This document shows positions 1 to 64,000 of a stretch of 64,000 nt of DNA, piece after piece. The stretch covers positions 1,364,001-1,428,000 of the forward strand of contig NZ_CP072596.1 of the NCBI RefSeq assembly GCF_017815535.1, given 5' to 3'. Numbering within the stretch: position 1 is the first letter of the stretch; every line of letters starts with the position of its first letter. The DNA comes from Tessaracoccus sp. MC1865 (GTDB lineage Bacteria; Actinomycetota; Actinomycetes; Propionibacteriales; Propionibacteriaceae). Both the position numbers and the translations under genes were made by a program. The notes beneath the pieces were generated by a model that saw nothing but the letters and a program-made list of their open reading frames with translations, ran no database searches and had not been told where the DNA came from.

Positions 1-857
1 TCTCGTCTCCCTACGAGCTGGGCCCGGTCCAGCCGCACGTCGAGCAGGCTACGGTGCTGTTGGGCACCCTCCACGGGGTTGAGGTGATCGGCGGCTGGCG
101 TCCAGGCAACACCTACGACGTTGAAGGCCATCCGGCCGGGTTGGCTGTTGACCTGATGACCGACCGCGCGAAGGGCGATGCGGTGGCCGCCTACGCTCAA
201 GAGCACGCGGCCGAGCTGGGAATCAAGTACATCATCTGGTGGCAGAAGATCTGGTCGGTCGAACGCGCCGGTGAAGGGTGGCGGCAGATGGAGGACCGTC
301 GCTCCGATTCGGCCAACCACCTCGATCACGTTCACATCTCCTTCAACCCCGACCCCGGCACCGGCGGCTTGGAGACCCTCATGGCGGAGGCGTGTGGCAC
401 CGGCGCCGACGGCGCGCCAGCGGTCAACAAGGCGGCAGCAGAATCGATCGGGGGCTGGGCCAACCCGACCCCGTCGACGAGGGTCACATCCCCGTACGGG
501 ATGCGGACCCATCCGATCACCGGGGTGTACAAGCTCCACACCGGCGCCGACTACGGCGGCGGCTGTGGGGTGCCCATCAACGCGGCCGCGTCCGGGACGG
601 TCTCCTCGGTGTCCCCCAACCGCGCCTACGGCAACCTCATCACCATCGACCATGGCGCCGGTATCGTCACCCGCTACGCCCACTCCTACAAGAGCGAGAT
701 CTATGTCCGTGCCGGCGATACCGTCGTGGCCGGGCAGCGCATCGCCGCCATGGGCAGCTCCGGCTACTCCACCGCCTGCCACCTCCACTTCGAAGTGAAA
801 GTGGGCGGCGGGTTCGTCGATCCCGTCGCGTTCCTGCAAGCCAGAGGTTTGGGATGA
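1..857 (+). CDS. Peptidoglycan hydrolase with C-terminal M23 domain (5'-truncated by window edge)
   Basis: The reading frame is open from base 3 to the TGA at 855-857, so the gene begins left of the window; a GTG at 54 is only an internal codon. The first ~110 residues carry GLAVDLMTD and HLDHVHISF, resembling the VanY/ARB_07466-like hydrolase domain. The last ~130 residues hold the M23 metallopeptidase signature, HTGAD (His at 537-539) and HLHFE near the end, which ligate zinc in lysostaphin-type endopeptidases. It lies just ahead of a coupling protein, as is usual for wall hydrolases that let conjugation machinery through peptidoglycan. Role in transfer is inferred from position. Confidence 0.85.
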   Translation, partial: SSPYELGPVQPHVEQATVLLGTLHGVEVIGGWRPGNTYDVEGHPAGLAVDLMTDRAKGDAVAAYAQEHAAELGIKYIIWWQKIWSVERAGEGWRQMEDRRSDSANHLDHVHISFNPDPGTGGLETLMAEACGTGADGAPAVNKAAAESIGGWANPTPSTRVTSPYGMRTHPITGVYKLHTGADYGGGCGVPINAAASGTVSSVSPNRAYGNLITIDHGAGIVTRYAHSYKSEIYVRAGDTVVAGQRIAAMGSSGYSTACHLHFEVKVGGGFVDPVAFLQARGLG

Positions 858-908
858 GAAAGTGTCACACCTGCCCGGTAGCGTCACCTGGTGACGAAAG
901 GAGCCGGC

Positions 909-1103
909 ATGGAGATCAACCTGAAGATTGTCGCCGTCGTGGCCGCGATGTGTGTCGTCGGGCCGGTGGGGCTCATCCTGATCCGCTGGGTGTTCCGCGC
1001 CCTGGGGCTGTTCGTTGCCCTCGCGCTGGGCACCATCGTCCTAGCGTTGGTAGTGGCGCTAGTGCGGGGAGTGGTCACGGGCGGTATCTCGTTCACCTGG
1101 TGA
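909..1103 (+). CDS. Small two-span membrane protein of the transfer region
   Basis: 64 residues, nearly all hydrophobic: two predicted membrane segments (about 5-25 and 32-54) separated by a short RWVFRAL turn. AAAGGAG at 897-903 sits 5 nt before the ATG, which decides this start over a GTG at 891. It lies between the wall hydrolase and the coupling protein in the same orientation with short gaps, so it is probably co-transcribed and may be a minor membrane part of the conjugation apparatus. No family recognised. Confidence 0.6.
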   Translation: MEINLKIVAVVAAMCVVGPVGLILIRWVFRALGLFVALALGTIVLALVVALVRGVVTGGISFTW

Positions 1104-1116
1104 ACCGGAGGACGTC

Positions 1117-2826
1117 GTGAAGCGCCGCGCCGCAGTGTTCTTCGGGCTCATCATCGCCGTGATCCTGTTCTGGATCGGCAACACCGTCTGGCACGATGCC
1201 CGCCTCGGCTACGAGACCGGCGGCTGGGCAGGCGCGTTCGACCACGCCGACGACGGCCTCCGTACCGTTCGGCTGGCCATCTCCACCCACGTCCATGACC
1301 TCCTCGCAGGTCTTGCCCTGGTCGGGTGCGCCGGGCTGGGGTGGCTGTACTACGTCGCTGAGCGGGGTAGGGAACGCCGCGGCGAGGAACACGGCTCTGC
1401 CCGCTGGGGCAGACCACGCGATATTGGGCCGTTCATCAACCCCGACGCCGGCCGGAACCTGCTGCTGACCCGCACCGAACGGTTGACCATCGACCGGCCA
1501 GCCAAGATCCAGCATCAGCGCAACCTCAACGTCATGGTGATCGGCGCCGCCGGCACCGGCAAGTCGCGCAACTTCATCCTGCCGAACATGGCGCGCCCCC
1601 ACTCGTCGTATCTGGCCACCGACCCCAAGGGCGAACTGCTCGCAGCCTCCGGCACCGCCCTGAAGGAGGCCGGCTATCAGATTCGGGTGCTGAATCTGGT
1701 CAACTTCGCAGAGTCCGACCGGTTCAACCCTCTTGCGTATCTGAGGCCCGGGCACGAACCAGAAGACGTCAACCTGATGGCGATCAACATCATCGCCAAC
1801 ACCGACGTGCCCCGCCAACAGATGGCCGGCGGGGGAGACCCGTTCTGGGAGAGGGCCGAAGCCGGGCTGCTCAACGCCCTGATCGGCTTCGTGGCCGCGA
1901 CCTACCCGGCAGGGGATCAGCACCTCGGGTCGGTGATGGATCTGCTGCTCCAGATGCGCGCCAGTGATGACGTCGCCTACACCAGTGAGGTGGATGCGAT
2001 CTTCGAGGGCGCCGCACGGATGCTGGCCGATAACCCGTCGATGCTGCACCACGAGCTGCTGGCGTTCGCGATCGCCAACTACAAGGTTTATCAGCGGGCC
2101 GCGCAGAAAACCGCCGCGTCGATCATCGTGACCATGGGTATGCGGCTGGCACCCCTCCATATCCCGTCGGTGAGGCGTCTGGTCACCGCTGACACGATGC
2201 AGCTGGACCTGGTCGGGTTCGAACCGACCGCGTTGTTCATGGTGCTGCCAGACACGAACAAGCAGTTCGCGTGGCTGTCGGCGTTGATGCTGACCACGTT
2301 CTTCCAACGCGGGGTGTGGCTGGCCGACCGGCAGTACAGCCGCCGGCTGCCCGTGCCGGTGATGTGCTTCCTCGACGAGTTCGCCAACATCGGCAAGATT
2401 CCCGATTTCGACATCCTCGCCGCCACGCTGCGCTCACGTGGGATCTCGTTCCAAGCCGTGATCCAGGCGCTCGGTCAGGGCCAGGCGCTCTACCGTGACG
2501 GCTGGAAAGCGATCCTCGGTAACTGCGACACGGTGCTGTTCCTCGGCTCAGCGGATGCTGACACCAAGGAGTACATCTCCAAAGCGTTGGGCAAGCAGAC
2601 CATCATGGTCACGGACTCGTCTCGCACCAAGGGCCGGCACGGGTCGGACTCCCGATCCCGCAAGTCGCAAGGCCGTGAGCTCCTCACCCCCGACGAGGTC
2701 GGCCGGCTCCCCGGCGACGAGGCGATCGTCCTGATCCGAGGTCTCCCGCCGTTCAAGTCGAAGAAGCTGGCCCCACTTCCTGAGACCACCCCGTACCGCC
2801 ACCAGACGCAGAATGCGAGGATATGA
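1117..2826 (+). CDS. VirD4/TraG-type conjugative coupling ATPase (T4CP)
   Basis: 569 residues, GTG start with GGAGG just upstream. The N-terminus has two hydrophobic segments (about 5-22 and 60-80), then a soluble ATPase. Walker A GAAGTGKS is at about residues 143-150 and Walker B CFLDEF at about 416-421, the arrangement of VirD4/TraG/TrwB proteins. These hexameric inner-membrane ATPases recruit the relaxase-DNA complex and pump it into the type IV secretion channel; the partner here would be the MobF relaxase at 7918-12783. Rest of the secretion channel is not in the window and presumably lies to the left. Family call is firm. Confidence 0.93.
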   Translation: MKRRAAVFFGLIIAVILFWIGNTVWHDARLGYETGGWAGAFDHADDGLRTVRLAISTHVHDLLAGLALVGCAGLGWLYYVAERGRERRGEEHGSARWGRPRDIGPFINPDAGRNLLLTRTERLTIDRPAKIQHQRNLNVMVIGAAGTGKSRNFILPNMARPHSSYLATDPKGELLAASGTALKEAGYQIRVLNLVNFAESDRFNPLAYLRPGHEPEDVNLMAINIIANTDVPRQQMAGGGDPFWERAEAGLLNALIGFVAATYPAGDQHLGSVMDLLLQMRASDDVAYTSEVDAIFEGAARMLADNPSMLHHELLAFAIANYKVYQRAAQKTAASIIVTMGMRLAPLHIPSVRRLVTADTMQLDLVGFEPTALFMVLPDTNKQFAWLSALMLTTFFQRGVWLADRQYSRRLPVPVMCFLDEFANIGKIPDFDILAATLRSRGISFQAVIQALGQGQALYRDGWKAILGNCDTVLFLGSADADTKEYISKALGKQTIMVTDSSRTKGRHGSDSRSRKSQGRELLTPDEVGRLPGDEAIVLIRGLPPFKSKKLAPLPETTPYRHQTQNARI

Positions 2827-2830
2827 AGCC

Positions 2831-3415
2831 ATGAGCACCCACGATGCGCCGGCCACCGATGAGGACCGGCTTGAAGAAGTCCGCGAGAGCCTGGTCGAAC
2901 GAGACACCATGATCACCGAAGTCTGGCGGCGGGTAGAGGAAATCGCTGGCGACGTCGACGCCCTGGCCAGTAACCAGACAGCAATGAGCTTGATCATCGA
3001 GCATCTGGTTGAGGACATCGATGAGGAAGAGTCAGCCGCTGTCGAGGTGGCCCTTCGCCCGTGGACGAGGATGCCGCGCACCCGCCAGGATTGGCTCGAC
3101 CTAGTGGCATGGGTCGACGAGATGAGCGCCGCCCACAGCCTCGCGGAGATGCCGGTGTGCTGGCCAGCGCACGAGCAACTGGTGTTGGAGCTCGACGCGG
3201 CGCGAGCGGCGTGGAACGTGGCAGTCGCGCGACACCAGAAAACGGTTTCGGATGCGATGTGGAGCTGGTACAGCTACGTCTGGACCCCACTACGAGCACG
3301 GCTCGCCGCCTGGGACCGCTGCCGCAACGGCCACATCGCGGATCCTGTGGGAGCACTGACGGGGATGGAGTTCCTCCCGCCAATCGCGGATGCCCTGGTG
3401 TCCAGCACAACCTAG
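2831..3415 (+). CDS. DUF4913 domain protein
   Basis: 194 residues, starting 4 nt after the coupling-protein stop; an in-frame ATG at 2813 overlapping that gene is a weaker alternative. The N-terminal ~60 residues are acidic and probably coiled (repeated E/D and I/V spacing). The rest has the DUF4913 pattern: W-L-D-L-V-x-W-V near the middle, then MPVCWPAHEQLVLEL and a C-terminal Trp-rich helix. DUF4913 proteins are recurrent on actinobacterial plasmids and conjugative elements next to transfer genes; their biochemical role is not established. Confidence 0.75.
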   Translation: MSTHDAPATDEDRLEEVRESLVERDTMITEVWRRVEEIAGDVDALASNQTAMSLIIEHLVEDIDEEESAAVEVALRPWTRMPRTRQDWLDLVAWVDEMSAAHSLAEMPVCWPAHEQLVLELDAARAAWNVAVARHQKTVSDAMWSWYSYVWTPLRARLAAWDRCRNGHIADPVGALTGMEFLPPIADALVSSTT

Positions 3416-3451
3416 ATCTCCGGCTTCTCCTTGGAGTGGCTCCACAGCTTT

Positions 3452-3485
3452 GGGGGTGAGACGAGTAGTCCTCGGCCTCACCCCC
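3452..3485. terminator. Stem-loop between convergent genes
   Basis: GGGGGTGAG (3452-3460) pairs perfectly with CTCACCCCC (3477-3485), and an inner CGAG/CTCG pairing extends the hairpin. It lies between the end of the transfer block (3415, plus) and the end of the small anchored-protein gene (3519, minus). No T-run follows on either strand, so termination is inferred from structure and position. Confidence 0.55.
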
Positions 3486-3518
3486 ATTCGGTTGCTCTGT
3501 TCGAAGTCTGTCAGGTCA

Positions 3519-3935
3519 TTACTGCAGGGTCACGCGGTACCAATCAAGAAAGGACATGATGTTCAAGTCGACGGTGCCACTTGGACCTTCCAGCGTCAAT
3601 GGAAATGTGTTTCCTGATTGGAGGCCAATTGTGACATCGATTTCTGAGGGGTCTGTTGGTTGACCCAGCCTCTGCCATATCCAATCCAACTGCATTTGCA
3701 GCTCGTCCACCCCGATCTTGTTCGTAATTGTCCGACACGCCGCTTCAGCATCCCTGGCCGCTAGGCTCTTTATGAAGCTGGTAGCGGCTGATTCGGGTGT
3801 CGGAGCTCCGCCGTTGCGACTGTCACACGAGAACTCGCCTTTGGGAGAGACCCAGAGCCACCAGCCGATCACCGTGATGAGCGCAATGATGAGGATGGTG
3901 GCCAAAGCGACTACAAGACGTTGAGTGCGAACCAC
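3519..3935 (-). CDS. Small membrane-anchored extracytoplasmic protein, unknown function
   Basis: 138 residues with a GTG start that overlaps the 3' end of the Amidase_6 gene by 25 nt, so the two are likely translationally coupled. Residues 7-29 form one membrane anchor; the rest is outside, with two Cys and a region SFIKSLAARDAEAACRTIT that resembles the short DUF4878-like lumenal helices seen in actinobacterial lipoproteins and anchored proteins. I do not recognise a precise family. Base composition of this gene and its neighbours to 7381 looks less GC-rich than the flanking transfer genes, consistent with separate acquisition. Confidence 0.6.
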   Translation of the reverse strand: MVRTQRLVVALATILIIALITVIGWWLWVSPKGEFSCDSRNGGAPTPESAATSFIKSLAARDAEAACRTITNKIGVDELQMQLDWIWQRLGQPTDPSEIDVTIGLQSGNTFPLTLEGPSGTVDLNIMSFLDWYRVTLQ

Positions 3936-5146
3936 GTTACATCTAGGTGTGAGATTGCCGTGAATGGCTTATTGAGAGTGTCTGAGGTGTGATATGTCAG
4001 GTATGGAACATTGTTGATCCAGTTTGTGACGATCATGGTGTGGCTCATGTTGGTAGCTCCCCGGGCCTTGTATTGCAGAATGTCCCCCAGCCACAGGTCC
4101 TTCACATAGCGCATGGTTGTCGCCCTTTTGGACTCGTTGACTGCGAACCGATAGAAGTTCTCAGCCCCACCCCAAGAGTATGAGGTCGTGAGCCCGGTGT
4201 ACCACCAAGCCTTGTCCGACTGATAGAAGCCGCTCACAGGTTGCCAACCGCCCTGGTGCATCGCCTGTGAGGCGAAGTTGGTGCAGTCGTTTGAGTACTT
4301 CGTTGGATAGGCCGGGTTCCTTCCGTTCCACCATTTCTTGGCGTAGTTCACAGCTGCGGTGGCGTTGATGCGCTGAACCGCGTGGGTTGTCGGCCCGGAA
4401 AGATCGATGGATGCGGCTCCTTCCTCAGTTGGCATCGTGGCAGCACGTGCTGCGACCTCCGTGGGATCCAGACGCTCGACCGGCAAGAGCTCAACACTCG
4501 TCAAGGCCAGTGCGCCACCGCTGGAAGTGAGCGTGATGGGGATCATTTCCTCCCAGAGTTCGCCCTCAGGAAGCTCCGCAACGGTTCGGGTGACGTGGAG
4601 GAATCCAGTGCTCACATCTTGGTCCGCGGTGGTGTCGTCAATGATGATCTGGGCTGTTGTGTCGAGAACAGTCACTCCACCGACTGCTTGGATGGATGCC
4701 GCTTCCGCCGCCAGCACTGAGATGTACTCAGCCATCGGCGAGGAGGTGGAGGCGAGCTCGCGAGAAGTCACGATGGGGTTTGAACCTTCGACGAACAGCG
4801 CATCGGAAACAGCTTCCACGCTGGCGGCCAGAGCTTGCACTTGACGGTCAATGCGCTCGCTATTGTCGGCCTGGGCGGCTGTAACGGGGAAGGTGGACAA
4901 GGAACCGACCAAGAGTGCAGCTGCGAGGAGCGAGCCCACAGCTTTCGGCTTGTCGTCGGCTCTTGATCCAGCTGAGTTGTTGTCATGGCTCAACCTGCGG
5001 GTGAGGAATGAGCCTCTTCTGTTGGTTTGGGCCTTCTTGTCTTGGGACACTCTCGTCTTCCTCTCTGAGCGGTTAAGCCCCATCTGCATCTGCGTTGATG
5101 CACTTGTACTTCTGGAGTTGTCTGAGTTGCGCGATTTGTTACCCAT
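3911..5146 (-). CDS. Secreted Amidase_6 (putative cell-wall amidase) protein
   Basis: Up to 411 residues. The last ~150 residues match the Amidase_6 pattern: INATAAVNYAKKWW, RNPAYP, then DCTNFASQAMHQGG with the catalytic-type Cys, and a late SHTMIV His. This NlpC/P60-related fold is seen in secreted wall-active or spore proteins. A hydrophobic segment with AAQA cleavage site lies at about residues 68-92. The ATG at 5146 has no Shine-Dalgarno; an in-frame GTG at 5050 preceded by AGAGAGGAAG is an attractive start and gives a shorter n-region. Between signal and catalytic domain is ~170 residues of variable, acidic sequence. Probably acts on peptidoglycan outside the cell; substrate unknown. Confidence 0.75.
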   Translation of the reverse strand: MGNKSRNSDNSRSTSASTQMQMGLNRSERKTRVSQDKKAQTNRRGSFLTRRLSHDNNSAGSRADDKPKAVGSLLAAALLVGSLSTFPVTAAQADNSERIDRQVQALAASVEAVSDALFVEGSNPIVTSRELASTSSPMAEYISVLAAEAASIQAVGGVTVLDTTAQIIIDDTTADQDVSTGFLHVTRTVAELPEGELWEEMIPITLTSSGGALALTSVELLPVERLDPTEVAARAATMPTEEGAASIDLSGPTTHAVQRINATAAVNYAKKWWNGRNPAYPTKYSNDCTNFASQAMHQGGWQPVSGFYQSDKAWWYTGLTTSYSWGGAENFYRFAVNESKRATTMRYVKDLWLGDILQYKARGATNMSHTMIVTNWINNVPYLTYHTSDTLNKPFTAISHLDVTWFALNVL

Positions 5147-5374
5147 GGGGGCTTCGAGCTTGAGGAGCGGGCTATCCCAGAGTGGCTCAACTCACAGCTG
5201 CTAACCTCAGCCGCTGACACCAACCCGCATGACGCTTCAACGCCATTGCCACCTGGCGTCAAACCCCTCCAGTGGGAAGGGGCGCGTTTGTCCGCGAGCG
5301 ACTCAGCAGGCCACTCAGATCGGGTGGACGCAGTTGCCCCGGAGGCGGTGGTCAGCAGGGCCCCTGCGTGCGCC

Positions 5375-5836
5375 TCATGCGCACGTGATCTTTGTGATGC
5401 CGGTGAGGGAGGCCGATGACTGGCCAGGCAGCAGGGTGGCTTTGAGGGTGGTGTTTGCGTAGGCGCGAACGGTGCCGGTGGATCGCTTGTGTGCGATGGA
5501 TCCGGGCTTCCCACCCAAGGGGCTGAAGTCCGTGTAGGTTCCCGGGCAGGCGCTGAAGCTCATGATGCTGCCTTGAAAGTAGGCGCGTTGGAAGGCGCAG
5601 AAGCGTCCGGTCGGGCAGGAGTCGATGGCGTAGGGCTGCGCGTTGTCCCGGATGACGAGTGTGACGGCGCCTTCATCCCAGCTGATGGTGTCGGCTGACG
5701 TTTGGATGCCGCCGTACTGGGCAATCAGGGCGTCGATCTCTGCTTGTGGGCCTCCGGCATCGGCTGCCGACGGTAGGGCTGTGGAGAACGTCAGGAGTAG
5801 GACGGTGAGGATGGCTGCTCGGAGTTTCTTGATCAT
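5375..5836 (-). CDS. Secreted peptidase inhibitor family I36-like protein
   Basis: 153 residues from the ATG at 5836; longer upstream readings would overlap the preceding gene. Residues 1-25 are a clear signal peptide (MIKKLRAAILTVLLL, cleavage after SAADA). The remainder has the I36 pattern SCPTGRFCAFQRAYFQGSI with paired Cys, a beta/gamma-crystallin-like fold known from Streptomyces metalloproteinase inhibitor (SMPI). It starts 7 nt after the stop of the CU044_5270-like gene and is therefore the third gene of the sigma-factor operon. It may be the exported product controlled by that sigma factor; inhibition of a protease is not shown. Confidence 0.72.
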   Translation of the reverse strand: MIKKLRAAILTVLLLTFSTALPSAADAGGPQAEIDALIAQYGGIQTSADTISWDEGAVTLVIRDNAQPYAIDSCPTGRFCAFQRAYFQGSIMSFSACPGTYTDFSPLGGKPGSIAHKRSTGTVRAYANTTLKATLLPGQSSASLTGITKITCA

Positions 5837-5843
5837 TGTGTTT

Positions 5844-6785
5844 CTACTTTCTTTCCCATGCTTCGTAGGAAGTGACTGCTGGCGCGGTGATGTCGTGTCG
5901 GTCATTGCCGGTGTAGATGGTCTCGGTTGCAATGATCTGACCGGTATCGGTCGCGATGATGAGGTTCTGTTGGTAGTTGTCGACGTCAGAGCCGATCCTG
6001 AAGGAGAGGGCTGATCGGCCCAGGCGATCGGTCACTTGACCGATGAGGGTGACGTCAGGCCGGGATGCGAGGTACTCGAGCACTGTGGCTTCTTGAGCTG
6101 GTGTCACGGTGGTGTTGACGAGGACGCTCAGCAGGCTGAGTGTCGATTCCTCGGTGTTGGCGGGATCGACCGAGAAAGCGGTCTCAAGCCACTGGGCCAG
6201 TTGATCGGCGTCCTCAGGCAGGACACCGCTCGCGGAGGCCGCAACGGATTTCTCGGCGCTCAAATGCTCAGAAGACAGCGGCGTCCCAGGAATTGGCAGA
6301 TCCTTGACCTCTTGGCCTGGGAAGGGTCGTCCCACGACGGTTTCGATGGTGACGCTACCGTCTGGTGAGAAGGTGGTCGAGGAGACGGTGGGGCTTGTGT
6401 TGGAAGCAACTACCTTCCTGGCCGCGTCGATTTCGCTGACGAGGCTCCACGCGTGCAGTTCGATCGCGGTGCGTGGCCACGCGCCTTTGCGGCGTAGTTC
6501 GGCGAGCTTCATGAGGTGATTTTGGGCTGACCCGGCGATTGGCGTGGCTTCCATTAGGGGTGGAGTTGCGCTGGCGGCTACAGGGCGAAAGACGATCATG
6601 CCGATGAGCGCTACGAGAACTGCACATGCCGCGAGCGTAAGTGGAGCGTGATTCCGATGCGTCTTCTGCATCTTCGGCGGCGTGGGGGCGGGGGTGGACA
6701 GGATGCGGGCGAGGTCTGCCTCGGCACGCGGGCCATACTCGACGTTGGGGGCAGCGAGCTTGATCAGGAGTTCGGTGTTCTTCAC
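5844..6785 (-). CDS. CU044_5270-family membrane-anchored protein, candidate anti-sigma partner
   Basis: 313 residues. The first ~48 residues are cytoplasmic, followed by one membrane span (about 49-68, LTLAACAVLVALIGMIVF) and a ~240-residue extracytoplasmic domain ending in SYEAWERK. This is the layout of CU044_5270 proteins, which in actinobacteria usually sit directly after an ECF-like sigma factor. Its ATG overlaps the sigma stop by 4 nt. The topology suits a membrane anti-sigma factor that senses an external signal, but no zinc-binding anti-sigma motif (HxxxCxxC) is visible, so that role is inference. Confidence 0.7.
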   Translation of the reverse strand: MKNTELLIKLAAPNVEYGPRAEADLARILSTPAPTPPKMQKTHRNHAPLTLAACAVLVALIGMIVFRPVAASATPPLMEATPIAGSAQNHLMKLAELRRKGAWPRTAIELHAWSLVSEIDAARKVVASNTSPTVSSTTFSPDGSVTIETVVGRPFPGQEVKDLPIPGTPLSSEHLSAEKSVAASASGVLPEDADQLAQWLETAFSVDPANTEESTLSLLSVLVNTTVTPAQEATVLEYLASRPDVTLIGQVTDRLGRSALSFRIGSDVDNYQQNLIIATDTGQIIATETIYTGNDRHDITAPAVTSYEAWERK

Positions 6786-7381
6786 GGTTGTAGCCCCCTT
6801 TCAGGGCCGTAGCGGCTGGAGAGTTGGAGAGCTCGGCGGAATTCCGCCTTCGCCCTGGTGAGTCTCACCCGGTAGGTGACGGGGTTGAGGTTGAGCGCCC
6901 GGGCTCCTTCAGCAGTGGTGAGATCACTCCAGTAGGCAAGGAGGAGGACCTCTGCCTGCTCGGGCTTGAGTAGCTGAAGGGCGCGTTCGATATCGAGCTG
7001 TTGCTCTGTCGCCAGAGCGTGGTCAAGTGTGGAGGGTGAAGCTCGGTAGGCGAGTTCCTTGTGCACTGTGTCGCGAACCCTCTGGCTGCGGTAGTGGTCT
7101 CCGATCTTGTTGCGGAGAACGCCGTAGAGCCATCCCTTGTCCAGTTCGCCCTTCTCCAGGAAGCGATGCCACATGAGGATGTAGGCCTCCGCGGCCAGCG
7201 CCTCAGCGTCGCAACCCGTAGTGCGGCCAAGTACGAACTTGACAGCCGCAGCGTAGGTGTCGCGATAGAAGACGGCGAATACCTCGTCAGAGGGGCGCTT
7301 CGCGCCCTTGGGCAGATCGGCTTGACGCGAGACATCCCGGTCTTGTCCGACGCCAGGATGGCTGCCTGATGGGTCTGTCAT
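6782..7381 (-). CDS. ECF-type RNA polymerase sigma factor
   Basis: 199 residues. Region 2 is visible around FAVFYRDTYAAAVKFV and LAAEAYILMWHRF; region 4 around LLKPEQAEVLLLAYWSDLTT followed by the recognition helix NLNPVTYRVRLTRAKAEFRR. This matches sigma-70 family ECF factors of about 180-200 residues. It heads a minus-strand operon with a membrane-anchored protein (4-nt overlap) and an I36-like secreted protein. Such sigma factors often autoregulate their operon; I cannot pick out a convincing promoter in 7382-7450. Confidence 0.88.
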   Translation of the reverse strand: MTDPSGSHPGVGQDRDVSRQADLPKGAKRPSDEVFAVFYRDTYAAAVKFVLGRTTGCDAEALAAEAYILMWHRFLEKGELDKGWLYGVLRNKIGDHYRSQRVRDTVHKELAYRASPSTLDHALATEQQLDIERALQLLKPEQAEVLLLAYWSDLTTAEGARALNLNPVTYRVRLTRAKAEFRRALQLSSRYGPERGLQP

Positions 7382-7500
7382 GATCCGCTCCGAATAGCCG
7401 CGTAGGGGTTCACGTAGGGTATTGGACGAGACTCATCGTTTGTTACCGCTCTGGCTCCGGGGCCCAGACCTGTTGAGGGTGAAGGGCGTACAGGGCATCA

Positions 7501-7526
7501 GCGAGCCCGTTGGTAAGCGAGCCCGT
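7501..7526. repeat. Tandem 10-bp direct repeat in a gene-free stretch
   Basis: GCGAGCCCGT occurs at 7501-7510 and 7517-7526, 16 bp apart. It lies in 7382-7917, a 536-bp stretch between the sigma-factor start and the relaxase stop in which I see no convincing gene: the possible reading frames have no family resemblance and no ribosome-binding site. AGGGCG near 7480 and CGCCCT near 7530 could pair to fold the repeat region. Confidence 0.35.
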
Positions 7527-7917
7527 CAGCGCCCTACAGCGTTAGTAGCGCGTGCTGGGAAGTGCCAGGAGAAGCGTGCCCAGCGCCGTTCGTTCGAGGT
7601 GCGATCGTTCATCGCGGATTGCCGCTCACCGGGCAGCCAGCATCGGACCAATCAGGAGCTTCGCTCAACCCTACGGACAGGCCATCTCGACCTAGTCGCG
7701 CTGCTTCGAGAGTAAAGGAACTGGCTCCTGGGGCCCACCAGACGTGGTGGGGCGGGGTGATGGCTCCGGTGGCTGGCCCGTTGAGGGAGTCCAGATGGTG
7801 GGTGAAGCATGGCCTGTTGTTTCGCAGGAACACCCGTGTGTCGGTGGTCGTGTGTGTCTCCACTGCGGCTGCCACCCTAGTAGCAGGCCGATCGCGGCTG
7901 GTTGAGAAGCAGCGCAA

Positions 7918-10900
7918 CTAGCGTTCGTGGCCATGGTGTTGGCTGCGCTCTCGTGTTCGTTCCTGATCGGGTGCTTTGTGCATGGGGCGTCGGAGGGTGT
8001 CGATGAGCTGTTGTTGCTTGACGCGGCGGCGGATCGTGTCGATGGGCGCCCGGTCTGGTGTAGCTGGTGGCCGGGTGAGCGCTTGGATGATCGCCTCGCG
8101 GCTTCGGGACAAGACGTTCTCGACGACGGCCAGGGGGCTGCGTGGGGCTTGGCGTTCGATGCTTCTGAGGGTGGCGGTTGCTGTGGCGACGTCGGCCTTG
8201 GCTTTGTCTGCGGCCGCGAGGCGGGCGAGGCCGGATTCTCCGGGGGCAAGCGGGGCGTTGCGGAGGTGGTGGAGCTGGCTCTGGGCAGCGCGGAGCACGT
8301 CGGCCTGCTGGTTGCGTGCGGTGACCCAGGCGCTGATGGGGGAGACCTGCACGGGCTTGAGTTTCGCTGTCTGGAGGTGCAGCAGGTTCGGCTTCTTCGG
8401 CCGGGTCTGTGTGGGGCGCCGCGCGGGAGCAGGTGAAACCGCTGGAGTCTGGATGGTGACGGGTGTCCGGCGGGCTCGGGTGGCGAGGTCGTCGGGCGCT
8501 GGTGTGGTCGGTGCCGGTGTACGGACGGGCAGAGGGATCCGCATGGGTGGGCGGGTGTCGTCGATGCTGTTGGCGGCGACGATGTCGCGGCGGAGGTCGG
8601 CGGCTGCGGTGTGGAGGACGTGGAGGTCGCGTTGTGGGATGCGGCTGGCGTCGTGGCTCCGCGACGGCGGGGGCAGGGCCTTGCTGGGGTCGTCGTGGCC
8701 GGTGAGGCCACGCCATGTGTCGATCTGCCCTGCGAGGGCTTCCCACCGGGCACGTAGCGGGGTGTCGGGTGCGGGGACCGCTCCGAGGTAGTTGGTGGCC
8801 CAGGGGGCTGGGTTGAGGGCGATAGCTGCGCCCCGGTCACGGATCGCGGCCGCGACGGTGTCGGCCATGTCGGTGAGTGGTTCGCGCCAGGTGGGGGGCA
8901 GGTGCGGATCGTTGAGGCCACGGCCGGGGATGCTCCAGCCGGGAGTGCCGGCGGGCCGCTGGTTGATGCCGGTGTCTGGTTCGTAGGTGCGCAGCTTCTG
9001 CTCGACCCACAGCCCTCGTTGCAGGTCGCTGGCGTTGCGCCAGCGGGTCTGTGCTTCGTCGAGGGTGGCGCCGGCGATCGCGGCGTTGGTCTTGACGTCG
9101 GCGTGGGTGAGGTCGCGGGCGGCGTCTCGTTGGACGTTCTCCACGAACCAGGAGCGTCCGTCCATGCGGGCGCGGATGATGGTTTCCTCGCGGAGTTCAG
9201 CTTCGGTGCGGGTGCGGCCGCGTCGGTCGTCGCGGAGCTGGTCGATACGGCCGGTGAGCCGTTCGATGCGCTGGCCGAGTGCGTGGCGGGAGGGGCTGTC
9301 CGGGTCGTGGGTGAGGAGTTCTCGTGTGAGCTCACGCCGGGCGGTCATGGTCTCTCGGATCGCGCCGCCGATGGTCGTCGCGATGGTGCGGTGGGTGTGG
9401 AGTTGCTCGCGCAGCTCGTCGTCGGTGAGTTGCCCGTGGCGGCGGTCAACCCAGGATGGAACGTCTCGCCCGTCCTTCAGGGCTGCGGGGCGCAGTTCGG
9501 GGCCGACGGCTTGCCGTGCTGCCCGGAGGTCCTGCAAGGCCCCTTCACGGGCCGCTGTGGCGGTGTCCAGGGCGGTGGCGAGCTGGCCGTGGCCCATGGC
9601 GCGGGCAGGGCGGAGCTGGGTGGAGTAGCGGACCGTGGTGGCGGTGGCCAGATGCTTGTTGATGCGCCATGCGATCAGCCCGGTGGGGTCGTCGCCGGCG
9701 GACAGGGAGTCGACGCCGGCGACGAGGGTGAGCATCCGTTCGGCGGTGAATCCGGCGTCTTCTGCGGCAGCGAGCGCGGTGTAAAGCCGGTGGCGTTTGT
9801 CGCTGGTGGTGATCGCCGCGGCGAGCTGCGGGTCCCAGGCGCGCAGCAGGCTGGTGTAGCGCTGTTGGTCGGCGCGCTGCTGCATGTCGCCCAGGATCCG
9901 CACCATCCGTGCGGGGTGGTGGGCTTCGGCGTGCGCTTGGTTGATGAGTTCACGGGCCGAGATGGCTTGCTTGCTGGTGGCTGCGGCGTTGCGGAGCATG
10001 TCTGCGGCCGAGGTGCCGTCGGTGATCGCGTAGACGTGGTTGGAGTGTCGACCTCGAGTGAGGCCGACGTAGAGGGCTTCGCGGCTGGTGGTGTCGTCGA
10101 TGATGAGGTGAGCGTGGTCGACGGTTTGGCCTTGGGCTCGGTGCACGGTGGTGGCGTAGCCGAGCCCGGTGGAGCCGGCGACGTAGTCGGCGGGTAGCTC
10201 GATGCTGCGGCCGAGGTCGTCGACGGCGTCGATGTGGCCGTCGTCACCGATGTCGGTGATGGTCCACACGTCGCCGTTCTTCACGAAGTTGTGGCCTGTT
10301 CCGGTGGTGAGACGGCGGTCGTTTCGGCGGGTGATGATGCGGTCTCCGATGCCAGCGAGGCTGCCGTCAGCCAGCTCGATGCTGCGGTCCATGGTGACGC
10401 TTCCTTCTACCACGCGCTGGTCGTGGGCCATCTGATTGAGCGTGGCCACGGTGTTGTTCGTGCCGGCCATCATCAGCGACGTTTGGCCGTGGTTTTGGTC
10501 TGCTTCCCATGCTTCAACGACGCGAGTCAAGACGTGGGCGTTGGTGCCGCCGTGGACACGGTTGTTGGCCAGGTGCCAGTCGACGTCGCCCTCTTCTCGG
10601 AGCCGGAGCGACGCGGCGGCTTCGTTCTCGTCGACGAATCGGTGGACCTGGTCCAGGCGAACGGCGCCGACCTCGGCGGCGAGCATCCTGAGTGATCCGC
10701 CGGCGCCGATCGCTTGGAGCTGGCGGTCGTCTCCAATGAGGCGGACGAACGCGCCGGCGCGGGTGGCTCGTTCGGTGATCGCGGCGAGATCTCGGGCCGA
10801 CGCCATGCCAGCTTCATCGACGAGGATCACGTCGCCAGCGTTGATGGCGCGGGTGCCGTTGCCGGTATCGAGGAGCCACTTGGCGATGGTGGTTGACGTC

Positions 10901-12783
10901 ATCGACGTGGCCTGCTGGAGCTGCTCGGCGGCAGCGGCAGACACGGTGATTCCGTGGACCGAAACGCCCGCGTTACTGGTGGCAGCGATCGCCAGCTTCA
11001 TCGCGGTGGTCTTGCCGGTGCCGGCCGGACCAATGCCCACGGTCACGATGCTCTCGGAGCACGCGACCTGGTGTGCCAAGTCGATCTGTCCCTGATTCAG
11101 CGGCCCATCGTGATAGGCCAGCGCGGCCTCGAAATGCGCCTGGGAGACGGCGGGAAGGGCCACGTCCTGAGCGGCGTTGAGGAGCAGGTCTTCGGCTTCC
11201 AGCACTGCGGTCGAGGTGTATAGCTCGGCGGCTGGAGGCTGGTAGATCGAGCTGCCGTCGTCGTTGATCAGGTCATCATGGTGGGGCAGATTCAGCCGTG
11301 GTGTGATGGAGAAGCTGGCGTGGGTCAATGCCTCGTGAGTGATCGCCTGGAGGGTCAGATCATCCACGATCCCGGGCTGTGCAGCGGCCCAGATGTTGAG
11401 CCGGGTTTCGATGTGATTGCGGGTCCAGGTCGACTGTTTCGCGGAGACTTCGTCGACCAGTTGTCCGGCGATCTCGGTGATGTTGATCGGCGGTGGAGTC
11501 ACCAGCTGATAGGCGTCCGGGTGCTTCATTGCCCACTCGATCTGGGTGCGCAAACTGTCGGCAGATCGGCCCATGATCTGGTTCCACCGCTGGCGAAGAT
11601 CGTCGCGGGTGACTGCCTGGGACTTCGGTGTTCTGGTGTCCAAAGTGGCCTGTTGCTTGAGGGCCAGGAGTTCCTTGGTTCCGGGTTGACGGCCATGCTG
11701 GTTGACGTAGTCTGCGACGAGTTCTGCGGTGCGTTGGGCGATGGCGATGCTGCGCGAGGAGAACATGTCCAGGTGCTTGTCGGTCACCATCCGCAGTTCC
11801 ATTCCGCGATGGGAACCCGAGGGCGAGACGCGCTGGCGAAGATCGAAGCCGAGCGATTTCAGTTCATCTGCGAGGTGCTTGTTGTACACAGATGAGGCGT
11901 TCATGGTGGCCCGGTAGAGGCTCTGCCCGTCGATGGTGAGCCAGCGGGTGGAGCCGTCGGCTTCAGTGATCTGGACGCGGTTTGCGATGACGACGTGGTC
12001 GTGGAGCTGGGGGTCACCTTCGCGGGATTCCCAGTGCCTGAATCGTGTGGCCAGGAGACCGCTGGTGGTGCGGTAAGCCATGCCGTTGGTGCCGGTTCTA
12101 GCCCGGACGACTTCGGTCTCAAGGAACTCGACGGTGCGCTCGATGGCGCGCTGGTGGGCAGCCTCAAGCGCCGTTGCTTGGGGCTCGTGTGCGATGGCCC
12201 AGGCGACGGACACGGACTTGGGAGCAGAGAAGGTGAGGTCGAATCCGGAGACCGCGTTTTGTCCCTTGGTCAGCTCGGTTGCGAGGAACCTTGCGACCTC
12301 GTGCGGTGCGCCGGCGCGGCCATTTCGGTCGCGGAACATGATGCCTGCTTGGCGCATCCTGACGGCGATCCGTTCGTCTGGGGTGAGGTCTCGACCCAGT
12401 TCGGTTTCGCGCGCAACGGTGGCGTTCTTGATGGCGGTTGCGAGTTCACTATCGGGGGTCTGGTAGCCGTAGAACTTGCGGCCCAGTAGCACGGCTTTGA
12501 GTGCCTGTGTGGCGCTCATTCCGGTGCTCATGTGGTGTGCGACCAGGACGTCGGCGTTGGGGTGGAGGCCTTCGCCAAAGAGGGCCTTCATCTGTGCTTC
12601 GCTGACGGATCCATCGATCCCGAGGCTGGCTGCTCCGCCGCCCAACCACTGGCCTTCAGGTGTTCCCGTTTCGAGGTAGTAGTCGCCTAGTTCCTGGTTC
12701 TTGCCGATGTGGTGATCGGCGCTGACTGTGACGGAGGTGTAGTAGGCGTAGCCGTCTCCAGCGCTGAGCTTGGAGATCGTCAT
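7918..12783 (-). CDS. MobF conjugative relaxase with RecD-like helicase (TraA/TrwC type)
   Basis: 1621 residues from the ATG at 12783 (MTISKLSAG); a longer reading to 12819 adds 12 residues unlike the family. The N-terminal relaxase has the early tyrosines (GYAYYT, about 11-16), GFDLTFSAPKSVS, and the metal-binding HDH at 261-263. The helicase half has Walker A GPAGTGKTT at about 583-590 and Walker B DEAGM at about 650, followed by other superfamily 1 motifs (HRAQGQTVDHAHL). The last ~500 residues are charged, helical and unassigned. It nicks oriT, stays linked to the strand and unwinds it; its probable oriT lies immediately upstream at 12846-12987. Length suits actinobacterial TraA. Confidence 0.93.
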   Translation of the reverse strand: MTISKLSAGDGYAYYTSVTVSADHHIGKNQELGDYYLETGTPEGQWLGGGAASLGIDGSVSEAQMKALFGEGLHPNADVLVAHHMSTGMSATQALKAVLLGRKFYGYQTPDSELATAIKNATVARETELGRDLTPDERIAVRMRQAGIMFRDRNGRAGAPHEVARFLATELTKGQNAVSGFDLTFSAPKSVSVAWAIAHEPQATALEAAHQRAIERTVEFLETEVVRARTGTNGMAYRTTSGLLATRFRHWESREGDPQLHDHVVIANRVQITEADGSTRWLTIDGQSLYRATMNASSVYNKHLADELKSLGFDLRQRVSPSGSHRGMELRMVTDKHLDMFSSRSIAIAQRTAELVADYVNQHGRQPGTKELLALKQQATLDTRTPKSQAVTRDDLRQRWNQIMGRSADSLRTQIEWAMKHPDAYQLVTPPPINITEIAGQLVDEVSAKQSTWTRNHIETRLNIWAAAQPGIVDDLTLQAITHEALTHASFSITPRLNLPHHDDLINDDGSSIYQPPAAELYTSTAVLEAEDLLLNAAQDVALPAVSQAHFEAALAYHDGPLNQGQIDLAHQVACSESIVTVGIGPAGTGKTTAMKLAIAATSNAGVSVHGITVSAAAAEQLQQATSMTSTTIAKWLLDTGNGTRAINAGDVILVDEAGMASARDLAAITERATRAGAFVRLIGDDRQLQAIGAGGSLRMLAAEVGAVRLDQVHRFVDENEAAASLRLREEGDVDWHLANNRVHGGTNAHVLTRVVEAWEADQNHGQTSLMMAGTNNTVATLNQMAHDQRVVEGSVTMDRSIELADGSLAGIGDRIITRRNDRRLTTGTGHNFVKNGDVWTITDIGDDGHIDAVDDLGRSIELPADYVAGSTGLGYATTVHRAQGQTVDHAHLIIDDTTSREALYVGLTRGRHSNHVYAITDGTSAADMLRNAAATSKQAISARELINQAHAEAHHPARMVRILGDMQQRADQQRYTSLLRAWDPQLAAAITTSDKRHRLYTALAAAEDAGFTAERMLTLVAGVDSLSAGDDPTGLIAWRINKHLATATTVRYSTQLRPARAMGHGQLATALDTATAAREGALQDLRAARQAVGPELRPAALKDGRDVPSWVDRRHGQLTDDELREQLHTHRTIATTIGGAIRETMTARRELTRELLTHDPDSPSRHALGQRIERLTGRIDQLRDDRRGRTRTEAELREETIIRARMDGRSWFVENVQRDAARDLTHADVKTNAAIAGATLDEAQTRWRNASDLQRGLWVEQKLRTYEPDTGINQRPAGTPGWSIPGRGLNDPHLPPTWREPLTDMADTVAAAIRDRGAAIALNPAPWATNYLGAVPAPDTPLRARWEALAGQIDTWRGLTGHDDPSKALPPPSRSHDASRIPQRDLHVLHTAAADLRRDIVAANSIDDTRPPMRIPLPVRTPAPTTPAPDDLATRARRTPVTIQTPAVSPAPARRPTQTRPKKPNLLHLQTAKLKPVQVSPISAWVTARNQQADVLRAAQSQLHHLRNAPLAPGESGLARLAAADKAKADVATATATLRSIERQAPRSPLAVVENVLSRSREAIIQALTRPPATPDRAPIDTIRRRVKQQQLIDTLRRPMHKAPDQERTRERSQHHGHER

Positions 12784-12845
12784 CACGGGGCTGAGTATAG
12801 GCCGAACTGGAGGGCACATTTCACCGAGTGGTTAGAAATGCAAGT

Positions 12846-12987
12846 AGTGTGACACTGATGGGCCTCCGATTGCGGAGGTTTCCACTTGTGGCCCATGAGT
12901 GTCTCGACCAACGGTCGATCTCATTTCGTCCATGCTCCGAAGGGCAGGGTGGACGAAACCTGGGAATCGCCACACCGTCTAGGTGTG
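12846..12987. other. Candidate origin of transfer (oriT): four inverted repeats
   Basis: Between the divergent relaxase (start 12783) and the small gene at 13214, four inverted repeats follow one another: GACACTGATGGGCC (12851-12864) with GGCCCATGAGTGTC (12890-12903), 13 of 14 pairing, enclosing CCTCCG/CGGAGG (12863-12868, 12873-12878); TCGACC/GGTCGA (12904-12909, 12913-12918); TTTCGTCC/GGACGAAA (12924-12931, 12951-12958); CACACC/GGTGTG (12971-12976, 12982-12987). An AGTGT-G-ACACT palindrome at 12846-12856 overlaps the first arm. MobF relaxases bind hairpins next to nic and their oriT usually adjoins the relaxase gene. The nic position is not determined. Confidence 0.6.
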
Positions 12988-13213
12988 TCCTTCGCGCGGG
13001 TGCGGTGCTGTCCATCGGTGTGTGCGGGGCGTAGAGCCGTGCACGCTGTGGGCGGGGCTGTGGCCGCTGAGGGTTGTCCATTCATGTGTGCAGGTTGCGC
13101 GTCTCACTTTCTGGCGAAGCTGTGCACATGTGGGCAACCCGAACGCCCCTCCGGGCCTGTGGCCCGGCCGCGCGGCTAGACTGTCCGCACCCCCCCCCAG
13201 CGTGAGGAGCGCC

Positions 13214-13531
13214 ATGGCACGCACGGCATTGACCAGAACTGAAGCTCGAAAGCGTGCGCGTGAGCGCTCCGCTGCCTTCCGGGAACGTGAGCATCGGCTC
13301 GTCGGTCTCGTCGCAGATTGGGAAGTCGCCCAGGACGCGCTGCACAACAGCTACGCGGCAATGTATGAGGCGGGGCTCACGCGCAGCGAGATTGCTCAGC
13401 GAACTGGTCAGACAGTGGGTCGCGTGCCCAAGCTCGACGAACTTGTTGAGACCGTCGATGACGATGCGTCGGAAGTGAGCAGCGATGACGTCAACGGAAC
13501 GCCTGACGACGCTGCTGAACGCGGCGAGTGA
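13214..13531 (+). CDS. Small basic protein with HTH-like segment, possible relaxosome accessory
   Basis: 105 residues. GAGGAG at 13203-13208 precedes the ATG. The first 30 residues are strongly basic and helical (ARTALTRTEARKRARERS), then a helix pair ending AGLTRSEIAQRTGQTVGRV that looks like a helix-turn-helix; the tail is acidic. It is the first gene on the other side of the candidate oriT, facing away from the relaxase, which is where oriT-binding accessory proteins are often found. No family assigned. A run of nine C (13190-13198) lies just before the ribosome-binding site. Confidence 0.6.
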   Translation: MARTALTRTEARKRARERSAAFREREHRLVGLVADWEVAQDALHNSYAAMYEAGLTRSEIAQRTGQTVGRVPKLDELVETVDDDASEVSSDDVNGTPDDAAERGE

Positions 13532-13967
13532 CGACGCGATCGTCGAGCGCTACTTCGCGAAGATCTCGCGTGCAGGTTCGGCGTCGTGTTGGCTATGGAC
13601 TGGCGCGATCTCTGGCAAGGGCCATGGCCGTTTCTGGATCGGTGGCGGAGTAGTCGTTGTGGCGCATCGTTTCGGGTGGCTGATCAACGCCGGCAGCGAC
13701 GTCCAGGAGATGCCCGAAGTCGTCAGCCATTCCTGCGACAACCCTCTGTGCCAGAACCCGGGACATCTCCATGCCTCGACGTTCAGCTCGAACCGCATTG
13801 AGTACCTTCAACGCCGCGGCACACCACGGTCCCCGCTGCGAGACAAACGCGGCGCCCGCGGACGTGCCCGCGAGCTACGCGACGCGGCAAAGTCGAAGCG
13901 CAGCATCGCAGAGGCCGTCGACGCTGGGCTCACCGAACTTGATCGGTATCAGATCACGCTGTGGTGA
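13485..13967 (+). CDS. HNH endonuclease
   Basis: 160 residues. The HNH_3-like core is clear: CWLWTGAISGKGHGRF, then AHRFGW, VSHSCDNPLCQNPGHLHAST and SNR. These His/Asn/Cys positions form the betabetaalpha-metal nuclease site. The gene overlaps the preceding small gene by 47 nt in another frame, which suggests coupled translation. Such enzymes are common on actinobacterial plasmids and phages as nicking or homing nucleases; a part in transfer or in competition with other elements is possible but not shown. Confidence 0.82.
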   Translation: MTSTERLTTLLNAASDDAIVERYFAKISRAGSASCWLWTGAISGKGHGRFWIGGGVVVVAHRFGWLINAGSDVQEMPEVVSHSCDNPLCQNPGHLHASTFSSNRIEYLQRRGTPRSPLRDKRGARGRARELRDAAKSKRSIAEAVDAGLTELDRYQITLW

Positions 13968-14026
13968 GCCGGCGTGGGAGGCGTGACGCGGTGGCAACGA
14001 TGCGTGTTGTTGTGGGTGTTAGCGGG

Positions 14027-15127
14027 TCAGGTGGTGGGCCGGTTTCGCCATGCCGATAGCTGCACCGGGGGTGCCAGGAGTTCGGTGTCGGTCCAGCGTT
14101 CCAGGAGTGATGTCGGCAAGCCTGTGAGGTCCTCGGCCGAGCGGGACGGTTTCGTGGTGGCTCGGGTGAGGGCCTGTCCGAACAGCAACGGCCGTTCCTC
14201 AGCGACATGCACTGGCTCGTTGTTGCGCCACCCTCGAGAGGAGAGTTGGATGTGCAGGCTTCGTGCTCGATCGGCGCTGATGATGTTGGCGCGTTTCGCG
14301 GCCATGATGATGGCTCCGACACTGATTCCGTACTCGGCTTTGATCGGTAGGTAGCCGTGGAGATTCAGTGTGTCTGTCACGCGTTGGTGGAGGACTTCGG
14401 TCGGCAGCAGCAGGGCGCCGGCGAAAGCGTGAGCTCGTTTCTCTTGTGGGGACCTGGTGCTGGTTGACGGGCCGGTGGTTCCTTGGTCCCAGAGCAGGTG
14501 CGCCAACTCGTGAGCCAGAGTGAATCGGGCAGCGTCACCTCGTCCGGTGGTGGGTAGCGCGATGAGGGGTCGAGTCACGTCCGGGTGGGGAATCGAGATC
14601 CCAGAGTGGGTCGGTGCCTCCCCCGTCGAGGGGGCGTCGAGTGCGGTGACGACGCCGATGCCGAGCCGCTCCAGGAAGCGGACCATGTTGAGAATGGGCG
14701 CATCGGAGGCAACCCCGCCGAGACGTCGCAGCGCGCTGGCCGCGTCGTCGATTGCGGTCGAGTCGGTCACCTCGGCCGGTGCGTGGAACTCGTGGTATCC
14801 CGATGCTTGCGAGACCGCAGAGAATGCTCGTGCGGCCTCTCGGTAGAGACGCACGATCCTGCGTTCATCGGAGACCTTCGCGGCGCTGCTCTTGCGGAAG
14901 GTCGCGACGCTGATCTCCAACACCGTGGGCGGAACGAGGAAGAAGCTTGGCGGAACTCGGTACGTGTCGGCGGCGTGCGCCATGAGTTCGGCCGGGAGGG
15001 GGCGCTCCGCCTTCTCGATCTGAGACAGTGAGGGCTGACTGATTCCCAGCGTGCTGGCCATCTGGGTTTGGGTGATGCTGTGGAGCTCTCGCAGCGCCAG
15101 CAGCCGGCGTCCGTTGGGGATGCTCAC
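14027..15127 (-). CDS. XRE-family regulator fused to ImmA/IrrE metallopeptidase
   Basis: 366 residues. The GTG at 15127 overlaps the TGA of the upstream gene (GTGA), which fixes the start; longer readings run antisense-like through that gene. Residues ~1-60 are an XRE helix-turn-helix (TQTQMASTLGISQPSLSQIE). The zinc protease motif HELAH is at about 202-207 in FTLAHELAHLLW, followed by AHAFAGALLLPTEV, as in ImmA/IrrE. These proteins cleave repressors or act as antitoxins/regulators in mobile elements. Co-translated with an unknown 209-residue protein, it forms a two-gene module. Confidence 0.88.
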   Translation of the reverse strand: MSIPNGRRLLALRELHSITQTQMASTLGISQPSLSQIEKAERPLPAELMAHAADTYRVPPSFFLVPPTVLEISVATFRKSSAAKVSDERRIVRLYREAARAFSAVSQASGYHEFHAPAEVTDSTAIDDAASALRRLGGVASDAPILNMVRFLERLGIGVVTALDAPSTGEAPTHSGISIPHPDVTRPLIALPTTGRGDAARFTLAHELAHLLWDQGTTGPSTSTRSPQEKRAHAFAGALLLPTEVLHQRVTDTLNLHGYLPIKAEYGISVGAIIMAAKRANIISADRARSLHIQLSSRGWRNNEPVHVAEERPLLFGQALTRATTKPSRSAEDLTGLPTSLLERWTDTELLAPPVQLSAWRNRPTT

Positions 15128-15753
15128 TGGCCCAAGTCCTCGTCGCTGTCGATGTGCACGGCGAAGAAATCCTCCTCGTCGTCGTGTGCCTCGAAGCGGA
15201 GATCCTCGAACATGGTGCCACCTCGTGGGATCTCGATGTCGAGGTCGCATGGCACTCGGTGGCCGAACCGTCCAGGGCTGATGGGGTGTGCCACCCGAAG
15301 GGTGAACCCCTCTGTCCGGGCCTCGGCATCGAGGTAGTCCCAGAGCAGAAGGAAGGTGTGACGCTGGGCGGCGGTTGGCCACAGCTCGGGCAGCGGATCC
15401 TGGCGCCATGCGGCACGACGCGCGGCGCCCAGACCGGCGTGGGGAACTCGACCGGGTTGTAGCGGGTTTCCCTTCAGGAAGCGCAGGTCCATCACTCCCG
15501 GTTTGCGGATGATCAACTGGCCCATTCGGTTGGTGTCGCCGGCCAGGGTCCACCCTTCAGCGAGCGGTGCGGACTCCAGCTCCACGCGGGTCCACGCTCG
15601 CACCATCATCGATCGGGCACTGTTGAACCGCGAGCCCAGCCCACGGCAACGTTCCTCCGCGATCGCGATCGCGGAAGCTATTGCCTCATCCAGGACTCCG
15701 GTCACTGGCCCCAGCTGCGCCAGCACCTCCGCCAGAGTTACATCACCTGTCAT
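15124..15753 (-). CDS. Unknown protein paired with the XRE-ImmA/IrrE gene
   Basis: 209 residues. GGAGGAG lies 5 nt before the ATG at 15753, which decides this start over upstream codons. No recognised family. A helical N-terminus is followed by a beta-rich middle (GWTLAGDTNRMGQLIIRKPG) and a highly acidic tail (DDEEDFFAVHIDSDEDLG). The stop overlaps the next gene's GTG by 4 nt, so the two products are probably made in fixed ratio. By analogy with ImmA/IrrE pairs it could be the toxin, sensor or cleavage substrate of the protease; that is inference. Confidence 0.7.
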   Translation of the reverse strand: MTGDVTLAEVLAQLGPVTGVLDEAIASAIAIAEERCRGLGSRFNSARSMMVRAWTRVELESAPLAEGWTLAGDTNRMGQLIIRKPGVMDLRFLKGNPLQPGRVPHAGLGAARRAAWRQDPLPELWPTAAQRHTFLLLWDYLDAEARTEGFTLRVAHPISPGRFGHRVPCDLDIEIPRGGTMFEDLRFEAHDDEEDFFAVHIDSDEDLGQ

Positions 15754-15775
15754 ATTCTCCTCCAAACGCCTCACC

Positions 15776-15803
15776 GTCAATAATATACCCATCAATGTTA
15801 CAT
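15776..15803 (-). promoter_or_regulatory. AT-rich upstream region with repeated TCAAT, possible operator
   Basis: An AT-rich island in otherwise GC-rich DNA lies 25-50 bp before the two-gene XRE/ImmA module. TCAAT is repeated at 15777-15781 and 15792-15796, and TATATT (minus strand, 15787-15782) could be a -10. A matching -35 is not clear. XRE autoregulation through this site is a guess from position. Confidence 0.3.
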
Positions 15804-15922
15804 CTGTGGGTTTCAAGAATGGTCGTGTCTGAACTGAGGGTGTTAGCCGGCGACTGTCTGCGTCTAGGGAGTGGACATGGTCCGTAACGCGGGCTGTCTC
15901 GTCGTGGTGGTTTCGTGACGGG

Positions 15923-16432
15923 TCAAGCGAGGCGGATTGGGAGGCGTGGGGGTGCGCTGGGTAGGGTTCCGCCGTTGGTGTCGCGGGCGGTGGCCACGGC
16001 GACGCTGAGGGCGTTGTGGCACCAGCCGCTGCGGGTGAGGAAGATGCCGGCGGCCGCGTCGGCGGCCATGGCGTCGCTGATGGCGTCAGCGACGATGTTG
16101 GCGATGGTGAAGCTGCGCGGTGAGTTTCCCTTGGGGCCGCTGCCGTTCAGCTCGGATCGCTGGGCTGGGGTGAGGTGTGCGTGCCGCTCGAGGGCGGCAC
16201 CGACCCATGAGGGCAGGGTGTCATGCTGGCGGTTGTTCTGCCAGTCTGCGAGGAACGCGGCCTTGACGTCGTTGTACTCGGCTTGGGTCATCGACACGCT
16301 CAGTGTGGTGGTGTCGGTGGTGGTGGTGCGAGCTCGTCGTTCGGGGCGTTGTGTGGACTCGGGGTGCGGGTCGCGGATGATGGCATCTCGGTTGCGGTCG
16401 GCCAGGGTGCGGCGGCGGGGCTGGCTGGTCAT
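15923..16432 (-). CDS. ParB-like small partition partner (putative centromere binder)
   Basis: 169 residues. The ATG at 16432 lies two bases inside the parA stop region, so the genes are translationally coupled. The N-terminal ~50 residues are basic and disordered. The middle SVSMTQAEYNDVKAAFLADW looks like a strand followed by helices, similar to ribbon-helix-helix centromere binders paired with small ParA proteins. The C-terminus is Ala-rich and amphipathic. The call rests mainly on coupling to parA. Confidence 0.6.
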   Translation of the reverse strand: MTSQPRRRTLADRNRDAIIRDPHPESTQRPERRARTTTTDTTTLSVSMTQAEYNDVKAAFLADWQNNRQHDTLPSWVGAALERHAHLTPAQRSELNGSGPKGNSPRSFTIANIVADAISDAMAADAAAGIFLTRSGWCHNALSVAVATARDTNGGTLPSAPPRLPIRLA

Positions 16433-16433
16433 G

Positions 16434-17189
16434 TCACTGCTCCTGGGCGTTGATGATGGTGGCGAGGGCGGCGGCGTAGTCGGTGGCGATCCCGGAACCC
16501 GGTGCGTAGCGGCTGACGGGTAGGCCGGCGGTGTAGGCGTCGCGGGCGGCGACTGCTTCCCTGATGGGGGTGGTGACTCGGCCGGGCCATTGCTGCGTGA
16601 GCTGGTCGACGACGTCGCGGTCGAGGAGCCGGCGGGCGTCGTAGCGGGTGGGGATGATCCAGTGGATCTTCTGCCCCCGACGGAGCCTGGGGGCGATCCT
16701 GTGCTCGATGACGTCTTGGAGTCGGGTGAGCTGGTCATAGGCCTCGGTCTCGCACGCCACGGCCGCGATCACCTGGTCAGCGGCAGCGAGCGCGGCGAGC
16801 GTGACCAGGCCGAGCGCTGGCGGGGTGTCGATGACGACGTCGTCCCAGTCGTGGAGGTCGGGCAGGTAGTCACGAAGCGCCGTGATGACCTCGGGTCGCT
16901 GATCCAGGTCGGCCAGATCGTGGGTGCCGGCCAGCACCCACGCGCCGTCGACGCTGGGGGCCGGCACGGCAGCCTGCTCGGCGGTGGCGCTGCCGAGCAG
17001 AACCTCCGACGCGACTGCCTCGACCGGTGAGGAGTCGGTGAGTCCCATGCGGGTGGTGAGGTTGCCCTGCTGGTCCAGGTCGATCGCGAGGACTCTGCGG
17101 CCGCGATCAGCTAGGGCCGCGACGAGGTCGGCGGCGGTGGTGGTCTTCGTGGAGCCACCCTTGGACAGGGCGACGGCGTAGGTCGTCAT
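16434..17189 (-). CDS. parA: ParA-family partition ATPase
   Basis: 251 residues. The deviant Walker A KGGSTKTTTA is at about residues 10-19, Walker A' region ROW VLAIDLDQQGN follows, and Walker B is DDVVIDTPPALG. This is the ParA/MinD family of plasmid-partition ATPases; the lack of an N-terminal DNA-binding domain places it among small (type Ib-like) ParAs. It works with the coupled downstream protein on a centromere, possibly the repeated CACTAAC-like sequence just upstream (17200-17222). Its presence suggests the element has, or had, a plasmid-like phase. Confidence 0.87.
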   Translation of the reverse strand: MTTYAVALSKGGSTKTTTAADLVAALADRGRRVLAIDLDQQGNLTTRMGLTDSSPVEAVASEVLLGSATAEQAAVPAPSVDGAWVLAGTHDLADLDQRPEVITALRDYLPDLHDWDDVVIDTPPALGLVTLAALAAADQVIAAVACETEAYDQLTRLQDVIEHRIAPRLRRGQKIHWIIPTRYDARRLLDRDVVDQLTQQWPGRVTTPIREAVAARDAYTAGLPVSRYAPGSGIATDYAAALATIINAQEQ

Positions 17190-17255
17190 CGAAAGATCAT
17201 CCTTACTAGTGGTGTTAGTGAGTGTAGCGGGGCTAGTGTCGACAGCGGTGTGGTG

Positions 17256-17541
17256 TCAGCCGTTCGGCTGACGCTTCTTCTCGAACTCCCGGCGGGCCTC
17301 GACGATGAGGAGGCGGGCGCAGTCTGGGCAGTACCAGTGGGCAAGGCTCGGGCGGCGCTTCGGGTCGTCGGGGCGGAGCAGCTTGCGGATCATCTCGCTG
17401 ATCTCGGTGCAGGGTCGCCAGCCGCGCTCCTGCGCGGCGCCTGCTGCGGTCTGCTTGTCGCCCTTGGCGATCCAGGTGCGGGGGGGCGTATCCCCGGCAG
17501 GCGGCTCGTCGGCAGGTGAACTGCCACGCGATGGGTTCCAT
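17256..17541 (-). pseudogene. Small zinc-ribbon-like protein gene with frameshift at a C7 run
   Basis: The ATG at 17541 has the conserved leader CTAGGAG-N8-ATG. Its frame reads MEPIAWQFTCRRAACRGYAP and then loses protein-like character. After a run of seven C (minus strand; G7 on plus, 17480-17486) the +1 frame reads a coherent protein: RTWIAKGDKQTAAG, GWRPCTEI, LAHWYCPDCARLL and a basic end, stopping at 17256. One fewer C would join the two into ~95 residues with a CxxC knuckle. It may be a real indel, a slippage-controlled gene or a sequencing error. Confidence 0.6.
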
Positions 17542-17591
17542 GTGAGTACTCCTAGTGGTCTGAGTGAGGGTGGTGGGGTGAGCGGTTGTGC

Positions 17592-18890
17592 TTAGGGGGC
17601 CATTGTGTCGTCGAGGTCTGACATTTCTGGGGGGTTGGCGATGATGTGGGCGTAGTCGGGTTCGCTGGCGAGGGTGTTAGTGAGGTGGGCGATCGCGGCG
17701 GCGGCGGAGGCGATCTCCTGATCGCGAGCGGATGCGGGGAGCTGGTGGATGAGTCGGCCAGCGGCGGCAGCGATCGCGTAGCGCTTGTGGAGGTTGTCGG
17801 TGTCGATGTTGGGGTCGGTGAGCATGTCGCGGATGAGGGTGGAGGCCAGCGACGGGGCGATGCTGGGCAGTTGCAGGGCGATGGTGAGGCTGCCTGGGTC
17901 GTGCTCGAAGGCTTCGGCGGGGTCCTTCGGGGTTTGCTGGTCGAGGTGCGAGCTGAGGATCAGCTCGCGCGGGTCCAGCCCGTGGGCGGTGTAGGTGGCG
18001 AAGTCGCGTGCTGCGGCTGCCCGTCCGGCTGCGTCGGCGTCAGTGGCTGCCAGGACGATTCGGCTGGCGGGGGCGGCGGCGGTGATGAGCGCGGCCTGGT
18101 CATCGGTTAGGGCGGTTCCCATCGGGGCAAGTCCGACGGCGGAGCCCTGCCCTGCCAGGGTGATGGCGACGGCGTCCATGGGCCCCTCGACTCGGACCGG
18201 GGTGGCTCCGCGGTTCAGTGCGGCGCGTCCTTCGTCGAGGCCGAACAGGAGCTGGCCCTTGTCGAAGATGGTGGTGGTGGGGCTGTTGATGTACTTGGGG
18301 GTGCCGGCGGGGGCGCCGGGGGCGCAGCGGGCGGAGAACCCGACGATGAGACCGGCGCTGTTGGTGACGGCGAAGGTCACGCGGTCGCGGAAGATGTCGA
18401 TAAGGGTGCCGCGCTTGCTCACGGTGGCGAGCCCTGCGGCGACGAGGTCGGCGTCGGCGGCGTTGAGGGTGGCGCGAAGGTGGTCGACGAGGGTGGTCCA
18501 ACCTGCCGGGGCGTAGCCGATGGTGTAGCCGGCGGTGTCGATAACCGGGCCGAAGCGTGCGTGCATGTAGCGCTGGGCTCCCGAGCCGGTGTACTGCCCG
18601 GTGTAGAAATCGGCAGCCGCCTGGACGAGGCGCTGAAGGTGGGCATCCTCGGCGGACAGTGCCGGTGCTGTGGTGACCGTGGCGGTCATCGCGGCGCGGA
18701 GGATCTCCAGCGTCTCGTTCGGGCTGGCGTCCGGGGCGATCCGGGTGAGGAGCGCTGACGCGGTGTCCTCAGCGGTGACCAGCTGCTCGACGGCGGTCTT
18801 GAGCTCGGCCCACAGCGGTGAGCCGGTCAGGATGCCGATCTCACGGGCGGGCATGGTGTCGAGGAGGGCCTCGTCGAGCGTGCGGGTCAT
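17592..18890 (-). CDS. DnaG-like primase core (catalytic core plus toprim) without zinc finger
   Basis: 432 residues. Residues ~85-200 match the DnaG N-terminal catalytic core (YMHARFGPVIDTAGYTIGYAP, DIFRDRVTFAV, FSARC, PKYINSP, FDKGQLLFGL). The toprim part follows with the acidic VEGPMDAVAI (Glu near 231) and AATDADAAG. The usual N-terminal zinc-binding domain is absent. Such truncated primases are typical of actinobacterial plasmids and prime replication or the transferred strand. AAGGAA precedes the ATG. It shares orientation with parA and the small genes upstream, suggesting a replication/maintenance block. Confidence 0.85.
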   Translation of the reverse strand: MTRTLDEALLDTMPAREIGILTGSPLWAELKTAVEQLVTAEDTASALLTRIAPDASPNETLEILRAAMTATVTTAPALSAEDAHLQRLVQAAADFYTGQYTGSGAQRYMHARFGPVIDTAGYTIGYAPAGWTTLVDHLRATLNAADADLVAAGLATVSKRGTLIDIFRDRVTFAVTNSAGLIVGFSARCAPGAPAGTPKYINSPTTTIFDKGQLLFGLDEGRAALNRGATPVRVEGPMDAVAITLAGQGSAVGLAPMGTALTDDQAALITAAAPASRIVLAATDADAAGRAAAARDFATYTAHGLDPRELILSSHLDQQTPKDPAEAFEHDPGSLTIALQLPSIAPSLASTLIRDMLTDPNIDTDNLHKRYAIAAAAGRLIHQLPASARDQEIASAAAAIAHLTNTLASEPDYAHIIANPPEMSDLDDTMAP

Positions 18891-18922
18891 GGGTCTGGGT
18901 TCCTTGCTTGGGAGTCTACGGC

Positions 18923-19273
18923 TTAGGCGCCGGCCGGGGTGTGGCCGAGGAGTAGATCGGCGGCTGCCTGGGGGATCGAGGTGAACTCCTCGTCATCGTC
19001 GCCAAGGATGAGGACGTCTCCGACGAGCGGGCCGGTGGGGTGGCCGAACAGGAGAGTGGCCGGCATGTTGACCCCCCGGCGACCGGTGATCCGTCCCCAC
19101 TCGTCGACCACGACGACCAGACCGGCCTCCTCGGCAACGTCGCTGTAGACGGTCTCGATGTAGTCGGCGCCGATCGCCGCAGCGATGGTGCGCCAGTGGT
19201 TCTCGACCTCGACGAGAGTGGGAGTGCCCTGATCAGGGATGAGAAGGCCGGTGATGGTGGCGGTGTTGCTCAT
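18923..19273 (-). CDS. DUF3846 domain protein
   Basis: 116 residues. The pattern fits DUF3846: a central VYSDVAEEAGLVVVVDEWGRITGRRGVNMPA-type core (residues ~42-72) followed by GPLVGDVLILG. These small proteins are found on actinobacterial plasmids and phages, often next to ArdA-like or DUF4192 genes; function unknown. CTAGGAG with ACTCACC precedes the ATG, a leader shared with four other genes in this block. Confidence 0.72.
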   Translation of the reverse strand: MSNTATITGLLIPDQGTPTLVEVENHWRTIAAAIGADYIETVYSDVAEEAGLVVVVDEWGRITGRRGVNMPATLLFGHPTGPLVGDVLILGDDDEEFTSIPQAAADLLLGHTPAGA

Positions 19274-19310
19274 GGTGAGTTCTCCTAGCGGGGTGAGTGG
19301 TGTGAGTGGG

Positions 19311-19529
19311 TTAGGCGGTGACGCGGCGGATGGCGTCGTCGATGAGTCGCTGCTGGTTGCGGCTGGAGGCCAGGGTGGTGATCTGGTCGGACCACCAGGA
19401 CAGGTAGCGGTCGCTGAAGCGGTCGCCGTCCTTGGTGACGAGGATGGTGCCCTTGGGTCCGGTGATGTTGACGCCGGAGTTGCCCAGGTCGTTGGTGTAG
19501 CTGGTGACGGTCACGGTATCGAGGGCCAT
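19311..19529 (-). CDS. Small plasmid-type protein, unknown
   Basis: 72 residues starting at the ATG at 19529, directly after the shared CTAGGAGCACTCACC leader. It begins with a beta-rich segment (ALDTVTVTSYTNDLG, TILVTKDGDRFSDRY) and ends in a helix (NQQRLIDDAIRRVTA). Longer frames extend into the upstream repeat cassette but are not conserved between cassette copies, so they are not part of the gene. No family recognised. Confidence 0.6.
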   Translation of the reverse strand: MALDTVTVTSYTNDLGNSGVNITGPKGTILVTKDGDRFSDRYLSWWSDQITTLASSRNQQRLIDDAIRRVTA

Positions 19530-19939
19530 GGTGAGTGCTCCTAGTGGTGCGTGTGGGCTTGGCTGGTCCCGCCTTTGTTTTTGCCCTTCTGGGCGATGGG
19601 AATCCTGGACGGGAGCGGGGTTGCTGTCCGCCCCCGGAGCCCGGGGACCGGAGCGAAATCGTCGGCGGAGTATGCGAGCTTGCGAGCGCGTCGGTGATTT
19701 CGTGAGGACCGGTAGGGAGCGCGGAGCGCTGGGGGTGGCGGCGTTCTCGCGGACGGCCACGATGGAGACGCCAGAAGGGAAAAATTGGGTTGACACGTAG
19801 TGTCTGGGGTCGCGCCGTAGGCGTGTCGTTGTGGCACGCGGAGCGTGCTGCCGGCCCTGTGGGCCAGTGGTCTGCCGGCGCCGTAGGCGTCGACGTTTCG
19901 GGGTTCTGGGGTGTGCGAGGGGATTGGTTCCCCTCGCCC
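19527..19939. repeat. Hairpin-rich intergenic cassette, copy A
   Basis: This non-coding stretch is nearly identical by eye to copies at 21475-21892 and 22829-23158. In the direction of the minus-strand genes it ends exactly at the ATG of the gene it precedes. Small perfect hairpins follow each other: GACAC-GTA-GTGTC (19792-19804), CGCC-GTA-GGCG (19813-19823), GCACGC-GGA-GCGTGC (19834-19848), GGCCC-TGT-GGGCC (19853-19865), CGCC-GTA-GGCG (19879-19889) and GCGAGGGG/CCCCTCGC (19915-19937). Open frames in it carry indels between copies, so it is not coding. Confidence 0.85.
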
Positions 19940-19958
19940 GGGCCCCGTCGGGGCCCGG
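19915..19958 (-). terminator. Paired hairpins after the 201-residue gene
   Basis: On the minus strand, 20-60 bp after the stop at 19978, come CCGGGCCCC-GAC-GGGGCCCGG (19958-19938, 9-bp stem, triloop) and GCGAGGGG-AACCAAT-CCCCTCGC (19937-19915). No T-run follows. They probably end the upstream transcript before the next cassette-driven gene. Confidence 0.5.
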
Positions 19959-19977
19959 AGCGTTGGGTGTCGTTCGG

Positions 19978-20583
19978 CTACATGGTCTCGGCCGCGATGT
20001 CGTAGCCCTTCCATGGGCTGCGTCCGGCCACCGCGCGGCTCGCGGATGGATGTTCGCGGGCGGTGACGATCGGTGCGCCGTCGAACTGCCATTGGGCCGG
20101 GTAGTGTTCCTGAGCCCACGCGGTGACGTTCTTCGTCTTGGCGGGGACGGCGGGCAGGTCGCGCCATCCGGGCATCGCGTGGTCGTGCCACGCGATCACC
20201 ACCTCGCTTTCGGCTCCGATGCGGTGCCATTGGCACTGTTCGCAGATCGCCTGATACATGAGCTTTCCGGGCAGCGGTGCGGCGGTGTGGTCGTGGTCAT
20301 CCTCGTCGCAGCGGGTATCTGCGGACAGGACCACGAGGCTGTGGCCGGACTCCAGATTGACGTCACGCACTGTGAAGAGCGGGTTCCACGTGTGCCACAT
20401 GTGGCTGCGCGGGATGCAACCGAAGTGGCCGTGCTCCGCGATGTAGCGGTCCCACGCGGCTTCCAGCTCCGTCACCGGGTAGTAGTCGGTGGTGTAGGCG
20501 AGCGGCGCGCCGTGCCAGGGGGTCTCAGCGACCTCCTGGCGGCGCAGCTCGTCGAGGTCGAACAGGCAGTCTTGATCCAGCAT
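19978..20583 (-). CDS. Plasmid-borne protein resembling DUF6349
   Basis: 201 residues. It opens MLDQDCLFDLDELRRQ, then WHGAPLAYTTDYYPVTELEAAW, RSHMWHTWNP, CDEDDHDHTAAPLPGKLMY and ends RSPWKGYDIAAE. This order of conserved Trp/His/Cys blocks is what I recall for DUF6349, a family on actinobacterial plasmids; the name is from memory and not checked. CEQCQWHRIG with nearby His may bind a metal. It starts 4 nt after the stop of the 90-residue gene upstream. Confidence 0.65.
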   Translation of the reverse strand: MLDQDCLFDLDELRRQEVAETPWHGAPLAYTTDYYPVTELEAAWDRYIAEHGHFGCIPRSHMWHTWNPLFTVRDVNLESGHSLVVLSADTRCDEDDHDHTAAPLPGKLMYQAICEQCQWHRIGAESEVVIAWHDHAMPGWRDLPAVPAKTKNVTAWAQEHYPAQWQFDGAPIVTAREHPSASRAVAGRSPWKGYDIAAETM

Positions 20584-20587
20584 GGTC

Positions 20588-20860
20588 CTAGCTCTCGTCG
20601 TCTCGGATGCGGATGTGGGTGACCTTCGGCAGCGCAGCTGCGAGAGTGAGGATCCACTCGTAGGCGGCGCGGGTGCCCTCGATGTGGATGACCGCGTCGC
20701 TGGGCGTGTCGTTCTCGACGACGTCGGCCAGCATGTCGAGCCACTTGGCGAACCGCTCGCCGCTGTGGTCGCTGGTGAGGCTCTCGTGGACGGTGAGGTG
20801 GGGGCTGCTCCAGATGGCGTCGCCCTTCGGGGTGAGCGCTGCGCAGACGATTTCGGCCAT
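20588..20860 (-). CDS. Small hypothetical protein
   Basis: 90 residues, acidic, with a beta-alpha-beta look: AEIVCAALTPKGDAIW, a middle helix FAKWLDMLADVVEND and a final KVTHIRIRDDES. No family recognised. It sits between a 105-residue gene and the DUF6349-like gene with short gaps, all minus strand, so the four genes 21477-19978 form one probable transcript. Confidence 0.6.
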   Translation of the reverse strand: MAEIVCAALTPKGDAIWSSPHLTVHESLTSDHSGERFAKWLDMLADVVENDTPSDAVIHIEGTRAAYEWILTLAAALPKVTHIRIRDDES

Positions 20861-20887
20861 GATCGGGTCGCCTTCGAGTGGTGAGTG

Positions 20888-21205
20888 TCAGTGGGTGGGG
20901 AACTTCGGGACGGGGGCGATCTCGAAGATGTCGCCCTCGACGTAGTTGAGCATCTGGCCGGTGGCTGGGTGGGTCGCGGTGTAGTGGTAATCACCGTCGA
21001 TCCAGTCGATGTTCCATCCGGCGTCCATGAGCGCGTCGACGAGCTGATCGTCGCCGCCGGACCCGGCGAAGAAGGCGATGGTGCCGCCTGCGGCGAGCTG
21101 AGGGTCGCTGCCGAGGATGCGGCCGACTTCCGCGACGGTGGTGGGGCGCTGGGTACGGATCAGATCGAGCTGGGCGGCGATCGCGGCCCAAAAGGTGGAG
21201 AGCAT
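20888..21205 (-). CDS. Small hypothetical protein
   Basis: 105 residues from the ATG at 21205, with AAAGGA 5 nt upstream fixing the start. The C-terminal half (DALMDAGWNIDWIDGDYHYTAT..., residues ~60-95) has a beta-hairpin character and a final NYVEGDIFEIAPVP. No recognised family; neighbours are likewise small plasmid proteins. Confidence 0.6.
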   Translation of the reverse strand: MLSTFWAAIAAQLDLIRTQRPTTVAEVGRILGSDPQLAAGGTIAFFAGSGGDDQLVDALMDAGWNIDWIDGDYHYTATHPATGQMLNYVEGDIFEIAPVPKFPTH

Positions 21206-21219
21206 GCGGGTGGGTCCTT

Positions 21220-21477
21220 TCAGTGAGCGGCGCGGTAGTAGGAGAGGCCTGCGGGGGTGACGGCGTGCACCTGGCCCTGGGTGCGGCCGTAGGAGTCGGC
21301 CGGCAGGGCGTTGAAAGCCGCCTCGGCCTTGTCCTTGGTGGTGTAGAGGTTGGCCCCGTGGCCGGGGGTTCCCGGGTCGATGTTCGGGTGGCCTTGGTTG
21401 AGGGCGGCGCCGAACACCGTCACCCACTCCGAGCCGGTTTCGCGGCGACCGATGGCCCAATACGTCGCGTTCTTCAT
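21220..21477 (-). CDS. Small hypothetical protein headed by repeat cassette B
   Basis: 85 residues. The ATG at 21477 follows CTAGGAGCACTCACC. The sequence alternates short strands and a helix (WAIGRRETGSEWVTVFG, LYTTKDKAEAAFNALP) and ends TPAGLSYYRAAH. It could be a single-domain DNA- or protein-binding module but no family is recognised. It is the first gene after cassette B. Confidence 0.6.
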   Translation of the reverse strand: MKNATYWAIGRRETGSEWVTVFGAALNQGHPNIDPGTPGHGANLYTTKDKAEAAFNALPADSYGRTQGQVHAVTPAGLSYYRAAH

Positions 21478-21892
21478 GGTGAGTGCTCCTAGTGGTGTGT
21501 GTGGGGCTTGGCTGGTCCCGCCTTTGTTTTTGCCCTTCTGGGCGATCGTGGATCTTGGGCGGGAGCGGGGTTGCTGTCCGCCCCCCGGTAGCCCGGGGAC
21601 CGGAGCGAAATCGTCGGCGGAATAAGCGAGCTTGCGAGCGCGTCGGTGATTTCGTGAGGACCGGTAGGGAGCGCGGAGCGCTGGGGGTGGCGGCGTTCTC
21701 GCGGACGGCCACGATGGAGACGCCAGAAGGGAGAAAATGGGTTGACACGTAGTGTCTGGGGTCGCGCCGTAGGCGTGTCGTTGTGGCACGCGGAGCGTGC
21801 TGCCGGCCCTGTGGGCCAGTGGTCTGCCGGCGCCGTAGGCGTCGACGTTTCGGGGTTCTGGGGTGTGCGAGGGGATTGGTTCCCCTCGCCCC
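21475..21892. repeat. Hairpin-rich intergenic cassette, copy B
   Basis: Second copy of the cassette, between the DUF4192 gene stop (21932) and the 85-residue gene start (21477). The same hairpins occur: GACAC-GTA-GTGTC at 21744-21756, CGCC-GTA-GGCG at 21765-21775, GCACGC-GGA-GCGTGC at 21786-21800, GCGAGGGG/CCCCTCGC at 21867-21889. Differences from copy A are a few substitutions and indels around 21541-21595. Confidence 0.85.
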
Positions 21893-21918
21893 GTGGGGGC
21901 CGGCTCGATGCCGGCCCC
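21867..21918 (-). terminator. Paired hairpins after the DUF4192 gene
   Basis: Read on the minus strand, GGGGCCGGC-ATCGA-GCCGGCCCC (21918-21896, 9-bp stem) is followed by GCGAGGGG-AACCAAT-CCCCTCGC (21889-21867), 14 bp and more after the stop at 21932. The first hairpin differs completely in sequence from the one after the 201-residue gene yet has the same size and place. Confidence 0.5.
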
Positions 21919-21931
21919 GGGGAGGCTGTGG

Positions 21932-22831
21932 CTACGGTCGCCACGTCTTCGGGTCGATCCCTCGGGTCAGGATGGCGTCAAGGATGGGCACCAGCTCGTG
22001 GTCCGGGTCGACGTTGCGCAGCTGCTCGTGGGACTCGGTGAGGGCCGCGCCACCTCCGCTGAGCCACGCTGCCCACGCCATGATGGCCACGGCGTCACCC
22101 TCGGCCTCGTCGAGGGCGTTGCGGCGGATCTCGATGAGGCGCGGCAGCCACTGGCTGGCCTCGTCACGGGTCATCGTGTCGATGAGGGCGCCAATGTGCT
22201 CGTGCACGCCAGCCACGGCCTGAAGGGCCTCCGCCATCGTCAGCGCCGACACCCTCGCCAGCAGATTGCGGGTGAACTCGTAGCGCGCCTCGCTGGTGGG
22301 GTGCTGCTCCTGGAGCTCTGCGAGCGCGTCGGGCTCCTCGTCGGCTAGTGCGCTGCGGTCGGCTGCCGGGCGCATGGCGGCGACGACGTCGTCGCGGCTC
22401 TGGTGGATCGTGTGATCCTCGTACAGTGCGCTGAGCACTGGGGTGCTGGACCGGAGATCGACGGGCTGCGCGTCGTAGATGCTGCCGTCGTCGGCGGCGT
22501 GCCATGCGGTGGCCGCGTCCGTGACGAGGAAGTGAAGCATGTCCACCTCGAAGTGTGCGACGAACGCTGCGACCTTCCTCGCGATGGCGTGGGGGTCCTG
22601 CTCGGTGTAGACCAGCACGATGATCTCGGTGACGTCGTTGGTGTGGATGGCGTCGACCAGCTGGTTCGGGGTTGTATCCATCTCGGACAGGTCGAGACGT
22701 CCGCAGAACAGCGGGTTGTTACCGCGCATGGCCATGACGACCACGGACTCGCTCGGGTAGAACCCGTACATGGTGACGGTGGTGGCAAGCAGGTCGTCGA
22801 CGGTGCTGATGCTCATGGTCTTCTTGTTCAT
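21932..22831 (-). CDS. DUF4192 domain protein
   Basis: 299 residues from the ATG at 22831. The start has the DUF4192 pattern: STVDDLLATTVTMYGFYPSES, VVVMAMRG, RLDLSEMD, then TEIIVLVYTEQD. The C-terminal half is helical (ARYEFTRNLLARVSALTMAEAL, MAWAAWLSGGGAAL). DUF4192 proteins are common on actinobacterial chromosomes and plasmids; function unknown. It is preceded by cassette C and followed by cassette B, making it a one-gene unit between repeats. Confidence 0.82.
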   Translation of the reverse strand: MNKKTMSISTVDDLLATTVTMYGFYPSESVVVMAMRGNNPLFCGRLDLSEMDTTPNQLVDAIHTNDVTEIIVLVYTEQDPHAIARKVAAFVAHFEVDMLHFLVTDAATAWHAADDGSIYDAQPVDLRSSTPVLSALYEDHTIHQSRDDVVAAMRPAADRSALADEEPDALAELQEQHPTSEARYEFTRNLLARVSALTMAEALQAVAGVHEHIGALIDTMTRDEASQWLPRLIEIRRNALDEAEGDAVAIMAWAAWLSGGGAALTESHEQLRNVDPDHELVPILDAILTRGIDPKTWRP

Positions 22832-23158
22832 GGTGAGTGCTCCTAGCGGCGTGTGGGGGGCTTGGCTGGTCCCGCCTTTGTTTTTGCCCTTCTGGGCGAT
22901 GGGAATCCTGGACGGGAGCGGGGTTGCTGTCCGCCCCCCGGAGCCCGGGGACCGGAGCGAAATCGTCGGCGGAATAAGCGAGCTTGCGAGCGCGTCGGTG
23001 ATTTCGTGAGGACCGGTAGGGAGCGCGTAGCGCTGGTGGTGGCGGCGTTCTCGCGGACGGCCACGATGGAAACGCCAGAAGGGAAAAATTGGGTTGACAC
23101 GTAGTGTCTGGGGTCGCGCCGTCAGGCGTGTCGTTGTGGCACGCGGAGCGTGCTGCCG
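22829..23158. repeat. Hairpin-rich intergenic cassette, copy C (shorter)
   Basis: Third copy, upstream of the DUF4192 gene. It matches copies A and B up to 23158 and then diverges, lacking the last hairpins. GACAC-GTA-GTGTC is at 23096-23108. The next hairpin carries an extra C but only in its loop (CGCC-GTCA-GGCG, from ~23117), leaving the stem intact. GCACGC-GGA-GCGTGC is at 23139-23153. Confidence 0.82.
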
Positions 23159-23274
23159 ACCTTTCCCCCGGTGTGGCACGAGCTGCACGGTGCCTCGGTT
23201 CTTAGGCGGCGATGTCGTGGCGCGGGCGACAGGTGGGAGTGGCTGCTGGCCGATCGGACAGTTTCCTGATCGAA

Positions 23275-23286
23275 GACCGTCCGGTC
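23275..23286. promoter_or_regulatory. Palindrome in the region upstream of the peptide/two-component operon
   Basis: GACCG-TC-CGGTC (23275-23286) lies in 23159-23517, a 359-bp gene-free stretch between cassette C and the signal-peptide gene. CCGATCGG lies nearby (about 23250). GCTATC just downstream of the palindrome could be a -10. It could be a binding site for a response regulator, but nothing beyond position supports this. Confidence 0.3.
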
Positions 23287-23517
23287 GGACACGCTATCCC
23301 GGTAGGCAGTCCTCTCTCCCGGAGCGTTCAGTAGCGTGAGGCGGGACACAAGCAGATCGTTGGGCGTCACGGATGGAACTGCCGTTTGCGGGCGAGTCTC
23401 ATCCGCACGTCGGAGTGGGCCGTGATGTGCTGCCGTAGCTGGGGGCAGGGTCTCGGACGTGAGTTTGTGTCGGTAGGTTGGCGGCAGATCATGCCCGTAA
23501 AGCTTGAGGGGACCCTG

Positions 23518-23706
23518 ATGCAACTCCGTTTTCGATTGGCGACGGCCCTGTTGATTACTACGTTCGCTGCGTGGCCTGGCAGCGCGGCGGCGGCCTCGCC
23601 GACGCACGGGATGCCGACGGTGGAGCAAGCTGCGGTGCAGACCGTGGCAGCAGGGGCCTGCCCGTGGCTGATGCGGCTGCTGGGCATCTGTGACCGGGGC
23701 GCATGA
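23518..23706 (+). CDS. Short secreted peptide precursor, candidate signal peptide for the adjacent kinase
   Basis: 62 residues from the ATG at 23518, chosen because GAGGGGA lies 7 nt upstream; an ATG at 23491 lacks a site. Residues 1-25 are a signal peptide with AAA cleavage region. The predicted mature part is about 36 residues ending in ACPWLMRLLGICDRGA, where two Cys bracket nine mainly hydrophobic residues and could form a ring by disulfide or other linkage. The stop overlaps the start of the histidine kinase gene (ATGA). The layout resembles peptide-pheromone/kinase/regulator operons; the sequence resembles none that I know. Confidence 0.65.
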   Translation: MQLRFRLATALLITTFAAWPGSAAAASPTHGMPTVEQAAVQTVAAGACPWLMRLLGICDRGA

Positions 23707-24845
23707 CGCAGTTGGTGAGCAAAGAGGTGATTTCTGAATCGCGTGCTCCTGCTCTGACGAGATGGGAGATGTGGGTCTTCCCAGCGGTGGCGGTGTTCCT
23801 AGCCTTGGCCGTGTTGTATTACGGCGCAATTGATGGGCTGCGTCTTGGCGCGATGGCCGTCTCGGTAGCGGCGGTGATGGCTGGTGGGGTCGCGCCTTGG
23901 TGGCCGCGGGCATCGGCTGTGGCTGCGGTGGTATTGGCCAGTATGGCTGTGGTGCTGATGCCAGACCAGTACACAGGGGCGCTGAGCGGCTTGTTATTGC
24001 CTTTGGTGGCATGCATGACCGCTGGGCATGTGTGGTTCAGCGCAGCATTGGCGCTGTGGGTGCTGTCTCTCCACAGTGTCGACTACTGGAACTCGGTGTC
24101 GTCGCCGACGCTGGCCGGCTTCATCCCATCGATCGTGCTGGAGCTTGCTCTGGTGGCCTGTGCAGTGCTCATCGGGTACGCACTGCGGGCTGGACGCCGA
24201 CGCCGGGAGCAGGAGAGTTCGGAGGCAATCGTCTCGCTCCGGAGGGAGATCTCCCGCGAGTTGCATGACACGGTCGCTTACGAGTTGTCGGTGGCGGCGC
24301 TGAGAGCGGATATCTGCCAGGAACAGGGCCAGGCCAGCAGTGAGGACTTGGAGATCATCGCGGGGCAGTGCCGGCGGGCGATCGCGGATATGCGCAGCAT
24401 CGTGCGGCTGCTGCGGGCCGAGGATCCCCATCACCCCCGCAATCTCGTGGTGCCGACTCAGGCGCTTATCAAACAACGCTCGGAGGCCCTGAAGGAGGCA
24501 GGTTTCCAGTGGGCCCAGCACGTGGACTTCGAGTTCGACCAGTTGCCTCGGCCTGTCAATGAGACGCTGTCGAGGATCCTGGTCGAGGTGTTCAACAACA
24601 TCGAGCGCCATGCCGCACCCGGGCAGTGCTCACTGATTGCGTCGTGGACCGGGCCGCAGGTGGAGGTGTCAATCACCAACCCCTACCGGGCCAACGATGC
24701 TGCCACATCTGACCGCCCCAGGTTCGGGATCCTCGGTATGAGCGAACGGGCTACGGCGGCTGGTGGATTGCTGACGGCCACCGCTCATGCGCAGTGGTGG
24801 ATGGTTCGCTTGTCTCTGCCCGCCGCACAGGTGAGGACCGCATGA
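23703..24845 (+). CDS. Sensor histidine kinase (HisKA_3, NarL/DesK type)
   Basis: 380 residues. Residues ~24-163 hold about five to six membrane spans with almost no external domain, as in kinases sensing peptides or membrane state. The phosphoacceptor is His188 in REISRELHDT; the ATP-binding part shows the N-box EVFNNIERHA and the G-box FGILGMSERA. It overlaps the secreted peptide gene by 4 nt and the response-regulator gene by 4 nt, so the three are one unit. The usual partner is a LuxR-type regulator, which follows. Confidence 0.9.
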   Translation: MTQLVSKEVISESRAPALTRWEMWVFPAVAVFLALAVLYYGAIDGLRLGAMAVSVAAVMAGGVAPWWPRASAVAAVVLASMAVVLMPDQYTGALSGLLLPLVACMTAGHVWFSAALALWVLSLHSVDYWNSVSSPTLAGFIPSIVLELALVACAVLIGYALRAGRRRREQESSEAIVSLRREISRELHDTVAYELSVAALRADICQEQGQASSEDLEIIAGQCRRAIADMRSIVRLLRAEDPHHPRNLVVPTQALIKQRSEALKEAGFQWAQHVDFEFDQLPRPVNETLSRILVEVFNNIERHAAPGQCSLIASWTGPQVEVSITNPYRANDAATSDRPRFGILGMSERATAAGGLLTATAHAQWWMVRLSLPAAQVRTA

Positions 24846-25483
24846 GGCTCGTGAAACAAGAGCCCGTCAGCGTGGTCTTGGCCGACGATGACCTGTTCGT
24901 CCGGGAGACCCTCGGGTCCCTGATCGCTGCCCAGGAGGGATTTCATCTCGCAGGTACCGCTGCAGATGGCGAGGAAGCATTGGAGCTCATCGCCTCGTCA
25001 CCGCCTCGGGTGGCGTTGGTCGACATCCAGATGCCTGTCTTGGACGGATTGCAGGTCTTGGCCAGGGCCGTCGTTCTCAGCCCTGAGACCCGTGTGTTGA
25101 TGCTGACTTCGTTCGATGACAACGTGACCATTCGCACCGCCTTGAGCCGCGGCGCCCACGGCTACCTTCTCAAGAGTGCGCGTCCTCGCGCCATTCTCGA
25201 TGCCATCCGTGCAACTGCGACCGGATCCAGTGTGGTGTCGCCGGAGATCCTCGAGACCTTGGCACCCGAAGGTAGCCCTCTTCCTGAGTCAGTGGATCTC
25301 ACTGAAGCGGAACTTGATGCGCTGCGGCTCTTGGTCCTGGGCAAGTCCAATGCCGAGATCGCCGCCGACCTCTACTTGTCGGAGTCATCAGTCAAGGCGC
25401 GCCTGGCAAGCGCCGCGGCGAAGCTCAACACCCACTCCCGGGTGTCAACCGCAGTGCGCTGCATCCAGATGGGCTTGGTCTGA
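24842..25483 (+). CDS. LuxR/NarL-type response regulator
   Basis: 213 residues from the ATG at 24842 (GAGG 6 nt upstream, overlapping the kinase stop). The receiver domain has the acidic pocket ADDD near 14-17, phosphoacceptor Asp61 in VALVDIQMPVLDG, the Thr of MLTSFDD and Lys of YLLKSA. The C-terminal helix-turn-helix is LTEAELDALRLLVLGKS through SESSVKARLASAAAKL. It should bind promoters when phosphorylated by the adjacent kinase; the two peptide/membrane-protein operons at 26629-28774 are the obvious candidate targets. Confidence 0.92.
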   Translation: MRLVKQEPVSVVLADDDLFVRETLGSLIAAQEGFHLAGTAADGEEALELIASSPPRVALVDIQMPVLDGLQVLARAVVLSPETRVLMLTSFDDNVTIRTALSRGAHGYLLKSARPRAILDAIRATATGSSVVSPEILETLAPEGSPLPESVDLTEAELDALRLLVLGKSNAEIAADLYLSESSVKARLASAAAKLNTHSRVSTAVRCIQMGLV

Positions 25484-25536
25484 CTGATGCCGCGCATCGA
25501 CCAAGCGACCGAAACTCGAGAGACCAGAGGCCAGAA

Positions 25537-25881
25537 ATGGACGTGATCGTAAAGCTCTTCGTTGTGACTATTGTCGGTTGCGCGGTGGCTCTCTTCGACG
25601 TGCTGCCGCTTTGGCGGGTGGGTGTTGCCGGGGCATTGCTGGCGGTGGTGATCGTTGGTGTCTCCATGGTCCAACGCACCGGGGCTCGGCCGACGCTGGC
25701 CTATCACTGCGCGACATCGATTGCAGTGTTTGCCACGATCAGCGCCTCGATGATCGGCCACCCGGCCTTTCCGCAGATGACGGGCATGGCTCTCGTCGCG
25801 GCCGTGGCCAGCATCGCGATGCGTCAATGGATCCACACACCGGCGACGAATCCGGAGCTGCCCGCCGATGACATTGACTGA
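25537..25881 (+). CDS. Small membrane protein downstream of the two-component system
   Basis: 114 residues with three or four predicted membrane spans (about 5-25, 28-48, 60-82, 85-101) and a short polar tail. It begins 53 nt after the regulator stop in the same orientation. No family recognised. Position suggests a part of the same locus, for example self-protection or peptide export, but this is inference. Confidence 0.6.
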   Translation: MDVIVKLFVVTIVGCAVALFDVLPLWRVGVAGALLAVVIVGVSMVQRTGARPTLAYHCATSIAVFATISASMIGHPAFPQMTGMALVAAVASIAMRQWIHTPATNPELPADDID

Positions 25882-25933
25882 GCTTGCCCGGGCAGAAGGT
25901 ATCCATCAAAGAGAATGGTGAGATCGAAGGGAG

Positions 25934-26625
25934 ATGACCAGGAAGAACGAGGCGCACTGGCAGCATTTTGAGGAGATGGCTCAAGCCCCGGAGCTGCGGG
26001 TCATCGGGATTATGCCTCAGGTCCCTCCCGGTGATCTGAGTGCTGACTTCATCGACCATATGGAAGTCGCCCGCAATGATGACTATGCGGGGAGGTTTTC
26101 CTTCGTGCTGCTGGCGATGATGCATTTCTTTCCTCGGTGTGTGGTCTACGTCGAGGCCGACCGGAGGAAGGACTACAGGATGTTTCGCGGTGCCAGGCCC
26201 AAACGGGATGTGGGTGGATTCCCTCCTGAGAAGCTGGAGGCCTACATCCGTGCCACAATGCAGGGCGGTACCGTCGGTATGTTCTTCTACTTCACCGATC
26301 CAGATGTCTGGATCCGCCTCGAAGGCCGCTTCGACATGACATCCTCGGCGAGGACCCGCAATTCGATGCGCTGCTCAGTAAGGTGGTCGCCTCCCAAGGG
26401 CTCTTCTTGCATCGGGCCAACGATCTCTTCCAACGCGTCATCGCCGAGCTATTGAGGATCAGCTGGGCCCGCCCGAAGGATGCAGCGGTATCGGCGCGTG
26501 ATCAGTCAACGGTATGGGGACGAGCTTCAGCCTCGGTGCAGTTGGGCCTTCAGCCGGCACATGATCAACCTCGTCGAGACGTTGCTGTTGAACAATGCCT
26601 CGACGAGGTTGATTGGCTTGGTTGA
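25934..26625 (+). pseudogene. Unknown cytoplasmic protein with a -1 frameshift
   Basis: The frame from the ATG at 25934 (GAAGGGAG upstream) reads a coherent protein to about 26335 (FFYFTDPDVWIRLEGRFD) and then becomes Ser/Arg-rich noise. From 26335 the -1 frame continues coherently: HDILGEDPQFDALLSKVVASQ, then LFLHRANDLFQRVIAELLRISW, to a stop at 26623-26625. A single missing base at FD/HD explains it. Joined length is about 230 residues. No family recognised. It could be a decayed gene, a sequencing error or, less likely, recoding. Confidence 0.6.
26564..26613. terminator. 15-bp perfect inverted repeat between convergent genes
   Basis: ATCAACCTCGTCGAG (26564-26578) and CTCGACGAGGTTGAT (26599-26613) are exact complements separated by 20 nt. 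It overlaps the end of the frameshifted gene (plus) and lies just before the stop of the small membrane protein gene (minus, 26629), so it can fold in both transcripts. No T-run, so bidirectional termination is inferred. Confidence 0.5.
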
Positions 26626-26628
26626 GTG

Positions 26629-26886
26629 TCAGGCTCGGCTGAGGTCCTCTATGGCTTGGGTGATGGACACGCCGGGGTGTTTGTCCCGGTGCCGGCGGAT
26701 CTCAGATGGGGAGGGGACGCCATTGAGGCCCAACTGAAACTCCTTGGCGGGTGTCGCTCCGAAGAAGAAGATCATCATTGACACCAATGCCAGACCGCTT
26801 GCTGCGAGGAACTGCCCATCTCCGGCGAAGAGTGCAGAACTCACTAAGAAGAGAAAACCTGCACCTAGTTCGATGGATTTGATCAT
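26629..26886 (-). CDS. Small two-span membrane protein, candidate immunity protein
   Basis: 85 residues from the ATG at 26886; AAGGAG is 9 nt upstream of it but only 3 nt from the ATG at 26892, so the inner start is preferred. Two membrane spans (about 4-20 and 25-44) are followed by a soluble tail with PSPSEIRRHRDKHPGVSITQAIEDL. It starts about 20 nt after the stop of the secreted protein gene 26909-27439, in the same orientation. Small membrane proteins next to secreted peptides are often bacteriocin immunity proteins; this is by analogy only. Confidence 0.55.
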   Translation of the reverse strand: MIKSIELGAGFLFLVSSALFAGDGQFLAASGLALVSMMIFFFGATPAKEFQLGLNGVPSPSEIRRHRDKHPGVSITQAIEDLSRA

Positions 26887-26908
26887 TGTCATTGGCTCCT
26901 TCCGAGAG

Positions 26909-27439
26909 TCAGCTGAAGCACTGAGTCTTGATCGCGGTGATTCCGAAGAGCTCACCTGCCAGTCCTGCGAGGGCGCCTCCTGCGGCCTTCATCTTCTCAT
27001 AGGAGAAACTTGCGCCCCACATGACCTTGACCGCCTCAGTGACGCCTCCGAGGCTCTTGATCAGCTTCTTGATCTTCAGAATCTTGGCAGCAGCGAACAA
27101 GTTGGAGGCGAGGAATGCTGCGATGGCTCCAGTGCAGCCGAGGATGCTTGCGCGCGGCACCACCAAGTTGTTGGCCACCCAGTCGTGCGTGGCGACGTCC
27201 CCAGCTTCCAGTACGGAGGTGGGAATCTGATCGATGAGTTCCAGGGCGCTCATGAGGTCGGCTGCGGTGGTCGTGAGCCTGGGATTGAGTGCGGGTTCCG
27301 CCGTGGCAACCTGGGCAGAGGCATAGGAAGGGGTCGGGGTCGTTTCCGCTGCATTCGCCGGGGTGCACAACCCTGCTCCGCCGATCGCCACTGCGAGGAT
27401 CGTCATCGAGGCCAAGGCGTTCCTGACACGGGGTTGCAT
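26909..27439 (-). CDS. Secreted protein with cationic, Gly/Ala-rich C-terminal segment; bacteriocin-like
   Basis: 176 residues, AAGGAG 7 nt before the ATG. Residues 1-30 are a signal peptide ending in ANAA. After a Thr/Pro/Ala-rich stretch and a helical middle, residues ~100-176 read CTGAIAAFLASNLFAAAKIL, KIKKLIKSLGGVTEAVKV and a final Gly/Ala-rich part ending TQCFS, with Cys at both ends of the segment. Hydrophobic-cationic helices like this occur in Sec-exported bacteriocins and in circular bacteriocins. No known family is recognised. It forms a two-gene unit with the downstream small membrane protein. Confidence 0.6.
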   Translation of the reverse strand: MQPRVRNALASMTILAVAIGGAGLCTPANAAETTPTPSYASAQVATAEPALNPRLTTTAADLMSALELIDQIPTSVLEAGDVATHDWVANNLVVPRASILGCTGAIAAFLASNLFAAAKILKIKKLIKSLGGVTEAVKVMWGASFSYEKMKAAGGALAGLAGELFGITAIKTQCFS

Positions 27440-27784
27440 TTGATAGCTCCTTCTTCCATGGCTGCGTCATCGGATCTCGATGCGCTTGCACTCCTCATCG
27501 TGCCGTCTCCTGGCTCTCCCAACAACGGTCATCTGGCCAGTCTGCGTTGTCTGGTCGGATGGAGTTTCGGCGCCGTGATGGACGGATGGCTGCCGTGCGC
27601 GGATGGGGATCCTGGGCTACTTGCGGGCAGCGTCTTGGCTCATTTCCAGAGGGCATGCGGGTCCCCGCTCAGTTACACCGAGAGGACCGTCGACACCGGG
27701 CCTCTACTATCCAATCGGTCTGACATTGACCTCCATTTGGGCAGGGCTGGTTCTGTGCTGCTCGTGAGGCCTTTCTTGTCTCGT

Positions 27785-27797
27785 ATGGTCACACCAT
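27785..27797. promoter_or_regulatory. ATGGT-CAC-ACCAT palindrome before the second peptide operon
   Basis: A perfect 5-bp inverted repeat with 3-bp spacer lies 25 bp before the ATG at 27822, where a promoter would be (TACTAC at about 27801 may be the -10). It is a candidate operator for the nearby LuxR-type regulator. The rest of 27440-27821, the region between the two divergent operons, shows no gene and I could not find the same palindrome before the minus-strand operon. Confidence 0.35.
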
Positions 27798-27821
27798 CGG
27801 CTACTACATGAAGAGGTAATC

Positions 27822-28316
27822 ATGACTCGATCACACCCGCGTACGAGACTGGTCGCTGCGGCGCTCACCGCAGCCACTGCGGTGGCAGGATGGGGCTTGA
27901 CCCCCGCCATTTCCCACGCGACGCCCCAGCCAGCCGCCGTTGTTGCTGCCACCCACCAAGCCTCCACCACGTTCGGCGGTCTGACAGCACCACAGTGGCT
28001 CGAGGTGGCCAACACAGCCCGTGCCGCGGGCGATCTCCAAGCCGCCCACGCAGCAGGAGAAGCAGCTGGCCGCGCTGATGGGATTGCATCACGTTCGTGG
28101 ACTGCGATCGCGAAGAAGGCCATCAAAGCTGCCCTGACTTACGGCCGTCCGTATCTGCCGAAGACGATCCGGCCCTGGGCCGACAAGATCGTGAAGGTCA
28201 TCGATCAGATGAGCGCCACCACCGAATACGGGATCACGATCTTCCTTGTCAACCAAGGGTTGCCGGTGGATGTCGCCCGAGCAACTGCCCAGTGGATCGT
28301 GTTCTTCCTGATCTGA
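27822..28316 (+). CDS. Secreted protein with cationic hydrophobic C-terminus; bacteriocin-like
   Basis: 164 residues with AAGAGGT 6 nt before the ATG. A signal peptide covers residues 1-33 (SHATP cleavage region). A helical middle (APQWLEVANTARAAGDLQAA) leads to a C-terminal segment of about 65 residues: AIAKKAIKAALTYGRPYLP, KTIRPWADKIVKVIDQM and a very hydrophobic end IVFFLI. Arrangement parallels 26909-27439 (signal peptide, helical middle, cationic-hydrophobic end, membrane partner) although the sequences differ. Activity as a bacteriocin is inferred. Confidence 0.6.
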   Translation: MTRSHPRTRLVAAALTAATAVAGWGLTPAISHATPQPAAVVAATHQASTTFGGLTAPQWLEVANTARAAGDLQAAHAAGEAAGRADGIASRSWTAIAKKAIKAALTYGRPYLPKTIRPWADKIVKVIDQMSATTEYGITIFLVNQGLPVDVARATAQWIVFFLI

Positions 28317-28774
28317 TGAGCGCTGATGATCCGGCTCGACACGGCCCCGCGTGGGTACCGCTGCTCCTGGCAGGTGCCGTCCTCGTGGCGGCCCTGCCGA
28401 TGCTCGCCGGGATCGTTGTGACGGCTGCGGTTCCGTGGTTTGGAACGCTGCGGGTCCCCGTCTGGACGGTGCTGCTGCACGTGTTGTGGATGTACCCGGT
28501 GCTGTGGCTCTATTCGTTGGTCGCTGATCCCATCGAGAAGTTCTACGTCACCGCCGCGACGCACAACCCTGGCCGTAACCCGGGCCGGCTCCCGCCAGGG
28601 TTCTGGATCGAGCGCTTGGCGGACGTGGCGGCATGGCTCGTGCTGGCGTTGATGTACACCGTGGTGTTCACCGACACCGTGGGTGTGCTCGTTTCATCGC
28701 TGCTGACAGCCCTGCTCTACAAGCCCACCCTTGCCCTGCTCGAACGCACAGCACCTCCAGAGAACGACAGCTGA
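28316..28774 (+). CDS. Four-span membrane protein coupled to the secreted protein, candidate immunity protein
   Basis: 152 residues. The stop of the preceding gene and this ATG share one base (TGATG), so translation is coupled. Four hydrophobic spans are visible (about 10-35, 42-63, 95-117, 120-138), with a soluble loop DPIEKFYVTAATHNPGRN in the middle. No family recognised. Tight coupling to an exported cationic peptide-like protein suggests immunity or export. Confidence 0.6.
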   Translation: MSADDPARHGPAWVPLLLAGAVLVAALPMLAGIVVTAAVPWFGTLRVPVWTVLLHVLWMYPVLWLYSLVADPIEKFYVTAATHNPGRNPGRLPPGFWIERLADVAAWLVLALMYTVVFTDTVGVLVSSLLTALLYKPTLALLERTAPPENDS

Positions 28775-28808
28775 CCCGACTGGGCCTGGACATCTGCCGG
28801 CAACGAGT

Positions 28809-29330
28809 TCACTCGGCTTGGCGAGCTGGGCCGGTGCGGAGCCAGGCTCTGATGCGGCCGCGGGCGTTGGTGTAGGGCGATGACGTGTTGAACGAGATCA
28901 TGCGCCCCATGGTCCACTTGCCGTACCAGGGCTCGCCGTAGAGTTCCTCGTTGGAGTAGCCCTCGGTGAGGGTGAGGATCTCGTTCTTGGCGTCGAGGAG
29001 TTGGCCGCGCAGGCCGTCCCATGGTTCGGAGGCGTGTTCGGCGTAGTAGCGCTGTGCGAGCAGGCCCAGTTCGTTCCACTTGATGCCGGGGGCGGGGAAT
29101 TCATCTGGGAGTCCCTCGGCGCGTCGTCGGTGCCAGGTGAGGACTTGCTGGTTCCAGCCGATCAGGTAGGCGACCAGATCGGCCGGGCTCATCATGGTTC
29201 CAGCGGCATGACCAGCCAGCACCGGTTCGCGGGCGGCGTCGGCCGGAACTCGGTCGAGGTCCTTGTCCAACTGCTGGTAGGTCTTCTCGATCGCCGCGAT
29301 GAGTTCGTCCTTGCTGGCAGGAACAGTCAC
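28809..29330 (-). CDS. ClbS/DfsB family four-helix bundle protein
   Basis: 173 residues, matching the usual length. It opens VPASKDELIAAIEKTYQQLDKDL and contains MSPADLVAYLIGWNQQVLTWH and GYSNEELYGEPWYGKWTMGRM, the hallmarks of the DinB-related ClbS/DfsB family. ClbS protects colibactin producers by hydrolysing the toxin; DfsB is a putative thiol-dependent transferase. The specific role here is unknown. It converges on the second peptide operon. Confidence 0.85.
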   Translation of the reverse strand: MTVPASKDELIAAIEKTYQQLDKDLDRVPADAAREPVLAGHAAGTMMSPADLVAYLIGWNQQVLTWHRRRAEGLPDEFPAPGIKWNELGLLAQRYYAEHASEPWDGLRGQLLDAKNEILTLTEGYSNEELYGEPWYGKWTMGRMISFNTSSPYTNARGRIRAWLRTGPARQAE

Positions 29331-29547
29331 TGCGGGCCCCTGACGCGAAGACGATGATCATGGTGAGAATGCATGGGGCCTCTCCTTCGGGCACGGGAAC
29401 TCACCCAAAGGATACGACTCTGTATGGAGGCGGTCTGCAAGGGTGTGCCACGGGGCCACCTCAAACTCCATCCAAGGTCCAACTCTCGCAGCAAGAGCAG
29501 GCGGGGCGAAGCTGTTGAGGAGCGATTGTGGTACAGTTTGCAGTGCA

Positions 29548-29577
29548 GACCCCCCCACACACGTGGATCAGGGGGTC
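29548..29577. repeat. Stem-loop in a gene-free stretch
   Basis: GACCCCC (29548-29554) pairs with GGGGGTC (29571-29577); an inner CCAC/GTGG pairing is also possible. It lies in 29331-29630, which holds no convincing gene. A second inverted repeat, GGCGCC twice, follows at about 29592-29614. It may terminate the DUF3800 remnant transcript. Confidence 0.4.
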
Positions 29578-29630
29578 TAGCTGTTTTGTGCGGCGCCTCG
29601 TCTGGCCGGCGCCGTACATCCCGCGGGGGG

Positions 29631-30084
29631 TCAGAGCCTTTCCGGTGTCCGGCGGGGATCTCTGGCAGCTAGATACTGGTGATACCAGTTGGCGGCAAAC
29701 TCGTTCTTGGGATGAGGATCTGCGACGACGTGTGCACACCACGCAACCAGATCTGCCATCTGGACCAGCTGCGAGTGTGACGAGTCCAGATAGATTGCAT
29801 CCTCGATCACCCGGCGCTGCCCCAAGCTGAGACCACGATGGGTAGTGCGGTAGATGGAATCACTGCCGTCGCCATCCATGAAGATCAGCGCCAACGAGTC
29901 GCTCACAGCCAGTTCTTCCTAGAACGCCGGACCAGAGCGCTGTAGGCGGTATGCCGAGTTTGGGCCACGTCCTCGGGAGCCCCATGTCGGAACACCGCAC
30001 CAACGGTGAGGCCCTCGGTCGATGCGAGCGTCGAGAGGCACTCGACCGCGACTGCTCGCCCCAGGTCCTTCCAGTACGGCTGGC
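29631..30084 (-). pseudogene. DUF3800 gene remnant cut by the IS3 element
   Basis: The 3' frame (from 29906) has the DUF3800 C-terminal signature: IEDAIYLDSSHSQLVQMADLVAWCAHV. The 5' part in another frame (QPYWKDLGRAVAVECLSTLAS through RRSRKNWL) ends at a TGA overlapping a GTG, so a frameshift separates the two. The N-terminal half with the usual YVDES motif is missing because the reading runs straight into the IS end at 30085. An ATG at 30115 lies inside the IS inverted repeat. The original protein was probably an RNase H-fold hydrolase-like DUF3800. Confidence 0.75.
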
Positions 30085-30138
30085 TGAATCGCACTGGGTT
30101 GGTTGGAGTCTCCATCGTTTTGAAACGAGGATGGTCTC

Positions 30139-30483
30139 ATGCCGAAGGACACCACCCCGGGGAAGCCGACCACGCGTCGCTACAGCCCTGAAGAGAAGGC
30201 CGCTGCGGTGCGGATGGTCAGGACACTGCGTGCCGAGTTGGGAACCGGGCACGGCACGGTGCAACGCGTCGCGGCCCAGCTCGGTTACGGCACCGAATCG
30301 GTGCGTTCCTGGGTTCGCCAAGCTGACATCGATGAGGGCCACGTCGCCGGGGTCAGCACCGGCGATTCGGAGAGGTTGAAGGCGCTTGAGCAGGAAAACC
30401 GTGAGCTCAGGCGTGCCAACGAAATCTTGAAGAGGGCAGCGAGTTTCTTCGGGGCGGAGCTCGACCGCCAGCACAAGAAGTAG
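30139..30483 (+). CDS. IS3-family transposase OrfA
   Basis: 114 residues. An N-terminal helix-turn-helix (RRYSPEEKAAAVRMV, TVQRVAAQLGYGTESVRSWVRQ) binds the IS ends, followed by a leucine-zipper-like helix LKALEQENRELRRANEILKRA. The stop TAG is at 30481-30483. OrfB is reached by a programmed -1 shift near CACAAGAAG at the end of this gene, giving the OrfAB transposase. Confidence 0.92.
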   Translation: MPKDTTPGKPTTRRYSPEEKAAAVRMVRTLRAELGTGHGTVQRVAAQLGYGTESVRSWVRQADIDEGHVAGVSTGDSERLKALEQENRELRRANEILKRAASFFGAELDRQHKK

Positions 30484-30530
30484 CCGCGTTCATCGACGCC
30501 AACCGCGACGACATCGTCGCGGGACGGCGT

Positions 30531-31406
30531 TTGGGGGTCGAGCTCATCTGCCGCGTGTTGCAGGTGGCCCCAAGCAGCTACTACGCGATCAAGGGCCGGC
30601 AACCCTCGGCACGGGCTCAGCGTGATGAGGTGATGGGCCCAGTCGTGCGGCGGCTGTGGGAGGACAACTACCGCGTCTACGGTGCGCGGAAGATCTGGAA
30701 GGCAGCCCGACGTGCAGGTCACGACGTGGGCCGCGACCAGGTCGCCCGACTGATGCGCGCCGCCGGGATCGAAGGCGTGCGGCGAACCAAACGGGTCCGC
30801 ACCACCAAGCCCGACCCGGGCATGCCGCGGCACCCCGACCTGGTCCGCCGCGACTTCACTGCCACGGCACCGAACCAGCTGTGGGTCACCGACCTGACGT
30901 TCGTGCCGACCTGGGCCGGCATCGCCTACGTCTGCTTCATCATCGACGCCTGCTCGAGAATGGTCGTCGGTTGGCGGGTCGCGTCCCACATGCGGACCAC
31001 GATGGTCCTCGACGCCATCGAAATGGCCCGCTGGTCACGCGGCACTCAGCTCGATGGGCTGCGGTGTCACTCCGATGCCGGGTCCCAGTTCACGTCGATC
31101 CGCTACGGCGAGCGCCTCGCTGAGATCGGTGCGGTGCCCTCGATCGGCACCGTCGGCGATTCGTATGACAATGCCCTCGCCGAGACGGTGAACGGCTACT
31201 ACAAGGCCGAGTTGATCCGCGGCCCGGCCCGTGAAGGACGCCCCTGGAAGACGGTGGAAGACGTCGAACTCGCCACACTGAGCTGGGTCCACTGGCACAA
31301 CCACCAGCGCTTGCACAGCTATCTGTCCGACGTCCCACCAGCAGAGTTCGAGGAAACGCTCTACGCTACGAAACGGACCGACCAACACCTGGTCGGAATC
31401 CAATAG
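30531..31406 (+). CDS. IS3-family transposase OrfB (DDE integrase core)
   Basis: 291 residues from the GTG/ATG-like start, but the frame is open upstream and joins OrfA by -1 frameshift (VAAFIDANRDD lies in this frame from 30480). The catalytic triad is visible as WVTDLTFVPT (first Asp), HSDAGSQFTS (second Asp) and DNALAETVNGYYKAELI (Glu). C-terminal WVHWHNHQRLHSYL is typical of IS3. It appears intact, so the copy may be active. Confidence 0.93.
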   Translation: MGVELICRVLQVAPSSYYAIKGRQPSARAQRDEVMGPVVRRLWEDNYRVYGARKIWKAARRAGHDVGRDQVARLMRAAGIEGVRRTKRVRTTKPDPGMPRHPDLVRRDFTATAPNQLWVTDLTFVPTWAGIAYVCFIIDACSRMVVGWRVASHMRTTMVLDAIEMARWSRGTQLDGLRCHSDAGSQFTSIRYGERLAEIGAVPSIGTVGDSYDNALAETVNGYYKAELIRGPAREGRPWKTVEDVELATLSWVHWHNHQRLHSYLSDVPPAEFEETLYATKRTDQHLVGIQ

Positions 31407-31555
31407 CCCGAGCCTCCATCAGGCCCAGTGCGATTCACACTGATTTGGTGTTGTATCTGTTTGCCATCGAGACGAAACGGTGCCGGTGCCTCGACCCAGC
31501 CGTCGACTTCGGCATCACCAAAGGTCAACCACTCCCAGAGGTCAGAAACCCCAGA

Positions 31556-31591
31556 CCCAGAGGTCACAGGTTCAAATCCTGTCCCCGCTAC
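31556..31591 (+). other. 3' fragment of initiator tRNA-fMet: putative attachment site (attR)
   Basis: CCCAGAGGTCACAGG followed by TTCAAATCCTGTCCCCGCTAC matches, from memory, the 3' part of actinobacterial initiator tRNA: anticodon-stem end, variable loop, T-arm with TTCAAAT loop, and acceptor strand CCCCGCT-A. The 5' half of the tRNA is absent. Only the 3' end remaining, at the boundary between plasmid-like genes and core genes, is the standard mark of integration into a tRNA gene. CCCAGAGGTCA is also repeated just upstream (31534-31544). Confidence 0.75.
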
Positions 31592-31601
31592 TACCGGAAG
31601 A

Positions 31602-31632
31602 CTCCCGGCCAGATATCTGGCCGGGAGTTTTT
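31602..31632 (+). terminator. Rho-independent terminator after the tRNA-fMet fragment
   Basis: CTCCCGGCCAGAT (31602-31614) and ATCTGGCCGGGAG (31615-31627) form a perfect 13-bp inverted repeat, followed by TTTTT (31628-31632). It is 10 bp after the tRNA end, so it is the chromosomal terminator of the original tRNA gene. Confidence 0.9.
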
Positions 31633-31702
31633 CTCATGCCCGTGCTGCATCGCCCACGGGCGGCCCGCTCGACCAGTTGGATGTGATGCTCGGCCGCGTC
31701 GC

Positions 31703-31740
31703 TTGACCCCGGCGTCGTTGCAGAGCACCATTGCTGCAAC
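31703..31740 (+). promoter_or_regulatory. Promoter and overlapping inverted repeat before the lacI-type gene
   Basis: TTGACC (31703-31708) and CACCAT (31726-31731) are spaced by 17 bp as -35/-10. GTTGCAG (31717-31723) and CTGCAAC (31734-31740) are perfect inverted repeats that bracket the -10. This suits autorepression by the LacI-family product encoded 22 bp downstream. Confidence 0.5.
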
Positions 31741-31761
31741 TTGAACGATCCAGGGGGTGAG

Positions 31762-32760
31762 ATGAACAAGCCGACGCTTGCGAGCCTGGCCGCCGAGTTG
31801 AACCTGTCACGGCAGACGGTTTCCAATGTCCTCAACTTCCCCGACAGGGTGCGCCCGGAGACCCGGGCGCGGGTCCAGGAGGCCATCGAACGCTCCGGTT
31901 ACCGCCCCTCGGCGGCGGCCCGCGCGCTGCGCAACCAGCGGGCCATGTCGCTCGGCCTCAGGTTGAGCAATCCCCGCAACGGCATCAGTGGCTCCATCAT
32001 GGACGCCTTCACCCACTCACTCGTCGAACGGGCCGATCAGAGCGGCTACCGCGTCGTGCTGTTCCCGGCGCGCACCAACGACGAGGAGGTGGACAAGCTC
32101 GTCGAACTGCGCCGCACGCTGGCCATCGACGCCTGCATCCTCACCGACACCTGGCTCGACGACCGTCGTCCGGAGCAGCTGAAGGACGCAGGCGTACCTT
32201 TCGCGGCCTTCGGCAGACCGTGGGGCGCGCCCGATCACGGGCGCTGGGCTGACGTCGACGGCCGCGCCGGCGCAGCCGAGGCGGCTGCCCACCTGCGGAG
32301 CCAGGGGCACGAGCGCATCGGGTACCTGGGCTGGTCCGACGGCTCCCCGGTGGGCAAGGACCGGCGCGCCGGCTGGGCTGAGGCCCTTGGGCTCACGCCC
32401 GAAGCGGAGCACGAACTGGCGGTCGAGGTGGAGGACACCGTCGACGACGGCGCAGCCGGCATGACGCAACTGCTGGCGATGGGGGCGACGGCGGTGGTCT
32501 GTGCCTCCGACACCCTCTCGCTGGGCGCGTTCACCGTGCTGCGCCGACGCAGTGAATCCGGCCGGTGGATCATCGGTTTCGACAACACCCCCGTGGCGCG
32601 GGAGCTCGGCATCTCCAGCATGGCGCAACCCGTGGAGGAGGTGGCGGCGACGGTGTTGGACATGGTTCTGGCGCAGATCGCAAACCCCGGGGTGGACCTG
32701 ACGGGCGTCACCATACCCCCGGTCCTGATCGCCCGTGACGGCTCAGGAGCGATTGGATGA
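31762..32760 (+). CDS. LacI-family transcriptional regulator
   Basis: 332 residues from the ATG at 31762, preceded by AGGGGGTGAG. The N-terminal helix-turn-helix and hinge are clear (TLASLAAELNLSRQTVSNVLN, then RPSAAARALRNQRAMSLGLR). The periplasmic-binding-like ligand domain follows, with AVVCASDTLSLGAF and WIIGFDNTPVARELG. It is encoded 66 bp before a five-gene ABC importer operon in the same direction and probably controls it. It is the first core gene after the integrated element. Confidence 0.92.
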   Translation: MNKPTLASLAAELNLSRQTVSNVLNFPDRVRPETRARVQEAIERSGYRPSAAARALRNQRAMSLGLRLSNPRNGISGSIMDAFTHSLVERADQSGYRVVLFPARTNDEEVDKLVELRRTLAIDACILTDTWLDDRRPEQLKDAGVPFAAFGRPWGAPDHGRWADVDGRAGAAEAAAHLRSQGHERIGYLGWSDGSPVGKDRRAGWAEALGLTPEAEHELAVEVEDTVDDGAAGMTQLLAMGATAVVCASDTLSLGAFTVLRRRSESGRWIIGFDNTPVARELGISSMAQPVEEVAATVLDMVLAQIANPGVDLTGVTIPPVLIARDGSGAIG

Positions 32761-32772
32761 TCGCGCACCAAA

Positions 32773-32789
32773 AACCTACTGGTTACACT
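32773..32789 (+). promoter_or_regulatory. Promoter of the ABC importer operon with small inverted repeat
   Basis: TACACT (32784-32789) is a good -10, 37 bp before the ATG. AACC-TACT-GGTT (32773-32784) overlaps it and could be an operator half of the adjacent LacI-type regulator, though it does not resemble the repeat before lacI. A -35 is not clear. Confidence 0.4.
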
Positions 32790-32826
32790 GATGACGCTCT
32801 AGCCAGACCCTCGAAGGGAACCCCTC

Positions 32827-34332
32827 ATGCGCCGTAGCAGCCTGTCGGTGGCCGTCATCCTGGCCCTCGTGGCATCGGTGGTGCTGAGCGCCTGCGCCCG
32901 CCCTGACCCTGCCCCGGAGACAGCCGAGTCGACGCTCAACATCGGCGTCACCACCCGGCCTGACGGCCTCGACCCCATCACCGTGGCCGGTGCGGGCACG
33001 CCGTTCGTGCTGCTGTACAACGTCTACGAGACGCTGGTGAAGGTGGACTCGGACGGCAACATCAAGCCGCTGCTGGCCAACGAGTGGCGGATCTCCGAAG
33101 ACTCGCTCGTGTACACCTTCACGCTGGAGTCCGGCGCCCAATTCGCCTCCGGTGCTGCGCTGGACGCGGAGGCGGTCGTGGCCAACTTCGAGCGCAACCG
33201 CGGCGACACCGCGACGGCGCAGATCCGGGACAAGTGGGGACCTGTCGACACCATCGAGGCCATCGACGAGTCCACCGTCGAGATCACGCTGAAGCAGCCG
33301 TCGCATGCCTGGCTGTACGACCTGAGCGGCCCGATGGGGATCGTGGCCGATCCCGCAGGCTTCGGCACCATCAACACCGTGCCCGTGGGCTCCGGTCCCT
33401 ATGTCTTCGACGCGTGGGAAGAGGGCTCCTACATCCAGCTCAAGCCCAACACGAACTACTGGGGCACCCCGGGCCGCTTCTCCGACGTGTACTTCCGCTA
33501 CTACTCGGACCCCAACGCCATGAACGCGGCGATGCTCTCGGGACAGCTCGACATCATCTCGAACCTCACCGTGCCGCAGTCCATCGAGCAGTTCCGCGAC
33601 GAGTCGCGCTACACCATCCATGAGGGCACCACCACGGGCGAAGTGGTGCTCGGCTTCAACCACGGATCCGAGCCCCTCAAGGACCTCAAGGTCCGTCAGG
33701 CCATCAACCACGCCATCGACCGCGAGGCTCTCGTCGACGCGGTCTGGGCGGGCATGGGGCCGCTGATCGGCTCGCACGTGCCGCCGACAGACCCCTGGTA
33801 CGAGGACCTCTCGCGGGCCTACCCGTTCGACCCGGCCAAGGCGCGCGAACTGCTCAAGGAAGCGGGCCACGAGTCCGGCCTCACGCTGCGCCTGCGCGTC
33901 CCGGTGCTGCCCTACGCGCCGCCGTCGGCCCGTTTCATTGCCGAACAACTCAAGGCCGTGGGCATCGATGTCGTGGTGGAGGAACTCGAATGGGGCCGCT
34001 GGCTCGAGCAGGTCTACGGCAACCACGACTATGACATGACGATCGTGGCCCACGTGGAACCGCGCGATATGACGGCGTTCTCGTTCGAGGGCAACTACTG
34101 GGCCTACAACAACCCCGAGTACAACGAGCTGTTGAAGGAGGCCGACGCCTCACTCACCCCGGAGGAGCAGACCGAGAAGCTGAAGGAAGCCGCCCGTCTC
34201 CTGTCCGACGATGCGGCCGCCGACTGGCTGTTCCTGCTGCCCAGCATCATCATCACCACCCCCGACATCTCGGGCGTCCAGGTCAACCAGATCTCTCTGT
34301 CGTTCGACCTGACGATGCTCGCCAGGGGCTGA
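32827..34332 (+). CDS. ABC transporter substrate-binding lipoprotein, family 5
   Basis: 501 residues. A lipobox LSAC (Cys25) ends the signal peptide. The mature part follows the SBP_bac_5 pattern: LNIGVTTRPDGLDPITVAG, YNVYETLVKVDSDGNIKPLLA, a middle VRQAINHAIDREALVDAVW and a late YWAYNNPEYNELLKEAD. Such proteins bind di/oligopeptides, nickel chelates or some sugars; the ligand cannot be read from sequence. First gene of an operon with two permeases and two ATPases (32827-37698). Confidence 0.92.
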   Translation: MRRSSLSVAVILALVASVVLSACARPDPAPETAESTLNIGVTTRPDGLDPITVAGAGTPFVLLYNVYETLVKVDSDGNIKPLLANEWRISEDSLVYTFTLESGAQFASGAALDAEAVVANFERNRGDTATAQIRDKWGPVDTIEAIDESTVEITLKQPSHAWLYDLSGPMGIVADPAGFGTINTVPVGSGPYVFDAWEEGSYIQLKPNTNYWGTPGRFSDVYFRYYSDPNAMNAAMLSGQLDIISNLTVPQSIEQFRDESRYTIHEGTTTGEVVLGFNHGSEPLKDLKVRQAINHAIDREALVDAVWAGMGPLIGSHVPPTDPWYEDLSRAYPFDPAKARELLKEAGHESGLTLRLRVPVLPYAPPSARFIAEQLKAVGIDVVVEELEWGRWLEQVYGNHDYDMTIVAHVEPRDMTAFSFEGNYWAYNNPEYNELLKEADASLTPEEQTEKLKEAARLLSDDAAADWLFLLPSIIITTPDISGVQVNQISLSFDLTMLARG

Positions 34333-34338
34333 TCGCGC

Positions 34339-35298
34339 GTGGCCCTGCGACGGGTGCTGGTGCGGGCGGCGTGGCTGTTCGCCAGCCTGCTGCTGGCCTC
34401 GTTCCTGATCTTCGTGGTGGCCAACGCCCTCCCAGGCGACATGGCCCAGATCATCCTCGGCTCCAACGCGGCGCCGGGTGAGGCGGAGGCGCTGCGGGAG
34501 CGGCTCGGCCTCAACCGCCCGTTCGGGTTGCGGTACCTCGAGTGGCTCTGGGGTGTGCTCCGGTTCGACTTCGGCGCCTCCTACATCAGTGGCCGCGCCG
34601 TCGCGCCCCTGATCGCCGCGCGCCTGGAGGTGACGCTGTCGCTGGCCATCCTGGGCATGCTCGTCGCGGTGCTGGTGGCGGTTCCGGCGGGGGCGTACGC
34701 GGCGGTCCGACGGCGGCACGCCGACGGAGCGGCCGTTTCCGCCCTGTCGCAGGTGGGGCTGGCCGTGCCCGCCTTCTGGGCCGGCATCTGGCTGGTGATC
34801 ATCTTCGCGATCCAGCTGCGCTGGCTACCCGCCGGCGGTTACGTGTCGTACTGGGACTCCATCGGCGAGTGGCTCACGCGGCTCGTCCTGCCCGTCGTCT
34901 CGCTTGCACTGGTGCAGGGCAGCGTCATCTCGCGCTACGTGCGCTCGTCGGTGATCGAGGTCATGCAGGAGGACTACTTCCGCACCGCCCGCGCCGTCGG
35001 CTGGTCCAGGGCCGGGGCCCTGTTCCGGCACGGGCTGCGTAACATCGCCATCTCGCTGCTGACCGTCATCGGCCTCCAGTTGGCGACCCTGCTGGTGGGC
35101 GCCATCATCATCGAGCAGGTCTTTGCGCTGCCGGGCCTGGGTTCCGCGCTGCTGCTGGCTGTGTCACAGCGAGACCTCGCCGTCGTCCAGGCCATCGTGT
35201 TGCTGTTGGTGTGGAGCGTGCTGGTGATCAACTTCTTGGTGGACGTCGCCTATCAACTCATCGATCCCCGTCTCCGACGTGCGGCGGACGCGGCATGA
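34339..35298 (+). CDS. ABC transporter permease (DppB/OppB type)
   Basis: 319 residues, GTG start with AGGGG upstream. Six membrane spans and the conserved N-terminal FIFVVANALPGDMAQIILG are typical of DppB. The EAA loop lies in YFRTARAVGWSRAGALFRHGLRN, contacting the ATPases. It starts 6 nt after the binding-protein stop and overlaps the next permease by 4 nt. With 35295-36104 it forms the import channel. Confidence 0.92.
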   Translation: MALRRVLVRAAWLFASLLLASFLIFVVANALPGDMAQIILGSNAAPGEAEALRERLGLNRPFGLRYLEWLWGVLRFDFGASYISGRAVAPLIAARLEVTLSLAILGMLVAVLVAVPAGAYAAVRRRHADGAAVSALSQVGLAVPAFWAGIWLVIIFAIQLRWLPAGGYVSYWDSIGEWLTRLVLPVVSLALVQGSVISRYVRSSVIEVMQEDYFRTARAVGWSRAGALFRHGLRNIAISLLTVIGLQLATLLVGAIIIEQVFALPGLGSALLLAVSQRDLAVVQAIVLLLVWSVLVINFLVDVAYQLIDPRLRRAADAA

Positions 35299-36104
35299 AG
35301 CGCGCGACGCTCTACACAGGTCTCGTCCTCATCGGCGCGGTGGTGATGTTCGCCGTGGCCGGCGTCTTCTGGACCCCGTACAACCCCACAGCGATGGTGG
35401 GCGAGCGGCTGGCTGAGCCCGGCTGGCCCCACCTGTTGGGCACGGACGGATTCGGCGCCGACATCTTCTCCCGCATCATCAACGGCGCGAAGATCGTGCT
35501 CCTCGTGGGCATCGTGTCGGTGGCCGGGGCCGCCGTCGTCGGCGTGCCGGCCGGGATCTTCGCCGGTATGAAGCGCGGCTGGATGGGGGAGATCCCCGCC
35601 CGCCTGGCCGACATCCTCTACGGCTTCCCGGCGCTGCTGCTGGCCATCCTGTTCGCCGCCGCCCTGGGCGGGTCGACCTGGACGGCGATGCTCGCGATCT
35701 CCATCGCCACCGTCCCCGCCTTCCTGCGCATCGCACGGGCCGCGACGTTACAGGTGATGTCGCAGGGCTACGTCGAGGCGGCCCGCCTCAGCGGGACCCC
35801 CGGGACGGCCGTGGCGGTGCGCCACGTGCTGCCGAACATCGCCCCTGTGCTGGGAGTGCAGGCGTCGGTGAGCTTCGGCGTGGCGATCCTTGCCGAGGCC
35901 GGGCTCTCGTATCTGGGGCTCGGTTCACGGGCCTCCGAGCCGACGTGGGGCCGCATGCTGCGCGAGGCGCAGGACTACATCTTCAGCGAGCCCATCCAGG
36001 CGTTGTGGCCCGGCCTGGCGATCGCAGTCGCCACGCTGGGCTTCAACCTCCTGGGGGACGGTCTGCGAGACCTCCTCGACCCACGGCTGACGGAGATCCG
36101 GTGA
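35295..36104 (+). CDS. ABC transporter permease (DppC/OppC type)
   Basis: 269 residues from the ATG overlapping the previous stop (ATGA at 35295). It has the DppC N-terminus with HLLGTDGFGADIFSRIINGA, about six spans and the EAA loop YVEAARLSGTPGTAVAVRHVLPN. It ends GDGLRDLLDPRLTEIR, as in this family, and overlaps the following ATPase gene by 4 nt (GTGA). Confidence 0.92.
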   Translation: MKRATLYTGLVLIGAVVMFAVAGVFWTPYNPTAMVGERLAEPGWPHLLGTDGFGADIFSRIINGAKIVLLVGIVSVAGAAVVGVPAGIFAGMKRGWMGEIPARLADILYGFPALLLAILFAAALGGSTWTAMLAISIATVPAFLRIARAATLQVMSQGYVEAARLSGTPGTAVAVRHVLPNIAPVLGVQASVSFGVAILAEAGLSYLGLGSRASEPTWGRMLREAQDYIFSEPIQALWPGLAIAVATLGFNLLGDGLRDLLDPRLTEIR

Positions 36105-36928
36105 GTTACCTCGAGGTCACGGACCTGACGGTCACGTTCGGGCGACACCAGCGCAGGGCCGTCGACGGTGTGTCGTTCACCGTCGACGCCGCCGAGAGCC
36201 TCGGCATCATCGGCCAGTCCGGGTCCGGCAAGTCCGTCACCGCACTGGCCATCATGGGACTGCTGCCGGACCATGCCCAGGTCACCGGCTCCATCCGGCT
36301 GGACGACCGTGAACTGGTGGGCCTGCCCGAACGGGAATACCGGGCGTTGCGCGGCGACGACATCGCGATGATCTTCCAGGAACCCATGACCGCGCTGGAC
36401 CCGACGATGCGGGTGGGCCGCCAGATCGGTGAGGTCGTCGCACTGCACCACGGCGACCGCCGTGGCCGGATCCGCCCCGAAGTCCTCGCCTGGCTCGGTC
36501 GGGTGGGCATCACGGATCCCGAACGCATCGCCGACTCGTTCCCGCACGAGCTCAGCGGTGGTCAGCGCCAGCGGGCGCTGATCGCCATGGCGCTGGCCAA
36601 CCGGCCCGGGCTGGTGCTCTGCGACGAGCCCACCACCGCGCTCGACGTGCTCGTCCAGCGCCAGATCCTCGCCCTGCTCGCCGAGCAACTCGAGGGCCGC
36701 TCCGCGCTCTTCGTCTCCCATGACCTCGCCGTCGTGCGCCAGATCGCCGCCCGCGTGATCGTCATGCTGGACGGACGCATCGTCGAGGAGGGGCCCATCA
36801 GCTCCGTGATCGCCCAGCCGCAGCATCCCTACACCCAGGGCCTCATCGCCTCTGCGCGCATCGATGCGGTGCCGCCCGGCGAGCGGCTCCCCTCAGTGGC
36901 GGATTTCTACCGGGTGGAGGAGGCATGA
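36101..36928 (+). CDS. ABC transporter ATP-binding protein (DppD/OppD type)
   Basis: 275 residues; the GTG at 36101 overlaps the permease stop. Walker A is GQSGSGKS, the signature LSGGQRQR, Walker B LVLCDEPTTALD, and the switch His lies in LFVSHDLAVV. The usual C-terminal iron-sulfur extension of some DppD proteins is not obvious; the end HPYTQGLIASARIDAVPPGERLPS is the normal oligopeptide-transporter tail. Overlaps the next ATPase gene by 4 nt. Confidence 0.92.
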   Translation: MSYLEVTDLTVTFGRHQRRAVDGVSFTVDAAESLGIIGQSGSGKSVTALAIMGLLPDHAQVTGSIRLDDRELVGLPEREYRALRGDDIAMIFQEPMTALDPTMRVGRQIGEVVALHHGDRRGRIRPEVLAWLGRVGITDPERIADSFPHELSGGQRQRALIAMALANRPGLVLCDEPTTALDVLVQRQILALLAEQLEGRSALFVSHDLAVVRQIAARVIVMLDGRIVEEGPISSVIAQPQHPYTQGLIASARIDAVPPGERLPSVADFYRVEEA

Positions 36929-37698
36929 ACATCGTCGAACTCCGTGGCGCAGCCGTGACCTACCGCAGGGCCGGGCGGCCGTTCGTCGCGCTGCACCCGT
37001 CGAACGTCGTGGTGGCGCCGGGCGAGCGCGTCGGGATCGTGGGCGGGTCCGGTTCCGGCAAGACGACCATGGCCAGGCTGATGCTCGGCCTGGTACCGCC
37101 GTCGGAGGGGGACGTGCTGTTCGACGGCCGCTCCATCGTCGGCCTCCCCGAACGGAAACGCGGCTGGCTGCGGGCCTCCGCCTCCATGGTGTTCCAGGAT
37201 CCGAACTCCTCGCTCAACCCGCGGATGAAGCTGCGCGACATCGTCGCCGAACCGTTGCGTTCACCGGTGCTGCGGGGGAGGGGCGATGTGCCTGAACCCT
37301 CCGTCGAGGTGGTGGCCCGGGCCCTGGAGGGCGTCGGGTTGAGCGCCGACACGTTGGACCGGTTCCCGCACCAGCTCTCCGGCGGTCAGCGCCAGCGGGT
37401 GGCGATCGCCCGCGCGCTGATCTCTGACCCCGCGTTCCTCGTGGCGGATGAGCCGGTGTCGGCGCTGGACGTCTCGGTGCGGGCCCAGGTGCTCAACCTG
37501 CTCACCGACGAAGTGCGGGAACGCTCGCTGGCGTTAGTGCTGGTGTCGCACGACCTGGCGATCGTGCGCCACATGTGTGACCGGGTTCTGGTGGTGGAGC
37601 GCGGCCACATCGTCGAGGAGGGCGCTGTCGCCGACGTGCTGGACCACCCGCAGCAGCCGTACACCCGGGCGCTGGTGGACGCCACCCTGACGTTGTAA
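36925..37698 (+). CDS. ABC transporter ATP-binding protein (DppF/OppF type)
   Basis: 257 residues. Walker A GGSGSGKT, Q-loop MVFQDPNSSLNPRMKLRDIV, signature LSGGQRQR, Walker B FLVADEPVSALDVS and a final HPQQPYTRALVDATLTL, the DppF hallmark. It is the fifth and last gene of the operon and pairs with 36101-36928 as the ATPase heterodimer. No clear terminator follows before serA. Confidence 0.92.
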   Translation: MNIVELRGAAVTYRRAGRPFVALHPSNVVVAPGERVGIVGGSGSGKTTMARLMLGLVPPSEGDVLFDGRSIVGLPERKRGWLRASASMVFQDPNSSLNPRMKLRDIVAEPLRSPVLRGRGDVPEPSVEVVARALEGVGLSADTLDRFPHQLSGGQRQRVAIARALISDPAFLVADEPVSALDVSVRAQVLNLLTDEVRERSLALVLVSHDLAIVRHMCDRVLVVERGHIVEEGAVADVLDHPQQPYTRALVDATLTL

Positions 37699-37788
37699 GG
37701 GTTTCCGCCGCTCAGGACGGGGCGATTCGCTCATGGCTGATTGGACGGGCGCGAACTCCACGGGTGCGGGCGCGTAAAGTGTCCCATC

Positions 37789-38979
37789 GTGAAGGCACTC
37801 CTCCTTGAGAACATCCATGAAGACGCCGTGAAGTCCCTCGAAGCCAAAGGCTTTGAGGTGGAGCTCCGCCCCGGCGCCCTCGCAGAGCGCGACCTTGTCG
37901 CGGCGCTCGACGGCGTTGACTACCTCGGCATCCGGTCTCGCACCCACGTCACCCGGAAGGTGCTCGAAGCGGCGCCCCAGCTGAAGTCGATCGGCGCCTT
38001 CTGCATCGGCACCAACCAGATCGACCTCGAGGCAGCCACGGAGCTCGGTGTCGCCGTGTTCAACGCGCCTTACTCCAACACCCGCTCGGTCGTCGAACTC
38101 GCCATCAGCGAGATCATCGCGATGGCGCGGAGGCTGACGGACCGCAACCGCGACATGCACAACGGTGTCTGGGACAAGTCCGCCGTCGGATCGCACGAGG
38201 TGCGTGGCCGCACCCTGGGCATCGTGGGCTACGGCAATATCGGCTCGCAGTTGTCGATCGTCGCCGAGGCGCTGGGCATGCGGGTCCTGTTCTACGACGT
38301 CGCCGACAGGCTCGCGCTGGGCAACGCCCGTCGCGTCGAGAGCCTCGACGCCCTGCTGGCCCAGGCCGAGACGATCTCGGTGCACGTGGACGGCCGTTCG
38401 GAGAACAAGGACCTGTTCGGCGCGCAGGAGTTCGCCAAGATGCGCCCCCGCTCGCTGTTCCTGAACCTGTGCCGCGGCCACGTCGTCGACCTCGACGCGC
38501 TCCACGACTCGCTGGTCTCCGGGCACCTGGCCGGCGCTGCCGTCGACGTCTACCCGACGGAGCCCAAGAGCAAGGACGAGCCCTTCGTGTCGAAGCTGCA
38601 GGGCCTCAGCAACGTGATCCTGACCCCGCACGTCGGGGGTTCCACGCAGGAGGCGCAGGAGGACATCGGGCGTTACGTGGCCGGCAAGATCAACGACTAC
38701 CAGAACGCCGGCTCCACGTCGATGAGCGTCAACCTGCCGGAGGTCGCGGCCGGTCCGGTGCGCGAGCGTCGCATCGTGCACCTGCACCACAACGTGCCCG
38801 GCGTGATGGCCCGCCTGAACTCCCTGCTGGCCAAGCACGACATCAACATCCTGTCGCAGACGTTGTCGACGAAGGGTGCGCTGGGCTACGCCATCACCGA
38901 CATCGCCGCGGCGGATGTCAACGGGCTGCTCACCGAGCTCGAGGCCCTCGACGAGACGCTGCGCGTCCGGGTGCTCTGA
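37789..38979 (+). CDS. serA: D-3-phosphoglycerate dehydrogenase (ACT-containing)
   Basis: 396 residues. It catalyses the first step of serine synthesis, oxidising 3-phosphoglycerate with NAD. NAD-binding GIVGYGNIGSQLS, the catalytic Arg region, and Glu/His (LTPHVGGSTQEAQ) are present; a C-terminal ACT domain begins at RRIVHLHHNVPGVMARLN and is the serine feedback site. Length and layout match the E. coli-type enzyme rather than the long mycobacterial type. The GTG at 37789 has no Shine-Dalgarno but TAAAGT (37775-37780) lies 8 nt before it, suggesting a leaderless mRNA. Confidence 0.93.
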   Translation: MKALLLENIHEDAVKSLEAKGFEVELRPGALAERDLVAALDGVDYLGIRSRTHVTRKVLEAAPQLKSIGAFCIGTNQIDLEAATELGVAVFNAPYSNTRSVVELAISEIIAMARRLTDRNRDMHNGVWDKSAVGSHEVRGRTLGIVGYGNIGSQLSIVAEALGMRVLFYDVADRLALGNARRVESLDALLAQAETISVHVDGRSENKDLFGAQEFAKMRPRSLFLNLCRGHVVDLDALHDSLVSGHLAGAAVDVYPTEPKSKDEPFVSKLQGLSNVILTPHVGGSTQEAQEDIGRYVAGKINDYQNAGSTSMSVNLPEVAAGPVRERRIVHLHHNVPGVMARLNSLLAKHDINILSQTLSTKGALGYAITDIAAADVNGLLTELEALDETLRVRVL

Positions 38980-39768
38980 TCAGCTGAGGTAGCCGAGGAC
39001 GGCGTCGTGGAGGAGCCCGTTGGTGGCGAGTGCACCAGGGCCCTTCACGCCGTCCTCGCCGCTCAGGTTCGTGAAGCGGCCGCCGGCCTCGCGCACGATG
39101 ATGTCGAGGGCCGCCATGTCGTACAGCTCCAGATCCGGCTCCGCCGCCACGTCGACGCACCCCTCGGCCACCAGCATGTAGCTCCAGAAGTCGCCGTAGG
39201 CGCGGGTGCGCCACGACTCGCGCATGAGGTCGATGAATCCCTGGCCCTTGCCTGAATCGACCCACTCCGCGATGTCCGAGTAGGACAACGACGAGTCCGC
39301 GATGTTCTCCACCTTGCTCACCCGCAGCTCGGTGGCGTTGAGGATGGAGCGGCCGGTGTAGGCGCCGCCGCCCGACGTCGCCCACCAGCGCCTCCCCAGG
39401 GCGGGCGCCGACACGACGGATGCGACGATGTGACCCTCGACCTCGAGCGCGATGAGCGTGGCCCAGACCGGGACGCCGCGCAGGTAGTTCTTGGTGCCGT
39501 CGATGGGGTCGATGATCCAGCGCCGCGGGGAGTCGCCGCTGTCGGCGAACTCTTCGCCGTGCACCGCGTCGCGGGGGCGGGTGCGTGCCAGGGTGCGGCG
39601 GATGGACTCCTCGACGGCGGTGTCGGCTTCGGTGACCGGGGTCGCATCCGGCTTGGACCGGACCTGGAGGTCCAGCGCCTTGAACCTGCTCATAGAGAGC
39701 GAATCAGCGTCGTCGGCCATGAGATGTGCGAGGCGCACGTCGTCGGTGAGGTCCTTTGTCTGTGCCAT
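38980..39768 (-). CDS. hisN: Inositol-monophosphatase family phosphatase, probably histidinol-phosphatase HisN
   Basis: 262 residues. The metal sites are visible: GEEF, WIIDPIDGTKNYLRG and the late ELYDMAALDIIVREAGG. Actinobacterial HisN, which removes phosphate from histidinol phosphate, belongs to this family and is often next to rsgA and aroA, as here. TACGGT (39780-39775 minus) lies 6 nt before the ATG with no Shine-Dalgarno, pointing to its own leaderless promoter. The assignment to histidine synthesis rests on context. Confidence 0.78.
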   Translation of the reverse strand: MAQTKDLTDDVRLAHLMADDADSLSMSRFKALDLQVRSKPDATPVTEADTAVEESIRRTLARTRPRDAVHGEEFADSGDSPRRWIIDPIDGTKNYLRGVPVWATLIALEVEGHIVASVVSAPALGRRWWATSGGGAYTGRSILNATELRVSKVENIADSSLSYSDIAEWVDSGKGQGFIDLMRESWRTRAYGDFWSYMLVAEGCVDVAAEPDLELYDMAALDIIVREAGGRFTNLSGEDGVKGPGALATNGLLHDAVLGYLS

Positions 39769-39790
39769 GGCACCACCGTAGCGGCAACCG

Positions 39791-40774
39791 CTAGATGAAC
39801 GCCGCTTCCATCCGGCGGAAGGACGCGAGCCGCTCCTGAGAGAGCCGCCCGTCGGCCACGGCATCGTCGAATGCGCAGTCCACAGCCCCTGTCTCGTGCT
39901 TGCAGCCCCTCGCGCAGTCCTCGGCGAACTCCCTGAGATCCGGGAAGGCGCCCACCAGCGACTCCGGGGAGACGTGCATGATGCCGAACGAGCGCACCCC
40001 GGGGGTGTCGATGATCCACCCGCCGCCGGGGACCTCCATCGCCACCGCGGAGGTTGACGTGTGGCGACCCTTACCCGTGAGTTCGCTCACCTCTGCCGTG
40101 GCGCGGTTCGCATCCGGAATGAGGCGGTTCACCAGTGTCGACTTTCCCACGCCCGAGTGACCCACGAACACCGTCACCCTGTCCTGGATGGCTTCCCGGA
40201 TCTGCGTCAGGTCCGCGTCCGGCTCCGTGACGACGATGGGCACGCCGAGCGGTTCGTAGGCGCGCTTCAGTTCGTCCGGCGAGGCGAGGTCTGACTTCGT
40301 CAGGCAGAGCACCGGCCTGATCTTGGCGTCGAAGGCCGCCACCAGGATGCGGTCGATCATGCCCGTCCGCGGAGGCGGATCAGCCAGCGCGGTCACGATG
40401 AACAGTTGATCGGCGTTGGCGACGATGGGGCGCTCGAAGGAATCCACGTCGTCCGCGCTGCGGCGCAACACCGTAGAGCGCTCGATCACCTCGACGATAC
40501 GGCTGAGGCTGCCCTCGTCGCCGGTGACATCGCCGTCGAGGCGGACGTCGTCGCCGACGATGATGCCGCCCTTGCGGTTGATGAGGCGGCCACGCACCGC
40601 GGTGACCGGACGGCCCTCCAGCAGGCAGCGGTAGCGCCCGCGGTCCACGGAGATCACCCGCGCGACGGGGAGCGCCGAGTAGTCCGGGTGTTCCTTGGTG
40701 CGGGGACGGGTGCGGCGACGAGGCCTGTCGAAGTCCTCGACGTCGCGGTCGTGTTTGTCCCAGCGGCTGCTCAA
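39791..40774 (-). CDS. rsgA: Ribosome small-subunit-dependent GTPase A
   Basis: 327 residues from the TTG at 40774, which overlaps the aroA stop (TTGA); longer readings run into aroA. An OB-fold N-terminus precedes a circularly permuted GTPase: G4 LTKSDL before G1 GHSGVGKST and G3 DTPGVRSFG. The C-terminal zinc knuckle is CARGCKHETGAVDC. RsgA helps late maturation of the 30S subunit. The N-terminal ~40 residues are charged and actinobacterial in style. Confidence 0.93.
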   Translation of the reverse strand: MSSRWDKHDRDVEDFDRPRRRTRPRTKEHPDYSALPVARVISVDRGRYRCLLEGRPVTAVRGRLINRKGGIIVGDDVRLDGDVTGDEGSLSRIVEVIERSTVLRRSADDVDSFERPIVANADQLFIVTALADPPPRTGMIDRILVAAFDAKIRPVLCLTKSDLASPDELKRAYEPLGVPIVVTEPDADLTQIREAIQDRVTVFVGHSGVGKSTLVNRLIPDANRATAEVSELTGKGRHTSTSAVAMEVPGGGWIIDTPGVRSFGIMHVSPESLVGAFPDLREFAEDCARGCKHETGAVDCAFDDAVADGRLSQERLASFRRMEAAFI

Positions 40775-42027
40775 CCGACCAGCCTCGCCCAGTCCTGCGG
40801 GAAAGCCGGCATCGTCTTGGAGACGCACTGCAGGTCCGTCACGGTGATGCCCGGCTGCTTCAGCGCGACCAGGGCGGCGAAGTGGACCATCCGGTGGTCG
40901 GCGTAGGTCTCGATCTCGGCCCGGTTGAGCCCGGTGCCGCCCTCGATGGTGAGGCCGTCGTCAGTCTCCTCGGCCCGGATGCCGAGCTTGCGGAGTTCAG
41001 AAACCAGCGCAGCGAGGCGGTCCGTCTCGTGGCCCCGGATGTGCGCCACGCCGCGTACGCGGGTGGTGCCCTGTGCCAGAGCACCCAGCGCGGCGATGGA
41101 CGGTGTCAGCTCCGACGCGGTGGTGAGGTCCACGTCGACGCCACGCAGCTGTGAGGGGCCGGTCACGGTGACTTGGTCCCCGCGATGCTCGACGGTGGCG
41201 CCCATGCGCTCGGCGACCTCCAGGAACAGCGCCCCCGGTTGCAGCGACTGCTGCGGCCAGCCGGGCACTGTGACCTGCCCGCCGGTGGCCGCGGCCGCCG
41301 CGAGGAACACCGAGGCGTTGGTGAGATCCGGCTCGATGGTGGTGTCGCGGGCCTGGATGCTGCCCGGTGCCACCACCCAGGTGCTCTCGTCAGGCTCGCT
41401 GACGGTGACACCCCGGTCGCGCAGCATCTGCGCGGTCATGGCGATGTGCGGACGTGACGGCAGCGTGTTCCCGGTGTGGCGGATGGTCAGCCCCTGCGGC
41501 AGCAGCGCGCCGATCAACATCAGGCCGGAGACGAACTGGCTCGAACCAGAGGAGTCGATGACCGCCTCTGACCCCGGCGACGCGGGCGGCACCATCCGGA
41601 ACGGGACGGCATCTGCCGAGATGAGGGCGCCGAGCTGGCGCATGCCGTCCAGCAGGGGCCCCATGGGGCGTTCCGAAGCGTGCGGGTCGCCCACGAAGGA
41701 GCTGGGCCCGTCCGCCAGCAACGCCACGGGGGGCACGAAGCGCATGACGGTGCCTGCCAGGCCGCAGTCGATGTTGGCTGCACCGCGGAAACGGACCGGC
41801 GGGGTGACGCGCAACGCGTCGCCCCGAGCCTCGAGGGAGACGCCCAGCGCGCGCAGCGCGTCGATCATCAACTGCGAGTCACGCGAGTCGAGCACGCCGC
41901 GAAGCGTGCTGGGCCCGTCTGCGAGGGCAGCAAGAACCAGGGCGCGGTTGGTTTCCGACTTGGAACCGGGAACGATCAGTTCCCCAATGACGGGGGAGGA
42001 GGCGGAGGGAAGCGAATGGCTGGTCAA
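40771..42027 (-). CDS. aroA: 3-phosphoshikimate 1-carboxyvinyltransferase (EPSP synthase)
   Basis: 418 residues. Diagnostic blocks: PGSKSETNRALVLAALADG at the start, the LAGTVMRFVPP phosphate/PEP loop, and DHRMVHFAALVAL with GITVTDLQCVSKTMPAFP at the end. It joins PEP to shikimate-3-phosphate in the aromatic pathway. The TTG start at 42027 overlaps the TGA of the DoxX gene, and its own stop overlaps the rsgA start, so DoxX-aroA-rsgA are a coupled operon. Confidence 0.94.
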   Translation of the reverse strand: MTSHSLPSASSPVIGELIVPGSKSETNRALVLAALADGPSTLRGVLDSRDSQLMIDALRALGVSLEARGDALRVTPPVRFRGAANIDCGLAGTVMRFVPPVALLADGPSSFVGDPHASERPMGPLLDGMRQLGALISADAVPFRMVPPASPGSEAVIDSSGSSQFVSGLMLIGALLPQGLTIRHTGNTLPSRPHIAMTAQMLRDRGVTVSEPDESTWVVAPGSIQARDTTIEPDLTNASVFLAAAAATGGQVTVPGWPQQSLQPGALFLEVAERMGATVEHRGDQVTVTGPSQLRGVDVDLTTASELTPSIAALGALAQGTTRVRGVAHIRGHETDRLAALVSELRKLGIRAEETDDGLTIEGGTGLNRAEIETYADHRMVHFAALVALKQPGITVTDLQCVSKTMPAFPQDWARLVG

Positions 42028-42584
42028 GGAGTGACAGCCTCGAGCTTCTTACCGATCCTCTTCGCCTGCTTCCGGGCCTTCCGGCTCACGTCGTTGCTCA
42101 GGGCGGAGACCTTCTTCTCCGTGACCTTGGCGGCGTGCGCGGAACGCCAGCCGAGGCTGGGCCTGCCCTGCAGGTCCTGCGTGGCGAGCACCGCGGCTCC
42201 GAGGAGGGCCGCATTGCGCAGCATCTCCGGACGCGCATGCTCCTTGGCCTCCTTGGTGGCCTGCTTGGCGGGCATGGAGATGGCGAGGTTCAGGACGCTG
42301 GCCTTGGCGAGCATGGCCGCGCCGAGGCGACGGCCAATGCCGGTGGCGAACATGGCGCCGCCCACGATTTGGGCCACCCCGGAGATGCGCACCCACGTCT
42401 CGGCCTTCTCGGGCACGTAGGACGCAAGGTCGGCCGGCACGATGCGCTGCACGAGCGGCGTGAAGGTGTGGGTGAACGCTTCGGCATCTGGCGCGGTGTC
42501 GGCAGGCTTGGTGACCGCCTTGACACCTTCTGAGATGAAGTAGCTGGCGAACAGGCTTCGGGCTACGAATCGCAAGAGACTCAT
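42024..42584 (-). CDS. DoxX family membrane protein
   Basis: 186 residues. DoxX-like pattern: an N-terminal RFVARSLFASYFISEGVKAV, then ISGVAQIVGGAMFATGIGRRLGA and a third helix; the tail is Lys/Arg-rich and cytosolic. Four spans are expected. DoxX proteins have been linked to redox and sulfur metabolism but have no single function. TAGGGT (42596-42591 minus) precedes the ATG by 6 nt, so the operon is probably leaderless. Divergent from the SOS peptidase gene 26 bp away. Confidence 0.82.
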   Translation of the reverse strand: MSLLRFVARSLFASYFISEGVKAVTKPADTAPDAEAFTHTFTPLVQRIVPADLASYVPEKAETWVRISGVAQIVGGAMFATGIGRRLGAAMLAKASVLNLAISMPAKQATKEAKEHARPEMLRNAALLGAAVLATQDLQGRPSLGWRSAHAAKVTEKKVSALSNDVSRKARKQAKRIGKKLEAVTP

Positions 42585-42590
42585 GGAGCA

Positions 42591-42603
42591 ACCCTACTAG
42601 CCT
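42591..42603. promoter_or_regulatory. Back-to-back -10 boxes for divergent leaderless genes
   Basis: Only 26 bp separate the two start codons (42584 minus, 42611 plus). TAGGGT on the minus strand (42596-42591) is 6 nt from the DoxX ATG; TAGCCT on the plus strand (42598-42603) is 7 nt from the peptidase ATG. CTACTAG links them. Neither gene has a Shine-Dalgarno, so both transcripts should start at or next to the start codon. Confidence 0.6.
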
Positions 42604-42610
42604 TGCTGTC

Positions 42611-43309
42611 ATGTGTGGACGGTATGCGGCGACGGCTCATCCCAGTGAACTGGTGGAGGAGTTCGAGATCTCCTTCATCGACGAGGAGATGGCCGAGGTG
42701 GCCACCCCGCGTTTCAACATCGCGCCCACCGACGTGGTGCCCGCCGTCGTCGACAGGGCGGAGGATGGCGGGGTCACCCGGAAGTTGGTGCCGCTGAAGT
42801 GGGGGCTGGTGCCGAGTTGGTCGAAGTCGCCCGACGGTGGCGCGAGGCTGATCAACGCCAGGGTGGAGACGGTCGCGGAGAAGCCGTCGTTCCGGAAGGC
42901 CGCCTCCGCTCGCCGCTGCCTCCTCCCGGCCCTGGGGTACTACGAATGGCGCTCCGAGGACGTGGCGGGGAAGAAGAAGCCAGTCAAGCAGCCGTACTTC
43001 CTCAGCCCCCCGTCGGGGCTCATGGTGATGGCCGGGCTCTACGAGTTCTGGAAGGGACCGGACGGCTGGCTGTCCACAACGACCATCATCACCACCGAGG
43101 CGACGGATGAGCTGGGCTGGGTGCACGACCGGATGCCCATGGTGGTGCCGCGCGACAGCTGGGACGACTGGCTGGACCCCGCATTCACGGATGCCCAGGC
43201 CGCCGTGGCGATGTTGACCGCACCGCTGGACCTGGGGCACCGGAAGGTGTCGCGGACGGTGAACAAGGTGGGGACCGAGGGACCCGAACTGATCGAGCCG
43301 GTCAGCTGA
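42611..43309 (+). CDS. SOS response-associated peptidase (SRAP/YedK-HMCES)
   Basis: 232 residues. Cys2 of MCGRY, the catalytic nucleophile that caps abasic sites in single-stranded DNA, is exposed after Met removal. Other SRAP motifs: PRFNIAPTD, WGLVPSW, INARVETV, CLLPALGYYEW (Glu) and VHDRMPMVV (His). The family forms DNA-protein crosslinks at abasic sites and may later reverse them. Probable leaderless start. Confidence 0.92.
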   Translation: MCGRYAATAHPSELVEEFEISFIDEEMAEVATPRFNIAPTDVVPAVVDRAEDGGVTRKLVPLKWGLVPSWSKSPDGGARLINARVETVAEKPSFRKAASARRCLLPALGYYEWRSEDVAGKKKPVKQPYFLSPPSGLMVMAGLYEFWKGPDGWLSTTTIITTEATDELGWVHDRMPMVVPRDSWDDWLDPAFTDAQAAVAMLTAPLDLGHRKVSRTVNKVGTEGPELIEPVS

Positions 43310-43445
43310 ACGTGAGGATGTTGTCGAACACCCACTCGCCGCTCTGCGTGAACGCGTAACCGCCGGTTGCTCCGGGCGTGGCCGCGTACACCGTCGTCAG
43401 CGTGGAGGAACGGCAGGCGCCGCGGCCTGTGCGGGCGGTGCGCAC
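43302..43445 (-). pseudogene. Short coding-looking remnant, antisense to the downstream flank
   Basis: On the minus strand a 47-codon frame from a GTG at 43445 reads SSTLTTVYAATPGATGGYAF and ends SGEWVFDNILTFS before a stop at 43302. It has the look of the C-terminus of a secreted beta-rich protein, but the same frame is closed by TAG immediately upstream and no signal peptide is present. It may be the end of a lost gene. The stretch 43310-43587 holds nothing else that I can support. Confidence 0.25.
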
Positions 43446-43587
43446 GAACGGCTACTTCACCGGCGGGGTGGTCGCGGCGGGCTTCGGGGCGGTCGATGGG
43501 GGCTCTGCACCGACGCAGGGCACTGGGCTCGGCTCTGCCGGAGAGGTCGGTTTGGCTGATCCGGGTCCGGCGGGGAACACTGGGCGG

Positions 43588-45186
43588 GTGCTGCAGGTAA
43601 AGGACGTCGAAGTGCGCGCGGGAGCGCGTTTATTACTGTCCCCGGTGAGTTTCCAGGTGATCAACGGTGACCGGATCGGCCTCGTCGGCCGCAACGGTGC
43701 CGGGAAGACCACCCTCACCAGGATCCTGGCCGGAGAGGGCCAGCCGGCCGGCGGCGCCGTCACCCGCGCCGGGCAACTCGGCTACCTACCGCAGGACCCG
43801 CGCTCAGGCGACCCCGAGCAGCTGGCCCGCGACCGGGTGCTGGGCGCCCGCGGTCTAGACGTGGTGGTGCGCCGGATGCGCAAGGCTGAGGAGAGCATGG
43901 CCACCGCCGAGGGTCGGGTGCGCGACGACGCCATGGAGGCCTACAGCCGCGCCGAGGCCGCGTTCGTCGCCGCCGGCGGCTACGCCGCTGAATCCGAGGC
44001 GGCCCGCATCGCGGCCAACCTCGGGTTGCCCGATCGAATCCTGGCGCAGCCCCTCAAGACCCTGTCCGGCGGGCAGCGTCGCCGCATCGAGCTGGCTCGC
44101 ATCCTCTTCTCAGACGCCGACACCCTGCTGCTCGACGAGCCCACGAACCACCTGGACGCGGATTCCGTCGTCTGGCTGCGCAGCTACCTCCAGGGTTTCC
44201 CCGGCGGCCTCATCGTCATCTCCCACGACACCGAACTGCTCGACGCGGTGGTCAACAAGGTCTTCCACCTCGACGCCAACCGGGCAGAACTCGACATCTA
44301 CTCGATGAACTGGAAGCGCTACCTCATGCAGCGCGAGACCGACGAGCGTCGCCGCAAGCGCGAACTCGCCAACGCCGAACGCAAAGCCGGCCAGCTGATG
44401 ATGCAGGCCGACAAGATGCGGGCCAAGGCCACCAAGGCGGTCGCCGCGCAGAACATGGCGAAGCGCGCGGAGAAGCTCCTGGCCTCCGTCGAGGGGGAGC
44501 GGCAGGTGGACGCGGTGGCCAAGATCCGGTTCCCGGAGCCCGCCCCGTGTGGCAAGACGCCGCTGCGCGGCTTCAACCTCAGCAAGTCCTACGGATCGCT
44601 CGAGGTGTTCACCGCCGTCGATCTTGCCATCGACAAGGGCTCGAAGGTGGTCATCCTCGGCCTCAACGGCGCGGGCAAGACCACCATGCTGCGGCTCCTC
44701 AGCGGCATGGAGGAGCCGACGGCGGGCCGCGTCGAACTGGGCCACGGCGCCAGGGTGGGCTACTACGCGCAGGAGCACGAGACGCTCGACGTCAACCGCA
44801 GCGTGCTGGACAACATGGTCTCGGCCTCGCCCAACCTCGGCGACACCGAGGTGCGCAAGGTGCTGGGCTCCTTCCTCTTCACCGGCGACGACGTGGCCAA
44901 GCCCGCCAAGGTGCTCTCCGGCGGCGAGAAGACCCGTCTGGCGCTGGCCATGCTGGTGGTCTCCGCGGCCAACGTGCTGCTGCTCGACGAGCCGACCAAC
45001 AACCTCGACCCCGCGTCGAGGGCCGAGGTGCTCAACGCGATCAGGACCTATGCCGGGGCGGTCGTCCTGGTCACGCACGACCCGGGGGCGGTGCATGCGC
45101 TGGAACCGGACCGGGTGCTGATCATGCCCGACGGCGTGGAGGACCTGTGGACCGATGACTATGCCGAATTGATCGATCTGGCCTAG
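43588..45186 (+). CDS. ABC-F family ATPase (translation factor type)
   Basis: 532 residues from the GTG at 43588 (VLQVKDVEV); a longer frame to 43378 adds Gly/Ala-rich sequence unlike the family. Two ABC domains: GRNGAGKT with LSGGQRRRIELA and LLLDEPTNHLD; then GLNGAGKT with LSGGEKTRLALA and LLLDEPTNNLD. The linker between them is basic and helical (P-site tRNA interaction motif region). No membrane domain. ABC-F proteins act at the ribosomal E-site, in translation control or antibiotic protection; the subtype cannot be fixed here. Confidence 0.9.
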   Translation: MLQVKDVEVRAGARLLLSPVSFQVINGDRIGLVGRNGAGKTTLTRILAGEGQPAGGAVTRAGQLGYLPQDPRSGDPEQLARDRVLGARGLDVVVRRMRKAEESMATAEGRVRDDAMEAYSRAEAAFVAAGGYAAESEAARIAANLGLPDRILAQPLKTLSGGQRRRIELARILFSDADTLLLDEPTNHLDADSVVWLRSYLQGFPGGLIVISHDTELLDAVVNKVFHLDANRAELDIYSMNWKRYLMQRETDERRRKRELANAERKAGQLMMQADKMRAKATKAVAAQNMAKRAEKLLASVEGERQVDAVAKIRFPEPAPCGKTPLRGFNLSKSYGSLEVFTAVDLAIDKGSKVVILGLNGAGKTTMLRLLSGMEEPTAGRVELGHGARVGYYAQEHETLDVNRSVLDNMVSASPNLGDTEVRKVLGSFLFTGDDVAKPAKVLSGGEKTRLALAMLVVSAANVLLLDEPTNNLDPASRAEVLNAIRTYAGAVVLVTHDPGAVHALEPDRVLIMPDGVEDLWTDDYAELIDLA

Positions 45187-45267
45187 AACGTTCACACTTT
45201 CTGTTCATTCGCTCGCAATCCGGGCACTGTGCCTGGCTCATCTGATGCGCGGGTCTAGGGTGAAGTC

Positions 45268-46695
45268 GTGGCGAGAATCAAGTTTGGTACCGGCGGATGG
45301 CGTGCGATCATCGGCGACGAATTCATCCGTAGCAACGTTCGACTGCTGTGTGGGGCACTTGCACAGCGCATCAGGGAAGAAGGGGCGGCGGACACCGGCA
45401 TCGTGATCGGTTATGACCGCCGGTTCCTCTCGGATGTCGCAGCCCACTGGGCCGCAGAGGTGTTCGCGGGCGAGGGCATCCGCACGCAGGTGATCAAGGT
45501 GGCGCAGGCGCCCACCCCGATGATCATGTGGACCGTCAAGGACCAGGGCCTGCCCTACGGGATGGCCATCACCGCCTCCCACAACCCCGCGCTCTACAAC
45601 GGCATCAAGGTGTTCACCGCCGGCGGCAAGGACGCCGACGAGGAGATCACCCAGGACGTCGAACGCCGGATGGGGCTGCTCGAGGGCGAAGGCGAAGACG
45701 CCATCGGCCACATCGCCTATGAGAAGGCACTCGACGCCGGGAAGATCACCGAGATCAACCCCTTCAACGGCTACATCGACTCCATCGTCGAGCAGGTCGA
45801 CATGCTGGCGATCAAGAGGGCGAACCTGAAGATCGCCCTGGACCCCATGTTCGGTGTGTCCAAGACGTCGCTGCAGACCATCCTGATGACGGCCCGCGCA
45901 GACGTCGAGGTCATCCACGACAGGCACGACACCCTCTTCGGTGGCCGCATGCCGTCGCCCACCAGCGCGACGCTGGAGTCCCTCAAGCGCTACGTCCTCG
46001 ACAACAAGTGCGACCTGGGCATCGCGACGGACGGCGACGCCGACCGCATCGGCGTGATCGACGACAAGGGCAACTTCCTCCACCCCAACCAGTTGCTTGT
46101 GATCCTCTACTACTACCTGCTCAAGTACAAGGGCTGGAAGGGCGCCGTCGTGCGCAACGTGGCCACCACGTCGCTGCTCGACGATGTGGCCGAGCAGTTC
46201 GGTGAGCAGTCCTACGAGGTGCCGGTCGGCTTCAAGTGGATCTCCGGCAAGATGCTCGAGACCGACGCCATCATCGGCGGCGAATCCTCCGGCGGCCTGA
46301 CCGTGCGCGGCCACATCTCCGGCAAGGACGGCATCTACGCCGCAGCGCTGCTCGTCGAGATGATCGCCGTGGTGGGCAAGCCCATGAGCCAGATCTACGA
46401 AGAGATCACCGGCCAGTTCGACCCGCACTACATGGCGGAGACGGACTTCAAGTTCCCGCAGGAGCGCAAGCCCGAGATCCTCAACACCCTCATGGTGGAG
46501 AAGAAGCTCCCCGAATTCACCGAGAAGGTCGTCGACGTGTCCTACCGCGACGGCGCGAAGGTGTACTTCGAGGACGGGTGGATCATCGCTCGCTTCTCCG
46601 GCACCGAGCCGCTGCTGCGCATCTTCTGCGAGCTCCCCTCGCAGGAGCGTGCCGAAGCCGCCTGCGAAGAGATGCGTGCCTTCCTGGGCCTCTGA
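45268..46695 (+). CDS. Phosphoglucomutase/phosphomannomutase family enzyme
   Basis: 475 residues. Phosphoserine loop TASHNPALYNGIKVF, metal loop ATDGDADRIGV, sugar-binding GGESSGG and phosphate-binding RFSGTEPLLRI. These define the alpha-D-phosphohexomutase superfamily, interconverting hexose 1- and 6-phosphates. Substrate preference is unclear. The GTG has no Shine-Dalgarno; TAGGGT (45256-45261) is 6 nt upstream, a leaderless arrangement. Confidence 0.92.
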   Translation: MARIKFGTGGWRAIIGDEFIRSNVRLLCGALAQRIREEGAADTGIVIGYDRRFLSDVAAHWAAEVFAGEGIRTQVIKVAQAPTPMIMWTVKDQGLPYGMAITASHNPALYNGIKVFTAGGKDADEEITQDVERRMGLLEGEGEDAIGHIAYEKALDAGKITEINPFNGYIDSIVEQVDMLAIKRANLKIALDPMFGVSKTSLQTILMTARADVEVIHDRHDTLFGGRMPSPTSATLESLKRYVLDNKCDLGIATDGDADRIGVIDDKGNFLHPNQLLVILYYYLLKYKGWKGAVVRNVATTSLLDDVAEQFGEQSYEVPVGFKWISGKMLETDAIIGGESSGGLTVRGHISGKDGIYAAALLVEMIAVVGKPMSQIYEEITGQFDPHYMAETDFKFPQERKPEILNTLMVEKKLPEFTEKVVDVSYRDGAKVYFEDGWIIARFSGTEPLLRIFCELPSQERAEAACEEMRAFLGL

Positions 46696-46697
46696 GG

Positions 46698-48665
46698 TCA
46701 GTAGATCCGGCTGACGGTCGCCTCCCACGGCTCCATCACGGGGCTGCGGGGGCCGCCCAGCACCGGCACGATCGTGCCCCGCACGTGCGGCCGCTTGATC
46801 TTGCGCCCCGTGGTGTTGCACTCGATCAGGAACCGCTGAGCGCCCAGCGTGCGCTGGTAGGCGAAGTAGTACTTCTTCTGCCGGTGGACCCACCGCAGGT
46901 CGCCCAGCGTGAGCGCGCGGAACTTCCGTCGCAGCGCGATCAGCGCGCGGTGCCACGCGAACACCGAATCCGGGTCCTCCATCTGCTCCTTCGCGGAGAA
47001 TCCCGGTGTGGTGTCCGTGCCTGCCAACCACGCGGGGGCCTCGCTGAACCCGCCGTCGGGATCCCAGCGCATGGGAACCCTGGCGTGGTCGCGCGTGCCC
47101 GCGAGGATCTGCTTCCACGCCTCGACCTTGCTCATGCCCGCGGTCAGCAGATCCGCGTGCCGGTTGATCGACTCGACGTCGCGGAGTTGCTCGACGTCCT
47201 CGAAAGCGTGGTTGGTGGCACCCAGTTCCTGCCCCTGGAAGAGGAACGGCGTGCCGCGCATCGTGAGCTGGATGGTGGCCAGCATCTTGCCGATCGCCGT
47301 GCGCACGGCCGGGTCTGCCTCGCGGCCACCCCCGAACTTGGACAGCATCCGCGGGTTGTCGTGGTTGTCGAGGAAGACTGCGATCCAGTCGTTGGGGGCC
47401 AGGTGCCGGTCGTAGGCGCGGTAGAAGCGCTTGAGGTACCAGAGCTTGTAGTCGTAGGTGTGCCACCTGGTCCGGCCGGGGTTGTCGAGCACGTCGAAGT
47501 TGAAGATGAGGTCAAGTTCGCCGCGCCCGTAACCGCTCAGCAGCCGCCCGAGTTCCATACCGATGCCGGGGGTCTCGCCCACCATGATGCCGATCATGTC
47601 CGGGGGCAGTGGGTCGCCGAGCTCGCCGTCGGGCAGTTTCCGACGGGGGGTTGAGACCGGCGCCTCGCGGCGCGTGAACCCCTCCCGGCGCAGCCCCCGC
47701 AGGAACTCGTGGAGCCGCGGGCCGTAGAAGTAGTGCTCCACGCCGATGAACTCGAGCAGCTCGCCGATGAACGGATGCCCGTCCGGCAGCCCTGGCTTCT
47801 TGGAGATGTAGTTGATGACGTCCAGCCGGAAGCCGTCGATGCCGCGCTTCATCCACCACGTCACGATGTCAGCGACCTCGGCGCGCACCTCGTCGTTGTC
47901 CCAGTTGAGGTCCACCTGCCCCTCGGCGAAGAGCCGCAACGCCCAGCGTTCGGCCTCGGGGAACCAACGCCAGGCGGGGCCGGAGAAGAAGGAGCGCCAG
48001 TTGTTCGGCGGTTGGTCCGGGGAGCCCTTCTCGAGGAAGTAGTAGCCGCCGTACTTGCCGTCGGGGTCCTTGAGCGCCTTCTGGAACCACTCATGATGCG
48101 CGGAGGTGTGGTTGACCACGAGGTCGAGGATGATGCGCAGCCCGCGGTCGTGGCACTCGGCGATCAGCTCGTCGAGGTCCTCAAGGGTGCCCATCTCCTC
48201 CATGACGGCCCGGTAGTCCCGCACGTCGTAGCCCATGTCCTCGTTCGGGGAGTCGAACACGGGAGACAGCCACAGGCAGTCCACTCCCAGCTGCTGAAGG
48301 TAGTCGAGTTTGCCGATGATGCCGCGGATGTCGCCGACCCCGTCGCCGTTGGAGTCGGCGAAGGAGCGCGGGTAGACCTGGTAGAAGACCGCTTCGCGCC
48401 ACCACGGCGTCGGGTCCGGGGCGCGGCCCCTGCGGGGGCGCTCCGTCTCGCTGTTGACCAGGCCGAGGATCATGTCCACCATGCCCGGACCGCTGATGCG
48501 CTCCGTCAGTTTCTCCACGACGCCGATGGGCAGGCCCGCGAAGAGGTAGATGAGGCGTCTGGGGAGGCCGGTCTGGAGGAAGAGCTTGTCCACGATGTCG
48601 CGCCCCATGGGGTGGCGGTAGAGGTCGTGGATGGTGCTGCGCTTAGTCAGCAGCCTGTACGACAT
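46698..48665 (-). CDS. Glycoside hydrolase family 13 alpha-glucosidase-like, with N-terminal extension
   Basis: 655 residues, longer than the usual ~550 because of ~85 residues before the catalytic domain (starting WWREAVFYQVYPRSFAD). Conserved regions: DLVVNHTS, GFRLDVINYISK (nucleophile Asp), VGETPGIGM (acid Glu), FLDNHDNPRM. The set fits oligo-1,6-glucosidase/alpha-glucosidase enzymes acting on short alpha-glucosides in the cytosol. It overlaps the GPH symporter gene by 23 nt, so imported sugar is probably its substrate. The extension is helical and not recognised. Confidence 0.88.
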   Translation of the reverse strand: MSYRLLTKRSTIHDLYRHPMGRDIVDKLFLQTGLPRRLIYLFAGLPIGVVEKLTERISGPGMVDMILGLVNSETERPRRGRAPDPTPWWREAVFYQVYPRSFADSNGDGVGDIRGIIGKLDYLQQLGVDCLWLSPVFDSPNEDMGYDVRDYRAVMEEMGTLEDLDELIAECHDRGLRIILDLVVNHTSAHHEWFQKALKDPDGKYGGYYFLEKGSPDQPPNNWRSFFSGPAWRWFPEAERWALRLFAEGQVDLNWDNDEVRAEVADIVTWWMKRGIDGFRLDVINYISKKPGLPDGHPFIGELLEFIGVEHYFYGPRLHEFLRGLRREGFTRREAPVSTPRRKLPDGELGDPLPPDMIGIMVGETPGIGMELGRLLSGYGRGELDLIFNFDVLDNPGRTRWHTYDYKLWYLKRFYRAYDRHLAPNDWIAVFLDNHDNPRMLSKFGGGREADPAVRTAIGKMLATIQLTMRGTPFLFQGQELGATNHAFEDVEQLRDVESINRHADLLTAGMSKVEAWKQILAGTRDHARVPMRWDPDGGFSEAPAWLAGTDTTPGFSAKEQMEDPDSVFAWHRALIALRRKFRALTLGDLRWVHRQKKYYFAYQRTLGAQRFLIECNTTGRKIKRPHVRGTIVPVLGGPRSPVMEPWEATVSRIY

Positions 48666-50001
48666 GGCGCTCCTTCACTTCTCGCACCACGCGGGCGTAG
48701 AACTCTTCGTCCAGTGTGTACCTGGCCCGGAGGATGAGGTAGCTGACGGCCATCAGGATCATGGGGAGCACGAGCATCGACAGCCGGATAGTGGTGGCGC
48801 CGCTGACGGTCACGTCTGCGGCGCTGGTGGCCTCGTCGATGCCGGAGATGATCACGGTGGCGCCCACCACGCCGCTGGCGATGGCGTTGCTGAGCTTATA
48901 GATGAACGGCTGCAGCGAGAACGTGATGGATTCGTTGCGGCGGCCGAGCTTCCACTCGCCGTACTCAACGGAATCAGCGATGAACATCACCATGAGCAGC
49001 TGGATCGCGCCCTGACCGCTGAACAGCAGCACGCCGGCCGCCGCCACCAGCGGCAGCGAGGTGCCGGAGAAGAGGAACACGACGTAGCCGGCGAGGCACA
49101 GCACGGTGGCGAGCAGGTGGATCTGGCGGCGCTTCAGCACCCTGGAGACCAGTGGGAAGAGGGCGAGGGCGGCGATCTGCGTGACGCCGAGCACAGCCGC
49201 GAAAATGGGGTACGCGCCCTCGTCGTCGAAGATGTACTTGAAGTAGTAGAGGCCGAACGACGTGGTGGTGATGTAGCCGGCCATGTAGGCCACCATCGCC
49301 AACGTGACCCACATCAGCTGGTCGTTGCGGAAGATGACGGTGAAGAGCTCGCGCAGGGGGGTGGCTTCAGGCCTGGTGGTGACCCTCTCGCGCGTGAGGA
49401 GGAGGTTGAGCGACTGGAACGCCAACATGATCACGACCAGTGCCACGGCCAGTGCGAACCAGGCGGTGCGCTCCGAGCCGAACACGTCGGTCAACCAGCG
49501 CGTGAGCGGTACCAGGCCGACGGCGATGGAGAACAGGCCGACGTTGGCACAGATCCTGGCCACCACCCCGATGCGTTCGCGCTCCTTCTGATCACGCGTC
49601 AGCGAGGGCAGCATGGACCAGTAGGCGATGTCGTTGATGGTGAACGCGATCTCCCACACCAGGTACAGGACGGTGAACAGGATCACGTAGTTCCAGCCGT
49701 CGACGCCGGTGTCGAAGAAGATCATCAGAGTGGCGATGCCCCAGAGCAGCCCGCCCCAGAAGATCCACGGCTTGAACTTGCCCCATCTGGTGTGGGTGTT
49801 GTCCACGATCACGCCCATGAAGGGGTCGTTGACGGCGTCGAAGATGCGCATCACCACGAGGATGACCGTCACGACGGCGAGCTGCGCGCCGCTGACGTCG
49901 AGCACGTCGGTGAGGTAGAACAGGAGGTACATCGACACCAGAGCTGCGACCATGTCGCGCCCCAGAGTGCCCAGGCCGAAGCCCCAACGGTTACGCGTCA
50001 T
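48643..50001 (-). CDS. GPH-family sugar:cation symporter
   Basis: 452 residues from the ATG at 50001; a TTG at 50010 is possible. Twelve spans and the GPH hallmarks near the start: MRIFDAVNDPFMGVIVDNT and RWGKFKPWIFWG, as in MelB. It likely imports an alpha-glucoside that the downstream GH13 enzyme splits. The start has no Shine-Dalgarno but sits inside a 17-codon upstream mini-ORF whose stop lies 8 nt past it, so it may be translated by reinitiation. Confidence 0.88.
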   Translation of the reverse strand: MTRNRWGFGLGTLGRDMVAALVSMYLLFYLTDVLDVSGAQLAVVTVILVVMRIFDAVNDPFMGVIVDNTHTRWGKFKPWIFWGGLLWGIATLMIFFDTGVDGWNYVILFTVLYLVWEIAFTINDIAYWSMLPSLTRDQKERERIGVVARICANVGLFSIAVGLVPLTRWLTDVFGSERTAWFALAVALVVIMLAFQSLNLLLTRERVTTRPEATPLRELFTVIFRNDQLMWVTLAMVAYMAGYITTTSFGLYYFKYIFDDEGAYPIFAAVLGVTQIAALALFPLVSRVLKRRQIHLLATVLCLAGYVVFLFSGTSLPLVAAAGVLLFSGQGAIQLLMVMFIADSVEYGEWKLGRRNESITFSLQPFIYKLSNAIASGVVGATVIISGIDEATSAADVTVSGATTIRLSMLVLPMILMAVSYLILRARYTLDEEFYARVVREVKERHVVQAAD

Positions 50002-50044
50002 TGTGGTCAACCCGGAAGCTGCCCTGGTCGGGGTCCAACGTCAT
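49991..50044 (-). CDS. Leaderless 17-codon mini-ORF overlapping the symporter start
   Basis: ATG at 50044 reads MTLDPDQGSFRVDHNDA and stops at TAA 49993-49991. TAGGGT (50057-50052 minus) lies 7 nt before the ATG, as for other leaderless genes in this window. The symporter ATG (50001) is inside it in another frame. It may serve only to load ribosomes or as a regulatory leader peptide. Coding is inferred from arrangement. Confidence 0.4.
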   Translation of the reverse strand: MTLDPDQGSFRVDHNDA

Positions 50045-50204
50045 GCTGCACACCCTAGTGACGCAGATGGGCCATAGACCCCGGAAAAGGGCCACGCTGC
50101 AACCCATTGGAACCCCCAAGTACCTCGAACGTAGTAGATCGAGAGCCTACTCCCACCGTTGAAGGGGCCAGCAGGGTCCGCCCACGGCCTCTGGCCGGTG
50201 TGTC

Positions 50205-50993
50205 TCAGGGCCGGGTCAGGCAGAGGACCGTCACAGCGATACTGCACGTGCCCGGGGCGACCTCCGCCGGGGAACCGTGAAAGGCGTTGGGGCCCATGGC
50301 GATGAGGTCGTGCGTCTGCTCGGCGGTGAGGTCTGCGGTGCGCTCGACCGTCGCCGTGCCGGCGTCCCAGCCAGGGAAGGCGGCGGTGACGGCTTCGGCC
50401 TTGTCCTCCGGCACGTCCAGTAGCCCGTGGCGTGCCCTGATCTCGCGGAGGTGGGTGGGGAGGGGCACCACCACGACCAGCCGGCCCCCGGGCTCGAGGA
50501 CCCGCCCGAACTCCGCGGGGTTGCGGGGGGCGAAAACGCACAGCAGGGCATCGACGGCGCCGTCGGACACCGGTAGCCCCGCCCAGGTGTCCGCGACGAC
50601 GGCCCCGGCGCGGGGATGGACGCGCGCGGCCCGCTTAGCGGCCGCGACGGAGACGTCGGTGGCGAGGCCCTGCGCGTCGGGCAATGCGTTGAGGGTGTGG
50701 GCCAGGTAGTACCCGGTTCCCGCGCCCACCTCCAGGACCCGCGTGGCGCCCGCTGCCGCGTCGGCCACGGCGTCGGCGATGGGGCTGAAGAGGCCGCTGC
50801 CCAGAAAGCGGGCCCGGGCATCGAGCATGGCGGGCGTATCGGCGTTCTTCGGCGCGGCGTGGCCCAAGAGGTTGACGTAGCCCTGACGGGCGATGTCGTG
50901 GGTGTGGTTGCCCGGGCAGCGCAGGGCGCCGTCGTGCCGGTGGAGTGGCTGGTCGCAATGGGGGCAGCTCAGCCAGTCGAGCGGGTGCGTCAT
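50205..50993 (-). CDS. RlmA-type 23S rRNA (guanine-N1) methyltransferase
   Basis: 262 residues from the ATG at 50993, overlapping the SURF1 stop. The N-terminus has the RlmA zinc site LSCPHCDQPLHRHDGALRCPGNHTHD, then QGYVNLL as in RlmA. The SAM motif is VLEVGAGTGYYLAH, followed by LLCVFAPRNPAEFGRVLEPGG. RlmA I/II methylate G745 or G748; TlrB gives tylosin resistance. Which position is modified here is not evident. Confidence 0.85.
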   Translation of the reverse strand: MTHPLDWLSCPHCDQPLHRHDGALRCPGNHTHDIARQGYVNLLGHAAPKNADTPAMLDARARFLGSGLFSPIADAVADAAAGATRVLEVGAGTGYYLAHTLNALPDAQGLATDVSVAAAKRAARVHPRAGAVVADTWAGLPVSDGAVDALLCVFAPRNPAEFGRVLEPGGRLVVVVPLPTHLREIRARHGLLDVPEDKAEAVTAAFPGWDAGTATVERTADLTAEQTHDLIAMGPNAFHGSPAEVAPGTCSIAVTVLCLTRP

Positions 50994-51784
50994 CTGTGCT
51001 GCTCGTCGGCGCGTGGCAGGTCGACAGGGCTGACGACGCTGGCGGGTGCAGCCTGGGCCTTCTTCCGAGCCTTGCGACGATCGCGGATGTCGCCCCGGAT
51101 GAGCACGACCAGGCCGATGATGCCGATCACCGTGAACGCGAACCACTGCAGCGCATAGGAGAAGTGGCTGCCCTCGTCCAGCGGCGGGGGGCCGAGGGGG
51201 GTGAGGCCGGACGAGTCCGCGGGGCTCGACTCGATCACGGACACGAAGCCGTTGACCAGCTCAAGACCCATGACGTCGCCGAGGACGTCGGAGTTGATCA
51301 GGCGGAGTTGGCCGTCGTGCGGGGTCATGGCGCCCACGTCGCCGCGCTGATTGCGTTGCACGAAGCCCGTGATCGTGACGGTCCCGGTGGGCAGCGTGGG
51401 TTTCTCGGCCTCGGGTGCGGCGCCCTGGCGGGGCAGGAAGCCGCGGTTGACCAGCAGGTGGTCACCCTGGTCCGTCTCCAGCACGGCCAGGAACTCGGAA
51501 CCGTAGACGCCGTCGAGCGAACGGTAACGGACCTGGAACTGCTGGGGCACGTACTCGCCCGTGGCCGTGACGCGGTACCACTGGTCGTCGTCGCCGATCT
51601 CGCCGCTCATCACCTCCTGGTAGGGCCGCACCTCCTGCGACTCATGGGCCACGACGGTGGCGTTGCGCTCGCGACGTTGGTCGAGGCGGTCGAGCTGCCA
51701 GCGGCCGAGTTGGACGAAGGTGAAGGCCAGCAGCACTCCGATCAATGTGATCGCGACGTAGCGGATGACCTGTGTGCGGGTCAC
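50990..51784 (-). CDS. SURF1-family cytochrome oxidase assembly protein
   Basis: 264 residues. Two membrane spans near the ends (about 8-25 and 215-235) flank an extracytoplasmic domain with LGRWQLDRLDQRRERNA, LVNRGFLPRQG and FSYALQWFAFTVIGI, the SURF1 motifs. The family helps assemble heme-copper oxidase. GAGGAGGA precedes the GTG start. It overlaps both neighbours in the operon DUF3099-SURF1-methyltransferase. Confidence 0.9.
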   Translation of the reverse strand: MTRTQVIRYVAITLIGVLLAFTFVQLGRWQLDRLDQRRERNATVVAHESQEVRPYQEVMSGEIGDDDQWYRVTATGEYVPQQFQVRYRSLDGVYGSEFLAVLETDQGDHLLVNRGFLPRQGAAPEAEKPTLPTGTVTITGFVQRNQRGDVGAMTPHDGQLRLINSDVLGDVMGLELVNGFVSVIESSPADSSGLTPLGPPPLDEGSHFSYALQWFAFTVIGIIGLVVLIRGDIRDRRKARKKAQAAPASVVSPVDLPRADEQHR

Positions 51785-52098
51785 GAATCGTCCTCCTCGA
51801 GGGTGCCCTTGACCACGTCACCGGCGGTGAGGGACTTGGCGTCCGCCGACGGCTCTGCGGGGGCCGGTGGGGGCGGCCGGTGGTCCACCTGGTTAGCCAG
51901 CAGCACCGCCGCGAGCGCGAGCACGGCCGCGAGTACCAGCGTGACGACCTTCCACCAGCCAGGGACGATCAGGAAGGCCACGAACAGCGCCGTGCGCACG
52001 CCCATGGTGATCAGGTAGCGCTTCTGCCGCTCCGCCAGATCGAGGCTGCGACTTCGCCCGGCGCTGGTGATCAGCGCTGCGTCGTCCGTCTTGGCCAT
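51781..52098 (-). CDS. DUF3099 membrane protein
   Basis: 105 residues. N-terminal LITSAGRSRSLDLAERQKRYLITMGVRTALF followed by two spans is the DUF3099 pattern; a Pro-rich tail follows. Function unknown; typical of actinobacteria. TATGCT (52110-52105 minus) is 6 nt before the ATG and no ribosome-binding site is seen, so it should head a leaderless transcript for the three-gene operon. Confidence 0.82.
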   Translation of the reverse strand: MAKTDDAALITSAGRSRSLDLAERQKRYLITMGVRTALFVAFLIVPGWWKVVTLVLAAVLALAAVLLANQVDHRPPPPAPAEPSADAKSLTAGDVVKGTLEEDDS

Positions 52099-52192
52099 AC
52101 TTCGAGCATAGTCTTCGCGTCACTGCGCAGCCGAGTGGCCGCACGCCGGGACACGGCGACAAGCAAGACTGCCGTCGGGTAAGTTGCTCTCC

Positions 52193-52909
52193 GTGGCTGA
52201 AGAACAAGGACGCGTAGTACTCATCACCGGCGGCTCCAAGGGCATCGGCCGTGCGATGGCAGAGGCATTCCGCGATGCCGGGTACCGCGTCGCAGCGACG
52301 TACCGCTCCGGCGGCGTGCCCGATGGCGTCCTCGGCGTCACCTGCGACATCACGGACCAGGGCCAGGTGGACCAGGCCTTCGACCACATCGAGGCTGAGC
52401 TCGGTCCGGTCGAGATCGTCGTCGCCAACGCCGGCGTCACGAAGGACACCCTGCTGATGCGGATGTCGGACGACGACTGGAACGCCGTCATCGACACCAA
52501 CCTCACCGGCACCTTCCGGGTCGTGCGCCGCGCCACGAAGAAGATGACGCGGGCCCGCTTCGGCCGGGTCATCCTCATCTCCTCCGTGGTGGCACTCCTG
52601 GGCTCGCCCGGACAGATCAACTACTCCTCGTCGAAGGCCGCGCTCGTCGGCATGGCGCGCAGCCTCACCCGCGAGCTGGGCACCCGCAACATCACCTCGA
52701 ACGTGATCGCGCCCGGCTTCATCGAGACCGAGATGACCGCCGTGCTCGGCGACGAGCTCATCGCGGACTACAACAAGCGGATCCCCGCAGGCCGGCTGGG
52801 CAGCGTCGACGACGTGGCCAGGGCCGCGCTCTTCCTCGCCTCGGACGGCGCGGGTTACATCTCCGGTGCCGTGCTGCCCGTCGACGGCGGCCTCGGCATG
52901 GGTCACTGA
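52193..52909 (+). CDS. fabG: 3-oxoacyl-ACP reductase (FabG/MabA)
   Basis: 238 residues. NADPH loop TGGSKGIGRAM, NAG (VVANAGVTKDTLLMRM), catalytic Ser (LISSVVALLGSPGQ), Tyr-x-x-x-Lys (NYSSSKAAL) and the C-terminal GGLGMGH. It reduces beta-ketoacyl-ACP in fatty acid synthesis II. GTG at 52193 is 7 nt after TAAGTT (52180-52185), another leaderless start. Followed after 14 nt by fabI, the MabA-InhA order. Confidence 0.94.
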   Translation: MAEEQGRVVLITGGSKGIGRAMAEAFRDAGYRVAATYRSGGVPDGVLGVTCDITDQGQVDQAFDHIEAELGPVEIVVANAGVTKDTLLMRMSDDDWNAVIDTNLTGTFRVVRRATKKMTRARFGRVILISSVVALLGSPGQINYSSSKAALVGMARSLTRELGTRNITSNVIAPGFIETEMTAVLGDELIADYNKRIPAGRLGSVDDVARAALFLASDGAGYISGAVLPVDGGLGMGH

Positions 52910-52923
52910 GGAAGGAACTGACA

Positions 52924-53697
52924 ATGGGTCTGCTCGAAGGAAAGAACATCCTGGTCACCGGCGTGACCATGCGCACCTCGATCGCCTACGCGGTGGTCGA
53001 CATCGCCCAGCGTGAAGGCGCCAACGTCGTGGTGTCCGCGGCCGGCCGCGCGGTCGGCCCCGCCCAGCGCGCCGTCGCGAAACTCGACACCGTGCCGCCG
53101 CTGATCGAACTCGACATCACGGACCCGGAGCACCTGGCGGCGCTGCCGTCCATGCTGGGCGAGCATTTCGAGGGCGGGCTGGACGGCATCGTGCACTCCA
53201 TCGCCTACGCGGACCCGGAGAAGGCACTGGGCGGGGCGTTCCTCAGCACCGACTGGGAGACGGTCGGCAACGCGATGCACATCTCCGCCTACTCCCTGCA
53301 GTCGCTGACCATGGCGGCCAAGCCCATGCTCAACCGCGGGGCCGGGGTCGTCGGGCTCACCTTCGACGCGCGCTACTCGTGGCCCTCGTACGACTGGATG
53401 GGCGTGGCGAAGGCCGCTCTGGAATCCACCTCGCGTTACCTCGCCCGCTACCTGGGCCCGGACGGCATCCGCGTGAACCTCGTGGCGGCCGGCCCCGTGG
53501 ACACCGTGGCGAAGAAGGCCATCCCCGGTGCGTCGTCGTTCAACGACATCTGGGCCGCGCGGGCCCCGCTGTCGTGGGACGCCTCCGACGCGGTGCCCTC
53601 GGCGAAGGCCGTCGTGGCGCTGCTGAGCGACTGGTTCCCCGCCACCACCGGCGAGATGGTGCACGTCGACGGCGGGCTCCACTCGACCGGCGCCTGA
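52924..53697 (+). CDS. fabI: Enoyl-ACP reductase (FabI/InhA)
   Basis: 257 residues. NADH-binding ILVTGVTMRTSIAYAVV, HSIAYADPEKALGG, the Tyr/Lys pair in YDWMGVAKAALESTSRYLAR, and VNLVAAGPVDTVAKKAIPG. These match InhA-type actinobacterial enzymes rather than FabK/FabL. It completes the elongation cycle with fabG upstream. AAGGAA lies 7 nt before the ATG. In InhA this is the target of isoniazid and triclosan. Confidence 0.93.
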   Translation: MGLLEGKNILVTGVTMRTSIAYAVVDIAQREGANVVVSAAGRAVGPAQRAVAKLDTVPPLIELDITDPEHLAALPSMLGEHFEGGLDGIVHSIAYADPEKALGGAFLSTDWETVGNAMHISAYSLQSLTMAAKPMLNRGAGVVGLTFDARYSWPSYDWMGVAKAALESTSRYLARYLGPDGIRVNLVAAGPVDTVAKKAIPGASSFNDIWAARAPLSWDASDAVPSAKAVVALLSDWFPATTGEMVHVDGGLHSTGA

Positions 53698-53748
53698 CAC
53701 CGCGCGTCCCGCATCCCTGGGGATTGGTCGGCCGGTAGGGTTGGTGCC

Positions 53749-54534
53749 ATGGCAACGGTGGCAGAACTGGCAGGCGTGACGATCAAGCGCGGCAACAATG
53801 TGCTCCTTGACCGCATCTCGCTGATCATCCACGAGGATGAGCGCTGGGTGGTCGTCGGGCCCAACGGCGCGGGCAAGACAACCTTGCTGCAGGTGCTGTC
53901 CGCGCAGATGTATCCCAGCGACGGTGTCGTGGGGCTGCTCGGCGAAGTGGTCGGGGCGGTCGACGTGTTCGAACTGCGTCCCCGTATCGGGTTCACCTCA
54001 CTCGCGCTCGCGGAGCGGATCCCGGCGCGTGAGAAGGTCCGCGACGTGGTCCTGTCGGCCGCGTATGGCGTCCTCGGCCGCTGGCGCGAGGAGTACGACG
54101 TCTACGACGAAGCTCGGGCAGACGACCTGCTCGCCTCCCTGCGCGTCGACCAGCTCACCGGGCGCACCTTCGGCACCCTGAGCGAGGGCGAGCGCAAGCG
54201 CGTCCAGATCGCCCGGGCCCTGATGACGGATCCCGAGATGCTGCTCCTGGACGAACCGGCCAGCGGCCTCGACATCGCCGGGCGGGAAGCCCTCGTCGAC
54301 ACCCTCTCCGAGATCTGCCTCGACGAGGACTCGCCGGCCACCGTGCTGGTGACGCACCACCTGGAGGAGATCCCTGAGGGGATCACCCACGCGCTGCTGC
54401 TGCGCGACGGCCTCGTCGTGGCCTCCGGGCCGGTCGAAGCAACGCTGACCGACGAGCACCTGAGCGCCACCTTCGACATGCCGCTGACCGTCACGCAGCA
54501 CGACGGACGCTGGGCCGCCCGGAGCCGGCGATGA
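53749..54534 (+). CDS. ABC transporter ATPase subunit without visible permease
   Basis: 261 residues. Walker A GPNGAGKTT, Q-loop region IGFTSLALAERI, a degenerate signature LSEGERKRVQIA, Walker B MLLLDEPASGLD and VLVTHHLEEI. This variant is like ModF/YlmA-type ATPases of actinobacteria that have no cognate permease nearby. TAGGGT (53736-53741) lies 7 nt before the ATG. It is followed by NfeD and SPFH genes. Confidence 0.88.
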   Translation: MATVAELAGVTIKRGNNVLLDRISLIIHEDERWVVVGPNGAGKTTLLQVLSAQMYPSDGVVGLLGEVVGAVDVFELRPRIGFTSLALAERIPAREKVRDVVLSAAYGVLGRWREEYDVYDEARADDLLASLRVDQLTGRTFGTLSEGERKRVQIARALMTDPEMLLLDEPASGLDIAGREALVDTLSEICLDEDSPATVLVTHHLEEIPEGITHALLLRDGLVVASGPVEATLTDEHLSATFDMPLTVTQHDGRWAARSRR

Positions 54535-55007
54535 ACGAGTTCATGGACTGGTTCCGCGACAACCTCTGGGCCGGGTGGGGGCTGCTGGCCATGGGGCTGG
54601 CCGCCGCCGAACTCCTCACGCTCGACCTGACGTTGCTGATGCTCGCCGCCGGTGCGCTCACCGGCGGCATCGTGGCACTGGTGTTCCCGGGGCTCGTGTG
54701 GCTCCAGATCGCCGTTGCCCTGATCACCGCCGTCGCCACCCTCTTCCTGCTCCGGCCCACGCTGTTGGCCAAGGTGCGCGCCTCCAAGGGCTACCGCTCC
54801 AGCCTCGACACCCTCGTCGGCTCGAAGGGCCGCGCCACCGCCATGGTTTCCGGGATCGCCGGCGAAGTGAAGGTGGACGGCCAGGTCTGGGAGGCCCGCT
54901 CCTTCGACCCGTCGATCACCATCGAGGCCGGTGAGGAGATCGAGGTCTTCTCCATCGACGGCGTCACCCTCAGCGTCTATCCCAGTAACCGCCCACTCAC
55001 GCAGTAG
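54531..55007 (+). CDS. NfeD-family membrane protein
   Basis: 158 residues, overlapping the ATPase stop (ATGA). Two or three membrane helices (about 12-75) are followed by the OB-fold NfeD domain (LVGSKGRATAMVSGIAGEVKVDGQVWEARS and GEEIEVFSIDGVTL). NfeD proteins act with SPFH proteins in membrane quality control; the SPFH gene follows 28 bp later. Confidence 0.88.
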   Translation: MNEFMDWFRDNLWAGWGLLAMGLAAAELLTLDLTLLMLAAGALTGGIVALVFPGLVWLQIAVALITAVATLFLLRPTLLAKVRASKGYRSSLDTLVGSKGRATAMVSGIAGEVKVDGQVWEARSFDPSITIEAGEEIEVFSIDGVTLSVYPSNRPLTQ

Positions 55008-55035
55008 CCACAGCCACACCATCTTAGGAAACGCG

Positions 55036-56223
55036 ATGCCTGACCCGTCACTGTTCATTCTCATCGGCGCGGCGGTGGTCGTCGTGCTGATCCTGGCCGC
55101 CACGCTGAAGATCATCCGCCAACAACAGGTGGCGCTCGTGGAGCGGCTGGGCAAGTTCCGCAAGGCCCTCGAACCTGGGCCGCACCTCGTCGTACCGTTC
55201 TTCGACCAGATCCGCTACACCCTCGACATGCGCGAGGAGGTCGTCCCGTTCCCGCCGCAGGGCGTGATCACCGAGGACAACCTGATGGTGTCGATCGACT
55301 CGGTCATCTACTTCCAGATCGTCGACCCGGTGCGCGCCGCCTATGAGGCGCAGAACTACCGTGCCGCCATCGAACAGCTCACCATGACCACGCTGCGCAA
55401 CATCATCGGCGGCATGGACCTCGAGGCGGCTCTGACCTCGCGCGAGGAGATCAACCAGCGGCTGCGCGCCGTGCTGGACGAGGCCACCGGCAAGTGGGGC
55501 ATCAAGGTCAACCGCGTCGAGCTCCGCGCCATCGAGCCGCCGCCCACCATCCGTGACGCGATGGAGAAGGGCGCCCGCGCCGAGCGCGACAAGCGGGCCC
55601 AGATCCTGCTGGCGGAGGGCCAGCGGCAGTCGCAGATCCTGTCGGCAGGCGGTGACCGCGAGGCCGCGATCCTCCGGGCCCAGGGCGACCGCGAGGCTCA
55701 GGTGCTGCGCGCCCAGGCCGAACGGCAGGCGGCCATGCTCCGCGCCGAGGGCGAGGCGCAGGCCATCACCAACGTGTTCGAGGCCATCCACGCCGGCCAG
55801 CCGGACCAGGCGCTGCTGGCGTACCAGTACATGCAGATGCTGCCGAAGCTCGCCAACGGTGACGCGAACAAGATGTGGATCGTGCCCAGCGAACTCAACG
55901 ACGCGCTGAAGGGCCTCGGGCAGATCGCCGGCGGGGAGGCGCAGGACGTCCGCGACTACGTCTCGCAGGCCAGCACCCGGTTCCATGCGCCGAAGAAGGT
56001 CGACGTGCACGCGGAGATCGAGGAGCAGGCCGAGAAGGACAAGCAGCGCTCGGACGAGACGGTGCAGAAGGCCATCGCCGATGCGAGGGCCCTCGAACAG
56101 AACAAGCTTGCCAAGCTGCAGACCGCGGGCCGTCCCGCGCTGTCCCAGGCCGCCGACAGCCTCCCGCTGGGAGACCCTCAGCACATGGAGCAGCAGGCCG
56201 AGCAAGCCGACGAGCAGCTCTGA
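55036..56223 (+). CDS. SPFH/stomatin-like protein (QmcA type)
   Basis: 395 residues from the ATG at 55036 with AGGA 7 nt upstream. One N-terminal membrane helix (about 5-24), then the SPFH domain (QQQVALVERLGKFRKALEPG, VVPFPPQGVITEDNLMVSID, GGMDLEAALTSREEIN) and a long Ala/Gln/Glu coiled coil. Forms ring or cage assemblies in the membrane that work with FtsH or NfeD. The C-terminal ~80 residues are variable and acidic. Confidence 0.9.
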   Translation: MPDPSLFILIGAAVVVVLILAATLKIIRQQQVALVERLGKFRKALEPGPHLVVPFFDQIRYTLDMREEVVPFPPQGVITEDNLMVSIDSVIYFQIVDPVRAAYEAQNYRAAIEQLTMTTLRNIIGGMDLEAALTSREEINQRLRAVLDEATGKWGIKVNRVELRAIEPPPTIRDAMEKGARAERDKRAQILLAEGQRQSQILSAGGDREAAILRAQGDREAQVLRAQAERQAAMLRAEGEAQAITNVFEAIHAGQPDQALLAYQYMQMLPKLANGDANKMWIVPSELNDALKGLGQIAGGEAQDVRDYVSQASTRFHAPKKVDVHAEIEEQAEKDKQRSDETVQKAIADARALEQNKLAKLQTAGRPALSQAADSLPLGDPQHMEQQAEQADEQL

Positions 56224-56239
56224 GGCGTTCCCCGCAGAG

Positions 56240-56836
56240 TTAGTCGAACTGGATGCCGAACTGCCGCAGGAGGGCGAGCGCGTCGTCGTCCGGGGTCAGG
56301 CGCACGCCCTTCGTGCGGCACGACGCCAGGTCGATGCCGTAGCCGTAGCTGCCTTTGAGGTTGACGTCACGCAGGTCCGCGTCGGCGAAGCGGGCCCCGG
56401 TGAGGTCGCAGTCGGTGAAGCGGGTGCGCATCATCTTGGTCTGTGAGAAATCCACATCGGTCAGCGAGCATCGCTCGAACACCCACCGCTCCGCGGTTGC
56501 CCGCTGGAAGCTGCTGAGGTCGAGCTTGCACTCGGTGAAGTATGGCTGGCCGAGGCCCGAGGCCCCGAGTTTGCCCCAGGCGACGCCCACGAACTTGCTG
56601 CGCTCGAAGGTGCACGAGACGAACGACGTGTTCGTCAGGTCTGCCAGCGAGAGGTCGCAGTCGACGAACCGGCACTCCGTGAACATGGCCCCGAAGAGCC
56701 GGCCCTCGAGCATGGAGGCGCCCGTGAACGTGCAGGCGTCGAATTCCATGGCCTTCAGGGCCTTGTTCCCCAGTGCGCCGGAGAAGGTCTCCTCGACGAA
56801 GACCTCGTCGTCGCCGAGATCGCCCAGGTCACGCAT
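56240..56836 (-). CDS. Pentapeptide-repeat protein
   Basis: 198 residues made largely of A(D/N)LXX-type repeats (FTGASMLEGRLFGAMFTECRF, DCDLSLADL, RCSLTDVDFSQ, DCDLTGARFADADLRDVNL). Such right-handed beta-helices include Qnr and MfpA, which mimic DNA and protect gyrase, but most have no known role. AGGAGG precedes the ATG. It overlaps the transporter gene by 8 nt and lies tail-to-tail with the SPFH gene. Confidence 0.88.
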   Translation of the reverse strand: MRDLGDLGDDEVFVEETFSGALGNKALKAMEFDACTFTGASMLEGRLFGAMFTECRFVDCDLSLADLTNTSFVSCTFERSKFVGVAWGKLGASGLGQPYFTECKLDLSSFQRATAERWVFERCSLTDVDFSQTKMMRTRFTDCDLTGARFADADLRDVNLKGSYGYGIDLASCRTKGVRLTPDDDALALLRQFGIQFD

Positions 56837-57800
56837 GGCCGTCCTCCTGTCGGTGTCGTCCGAGCCGGTTGGCCAGGACGGAACTCACCAGCAGTTGCAC
56901 CTGGTGGTAGAGCATCAGTGGGATGACGACCACGCCGACGGTCGCTGTGGGGAACAGCACCATCGCCATCGGCACCCCGGTGGCGAGTGACTTCTTCGTG
57001 CCACAGAACATGATCGCGATGCTGTCCGGCCGGTTGAAGCCCAGCTTGCCCGCCAGGTGCCAGGTGAACCAGAACGTGAAGGCCAGCAGCCCCATGGTCA
57101 CCGGCAGCACCCAGGCCACATCCACCCAGCCGAGGGTGCGCCACGCGCCGGAGGCCCGTAGGTCGGAGAACGCGCCGTAGACGATCAGGACGATCACACC
57201 CTGGTCAACGTACTTGAGCCCCTTGCGGTGCCGGGCCATGAAGCCGGCCGTGACGAACCGTGAGAGTTGTCCCAGGATGAAGGGCAGCAGCAGTTGCACC
57301 ATGACGTTGTAGATCTGCTGCATGCCGATGGAGCCTCCGCTGGACGACTGGATGAACAGCACCGTCAGCAGCGGGGTGATCACCACGCCCAACACGTTGG
57401 AGGCGGTGGCCGACACCATCGCGGCCGGGATGTTGCCCCCGGCCAGCGACGTGAACGTGATCGACGACTGCACAGTCGAGGGCACCAGGCACAGGAAGAT
57501 CAGGCCGATCTTGATCGGCTCCGACAGCCACCCCTCGGGAACGGACACCAGGGGCACGGCCAGTAGTGGGTACATCACGAAGGTGATGGCCAGGATGGTG
57601 AGGTGGAGCTTCCAATGCCTGATCCCGGCCACCGTCTCCTCCGTCGACAACCGGGCCCCGTAGCCGAAGAACAGCAGGAAGATCGCGACCTTCGTGACGA
57701 TGTCGAGGACCTCGGCCGCTCCACCCTCCAGCGGCAGGATGAGCCCCAGGGCGAGGCTGGCGAGGATGGCGACCATGGTCAGGTCGAGCTTCAGTTTCAT
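56829..57800 (-). CDS. Bile acid:sodium symporter-like transporter (SBF/PF13593 type)
   Basis: 323 residues, about ten spans. N-terminal LDLTMVAILASLALGLILP and FFGYGARLSTEETVAGIRHW, a middle LCLVPSTVQSSITFTSLAGGNIPAA crossover motif, and CGTKKSLATGVPMAMVLFP near the end are typical of the SBF-like family. Substrates are organic anions or unknown. GGAG with 8-nt spacing precedes the ATG; the gene starts 4 nt inside the pabB/C stop. Confidence 0.88.
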   Translation of the reverse strand: MKLKLDLTMVAILASLALGLILPLEGGAAEVLDIVTKVAIFLLFFGYGARLSTEETVAGIRHWKLHLTILAITFVMYPLLAVPLVSVPEGWLSEPIKIGLIFLCLVPSTVQSSITFTSLAGGNIPAAMVSATASNVLGVVITPLLTVLFIQSSSGGSIGMQQIYNVMVQLLLPFILGQLSRFVTAGFMARHRKGLKYVDQGVIVLIVYGAFSDLRASGAWRTLGWVDVAWVLPVTMGLLAFTFWFTWHLAGKLGFNRPDSIAIMFCGTKKSLATGVPMAMVLFPTATVGVVVIPLMLYHQVQLLVSSVLANRLGRHRQEDGHA

Positions 57801-59515
57801 TCCGTGGTCTCCAGGGTCGCTTCGAGGCAGCCGCGCAGGCCGTTGGTCACGATCAGCCGCTCCGCGCCGAGAAGTCGGTCGACGGTGAACTCAGCCTCGT
57901 CGATCTCGTCGGCGCCGATGAGGGCGGGGTCTGCGAGGACGGCGGCCCGTTGCACGCCGTCGAGGATGCCCAGGGTGAGCGGAGGTGTCACCCAGCGGCC
58001 GTCCAGGAGGGCGAAGACGCTGGTCCGGGCACCCTCGAGCACCCTGCCGCCGCTGTCGAAGCCGATGGCGTCGAAGGCCCCGCGCTCGGCTGCCGCGGCC
58101 AAGGCGCGGTCGTAGTGCGAGCGGTCAGTGGTCTTGAAGCCCGCGAGCGGGGTCGGCTCCCACGGCTCACCGCACAGGATGAGCCGGACCGGGGTGGCGA
58201 CGGCTTCGAGCGGGCTGACTCCCACGGTCACCACGCCGTCGGGCGCGAGGTCGACGCTCAACCGCCACCCGCCCCGACTGGGAGCGTCGCGCACAGCGTC
58301 GTGGACGACGCCCGTGGCGGGAGGGAGGCCGAGGGCTGCGGCGGAGCGCGAAAGTCGTTCCTGATGCCGGTCTGCGAGCGGCGCGACCCCGTCGACGACC
58401 CGGATGGCCTCCCGGAGGTGGACGGTGGGCAGCAGCGAGCCGGCGAACGCGGCCTTGGCCCGGCATTCGGCCCATTCGGCGTCAGCGGTGCTGTCGGCCA
58501 CGACGCCGGAGCCGATGCCCAGCCTGGCGGTGTTGCCGTCGATCTCCACGGTGCGGATCGCGATGCTCAGCGTCATGTGCCAGCCGAGCGGGCCGTCGTG
58601 GGGGGCGATGACGCCCAGGCTCCCGGTGTAGAGCCCGCGGCGGTCGCGCTCCAGCGCACGGATGAGGTGCATGGACGCGATCTTGGGCGCCCCGGTGATG
58701 GAACCGCAGGGGAAGGTGGCGGCGAGGAGGTGGCCCGGGGTGGTGCCGGGGACGAGTTCCGCGCGGACGGTGCTGGTCATCTGCCACAGCCTCCCCACCC
58801 TCTCCACCTCGAAGAGCATGGGCACGTCGACGCTGCCCGGCACCGCCACCCTGCTCAGGTCGTTGCGGAGGAGGTCGACGATCATGAGGTTCTCGGCGCG
58901 GTTCTTCGGGTCACGGCTGAGCGTGCTCGGGTGTTCCGTCACCGGCGCGGTGCCCTTCATAGGTTTGCTCACGGCGTGGGAACCCTCGACGTTGATGAAC
59001 AGTTCGGGCGACAGGCTCAGCGTCCACGGGGCCGCCGGTTCGGGGAGGCGCGCGAGGACGCCGAACGAGACGGGCTGGCGCGAGCGCAGCCGGCGGTACA
59101 GCGCCCGCGGATCTCCCACCGCTCTGGAGAGGATGCGGTGCGTGTAGTTGACCTGGTAGGTCTCGCCTGAGGCGATGGCCTCCTTGACCGCCTCGATGCC
59201 GGCGCTGAACTGGGCCCGGTCCACGTCATGGGCGGTGCCGGTCAGCCAGGCGGGGGAATGGGGCAGGAACTCCTCGGCGTCGACCTCGGAGCGGTCGGCG
59301 AACCAGAAGAGGGCGCCGCGGGCGTCCCCGCCGATGCCGAGGGCCGCCTCGCCCATGTCGTACGGCAACCACGCGAAGGCGTGCAACCCCTCGCGCCAGC
59401 CGGCGTCCAAGGAGGCGTCGATGGTGCCCAGAGTGACACTGTCGACCCGGGCGAGATCCGTCATGAGCGTGGCCCGCCCGGCGAGGGCGTCGTCGAGCAG
59501 CACGAACGGGTCCAT
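57797..59515 (-). CDS. pabBC: Fused aminodeoxychorismate synthase component I and lyase (PabB-PabC)
   Basis: 572 residues from the ATG at 59515. The N-terminal ~370 residues are a chorismate-binding domain: QVNYTHRILS, PMKGTAPV, RAENLMIVDLLRNDLSR, FPCGSITGAPKIASM and LGIGSGVVADS. The rest is a fold-type IV PLP enzyme with Lys in LAGFKTTDRSHYDRAL and NGLRGCLEA at the end, like 4-amino-4-deoxychorismate lyase. Together they make p-aminobenzoate for folate, with a separate glutaminase. Such fusions are known in actinobacteria. Leaderless start divergent from the SpoU gene. Confidence 0.9.
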   Translation of the reverse strand: MDPFVLLDDALAGRATLMTDLARVDSVTLGTIDASLDAGWREGLHAFAWLPYDMGEAALGIGGDARGALFWFADRSEVDAEEFLPHSPAWLTGTAHDVDRAQFSAGIEAVKEAIASGETYQVNYTHRILSRAVGDPRALYRRLRSRQPVSFGVLARLPEPAAPWTLSLSPELFINVEGSHAVSKPMKGTAPVTEHPSTLSRDPKNRAENLMIVDLLRNDLSRVAVPGSVDVPMLFEVERVGRLWQMTSTVRAELVPGTTPGHLLAATFPCGSITGAPKIASMHLIRALERDRRGLYTGSLGVIAPHDGPLGWHMTLSIAIRTVEIDGNTARLGIGSGVVADSTADAEWAECRAKAAFAGSLLPTVHLREAIRVVDGVAPLADRHQERLSRSAAALGLPPATGVVHDAVRDAPSRGGWRLSVDLAPDGVVTVGVSPLEAVATPVRLILCGEPWEPTPLAGFKTTDRSHYDRALAAAAERGAFDAIGFDSGGRVLEGARTSVFALLDGRWVTPPLTLGILDGVQRAAVLADPALIGADEIDEAEFTVDRLLGAERLIVTNGLRGCLEATLETTE

Positions 59516-59524
59516 GAGCAGCAA

Positions 59525-59534
59525 GGCTATAGCC
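59525..59534. promoter_or_regulatory. Palindromic GGCTATAGCC giving both -10 boxes of a divergent gene pair
   Basis: The palindrome lies between start codons 26 bp apart (59515 minus, 59542 plus). TAGCCT occurs on both strands within and beside it: 59530-59535 (plus) is 6 nt before the GTG, and 59529-59524 (minus) is 8 nt before the pabBC ATG. No Shine-Dalgarno is seen for either gene. Confidence 0.6.
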
Positions 59535-59541
59535 TGACACC

Positions 59542-60315
59542 GTGATCATCGAGGTGAGTGACCCCGCAGACGGGCGCCTGACGGACTTCGTGGCCCTGCG
59601 CGATGCCCAGCTGCGACGATCCGAGGACCGGTTCATCGCGGAGGGGCTGAAGATCATCGAGCGGGCCTTCACCTCTGGCGCGCGGCCGCGCGCCCTGTTG
59701 CTGCAACCGCGGTGGCTCGAGCAGCTGGCCCCCCTCCTGGCCGCCCATCCCGACGTGCCTGTCTACCTGGGCACGGAGAAGATGATCGAGGAGGTCAGCG
59801 GTTTCCATGTGCACCGCGGTGCACTGGGCTCGTTCGACCGGCTGCCTGAGGCGCCCTGGGACGCGCTGCTCGCGGGGCGGCGGCTGATCCTGTGCGAGGA
59901 GATCGTCGACCACGCCAACCTCGGCGTGATCATGCGGCTGGCCGCCGGGCTGGGCTGGGACGGCGTCGTCGTGTCGGAGCGTAGTGCCGACCCGCTCTAC
60001 CGCCGCGCCATCAAGGGCTCGATGGGCGCCTCGCTGGTGGTGCCCTGGCGACGGATGGGCGGCGACGCGGACCTCGAGCGGATCCGCGCGGCCGGGTTCA
60101 CCGTCGTGGCCTCGAGCATCGCCCCGGGGGCCGTCGAGCTCGATGCCTTCGAGGCTCCAGACAAGGTGGCCCTGATGCTCGGCACCGAGGGCCAAGGCCT
60201 GAGCCGAGGCTGGCTCGCCGCCGCTGAGCACCACGTCCGGATCCCCATGACGGACCGCGTCGACTCGCTGAACGTGGCCACAGCCGCAGCCATCCTCGCC
60301 TACCAGCTGCGCTGA
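59542..60315 (+). CDS. SpoU/TrmH family RNA 2'-O-methyltransferase
   Basis: 257 residues, GTG start. The N-terminal substrate-binding part (RRSEDRFIAEGLKIIERAF) is followed by the SPOUT knot: LCEEIVDHANLGVIMRLAAGLG, ALMLGTEGQGLSRGWL and IPMTDRVDSLNVATAAAILAYQL, the three family motifs. It methylates ribose in rRNA or tRNA; the target is not evident. Leaderless start. Confidence 0.92.
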   Translation: MIIEVSDPADGRLTDFVALRDAQLRRSEDRFIAEGLKIIERAFTSGARPRALLLQPRWLEQLAPLLAAHPDVPVYLGTEKMIEEVSGFHVHRGALGSFDRLPEAPWDALLAGRRLILCEEIVDHANLGVIMRLAAGLGWDGVVVSERSADPLYRRAIKGSMGASLVVPWRRMGGDADLERIRAAGFTVVASSIAPGAVELDAFEAPDKVALMLGTEGQGLSRGWLAAAEHHVRIPMTDRVDSLNVATAAAILAYQLR

Positions 60316-60373
60316 GCAGCGCGGCGGGCCCCATCGGCCGCCGAATGGCCCCCGGTGCTGGCAGACTGCGGGC

Positions 60374-60856
60374 ATGAAGGCGCTGCTGCGACTGCTGACG
60401 TTGGTGACGGCGCTGCTGCTGCTGGCCGGCTGCAGTGAACCGGAGTACCCGCGTGACCCCGACGACACCCTGCTGCGGGCGATGGACGGTGGGCTCACCG
60501 TCGGTGTCTCGGTACACCCGCCCCACATCGACATCTCGGACGAGGGTGAGGTCACCGGCACCGAGGCCGAGATCCTCACCGGGTACGCCGAGTCGATCGG
60601 CGCGGAGATCGAGTGGGTCGAGGGCGCCGAAAGCGAACTCATGGAGAAGATCAAGCTCGGCGAACTCGACGTGGTGGCCGGGGGCCTGACCGCTAAGTCG
60701 CCGTGGACGACGCATGCGGCCATGACGCGGCCCTACGGGAAGGCTGCCGGCCCGGACGGCAAGGAACAGAAGCTCGTCTTCGCCACGCGCCTGGGGGAGA
60801 ACGCACTGTTGTCCAGCCTGGAGCGTCACCTGATCGAGGAAGGGCTGAAGCCATGA
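60374..60856 (+). CDS. Half-length family-3 solute-binding lipoprotein
   Basis: 160 residues. Lipobox LAGC (Cys20). The mature part has the first lobe of an amino-acid-type SBP: LTVGVSVHPPHIDISDEG, TEAEILTGYAESIGAEIEWVEG, LMEKIKLGELDVVAGGLTAKSPW. Full proteins are ~260 residues; the second lobe is missing and replaced by a short end. Its stop overlaps the CDF transporter start. It may be a truncated gene or a genuine one-lobe sensor that works with the transporter. Confidence 0.78.
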   Translation: MKALLRLLTLVTALLLLAGCSEPEYPRDPDDTLLRAMDGGLTVGVSVHPPHIDISDEGEVTGTEAEILTGYAESIGAEIEWVEGAESELMEKIKLGELDVVAGGLTAKSPWTTHAAMTRPYGKAAGPDGKEQKLVFATRLGENALLSSLERHLIEEGLKP

Positions 60857-61851
60857 AGGGCCGGGGATACTCCGCGCTGCCGCCGGACAAATCGGAGGCG
60901 CTGCACAAGGCGATCCGGCTGCAGTGGATCTCGCTCGTCGTGATGGTCATCATCATCGTCGCCGTGGGCCTGGTGGCGGGCCAGTCGCAGGCCATGCGCA
61001 CGGCCTTCGTCGAGGACATGTTGGCGCTGCTGCCGCCCATCGCGTTCCTGCTCGGAGTGTGGCGGGCGAGTAAGAACAGGTCCCCGAAGCATCCCTATGG
61101 CCATCACCGGGCGATGTCGGCCGGCCATGTGGTGGCCGCCGTCGCGCTGCTGGTGTTCGGCCTGTCGCTGCTGTACAACGGCGCCAGCGCACTGGTCATG
61201 GGGGAGAGGCCCCCGGTGGGTGTCATGTCGCTGTTCGGCCAGACGTTCTGGGCCGGCTGGCCCATGATGATCGTGATGTCGATGACTGTGGTGCCTGCCG
61301 TCATCCTCGGCCGCATGAAGATGAAGCTGGCGGAGGATCTGCACGACCAGTTGCTTTCCGCGGACGCGGACATGCTGAAGGCGGACTGGTCCACGGCGCT
61401 GGCCACCGTCGCCGGCGTCGCGGGCATCGGCTTCGGGCTCTGGTGGGCGGATTCAGCCGCCGCCATCCTGGTGTCGGCCAGCATCGTCAAGGACGGCGTG
61501 ACCAACCTCCGGATCGCCGTCGCCACGCTCCTCGACGAGAGGGCCACCCCCATCGCCTCCCGGGACCCGCACCCGGTGATCGGCAAGCTGCGTCAGAAGG
61601 CACTGAGCCAGGCGTGGGTGGGGGAGGCGGCGGTGCGGGTGCGCGACATGGGACACGTCTTCCACTCCGAGGTCTTCGTCGTGCCCGCCGAGGGCCACCA
61701 CCCGGGCATCACCGAGCTCGACGCGCTGCGCCATCAACTGTGCGACACGGACTGGAAGGCGCTGGACACCGTCGTCGTGCCCGTGAAGCAGCTTCCCTCC
61801 GACATCGACGAGCCGTCGACCTCCGAGGTCAGTCCTCGCTCTGGGGCATAG
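60853..61851 (+). CDS. Cation diffusion facilitator (CDF) family transporter
   Basis: 332 residues from the ATG overlapping the lipoprotein stop. Six spans; the SPKHPYGHHRAMSAGHV region and LLSADADMLKADWSTALA hold the His/Asp residues expected for the transport sites, and a cytosolic C-terminal domain follows (HVFHSEVFVVPAEGHHPGI). CDF proteins export Zn, Mn, Fe or Co by proton antiport. The metal is not predictable here. The gene converges on def with a 23-nt overlap. Confidence 0.85.
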   Translation: MKGRGYSALPPDKSEALHKAIRLQWISLVVMVIIIVAVGLVAGQSQAMRTAFVEDMLALLPPIAFLLGVWRASKNRSPKHPYGHHRAMSAGHVVAAVALLVFGLSLLYNGASALVMGERPPVGVMSLFGQTFWAGWPMMIVMSMTVVPAVILGRMKMKLAEDLHDQLLSADADMLKADWSTALATVAGVAGIGFGLWWADSAAAILVSASIVKDGVTNLRIAVATLLDERATPIASRDPHPVIGKLRQKALSQAWVGEAAVRVRDMGHVFHSEVFVVPAEGHHPGITELDALRHQLCDTDWKALDTVVVPVKQLPSDIDEPSTSEVSPRSGA

Positions 61852-62434
61852 GGACCGCTGCGCGCTTGGGGGAGACCGGCCAGTCGTCGGGATAGCGCCA
61901 CGCCAGCTCGTCGACCTTCTTGTCCAGTTGGCGACGGGCGCGCGCGGAGAGGCGGTCGCCGAAGACCGTGCCGCCCAGGTGATCCGTCTCGTGCTGCAGG
62001 CAGCGGGCGAGCAGGCCGGTGCCCTTCACCGTGATCTCGTTGCCGTAGGCGTCCTGGCCCGTGCAGGTGGCCAGATCGGGGCGGGCCACGCTCTGGTAGC
62101 CGCCCGGGTAGGACAGGCAGCCCTCTTCAGCGGCGTCCAGGTTGCGGTCCTTGCCCTCCGGCAGCGTTACGACGGGGTTGCACACCACGCCGCGGTGGAT
62201 CCTGTCGTCCGCATCCGGGCATTCGTAGACGAACACGGCGGTTCCGACGCCCACCTGCGTGGCGGCCAGCCCAACTCCCTCAGCCGCCCTCATGGTGGCC
62301 CACATGTCGCGGATCAACTGGTGGAGTTCCTCGCCGAACTCAGTGACTGGTTCCGTCTGCTTGTGCATCACCGGGGTGCCCCAACGGGTGATGGGCAGAA
62401 CGTTGCCGCCCTGGGTGAGATCGGCCTCAGCCAT
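61829..62434 (-). CDS. def: Peptide deformylase
   Basis: 201 residues. All three motifs are present: GVGLAATQVG, EEGCLSYPG with the metal Cys, and QHETDHLGG with the HExxH-type zinc/iron site. It removes the formyl group from nascent N-termini. AAGGAG lies 6 nt before the ATG. Length is slightly above the type I norm owing to a C-terminal basic extension. Confidence 0.95.
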   Translation of the reverse strand: MAEADLTQGGNVLPITRWGTPVMHKQTEPVTEFGEELHQLIRDMWATMRAAEGVGLAATQVGVGTAVFVYECPDADDRIHRGVVCNPVVTLPEGKDRNLDAAEEGCLSYPGGYQSVARPDLATCTGQDAYGNEITVKGTGLLARCLQHETDHLGGTVFGDRLSARARRQLDKKVDELAWRYPDDWPVSPKRAAVPMPQSED

Positions 62435-62526
62435 TGTGCTCCTTCAAGGTTCGGGTACGACGGTCAAGTATGCCGCACCGGGTGTCGCTGGCGCGCGGCT
62501 GCCACTGCCGGGGGAGGATGGCAGGT

Positions 62527-63432
62527 ATGGAATTCGCCCACGGTTGGTCGGCGCTGCTCGACGACTACGCCGCGCACCTCGGCGCGGAGCGCGGCCTCAG
62601 CCCGCACACCGTGCGGGCCTACGCCACGGACCTCCGCGACCTGGCCACCTTCGCCGACGTCGCGCCCGGCGAAGTGACGCTCTCGACGCTGCGGGCCTGG
62701 TTGGGCGTCATGCGCGACGACGGCGCGGCCGCGTCCACCCTGCAGCGCCGCGTCGCGTGCGTCAGGGGGTTCTTCGCCTGGGCGGTGCGGGAGGGTGTCG
62801 TGGGGGCTGATCCGGCCGTTCGGCTGAAGGCGCCGAAGCGGCAGCGGCGGCTGCCAAGGGTCTTGGCCAGCGGTGCCGTGTCCGAGACGCTGGCCGCGGC
62901 CGAGAACCGCGCGGCCGAGGACGGCGACCCCATCGCGGTGCGCGACCTCGCCCTGGTCGAGGTGTTGTACTCGAGCGGGTTGCGGGTCTCCGAGGTGTGC
63001 ACGCTCACGCTTCGCGACGTGGACCGCGAGCGTCGCTCCGTCAGCGTGCTGGGCAAGGGCGGGAAGCAACGCACGGTGCCGCTGGGGCTCCCTGCCCTCC
63101 GCGCGGTCGAGGCCTGGCTGCGGGTGCGCTCAGCGGTCAGCACGCCGTCGAGCCCCGACACCGTCTTCCTGGGCGCCAGAGGCGGCGCGCTCGACCCGCG
63201 GGTGGCGAGGCGGGTGGTCCACGAGGCGACGGCGGCCGCCGGGCCGGGGGCCGAGATCGGCCCCCACGGGCTGCGCCACGCGATGGCCACCCACCTCATC
63301 GAGGGGGGCGCGGACCTGCGCAGCGTGCAGGAGATGCTGGGCCATGCGTCCGTGGCCACCACCCAGATCTACACCCACGTCACCTCGGAGCGCCTGCGCG
63401 AGGCCTTCCGGCAGGCGCACCCGAGGGCGTGA
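62527..63432 (+). CDS. Tyrosine recombinase of the XerC/XerD family
   Basis: 301 residues from the ATG at 62527 (GGGGAGG 9 nt upstream); frames further upstream lack family sequence. The SAM-like core-binding domain covers ~1-90. The catalytic residues are Arg in YSSGLRVSEV, Lys in the beta-hairpin KGGKQRTVPL, HGLRHAMATHL (His-x-x-Arg), GHASVATTQIYTHV (His and Tyr nucleophile). Length and motifs fit chromosomal dimer-resolution recombinases. It lies 31 kb inside the core region, so it is not the integrase of the left-hand element. Confidence 0.9.
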   Translation: MEFAHGWSALLDDYAAHLGAERGLSPHTVRAYATDLRDLATFADVAPGEVTLSTLRAWLGVMRDDGAAASTLQRRVACVRGFFAWAVREGVVGADPAVRLKAPKRQRRLPRVLASGAVSETLAAAENRAAEDGDPIAVRDLALVEVLYSSGLRVSEVCTLTLRDVDRERRSVSVLGKGGKQRTVPLGLPALRAVEAWLRVRSAVSTPSSPDTVFLGARGGALDPRVARRVVHEATAAAGPGAEIGPHGLRHAMATHLIEGGADLRSVQEMLGHASVATTQIYTHVTSERLREAFRQAHPRA

Positions 63433-63433
63433 A

Positions 63434-64000
63434 TCAGAGCAGGGGCCCGATCTGGTCGCGGACCTGGCCCCGCAGCACCTTCCCGATCATGGAGGTGGGC
63501 AGTTCCTCCACCGTCACCACGCGGCGGGGCACCTTGTAGGCGGACAACCGCTCTTTGGCCCACGATCGGATCTCCGCCTCATCGATGGGGGCCTTGGCCA
63601 CGACGGCGGCCGTGACCTGCTCGTCGCCGCGCTCCTGTTTGATGCCCACGACGGCGACATCCTCGATCGAGGGGTGCTGGCGCAGCACGCGCTCCACCTC
63701 ACTGGGCGACACGTTGAAGCCGCCGGTGATGATGATCTCCTTCAGCCGGTCGACGATGGTGGCGAAACCCTCCTCGTCGAGCGTCACGACGTCGCCGGTG
63801 CGCAGCCATCCGTCCGGCGTCTTCGTTTCCGCGGTGGCCTCCGGCCGGTTCCAGTAGCCCTGGAACACCTGCGGGCCCTTGACCCACAGTTCGCCGGCCT
63901 CGCCGGGGCCGACGTCACGGCCGTCCTCATCCACCACGCGCCGCAGCGTCGAGGGGAACGGGATGCCGATCGTGCCGGTCTTGCGTGTCCCATTGAACGG
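63434..64000 (-). CDS. Acyl-CoA synthetase (AMP-forming), C-terminal part, 5' end beyond the window
   Basis: The frame is open through the window edge (PFNGTRKTGTIGIPFPSTL at 64000). It shows the adenylate-forming motifs WRTGD-like WLRTGDVVTLDEEGF, IVDRLKEIIITGGFNVSPSEVE and the C-terminal catalytic Lys in MIGKVLRGQVRDQ. This is the long-chain fatty-acid-CoA ligase (FadD) style. Tail-to-tail with the recombinase gene, stop to stop with one base between. Confidence 0.9.
   Translation of the reverse strand, partial: PFNGTRKTGTIGIPFPSTLRRVVDEDGRDVGPGEAGELWVKGPQVFQGYWNRPEATAETKTPDGWLRTGDVVTLDEEGFATIVDRLKEIIITGGFNVSPSEVERVLRQHPSIEDVAVVGIKQERGDEQVTAAVVAKAPIDEAEIRSWAKERLSAYKVPRRVVTVEELPTSMIGKVLRGQVRDQIGPLL

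Follow-up and report, generated by a model that had tools for sequence, protein, structure and literature searches.

A non-coding repeat present in three copies in the window analysed here (64,000 nucleotides of contig NZ_CP072596.1 of Tessaracoccus sp. MC1865, whose numbering is used throughout) appears to owe its conservation to the folding of one DNA strand into a long hairpin. Each copy, hereafter cassette, is probably a promoter of the Frpo type, active as single-stranded DNA, and such cassettes most likely switch on protective genes during entry of the element as single-stranded DNA. An earlier note on this DNA had offered three options, namely a structured 5' leader, a single-strand promoter and a recombination site; the single-strand promoter fits best because of the loop signature, the homologues and the gene context, and the RNA leader and the recombination site fit worse.

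The three cassettes lie on the - strand (A, 19521..19940; B, 21475..21891; C, 22829..23161, from which the outer ~84 nt are missing). Where aligned, B and C are 96.6% and 96.1% identical to copy A. Each copy terminates in a common ribosome-binding site (RBS) and the ATG of a different minus-strand gene, i.e., a 72-aa gene (19311-19529) for A, an 85-aa gene (21220-21477) for B and a DUF4192 gene of 299 aa (21932..22831) directly behind C. These genes are mutually unrelated, as had been noted, but the last of them is not the small gene that had been described. The 72-aa gene is followed by a DUF3846 gene (18923..19273) and a DnaG-like primase gene (17592..18890), and the 85-aa gene by 20888-21205, 20588-20860 and a DUF6349 gene (19978..20583), whose homologue in genome G041 lies directly behind a cassette; all of these are on the - strand. 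Searching the 3.04-Mb genome at E ≤ 0.001 recovered the three copies and nowhere else, and given that all three end at an RBS and ATG, a transposon is not favoured. Because indels of 1–2 nt separate the copies, and more indels the homologues, the repeat does not behave as coding sequence, which was ruled out. The repeat is thus real, as the earlier note had proposed, with copies that are 96–97% identical and frames that are broken by indels.

The core of the cassette is a rod hairpin of ~221 nt in the gene-proximal half, placed on the + strand, the strand thought to fold (19567..19787 in copy A, 21516..21739 in B and 22870..23091 in C). A covariance model, R1, in which these copies are themselves included, scores them at 234, 228 and 244 bits, respectively, and the rod of copy A is also supported by covariation. 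The triloop hairpins named earlier were all found, but they flank this rod, mostly upstream of it, and the rod, which is the main structure, was absent from the earlier description of consecutive triloop hairpins. In copy A, the flanking hairpins on the + strand are GACAC-GTA-GTGTC (19792..19804), one around CGCC-GTA-GGCG (19811..19825) and one around GCACGC-GGA-GCGTGC (19831..19851), and at the far end, in copy B too, there is an outer hairpin, GCGAGGGGA-TTGGT-TCCCCTCGC (19915..19937, + strand). Another hairpin, AGCGC-GGA-GCGCT (19718..19730, + strand), lies within the rod; in 11 of the 12 cassettes aligned its loop reads G-N-A, with N being G, T or C.

Selection on structure is supported because the stems covary. 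In an 11-row fitted alignment, 22 of 52 pairs showed two-sided, pairing-preserving changes (9.4 when shuffled; 0 of 500 shuffles as high), and in a 10-row alignment that had not been fitted, 16 of 52 pairs did so (8.1 when shuffled; 0 of 500). The + strand fold of the 10-row alignment was 10.9 s.d. below column shuffles (0 of 160), and the single-sequence fold energies of the copy A and copy C rods were ordinary (z = -0.8 each). The covariation result supports the earlier claim that selection acts on a folded structure, whether of DNA or of RNA.

Of the two strands, it is probably the + strand that folds, i.e., the template strand of the genes behind the cassettes, an assignment that is well supported, short of proof. 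Across ten cassettes, GNA triloops on the + strand numbered 23 (1.3 ± 1.1 in shuffles), whereas the mirrored class numbered 0 (1.1 in shuffles). Alignment folding gave the + strand an advantage of 25.6 kcal/mol, and 5 of 160 column shuffles gave one as large; much of its wobble gain is a matter of composition (24 of 160 shuffles gain as much). The strand argument is weakened by the single-sequence z-scores, which do not separate the strands: whole cassette A scores -1.79 on the + strand and -3.18 on the - strand, and six of 12 rods are better on each strand, with the raw energy lower on the + strand in 12 of 12.

These data bear directly on a structured 5' leader RNA, which would be transcribed from an upstream promoter and regulate the operon through its fold, as an attenuator, riboswitch or stability element. 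Such an RNA would require stem covariation equally, the cassette does end at an RBS, the fold of the mRNA-sense strand, too, is far more stable than those of column shuffles (z = -7.7), and the better z-score of whole cassette A is the mRNA-sense one. We nevertheless consider it unlikely: the GNA loop signature belongs to the complement of the mRNA, the + strand folding advantage is rarely matched in shuffles, and G-U pairs contribute only 1.8 kcal/mol to the consensus fold in the mRNA sense (at least that much in 159 of 160 shuffles). At gathering scores, cmscan of the window gave one Rfam match, an ALIL pseudoknot located elsewhere (30438-30572), and a consensus scan of 19400-23300 found no sigma-70 promoter of the double-stranded kind from which a leader could be transcribed.

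R1 matches 13 cassettes in 8 actinobacterial genomes, 10 of the 13 by construction and one, G248b, weakly. At E ≤ 0.001, DNA searches gave matches in 6 of 198 genomes of the family and 42 of 391 of the order. The family match in G042 spans 37 nt, and R1 finds nothing at that locus (L008). Five of the 42 order genomes contain full-length matches (G000, G008, G009, G015 and G041), and the other 37, with matches of 40–46 bits, were set aside without individual inspection. The R1 search in the family detected 2 of 57 genomes. A pattern scan of genome contigs gave 20 stretches, four of them true (P. helvolus, n = 1; T. antarcticus, n = 2; the G041 assembly, n = 1); the other 16 are without the GAGGACCGG core and were taken for chance, the core is likewise absent from two IMG/VR pattern matches, and one further match lies within a 442-aa open frame (9 bits). 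A search for similar DNA with copy A and with the P. helvolus cassette retrieved one plasmid record, from T. flavescens; the same search gave no match with the G067 leader and no phage with the T. antarcticus b cassette.

Among ArdC leaders at large, 1 of 30 loci matches R1 at E 0.001 or better, in a sample drawn from 39 matches that were spread over 34 of 296 genomes. The leader L035 (G067) reaches 35 bits without the -10 pattern described below, and its far half may have been cut by the adjacent gene, which reads by eye as a transposase. The leader L096 (G425) folds strongly (z = -5.9) and shares an apical motif that is present in 2 of 394 genomes; R1 does not match the leader as a whole, so it is only a possible distant relative and was left out of the count. 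The L093 leader shows a resemblance by eye only.

The genes behind the relatives include ArdC (G041a, G248a and G067), SSB (after M78 in T. flavescens and after a 63-aa gene at G248b), ParB_N and DprA. Early genes of the kind expected for a single-stranded-DNA promoter (ssb, anti-restriction) are thus found at the homologues, by position only, as ArdC, SSB, ParB and DprA. Behind the window copies are DUF3846, DUF6349, DUF4192 and primase genes, with no known anti-defence gene directly behind. The occurrence of homologous cassettes before different genes in different elements could also be expected of recombination sites that shuffle gene cassettes, whether attC-like or targets of homologous recombination, and folded single-stranded sites do exist in integrons. 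However, attC lies 3' of its gene, whereas the cassettes lie 5' of theirs, up to the RBS and ATG, and the two cassettes of the G041 assembly differ from each other (85% and 74% identity to copy A). We regard this as extremely improbable as the primary function; shuffling by homologous recombination may occur as a by-product.

The element with the cassettes is conjugative. It encodes a TrwC/MOBF relaxase-helicase (7918..12819, - strand; PF08751, 2.4e-79 when searched as 7918-12783), a T4SS coupling protein of the TraG/VirD4 type (1117..2826, + strand) and an M23 peptidase. The early region includes, besides the primase, a ParA-like ATPase (16434..17189, - strand), and the - strand encodes the 12 called genes from 15124 to 22831 as well as a 508-aa ORF (14027-15553). 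In 4 of the 8 cassette genomes (G000, G041, G015 and G067), a TrwC gene is found downstream of the cassette and in the same orientation; three have no TrwC gene nearby (G009, G415 and G248), and in G008 the contig ends. The intergenic region upstream of the relaxase gene (12820..13207), with its inverted repeats, is a candidate oriT. Identity between this element and that of G041 falls from ~100% to ~70% near position 12850, next to an inverted repeat, which suggests an oriT near this position and does not tell which strand is nicked; by a rule from R388, the repeat on that side could equally be assigned to the opposite strand.

A candidate -10 (nAnnAT) is located in the internal bubble of the rod, on the + strand (19758..19763 in copy A, 21710-21715 in B and 23062-23067 in C). 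This pattern, chosen after the alignment had been seen, is present in the bubble of 12 of 13 cassettes and absent in G067. A putative -35 (TKG..., a weak consensus match) lies 16 nt before it in copy A (19736..19741, + strand), with counterparts in B (21688-21693) and C (23040-23045), and the spacing is 16 in 11 of 12 cassettes and 15 in one. Agreement with the consensus is poor, at 2–3 of 6 bases for the candidate -35 and 3–4 of 6 for the candidate -10.

In the mechanism that we propose, transfer would bring the + strand, which we infer to be the T-strand, into the recipient with its oriT end first. Each cassette on the entering strand would adopt its rod-hairpin fold and so imitate a promoter in duplex form, its 3' arm providing the non-template -35 and -10 and its 5' arm the template. 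RNA polymerase would start near the rod base and transcribe back toward oriT, and the genes behind each cassette would be expressed ahead of second-strand synthesis. Once the duplex is complete, the fold would be lost and the genes turned off, and the three near-identical copies would join three operons in one transient establishment regulon. The same folded strand might instead act as a single-strand initiation site (ssi/sso-like), priming second-strand synthesis, with the proximity to gene starts being secondary. The element does encode a DnaG-like primase, and Masai and Arai (1997) reportedly name Frpo in their title for both transcription and primer RNA synthesis. For priming alone, though, there would be no need for the window copies to end at the RBS and ATG of different genes or for the homologues to precede genes, and we judge this improbable.

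The proposed promoter most closely recalls Frpo/ssi of F and ColIb-P9, for which passages of two reports describe a T-strand stem-loop in the leading region, before ssb and other leading genes (PMC9849209, PMC11541004). Like these, the cassettes here are repeats without coding capacity, a few hundred nt long, and lie before what would be leading genes. When refolded, the F region before ssb formed one long rod, and a second copy is present. The leading genes and tra genes of F share their orientation, and the TrwC gene downstream on the cassette strand in 4 of 8 genomes matches this arrangement. Differences are the actinobacterial host, -35 and -10 candidates far from the E. coli consensus, and the presence of several GNA minihairpins next to the rod and within it, in contrast to one GNA triloop per F copy. 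The three cassettes showed no similarity to F 50000-67500 (best E 0.22), and this missing homology bars the family name Frpo, although the mechanism itself does not call for shared sequence.

By itself the layout is no proof, because comparable repeated leaders on pLS20 have the transferred strand as the non-template strand, and in the passages drawn on here the authors of that work considered single-strand promoters very unlikely and did not commit to a mechanism (PMC8708921). The cassettes could accordingly be establishment regulatory sequences like EGeRS1 of the pLS20-family Bacillus plasmids, working by a mechanism other than a single-stranded template. The layout described in those passages is the same, with structured leaders that recur ahead of ardC and further establishment genes or operons on a conjugative plasmid of a Gram-positive host (PMC8708921). 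The predicted EGeRS1 fold, however, is branched, up to 600 nt and associated with a non-template transferred strand (in the parts of PMC8708921 used), whereas here there is one rod, probably on the template strand, where the loop signature lies. The pLS20 ardC leader (601 nt) has one triloop hairpin with a stem of at least 4, a GNA in the mRNA sense, and none on the template strand, and the pLS20 relaxase is MOBP, unlike that of the TrwC-bearing element here. An EGeRS1-like function is therefore, in our estimate, very improbable.

For the single-stranded promoter, another precedent is found in the early promoters of phage N4, which, as outlined in part of one report, the virion RNA polymerase reads as single-stranded DNA through a template-strand hairpin that has a sheared G:A pair and a loop of three bases (PMC4496689). 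The small hairpins of the cassettes, probably formed on the template strand, likewise have three-base loops; the cassettes differ in that the N4 promoters described there are short single hairpins read by a phage-encoded polymerase, whereas the rod here is ~221 nt. Tentatively, and with more doubt than conviction, actinobacterial conjugative elements may have a class of single-stranded-DNA promoter of their own, without sequence relation to Frpo, in which the transferred strand would act as a folded regulator in its own right, bearing a promoter rod and a chain of GNA minihairpins; the minihairpins might hold off SSB or be read by an element-encoded factor, and recognition would be independent of the normal sigma consensus.

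Single-strand promoters have so far been established for enterobacterial plasmids, and our literature searches turned up no report of such promoters in Actinobacteria. The covarying rod before ArdC, SSB, ParB and DprA genes provides a defined sequence to test, and the covariance model a means to find more. If the cassettes act as proposed, the genes for DUF3846, DUF6349 and DUF4192 and several small genes would become candidates for establishment or anti-defence functions, and the GNA-triloop asymmetry may help to decide, for other leaders, whether it is the DNA or the RNA that folds.

The left ~23 kb of the window look like a conjugative element, with genes for an M23 peptidase, a T4SS coupling protein and a TrwC (MOBF) relaxase-helicase (7918-12819). 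After the relaxase comes a series of - strand genes for an HTH/M78 protein (14027-15553, -; PADLOC RmrA models match, best 3.1e-73), ParA, a DnaG-like primase, DUF3846, DUF6349 and DUF4192 proteins and small unknowns (genes were taken from a simple gene finder and ORF lists). An ECF-like sigma factor (6782-7381, -) is encoded among the transfer genes and is a possible reader of unusual promoters. The three-copy non-coding cassette ending at ATGs that the earlier note described was confirmed on the - strand. Copies B (21475-21891, -) and C (22829-23161, -) share 96.6% and 96.1% identity with copy A (19521-19940, -) where aligned, and all three end in the same RBS, each followed by the start codon (ATG) of a different gene. 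Across the 3.04-Mb genome, no fourth copy was found at E ≤ 0.001. An ALIL pseudoknot (Rfam RF01497; 30438-30572, +), which we take to be probably the frameshift site of an IS3-type transposase, lies between two open frames resembling such a transposase.

Over the window's first 13,967 bases, identity to genome G041 is 97.5% overall, with values near 70% confined to the final ~1.1 kb ahead of the relaxase gene, whereas the cassette region aligns piecewise at 69-85% identity; the transfer half was thus shared recently with G041 and the early half differs. Identity drops from ~100% to ~70% at 12820-12870, within the intergenic region preceding the relaxase gene and beside inverted repeats, possibly owing to recombination at oriT. 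Near this oriT candidate, a small hairpin (12960-12990) appears by eye to keep its pairing although the window and G041 have different sequences in its two arms (CACACC..GGTGTG and CACGTC..GACGTG).

What the homologues of the cassette have in common is mostly the gene-proximal half, which aligns into a single rod hairpin of about 221 nt. Between its closing stem P1 (CCCTTCTGG with CCAGAAGGG) and stem P2 (TGACCGGC with GCCGGTCA, TGATCGGCC with GGCCGATCA, GTTCG with CGAAC) is an internal bubble, and both arms of the long inner stem (CGAAATC with GATTTCG, GAATCCG with CGGATTC, CGACCTGGTCG with CGACCAGGTCG) vary from lineage to lineage. A covariance model (R1; 227 positions, 52 pairs) was built on ten sequences, from the window (3), G041 (2), T. 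flavescens (1), G009 (1), T. antarcticus (2) and Pseudoclavibacter helvolus (1). R1 matched 13 cassettes in 8 genomes, counting the window genome and the ten model sequences. Outside the model it matched G067 (35 bits) and G248, from another family of the same order (53.5 bits; a second cassette there scored 14.5 bits only, with E 5e-4 for its locus alone). A possible second-cassette fragment lies between the ArdA and IS481 transposase genes of the T. flavescens plasmid (L011, 18253-18319; 12.5 bits with R1, and a 37-nt match at 97%), and P. helvolus has a weak second match more than 2 kb from its cassette (L086, 16600-16671; 18.5 bits, E 0.0034). A G425 leader (L128) upstream of an ArdC gene (9254-10192) folds very strongly (z -5.9) and shares only the apical motif with the cassette homologues; R1 does not match it, and it may represent a second, related class of structured leader. 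In L093 (G659), the leader upstream of ArdC has a GCCC-loop-GGGC hairpin and, after it, an A-rich stretch; by eye this resembles the predicted transcript start of R1 cassettes.

The stem covariation that the earlier note proposed to look for is present. Among ten MAFFT-aligned sequences (94.0% of cells paired), two-sided changes occurred at 16 pairs compared to 8.1 ± 1.4 in shuffles (0/500), and with the first G248 cassette added, in an alignment fitted to R1 and hence leaning towards the model, at 22 pairs compared to 9.4 ± 1.7 (0/500; 93.4% paired), though these counts do not represent independent events, given the relatedness of the sequences and the near-identity of copies A-C. The inner stem alone had 10 double-change pairs, and sliding the partner columns by 1-3 reduced pairing to 36-47%. 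Column shuffles of the ten-row alignment (RNA parameters) gave z -10.9 on the + strand and -7.7 on the - strand (0/160 each). Single-sequence rod energies (DNA parameters, 40 shuffles) were ordinary for copies A and C (z -0.8 each), which counts against selection on the fold; z was -2.2 for B, and the rods of T. flavescens, P. helvolus, the second T. antarcticus cassette and the first of G248 had z from -4.0 to -7.2. We conclude that the cassettes carry a real, conserved structure and belong to the early part of a conjugative element of actinobacteria.

The genes directly behind the 13 cassettes encode the ArdC anti-restriction protein (first cassettes of G041 and G248, and G067), an M78 protein then SSB (T. 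flavescens, where genes for ArdA and an N6 methylase lie upstream and share the orientation), a 63-aa protein then SSB (second G248 cassette), ParB_N (G009), DprA (first T. antarcticus cassette), a 96-aa protein related (62%) to window gene 20888-21205 (second T. antarcticus cassette), DUF6349 (second G041 cassette), and DUF4192 and two small unknowns (window); behind the P. helvolus cassette is, by eye, an IS gene on the opposite strand. The G425 leader precedes ArdC, ParB, SSB and TrwC, in that order. Plasmid leading regions typically carry anti-restriction and SSB genes (PMC11541004). The F leading region includes SSB and a ParB-family gene.

The folding strand is probably the + strand, i.e., the template of the genes, folded as DNA. 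Triloops of the d(GNA) type closed by a C-G pair are known to form stable DNA hairpins (PMC5815330), as Hirao in 1994 and Yoshizawa in 1997 (both cited in PMC11101458) reportedly described. We counted triloop hairpins (perfect, stem ≥ 4) in ten cassettes plus 150 nt of upstream flank, omitting copies B and C as near-copies. There were 23 G-N-A, 0 T-N-C and 22 other loops (shuffles 1.3, 1.1 and 20.4). The G-N-A hairpins come from 8 of 10 lineages (none in the first T. antarcticus or first G248 cassette); 17 of the 23 are closed by C-G, and among the remaining six, five represent a single conserved core motif, paired differently within the rod. The rod-internal hairpin loop is GGA, GTA or GCA in 11/12 rows, so N is variable and G and A constant. 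With stems ≥ 5 and wobble pairs allowed, the window has 16 GNA, 0 TNC and 9 other hairpins inside the cassettes versus 22, 35 and 461 outside. A structured leader acting as RNA would not explain this signature, because it sits on the gene template and not on the mRNA strand. The + strand also leads by 25.6 kcal/mol in alignment folding with wobble (column shuffles 15.4 ± 5.0; 5/160 as high, a modest effect). Single-sequence z-scores, by contrast, do not discriminate between the strands: whole cassette A gave z -1.79 (+) and -3.18 (-), the 231-nt core gave -0.77 (+), and across 12 rods z was lower on + in six and on - in six, although the raw energy was lower on + in 12/12.

In the window genome, G041, T. 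flavescens (distance counted as circular) and G067, a TrwC gene follows the cassettes in the same orientation, within about 2.5 to 11 kb downstream, as the leading and tra genes of F share one orientation. The T. antarcticus contig ends before the TrwC position could show, TrwC genes are far from the cassette in G009 and P. helvolus, and TrwC was absent from G248 at the search threshold. Since the relaxase is typically located in the lagging region (PMC11541004), we infer that transfer should begin from the cassette side, with the + strand as the T-strand.

The F region before ssb, when refolded, forms a single long rod; a second copy, 89% identical, is located about 5 kb from it. Early expression in recipients has been shown to depend on Frpo, the F single-stranded-DNA promoter (PMC9849209). 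The cassettes have no sequence similarity to the F leading region and, by this test, are not members of the Frpo sequence family. The nearest Gram-positive parallel is the pLS20 EGeRS1 leaders, for which the authors of PMC8708921 consider a ssDNA promoter highly unlikely; in pLS20 it is the non-template strand that is transferred, whereas the cassettes probably fold on the template strand. The N4 virion polymerase recognises hairpins of the template strand whose loop contains a sheared G:A pair (PMC4496689). Among the matches listed from open-licence PMC literature, none reported an actinobacterial single-strand promoter.

On entry into the recipient, the + strand would fold so that the rod 3' arm presents a -10-like nAnnAT in the bubble with TKG upstream, and the 5' arm, which runs on into the gene, would serve as template. 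Were the DNA double-stranded, these boxes would face away from the gene. The patterns, picked after the alignment was inspected, occur as nAnnAT in 12/13 cassettes (not G067), with TKG 16 nt upstream in 11 of these 12 (15 nt in the second G248 cassette). The boxes are the least certain step, given their weak match to the consensus and a promoter scan that found no standard promoter. The loop signature and gene context favour the single-strand promoter among the options of the earlier note: we consider it fairly likely that the cassettes work like Frpo, and most probable that they represent single-strand promoters of a new class by sequence.
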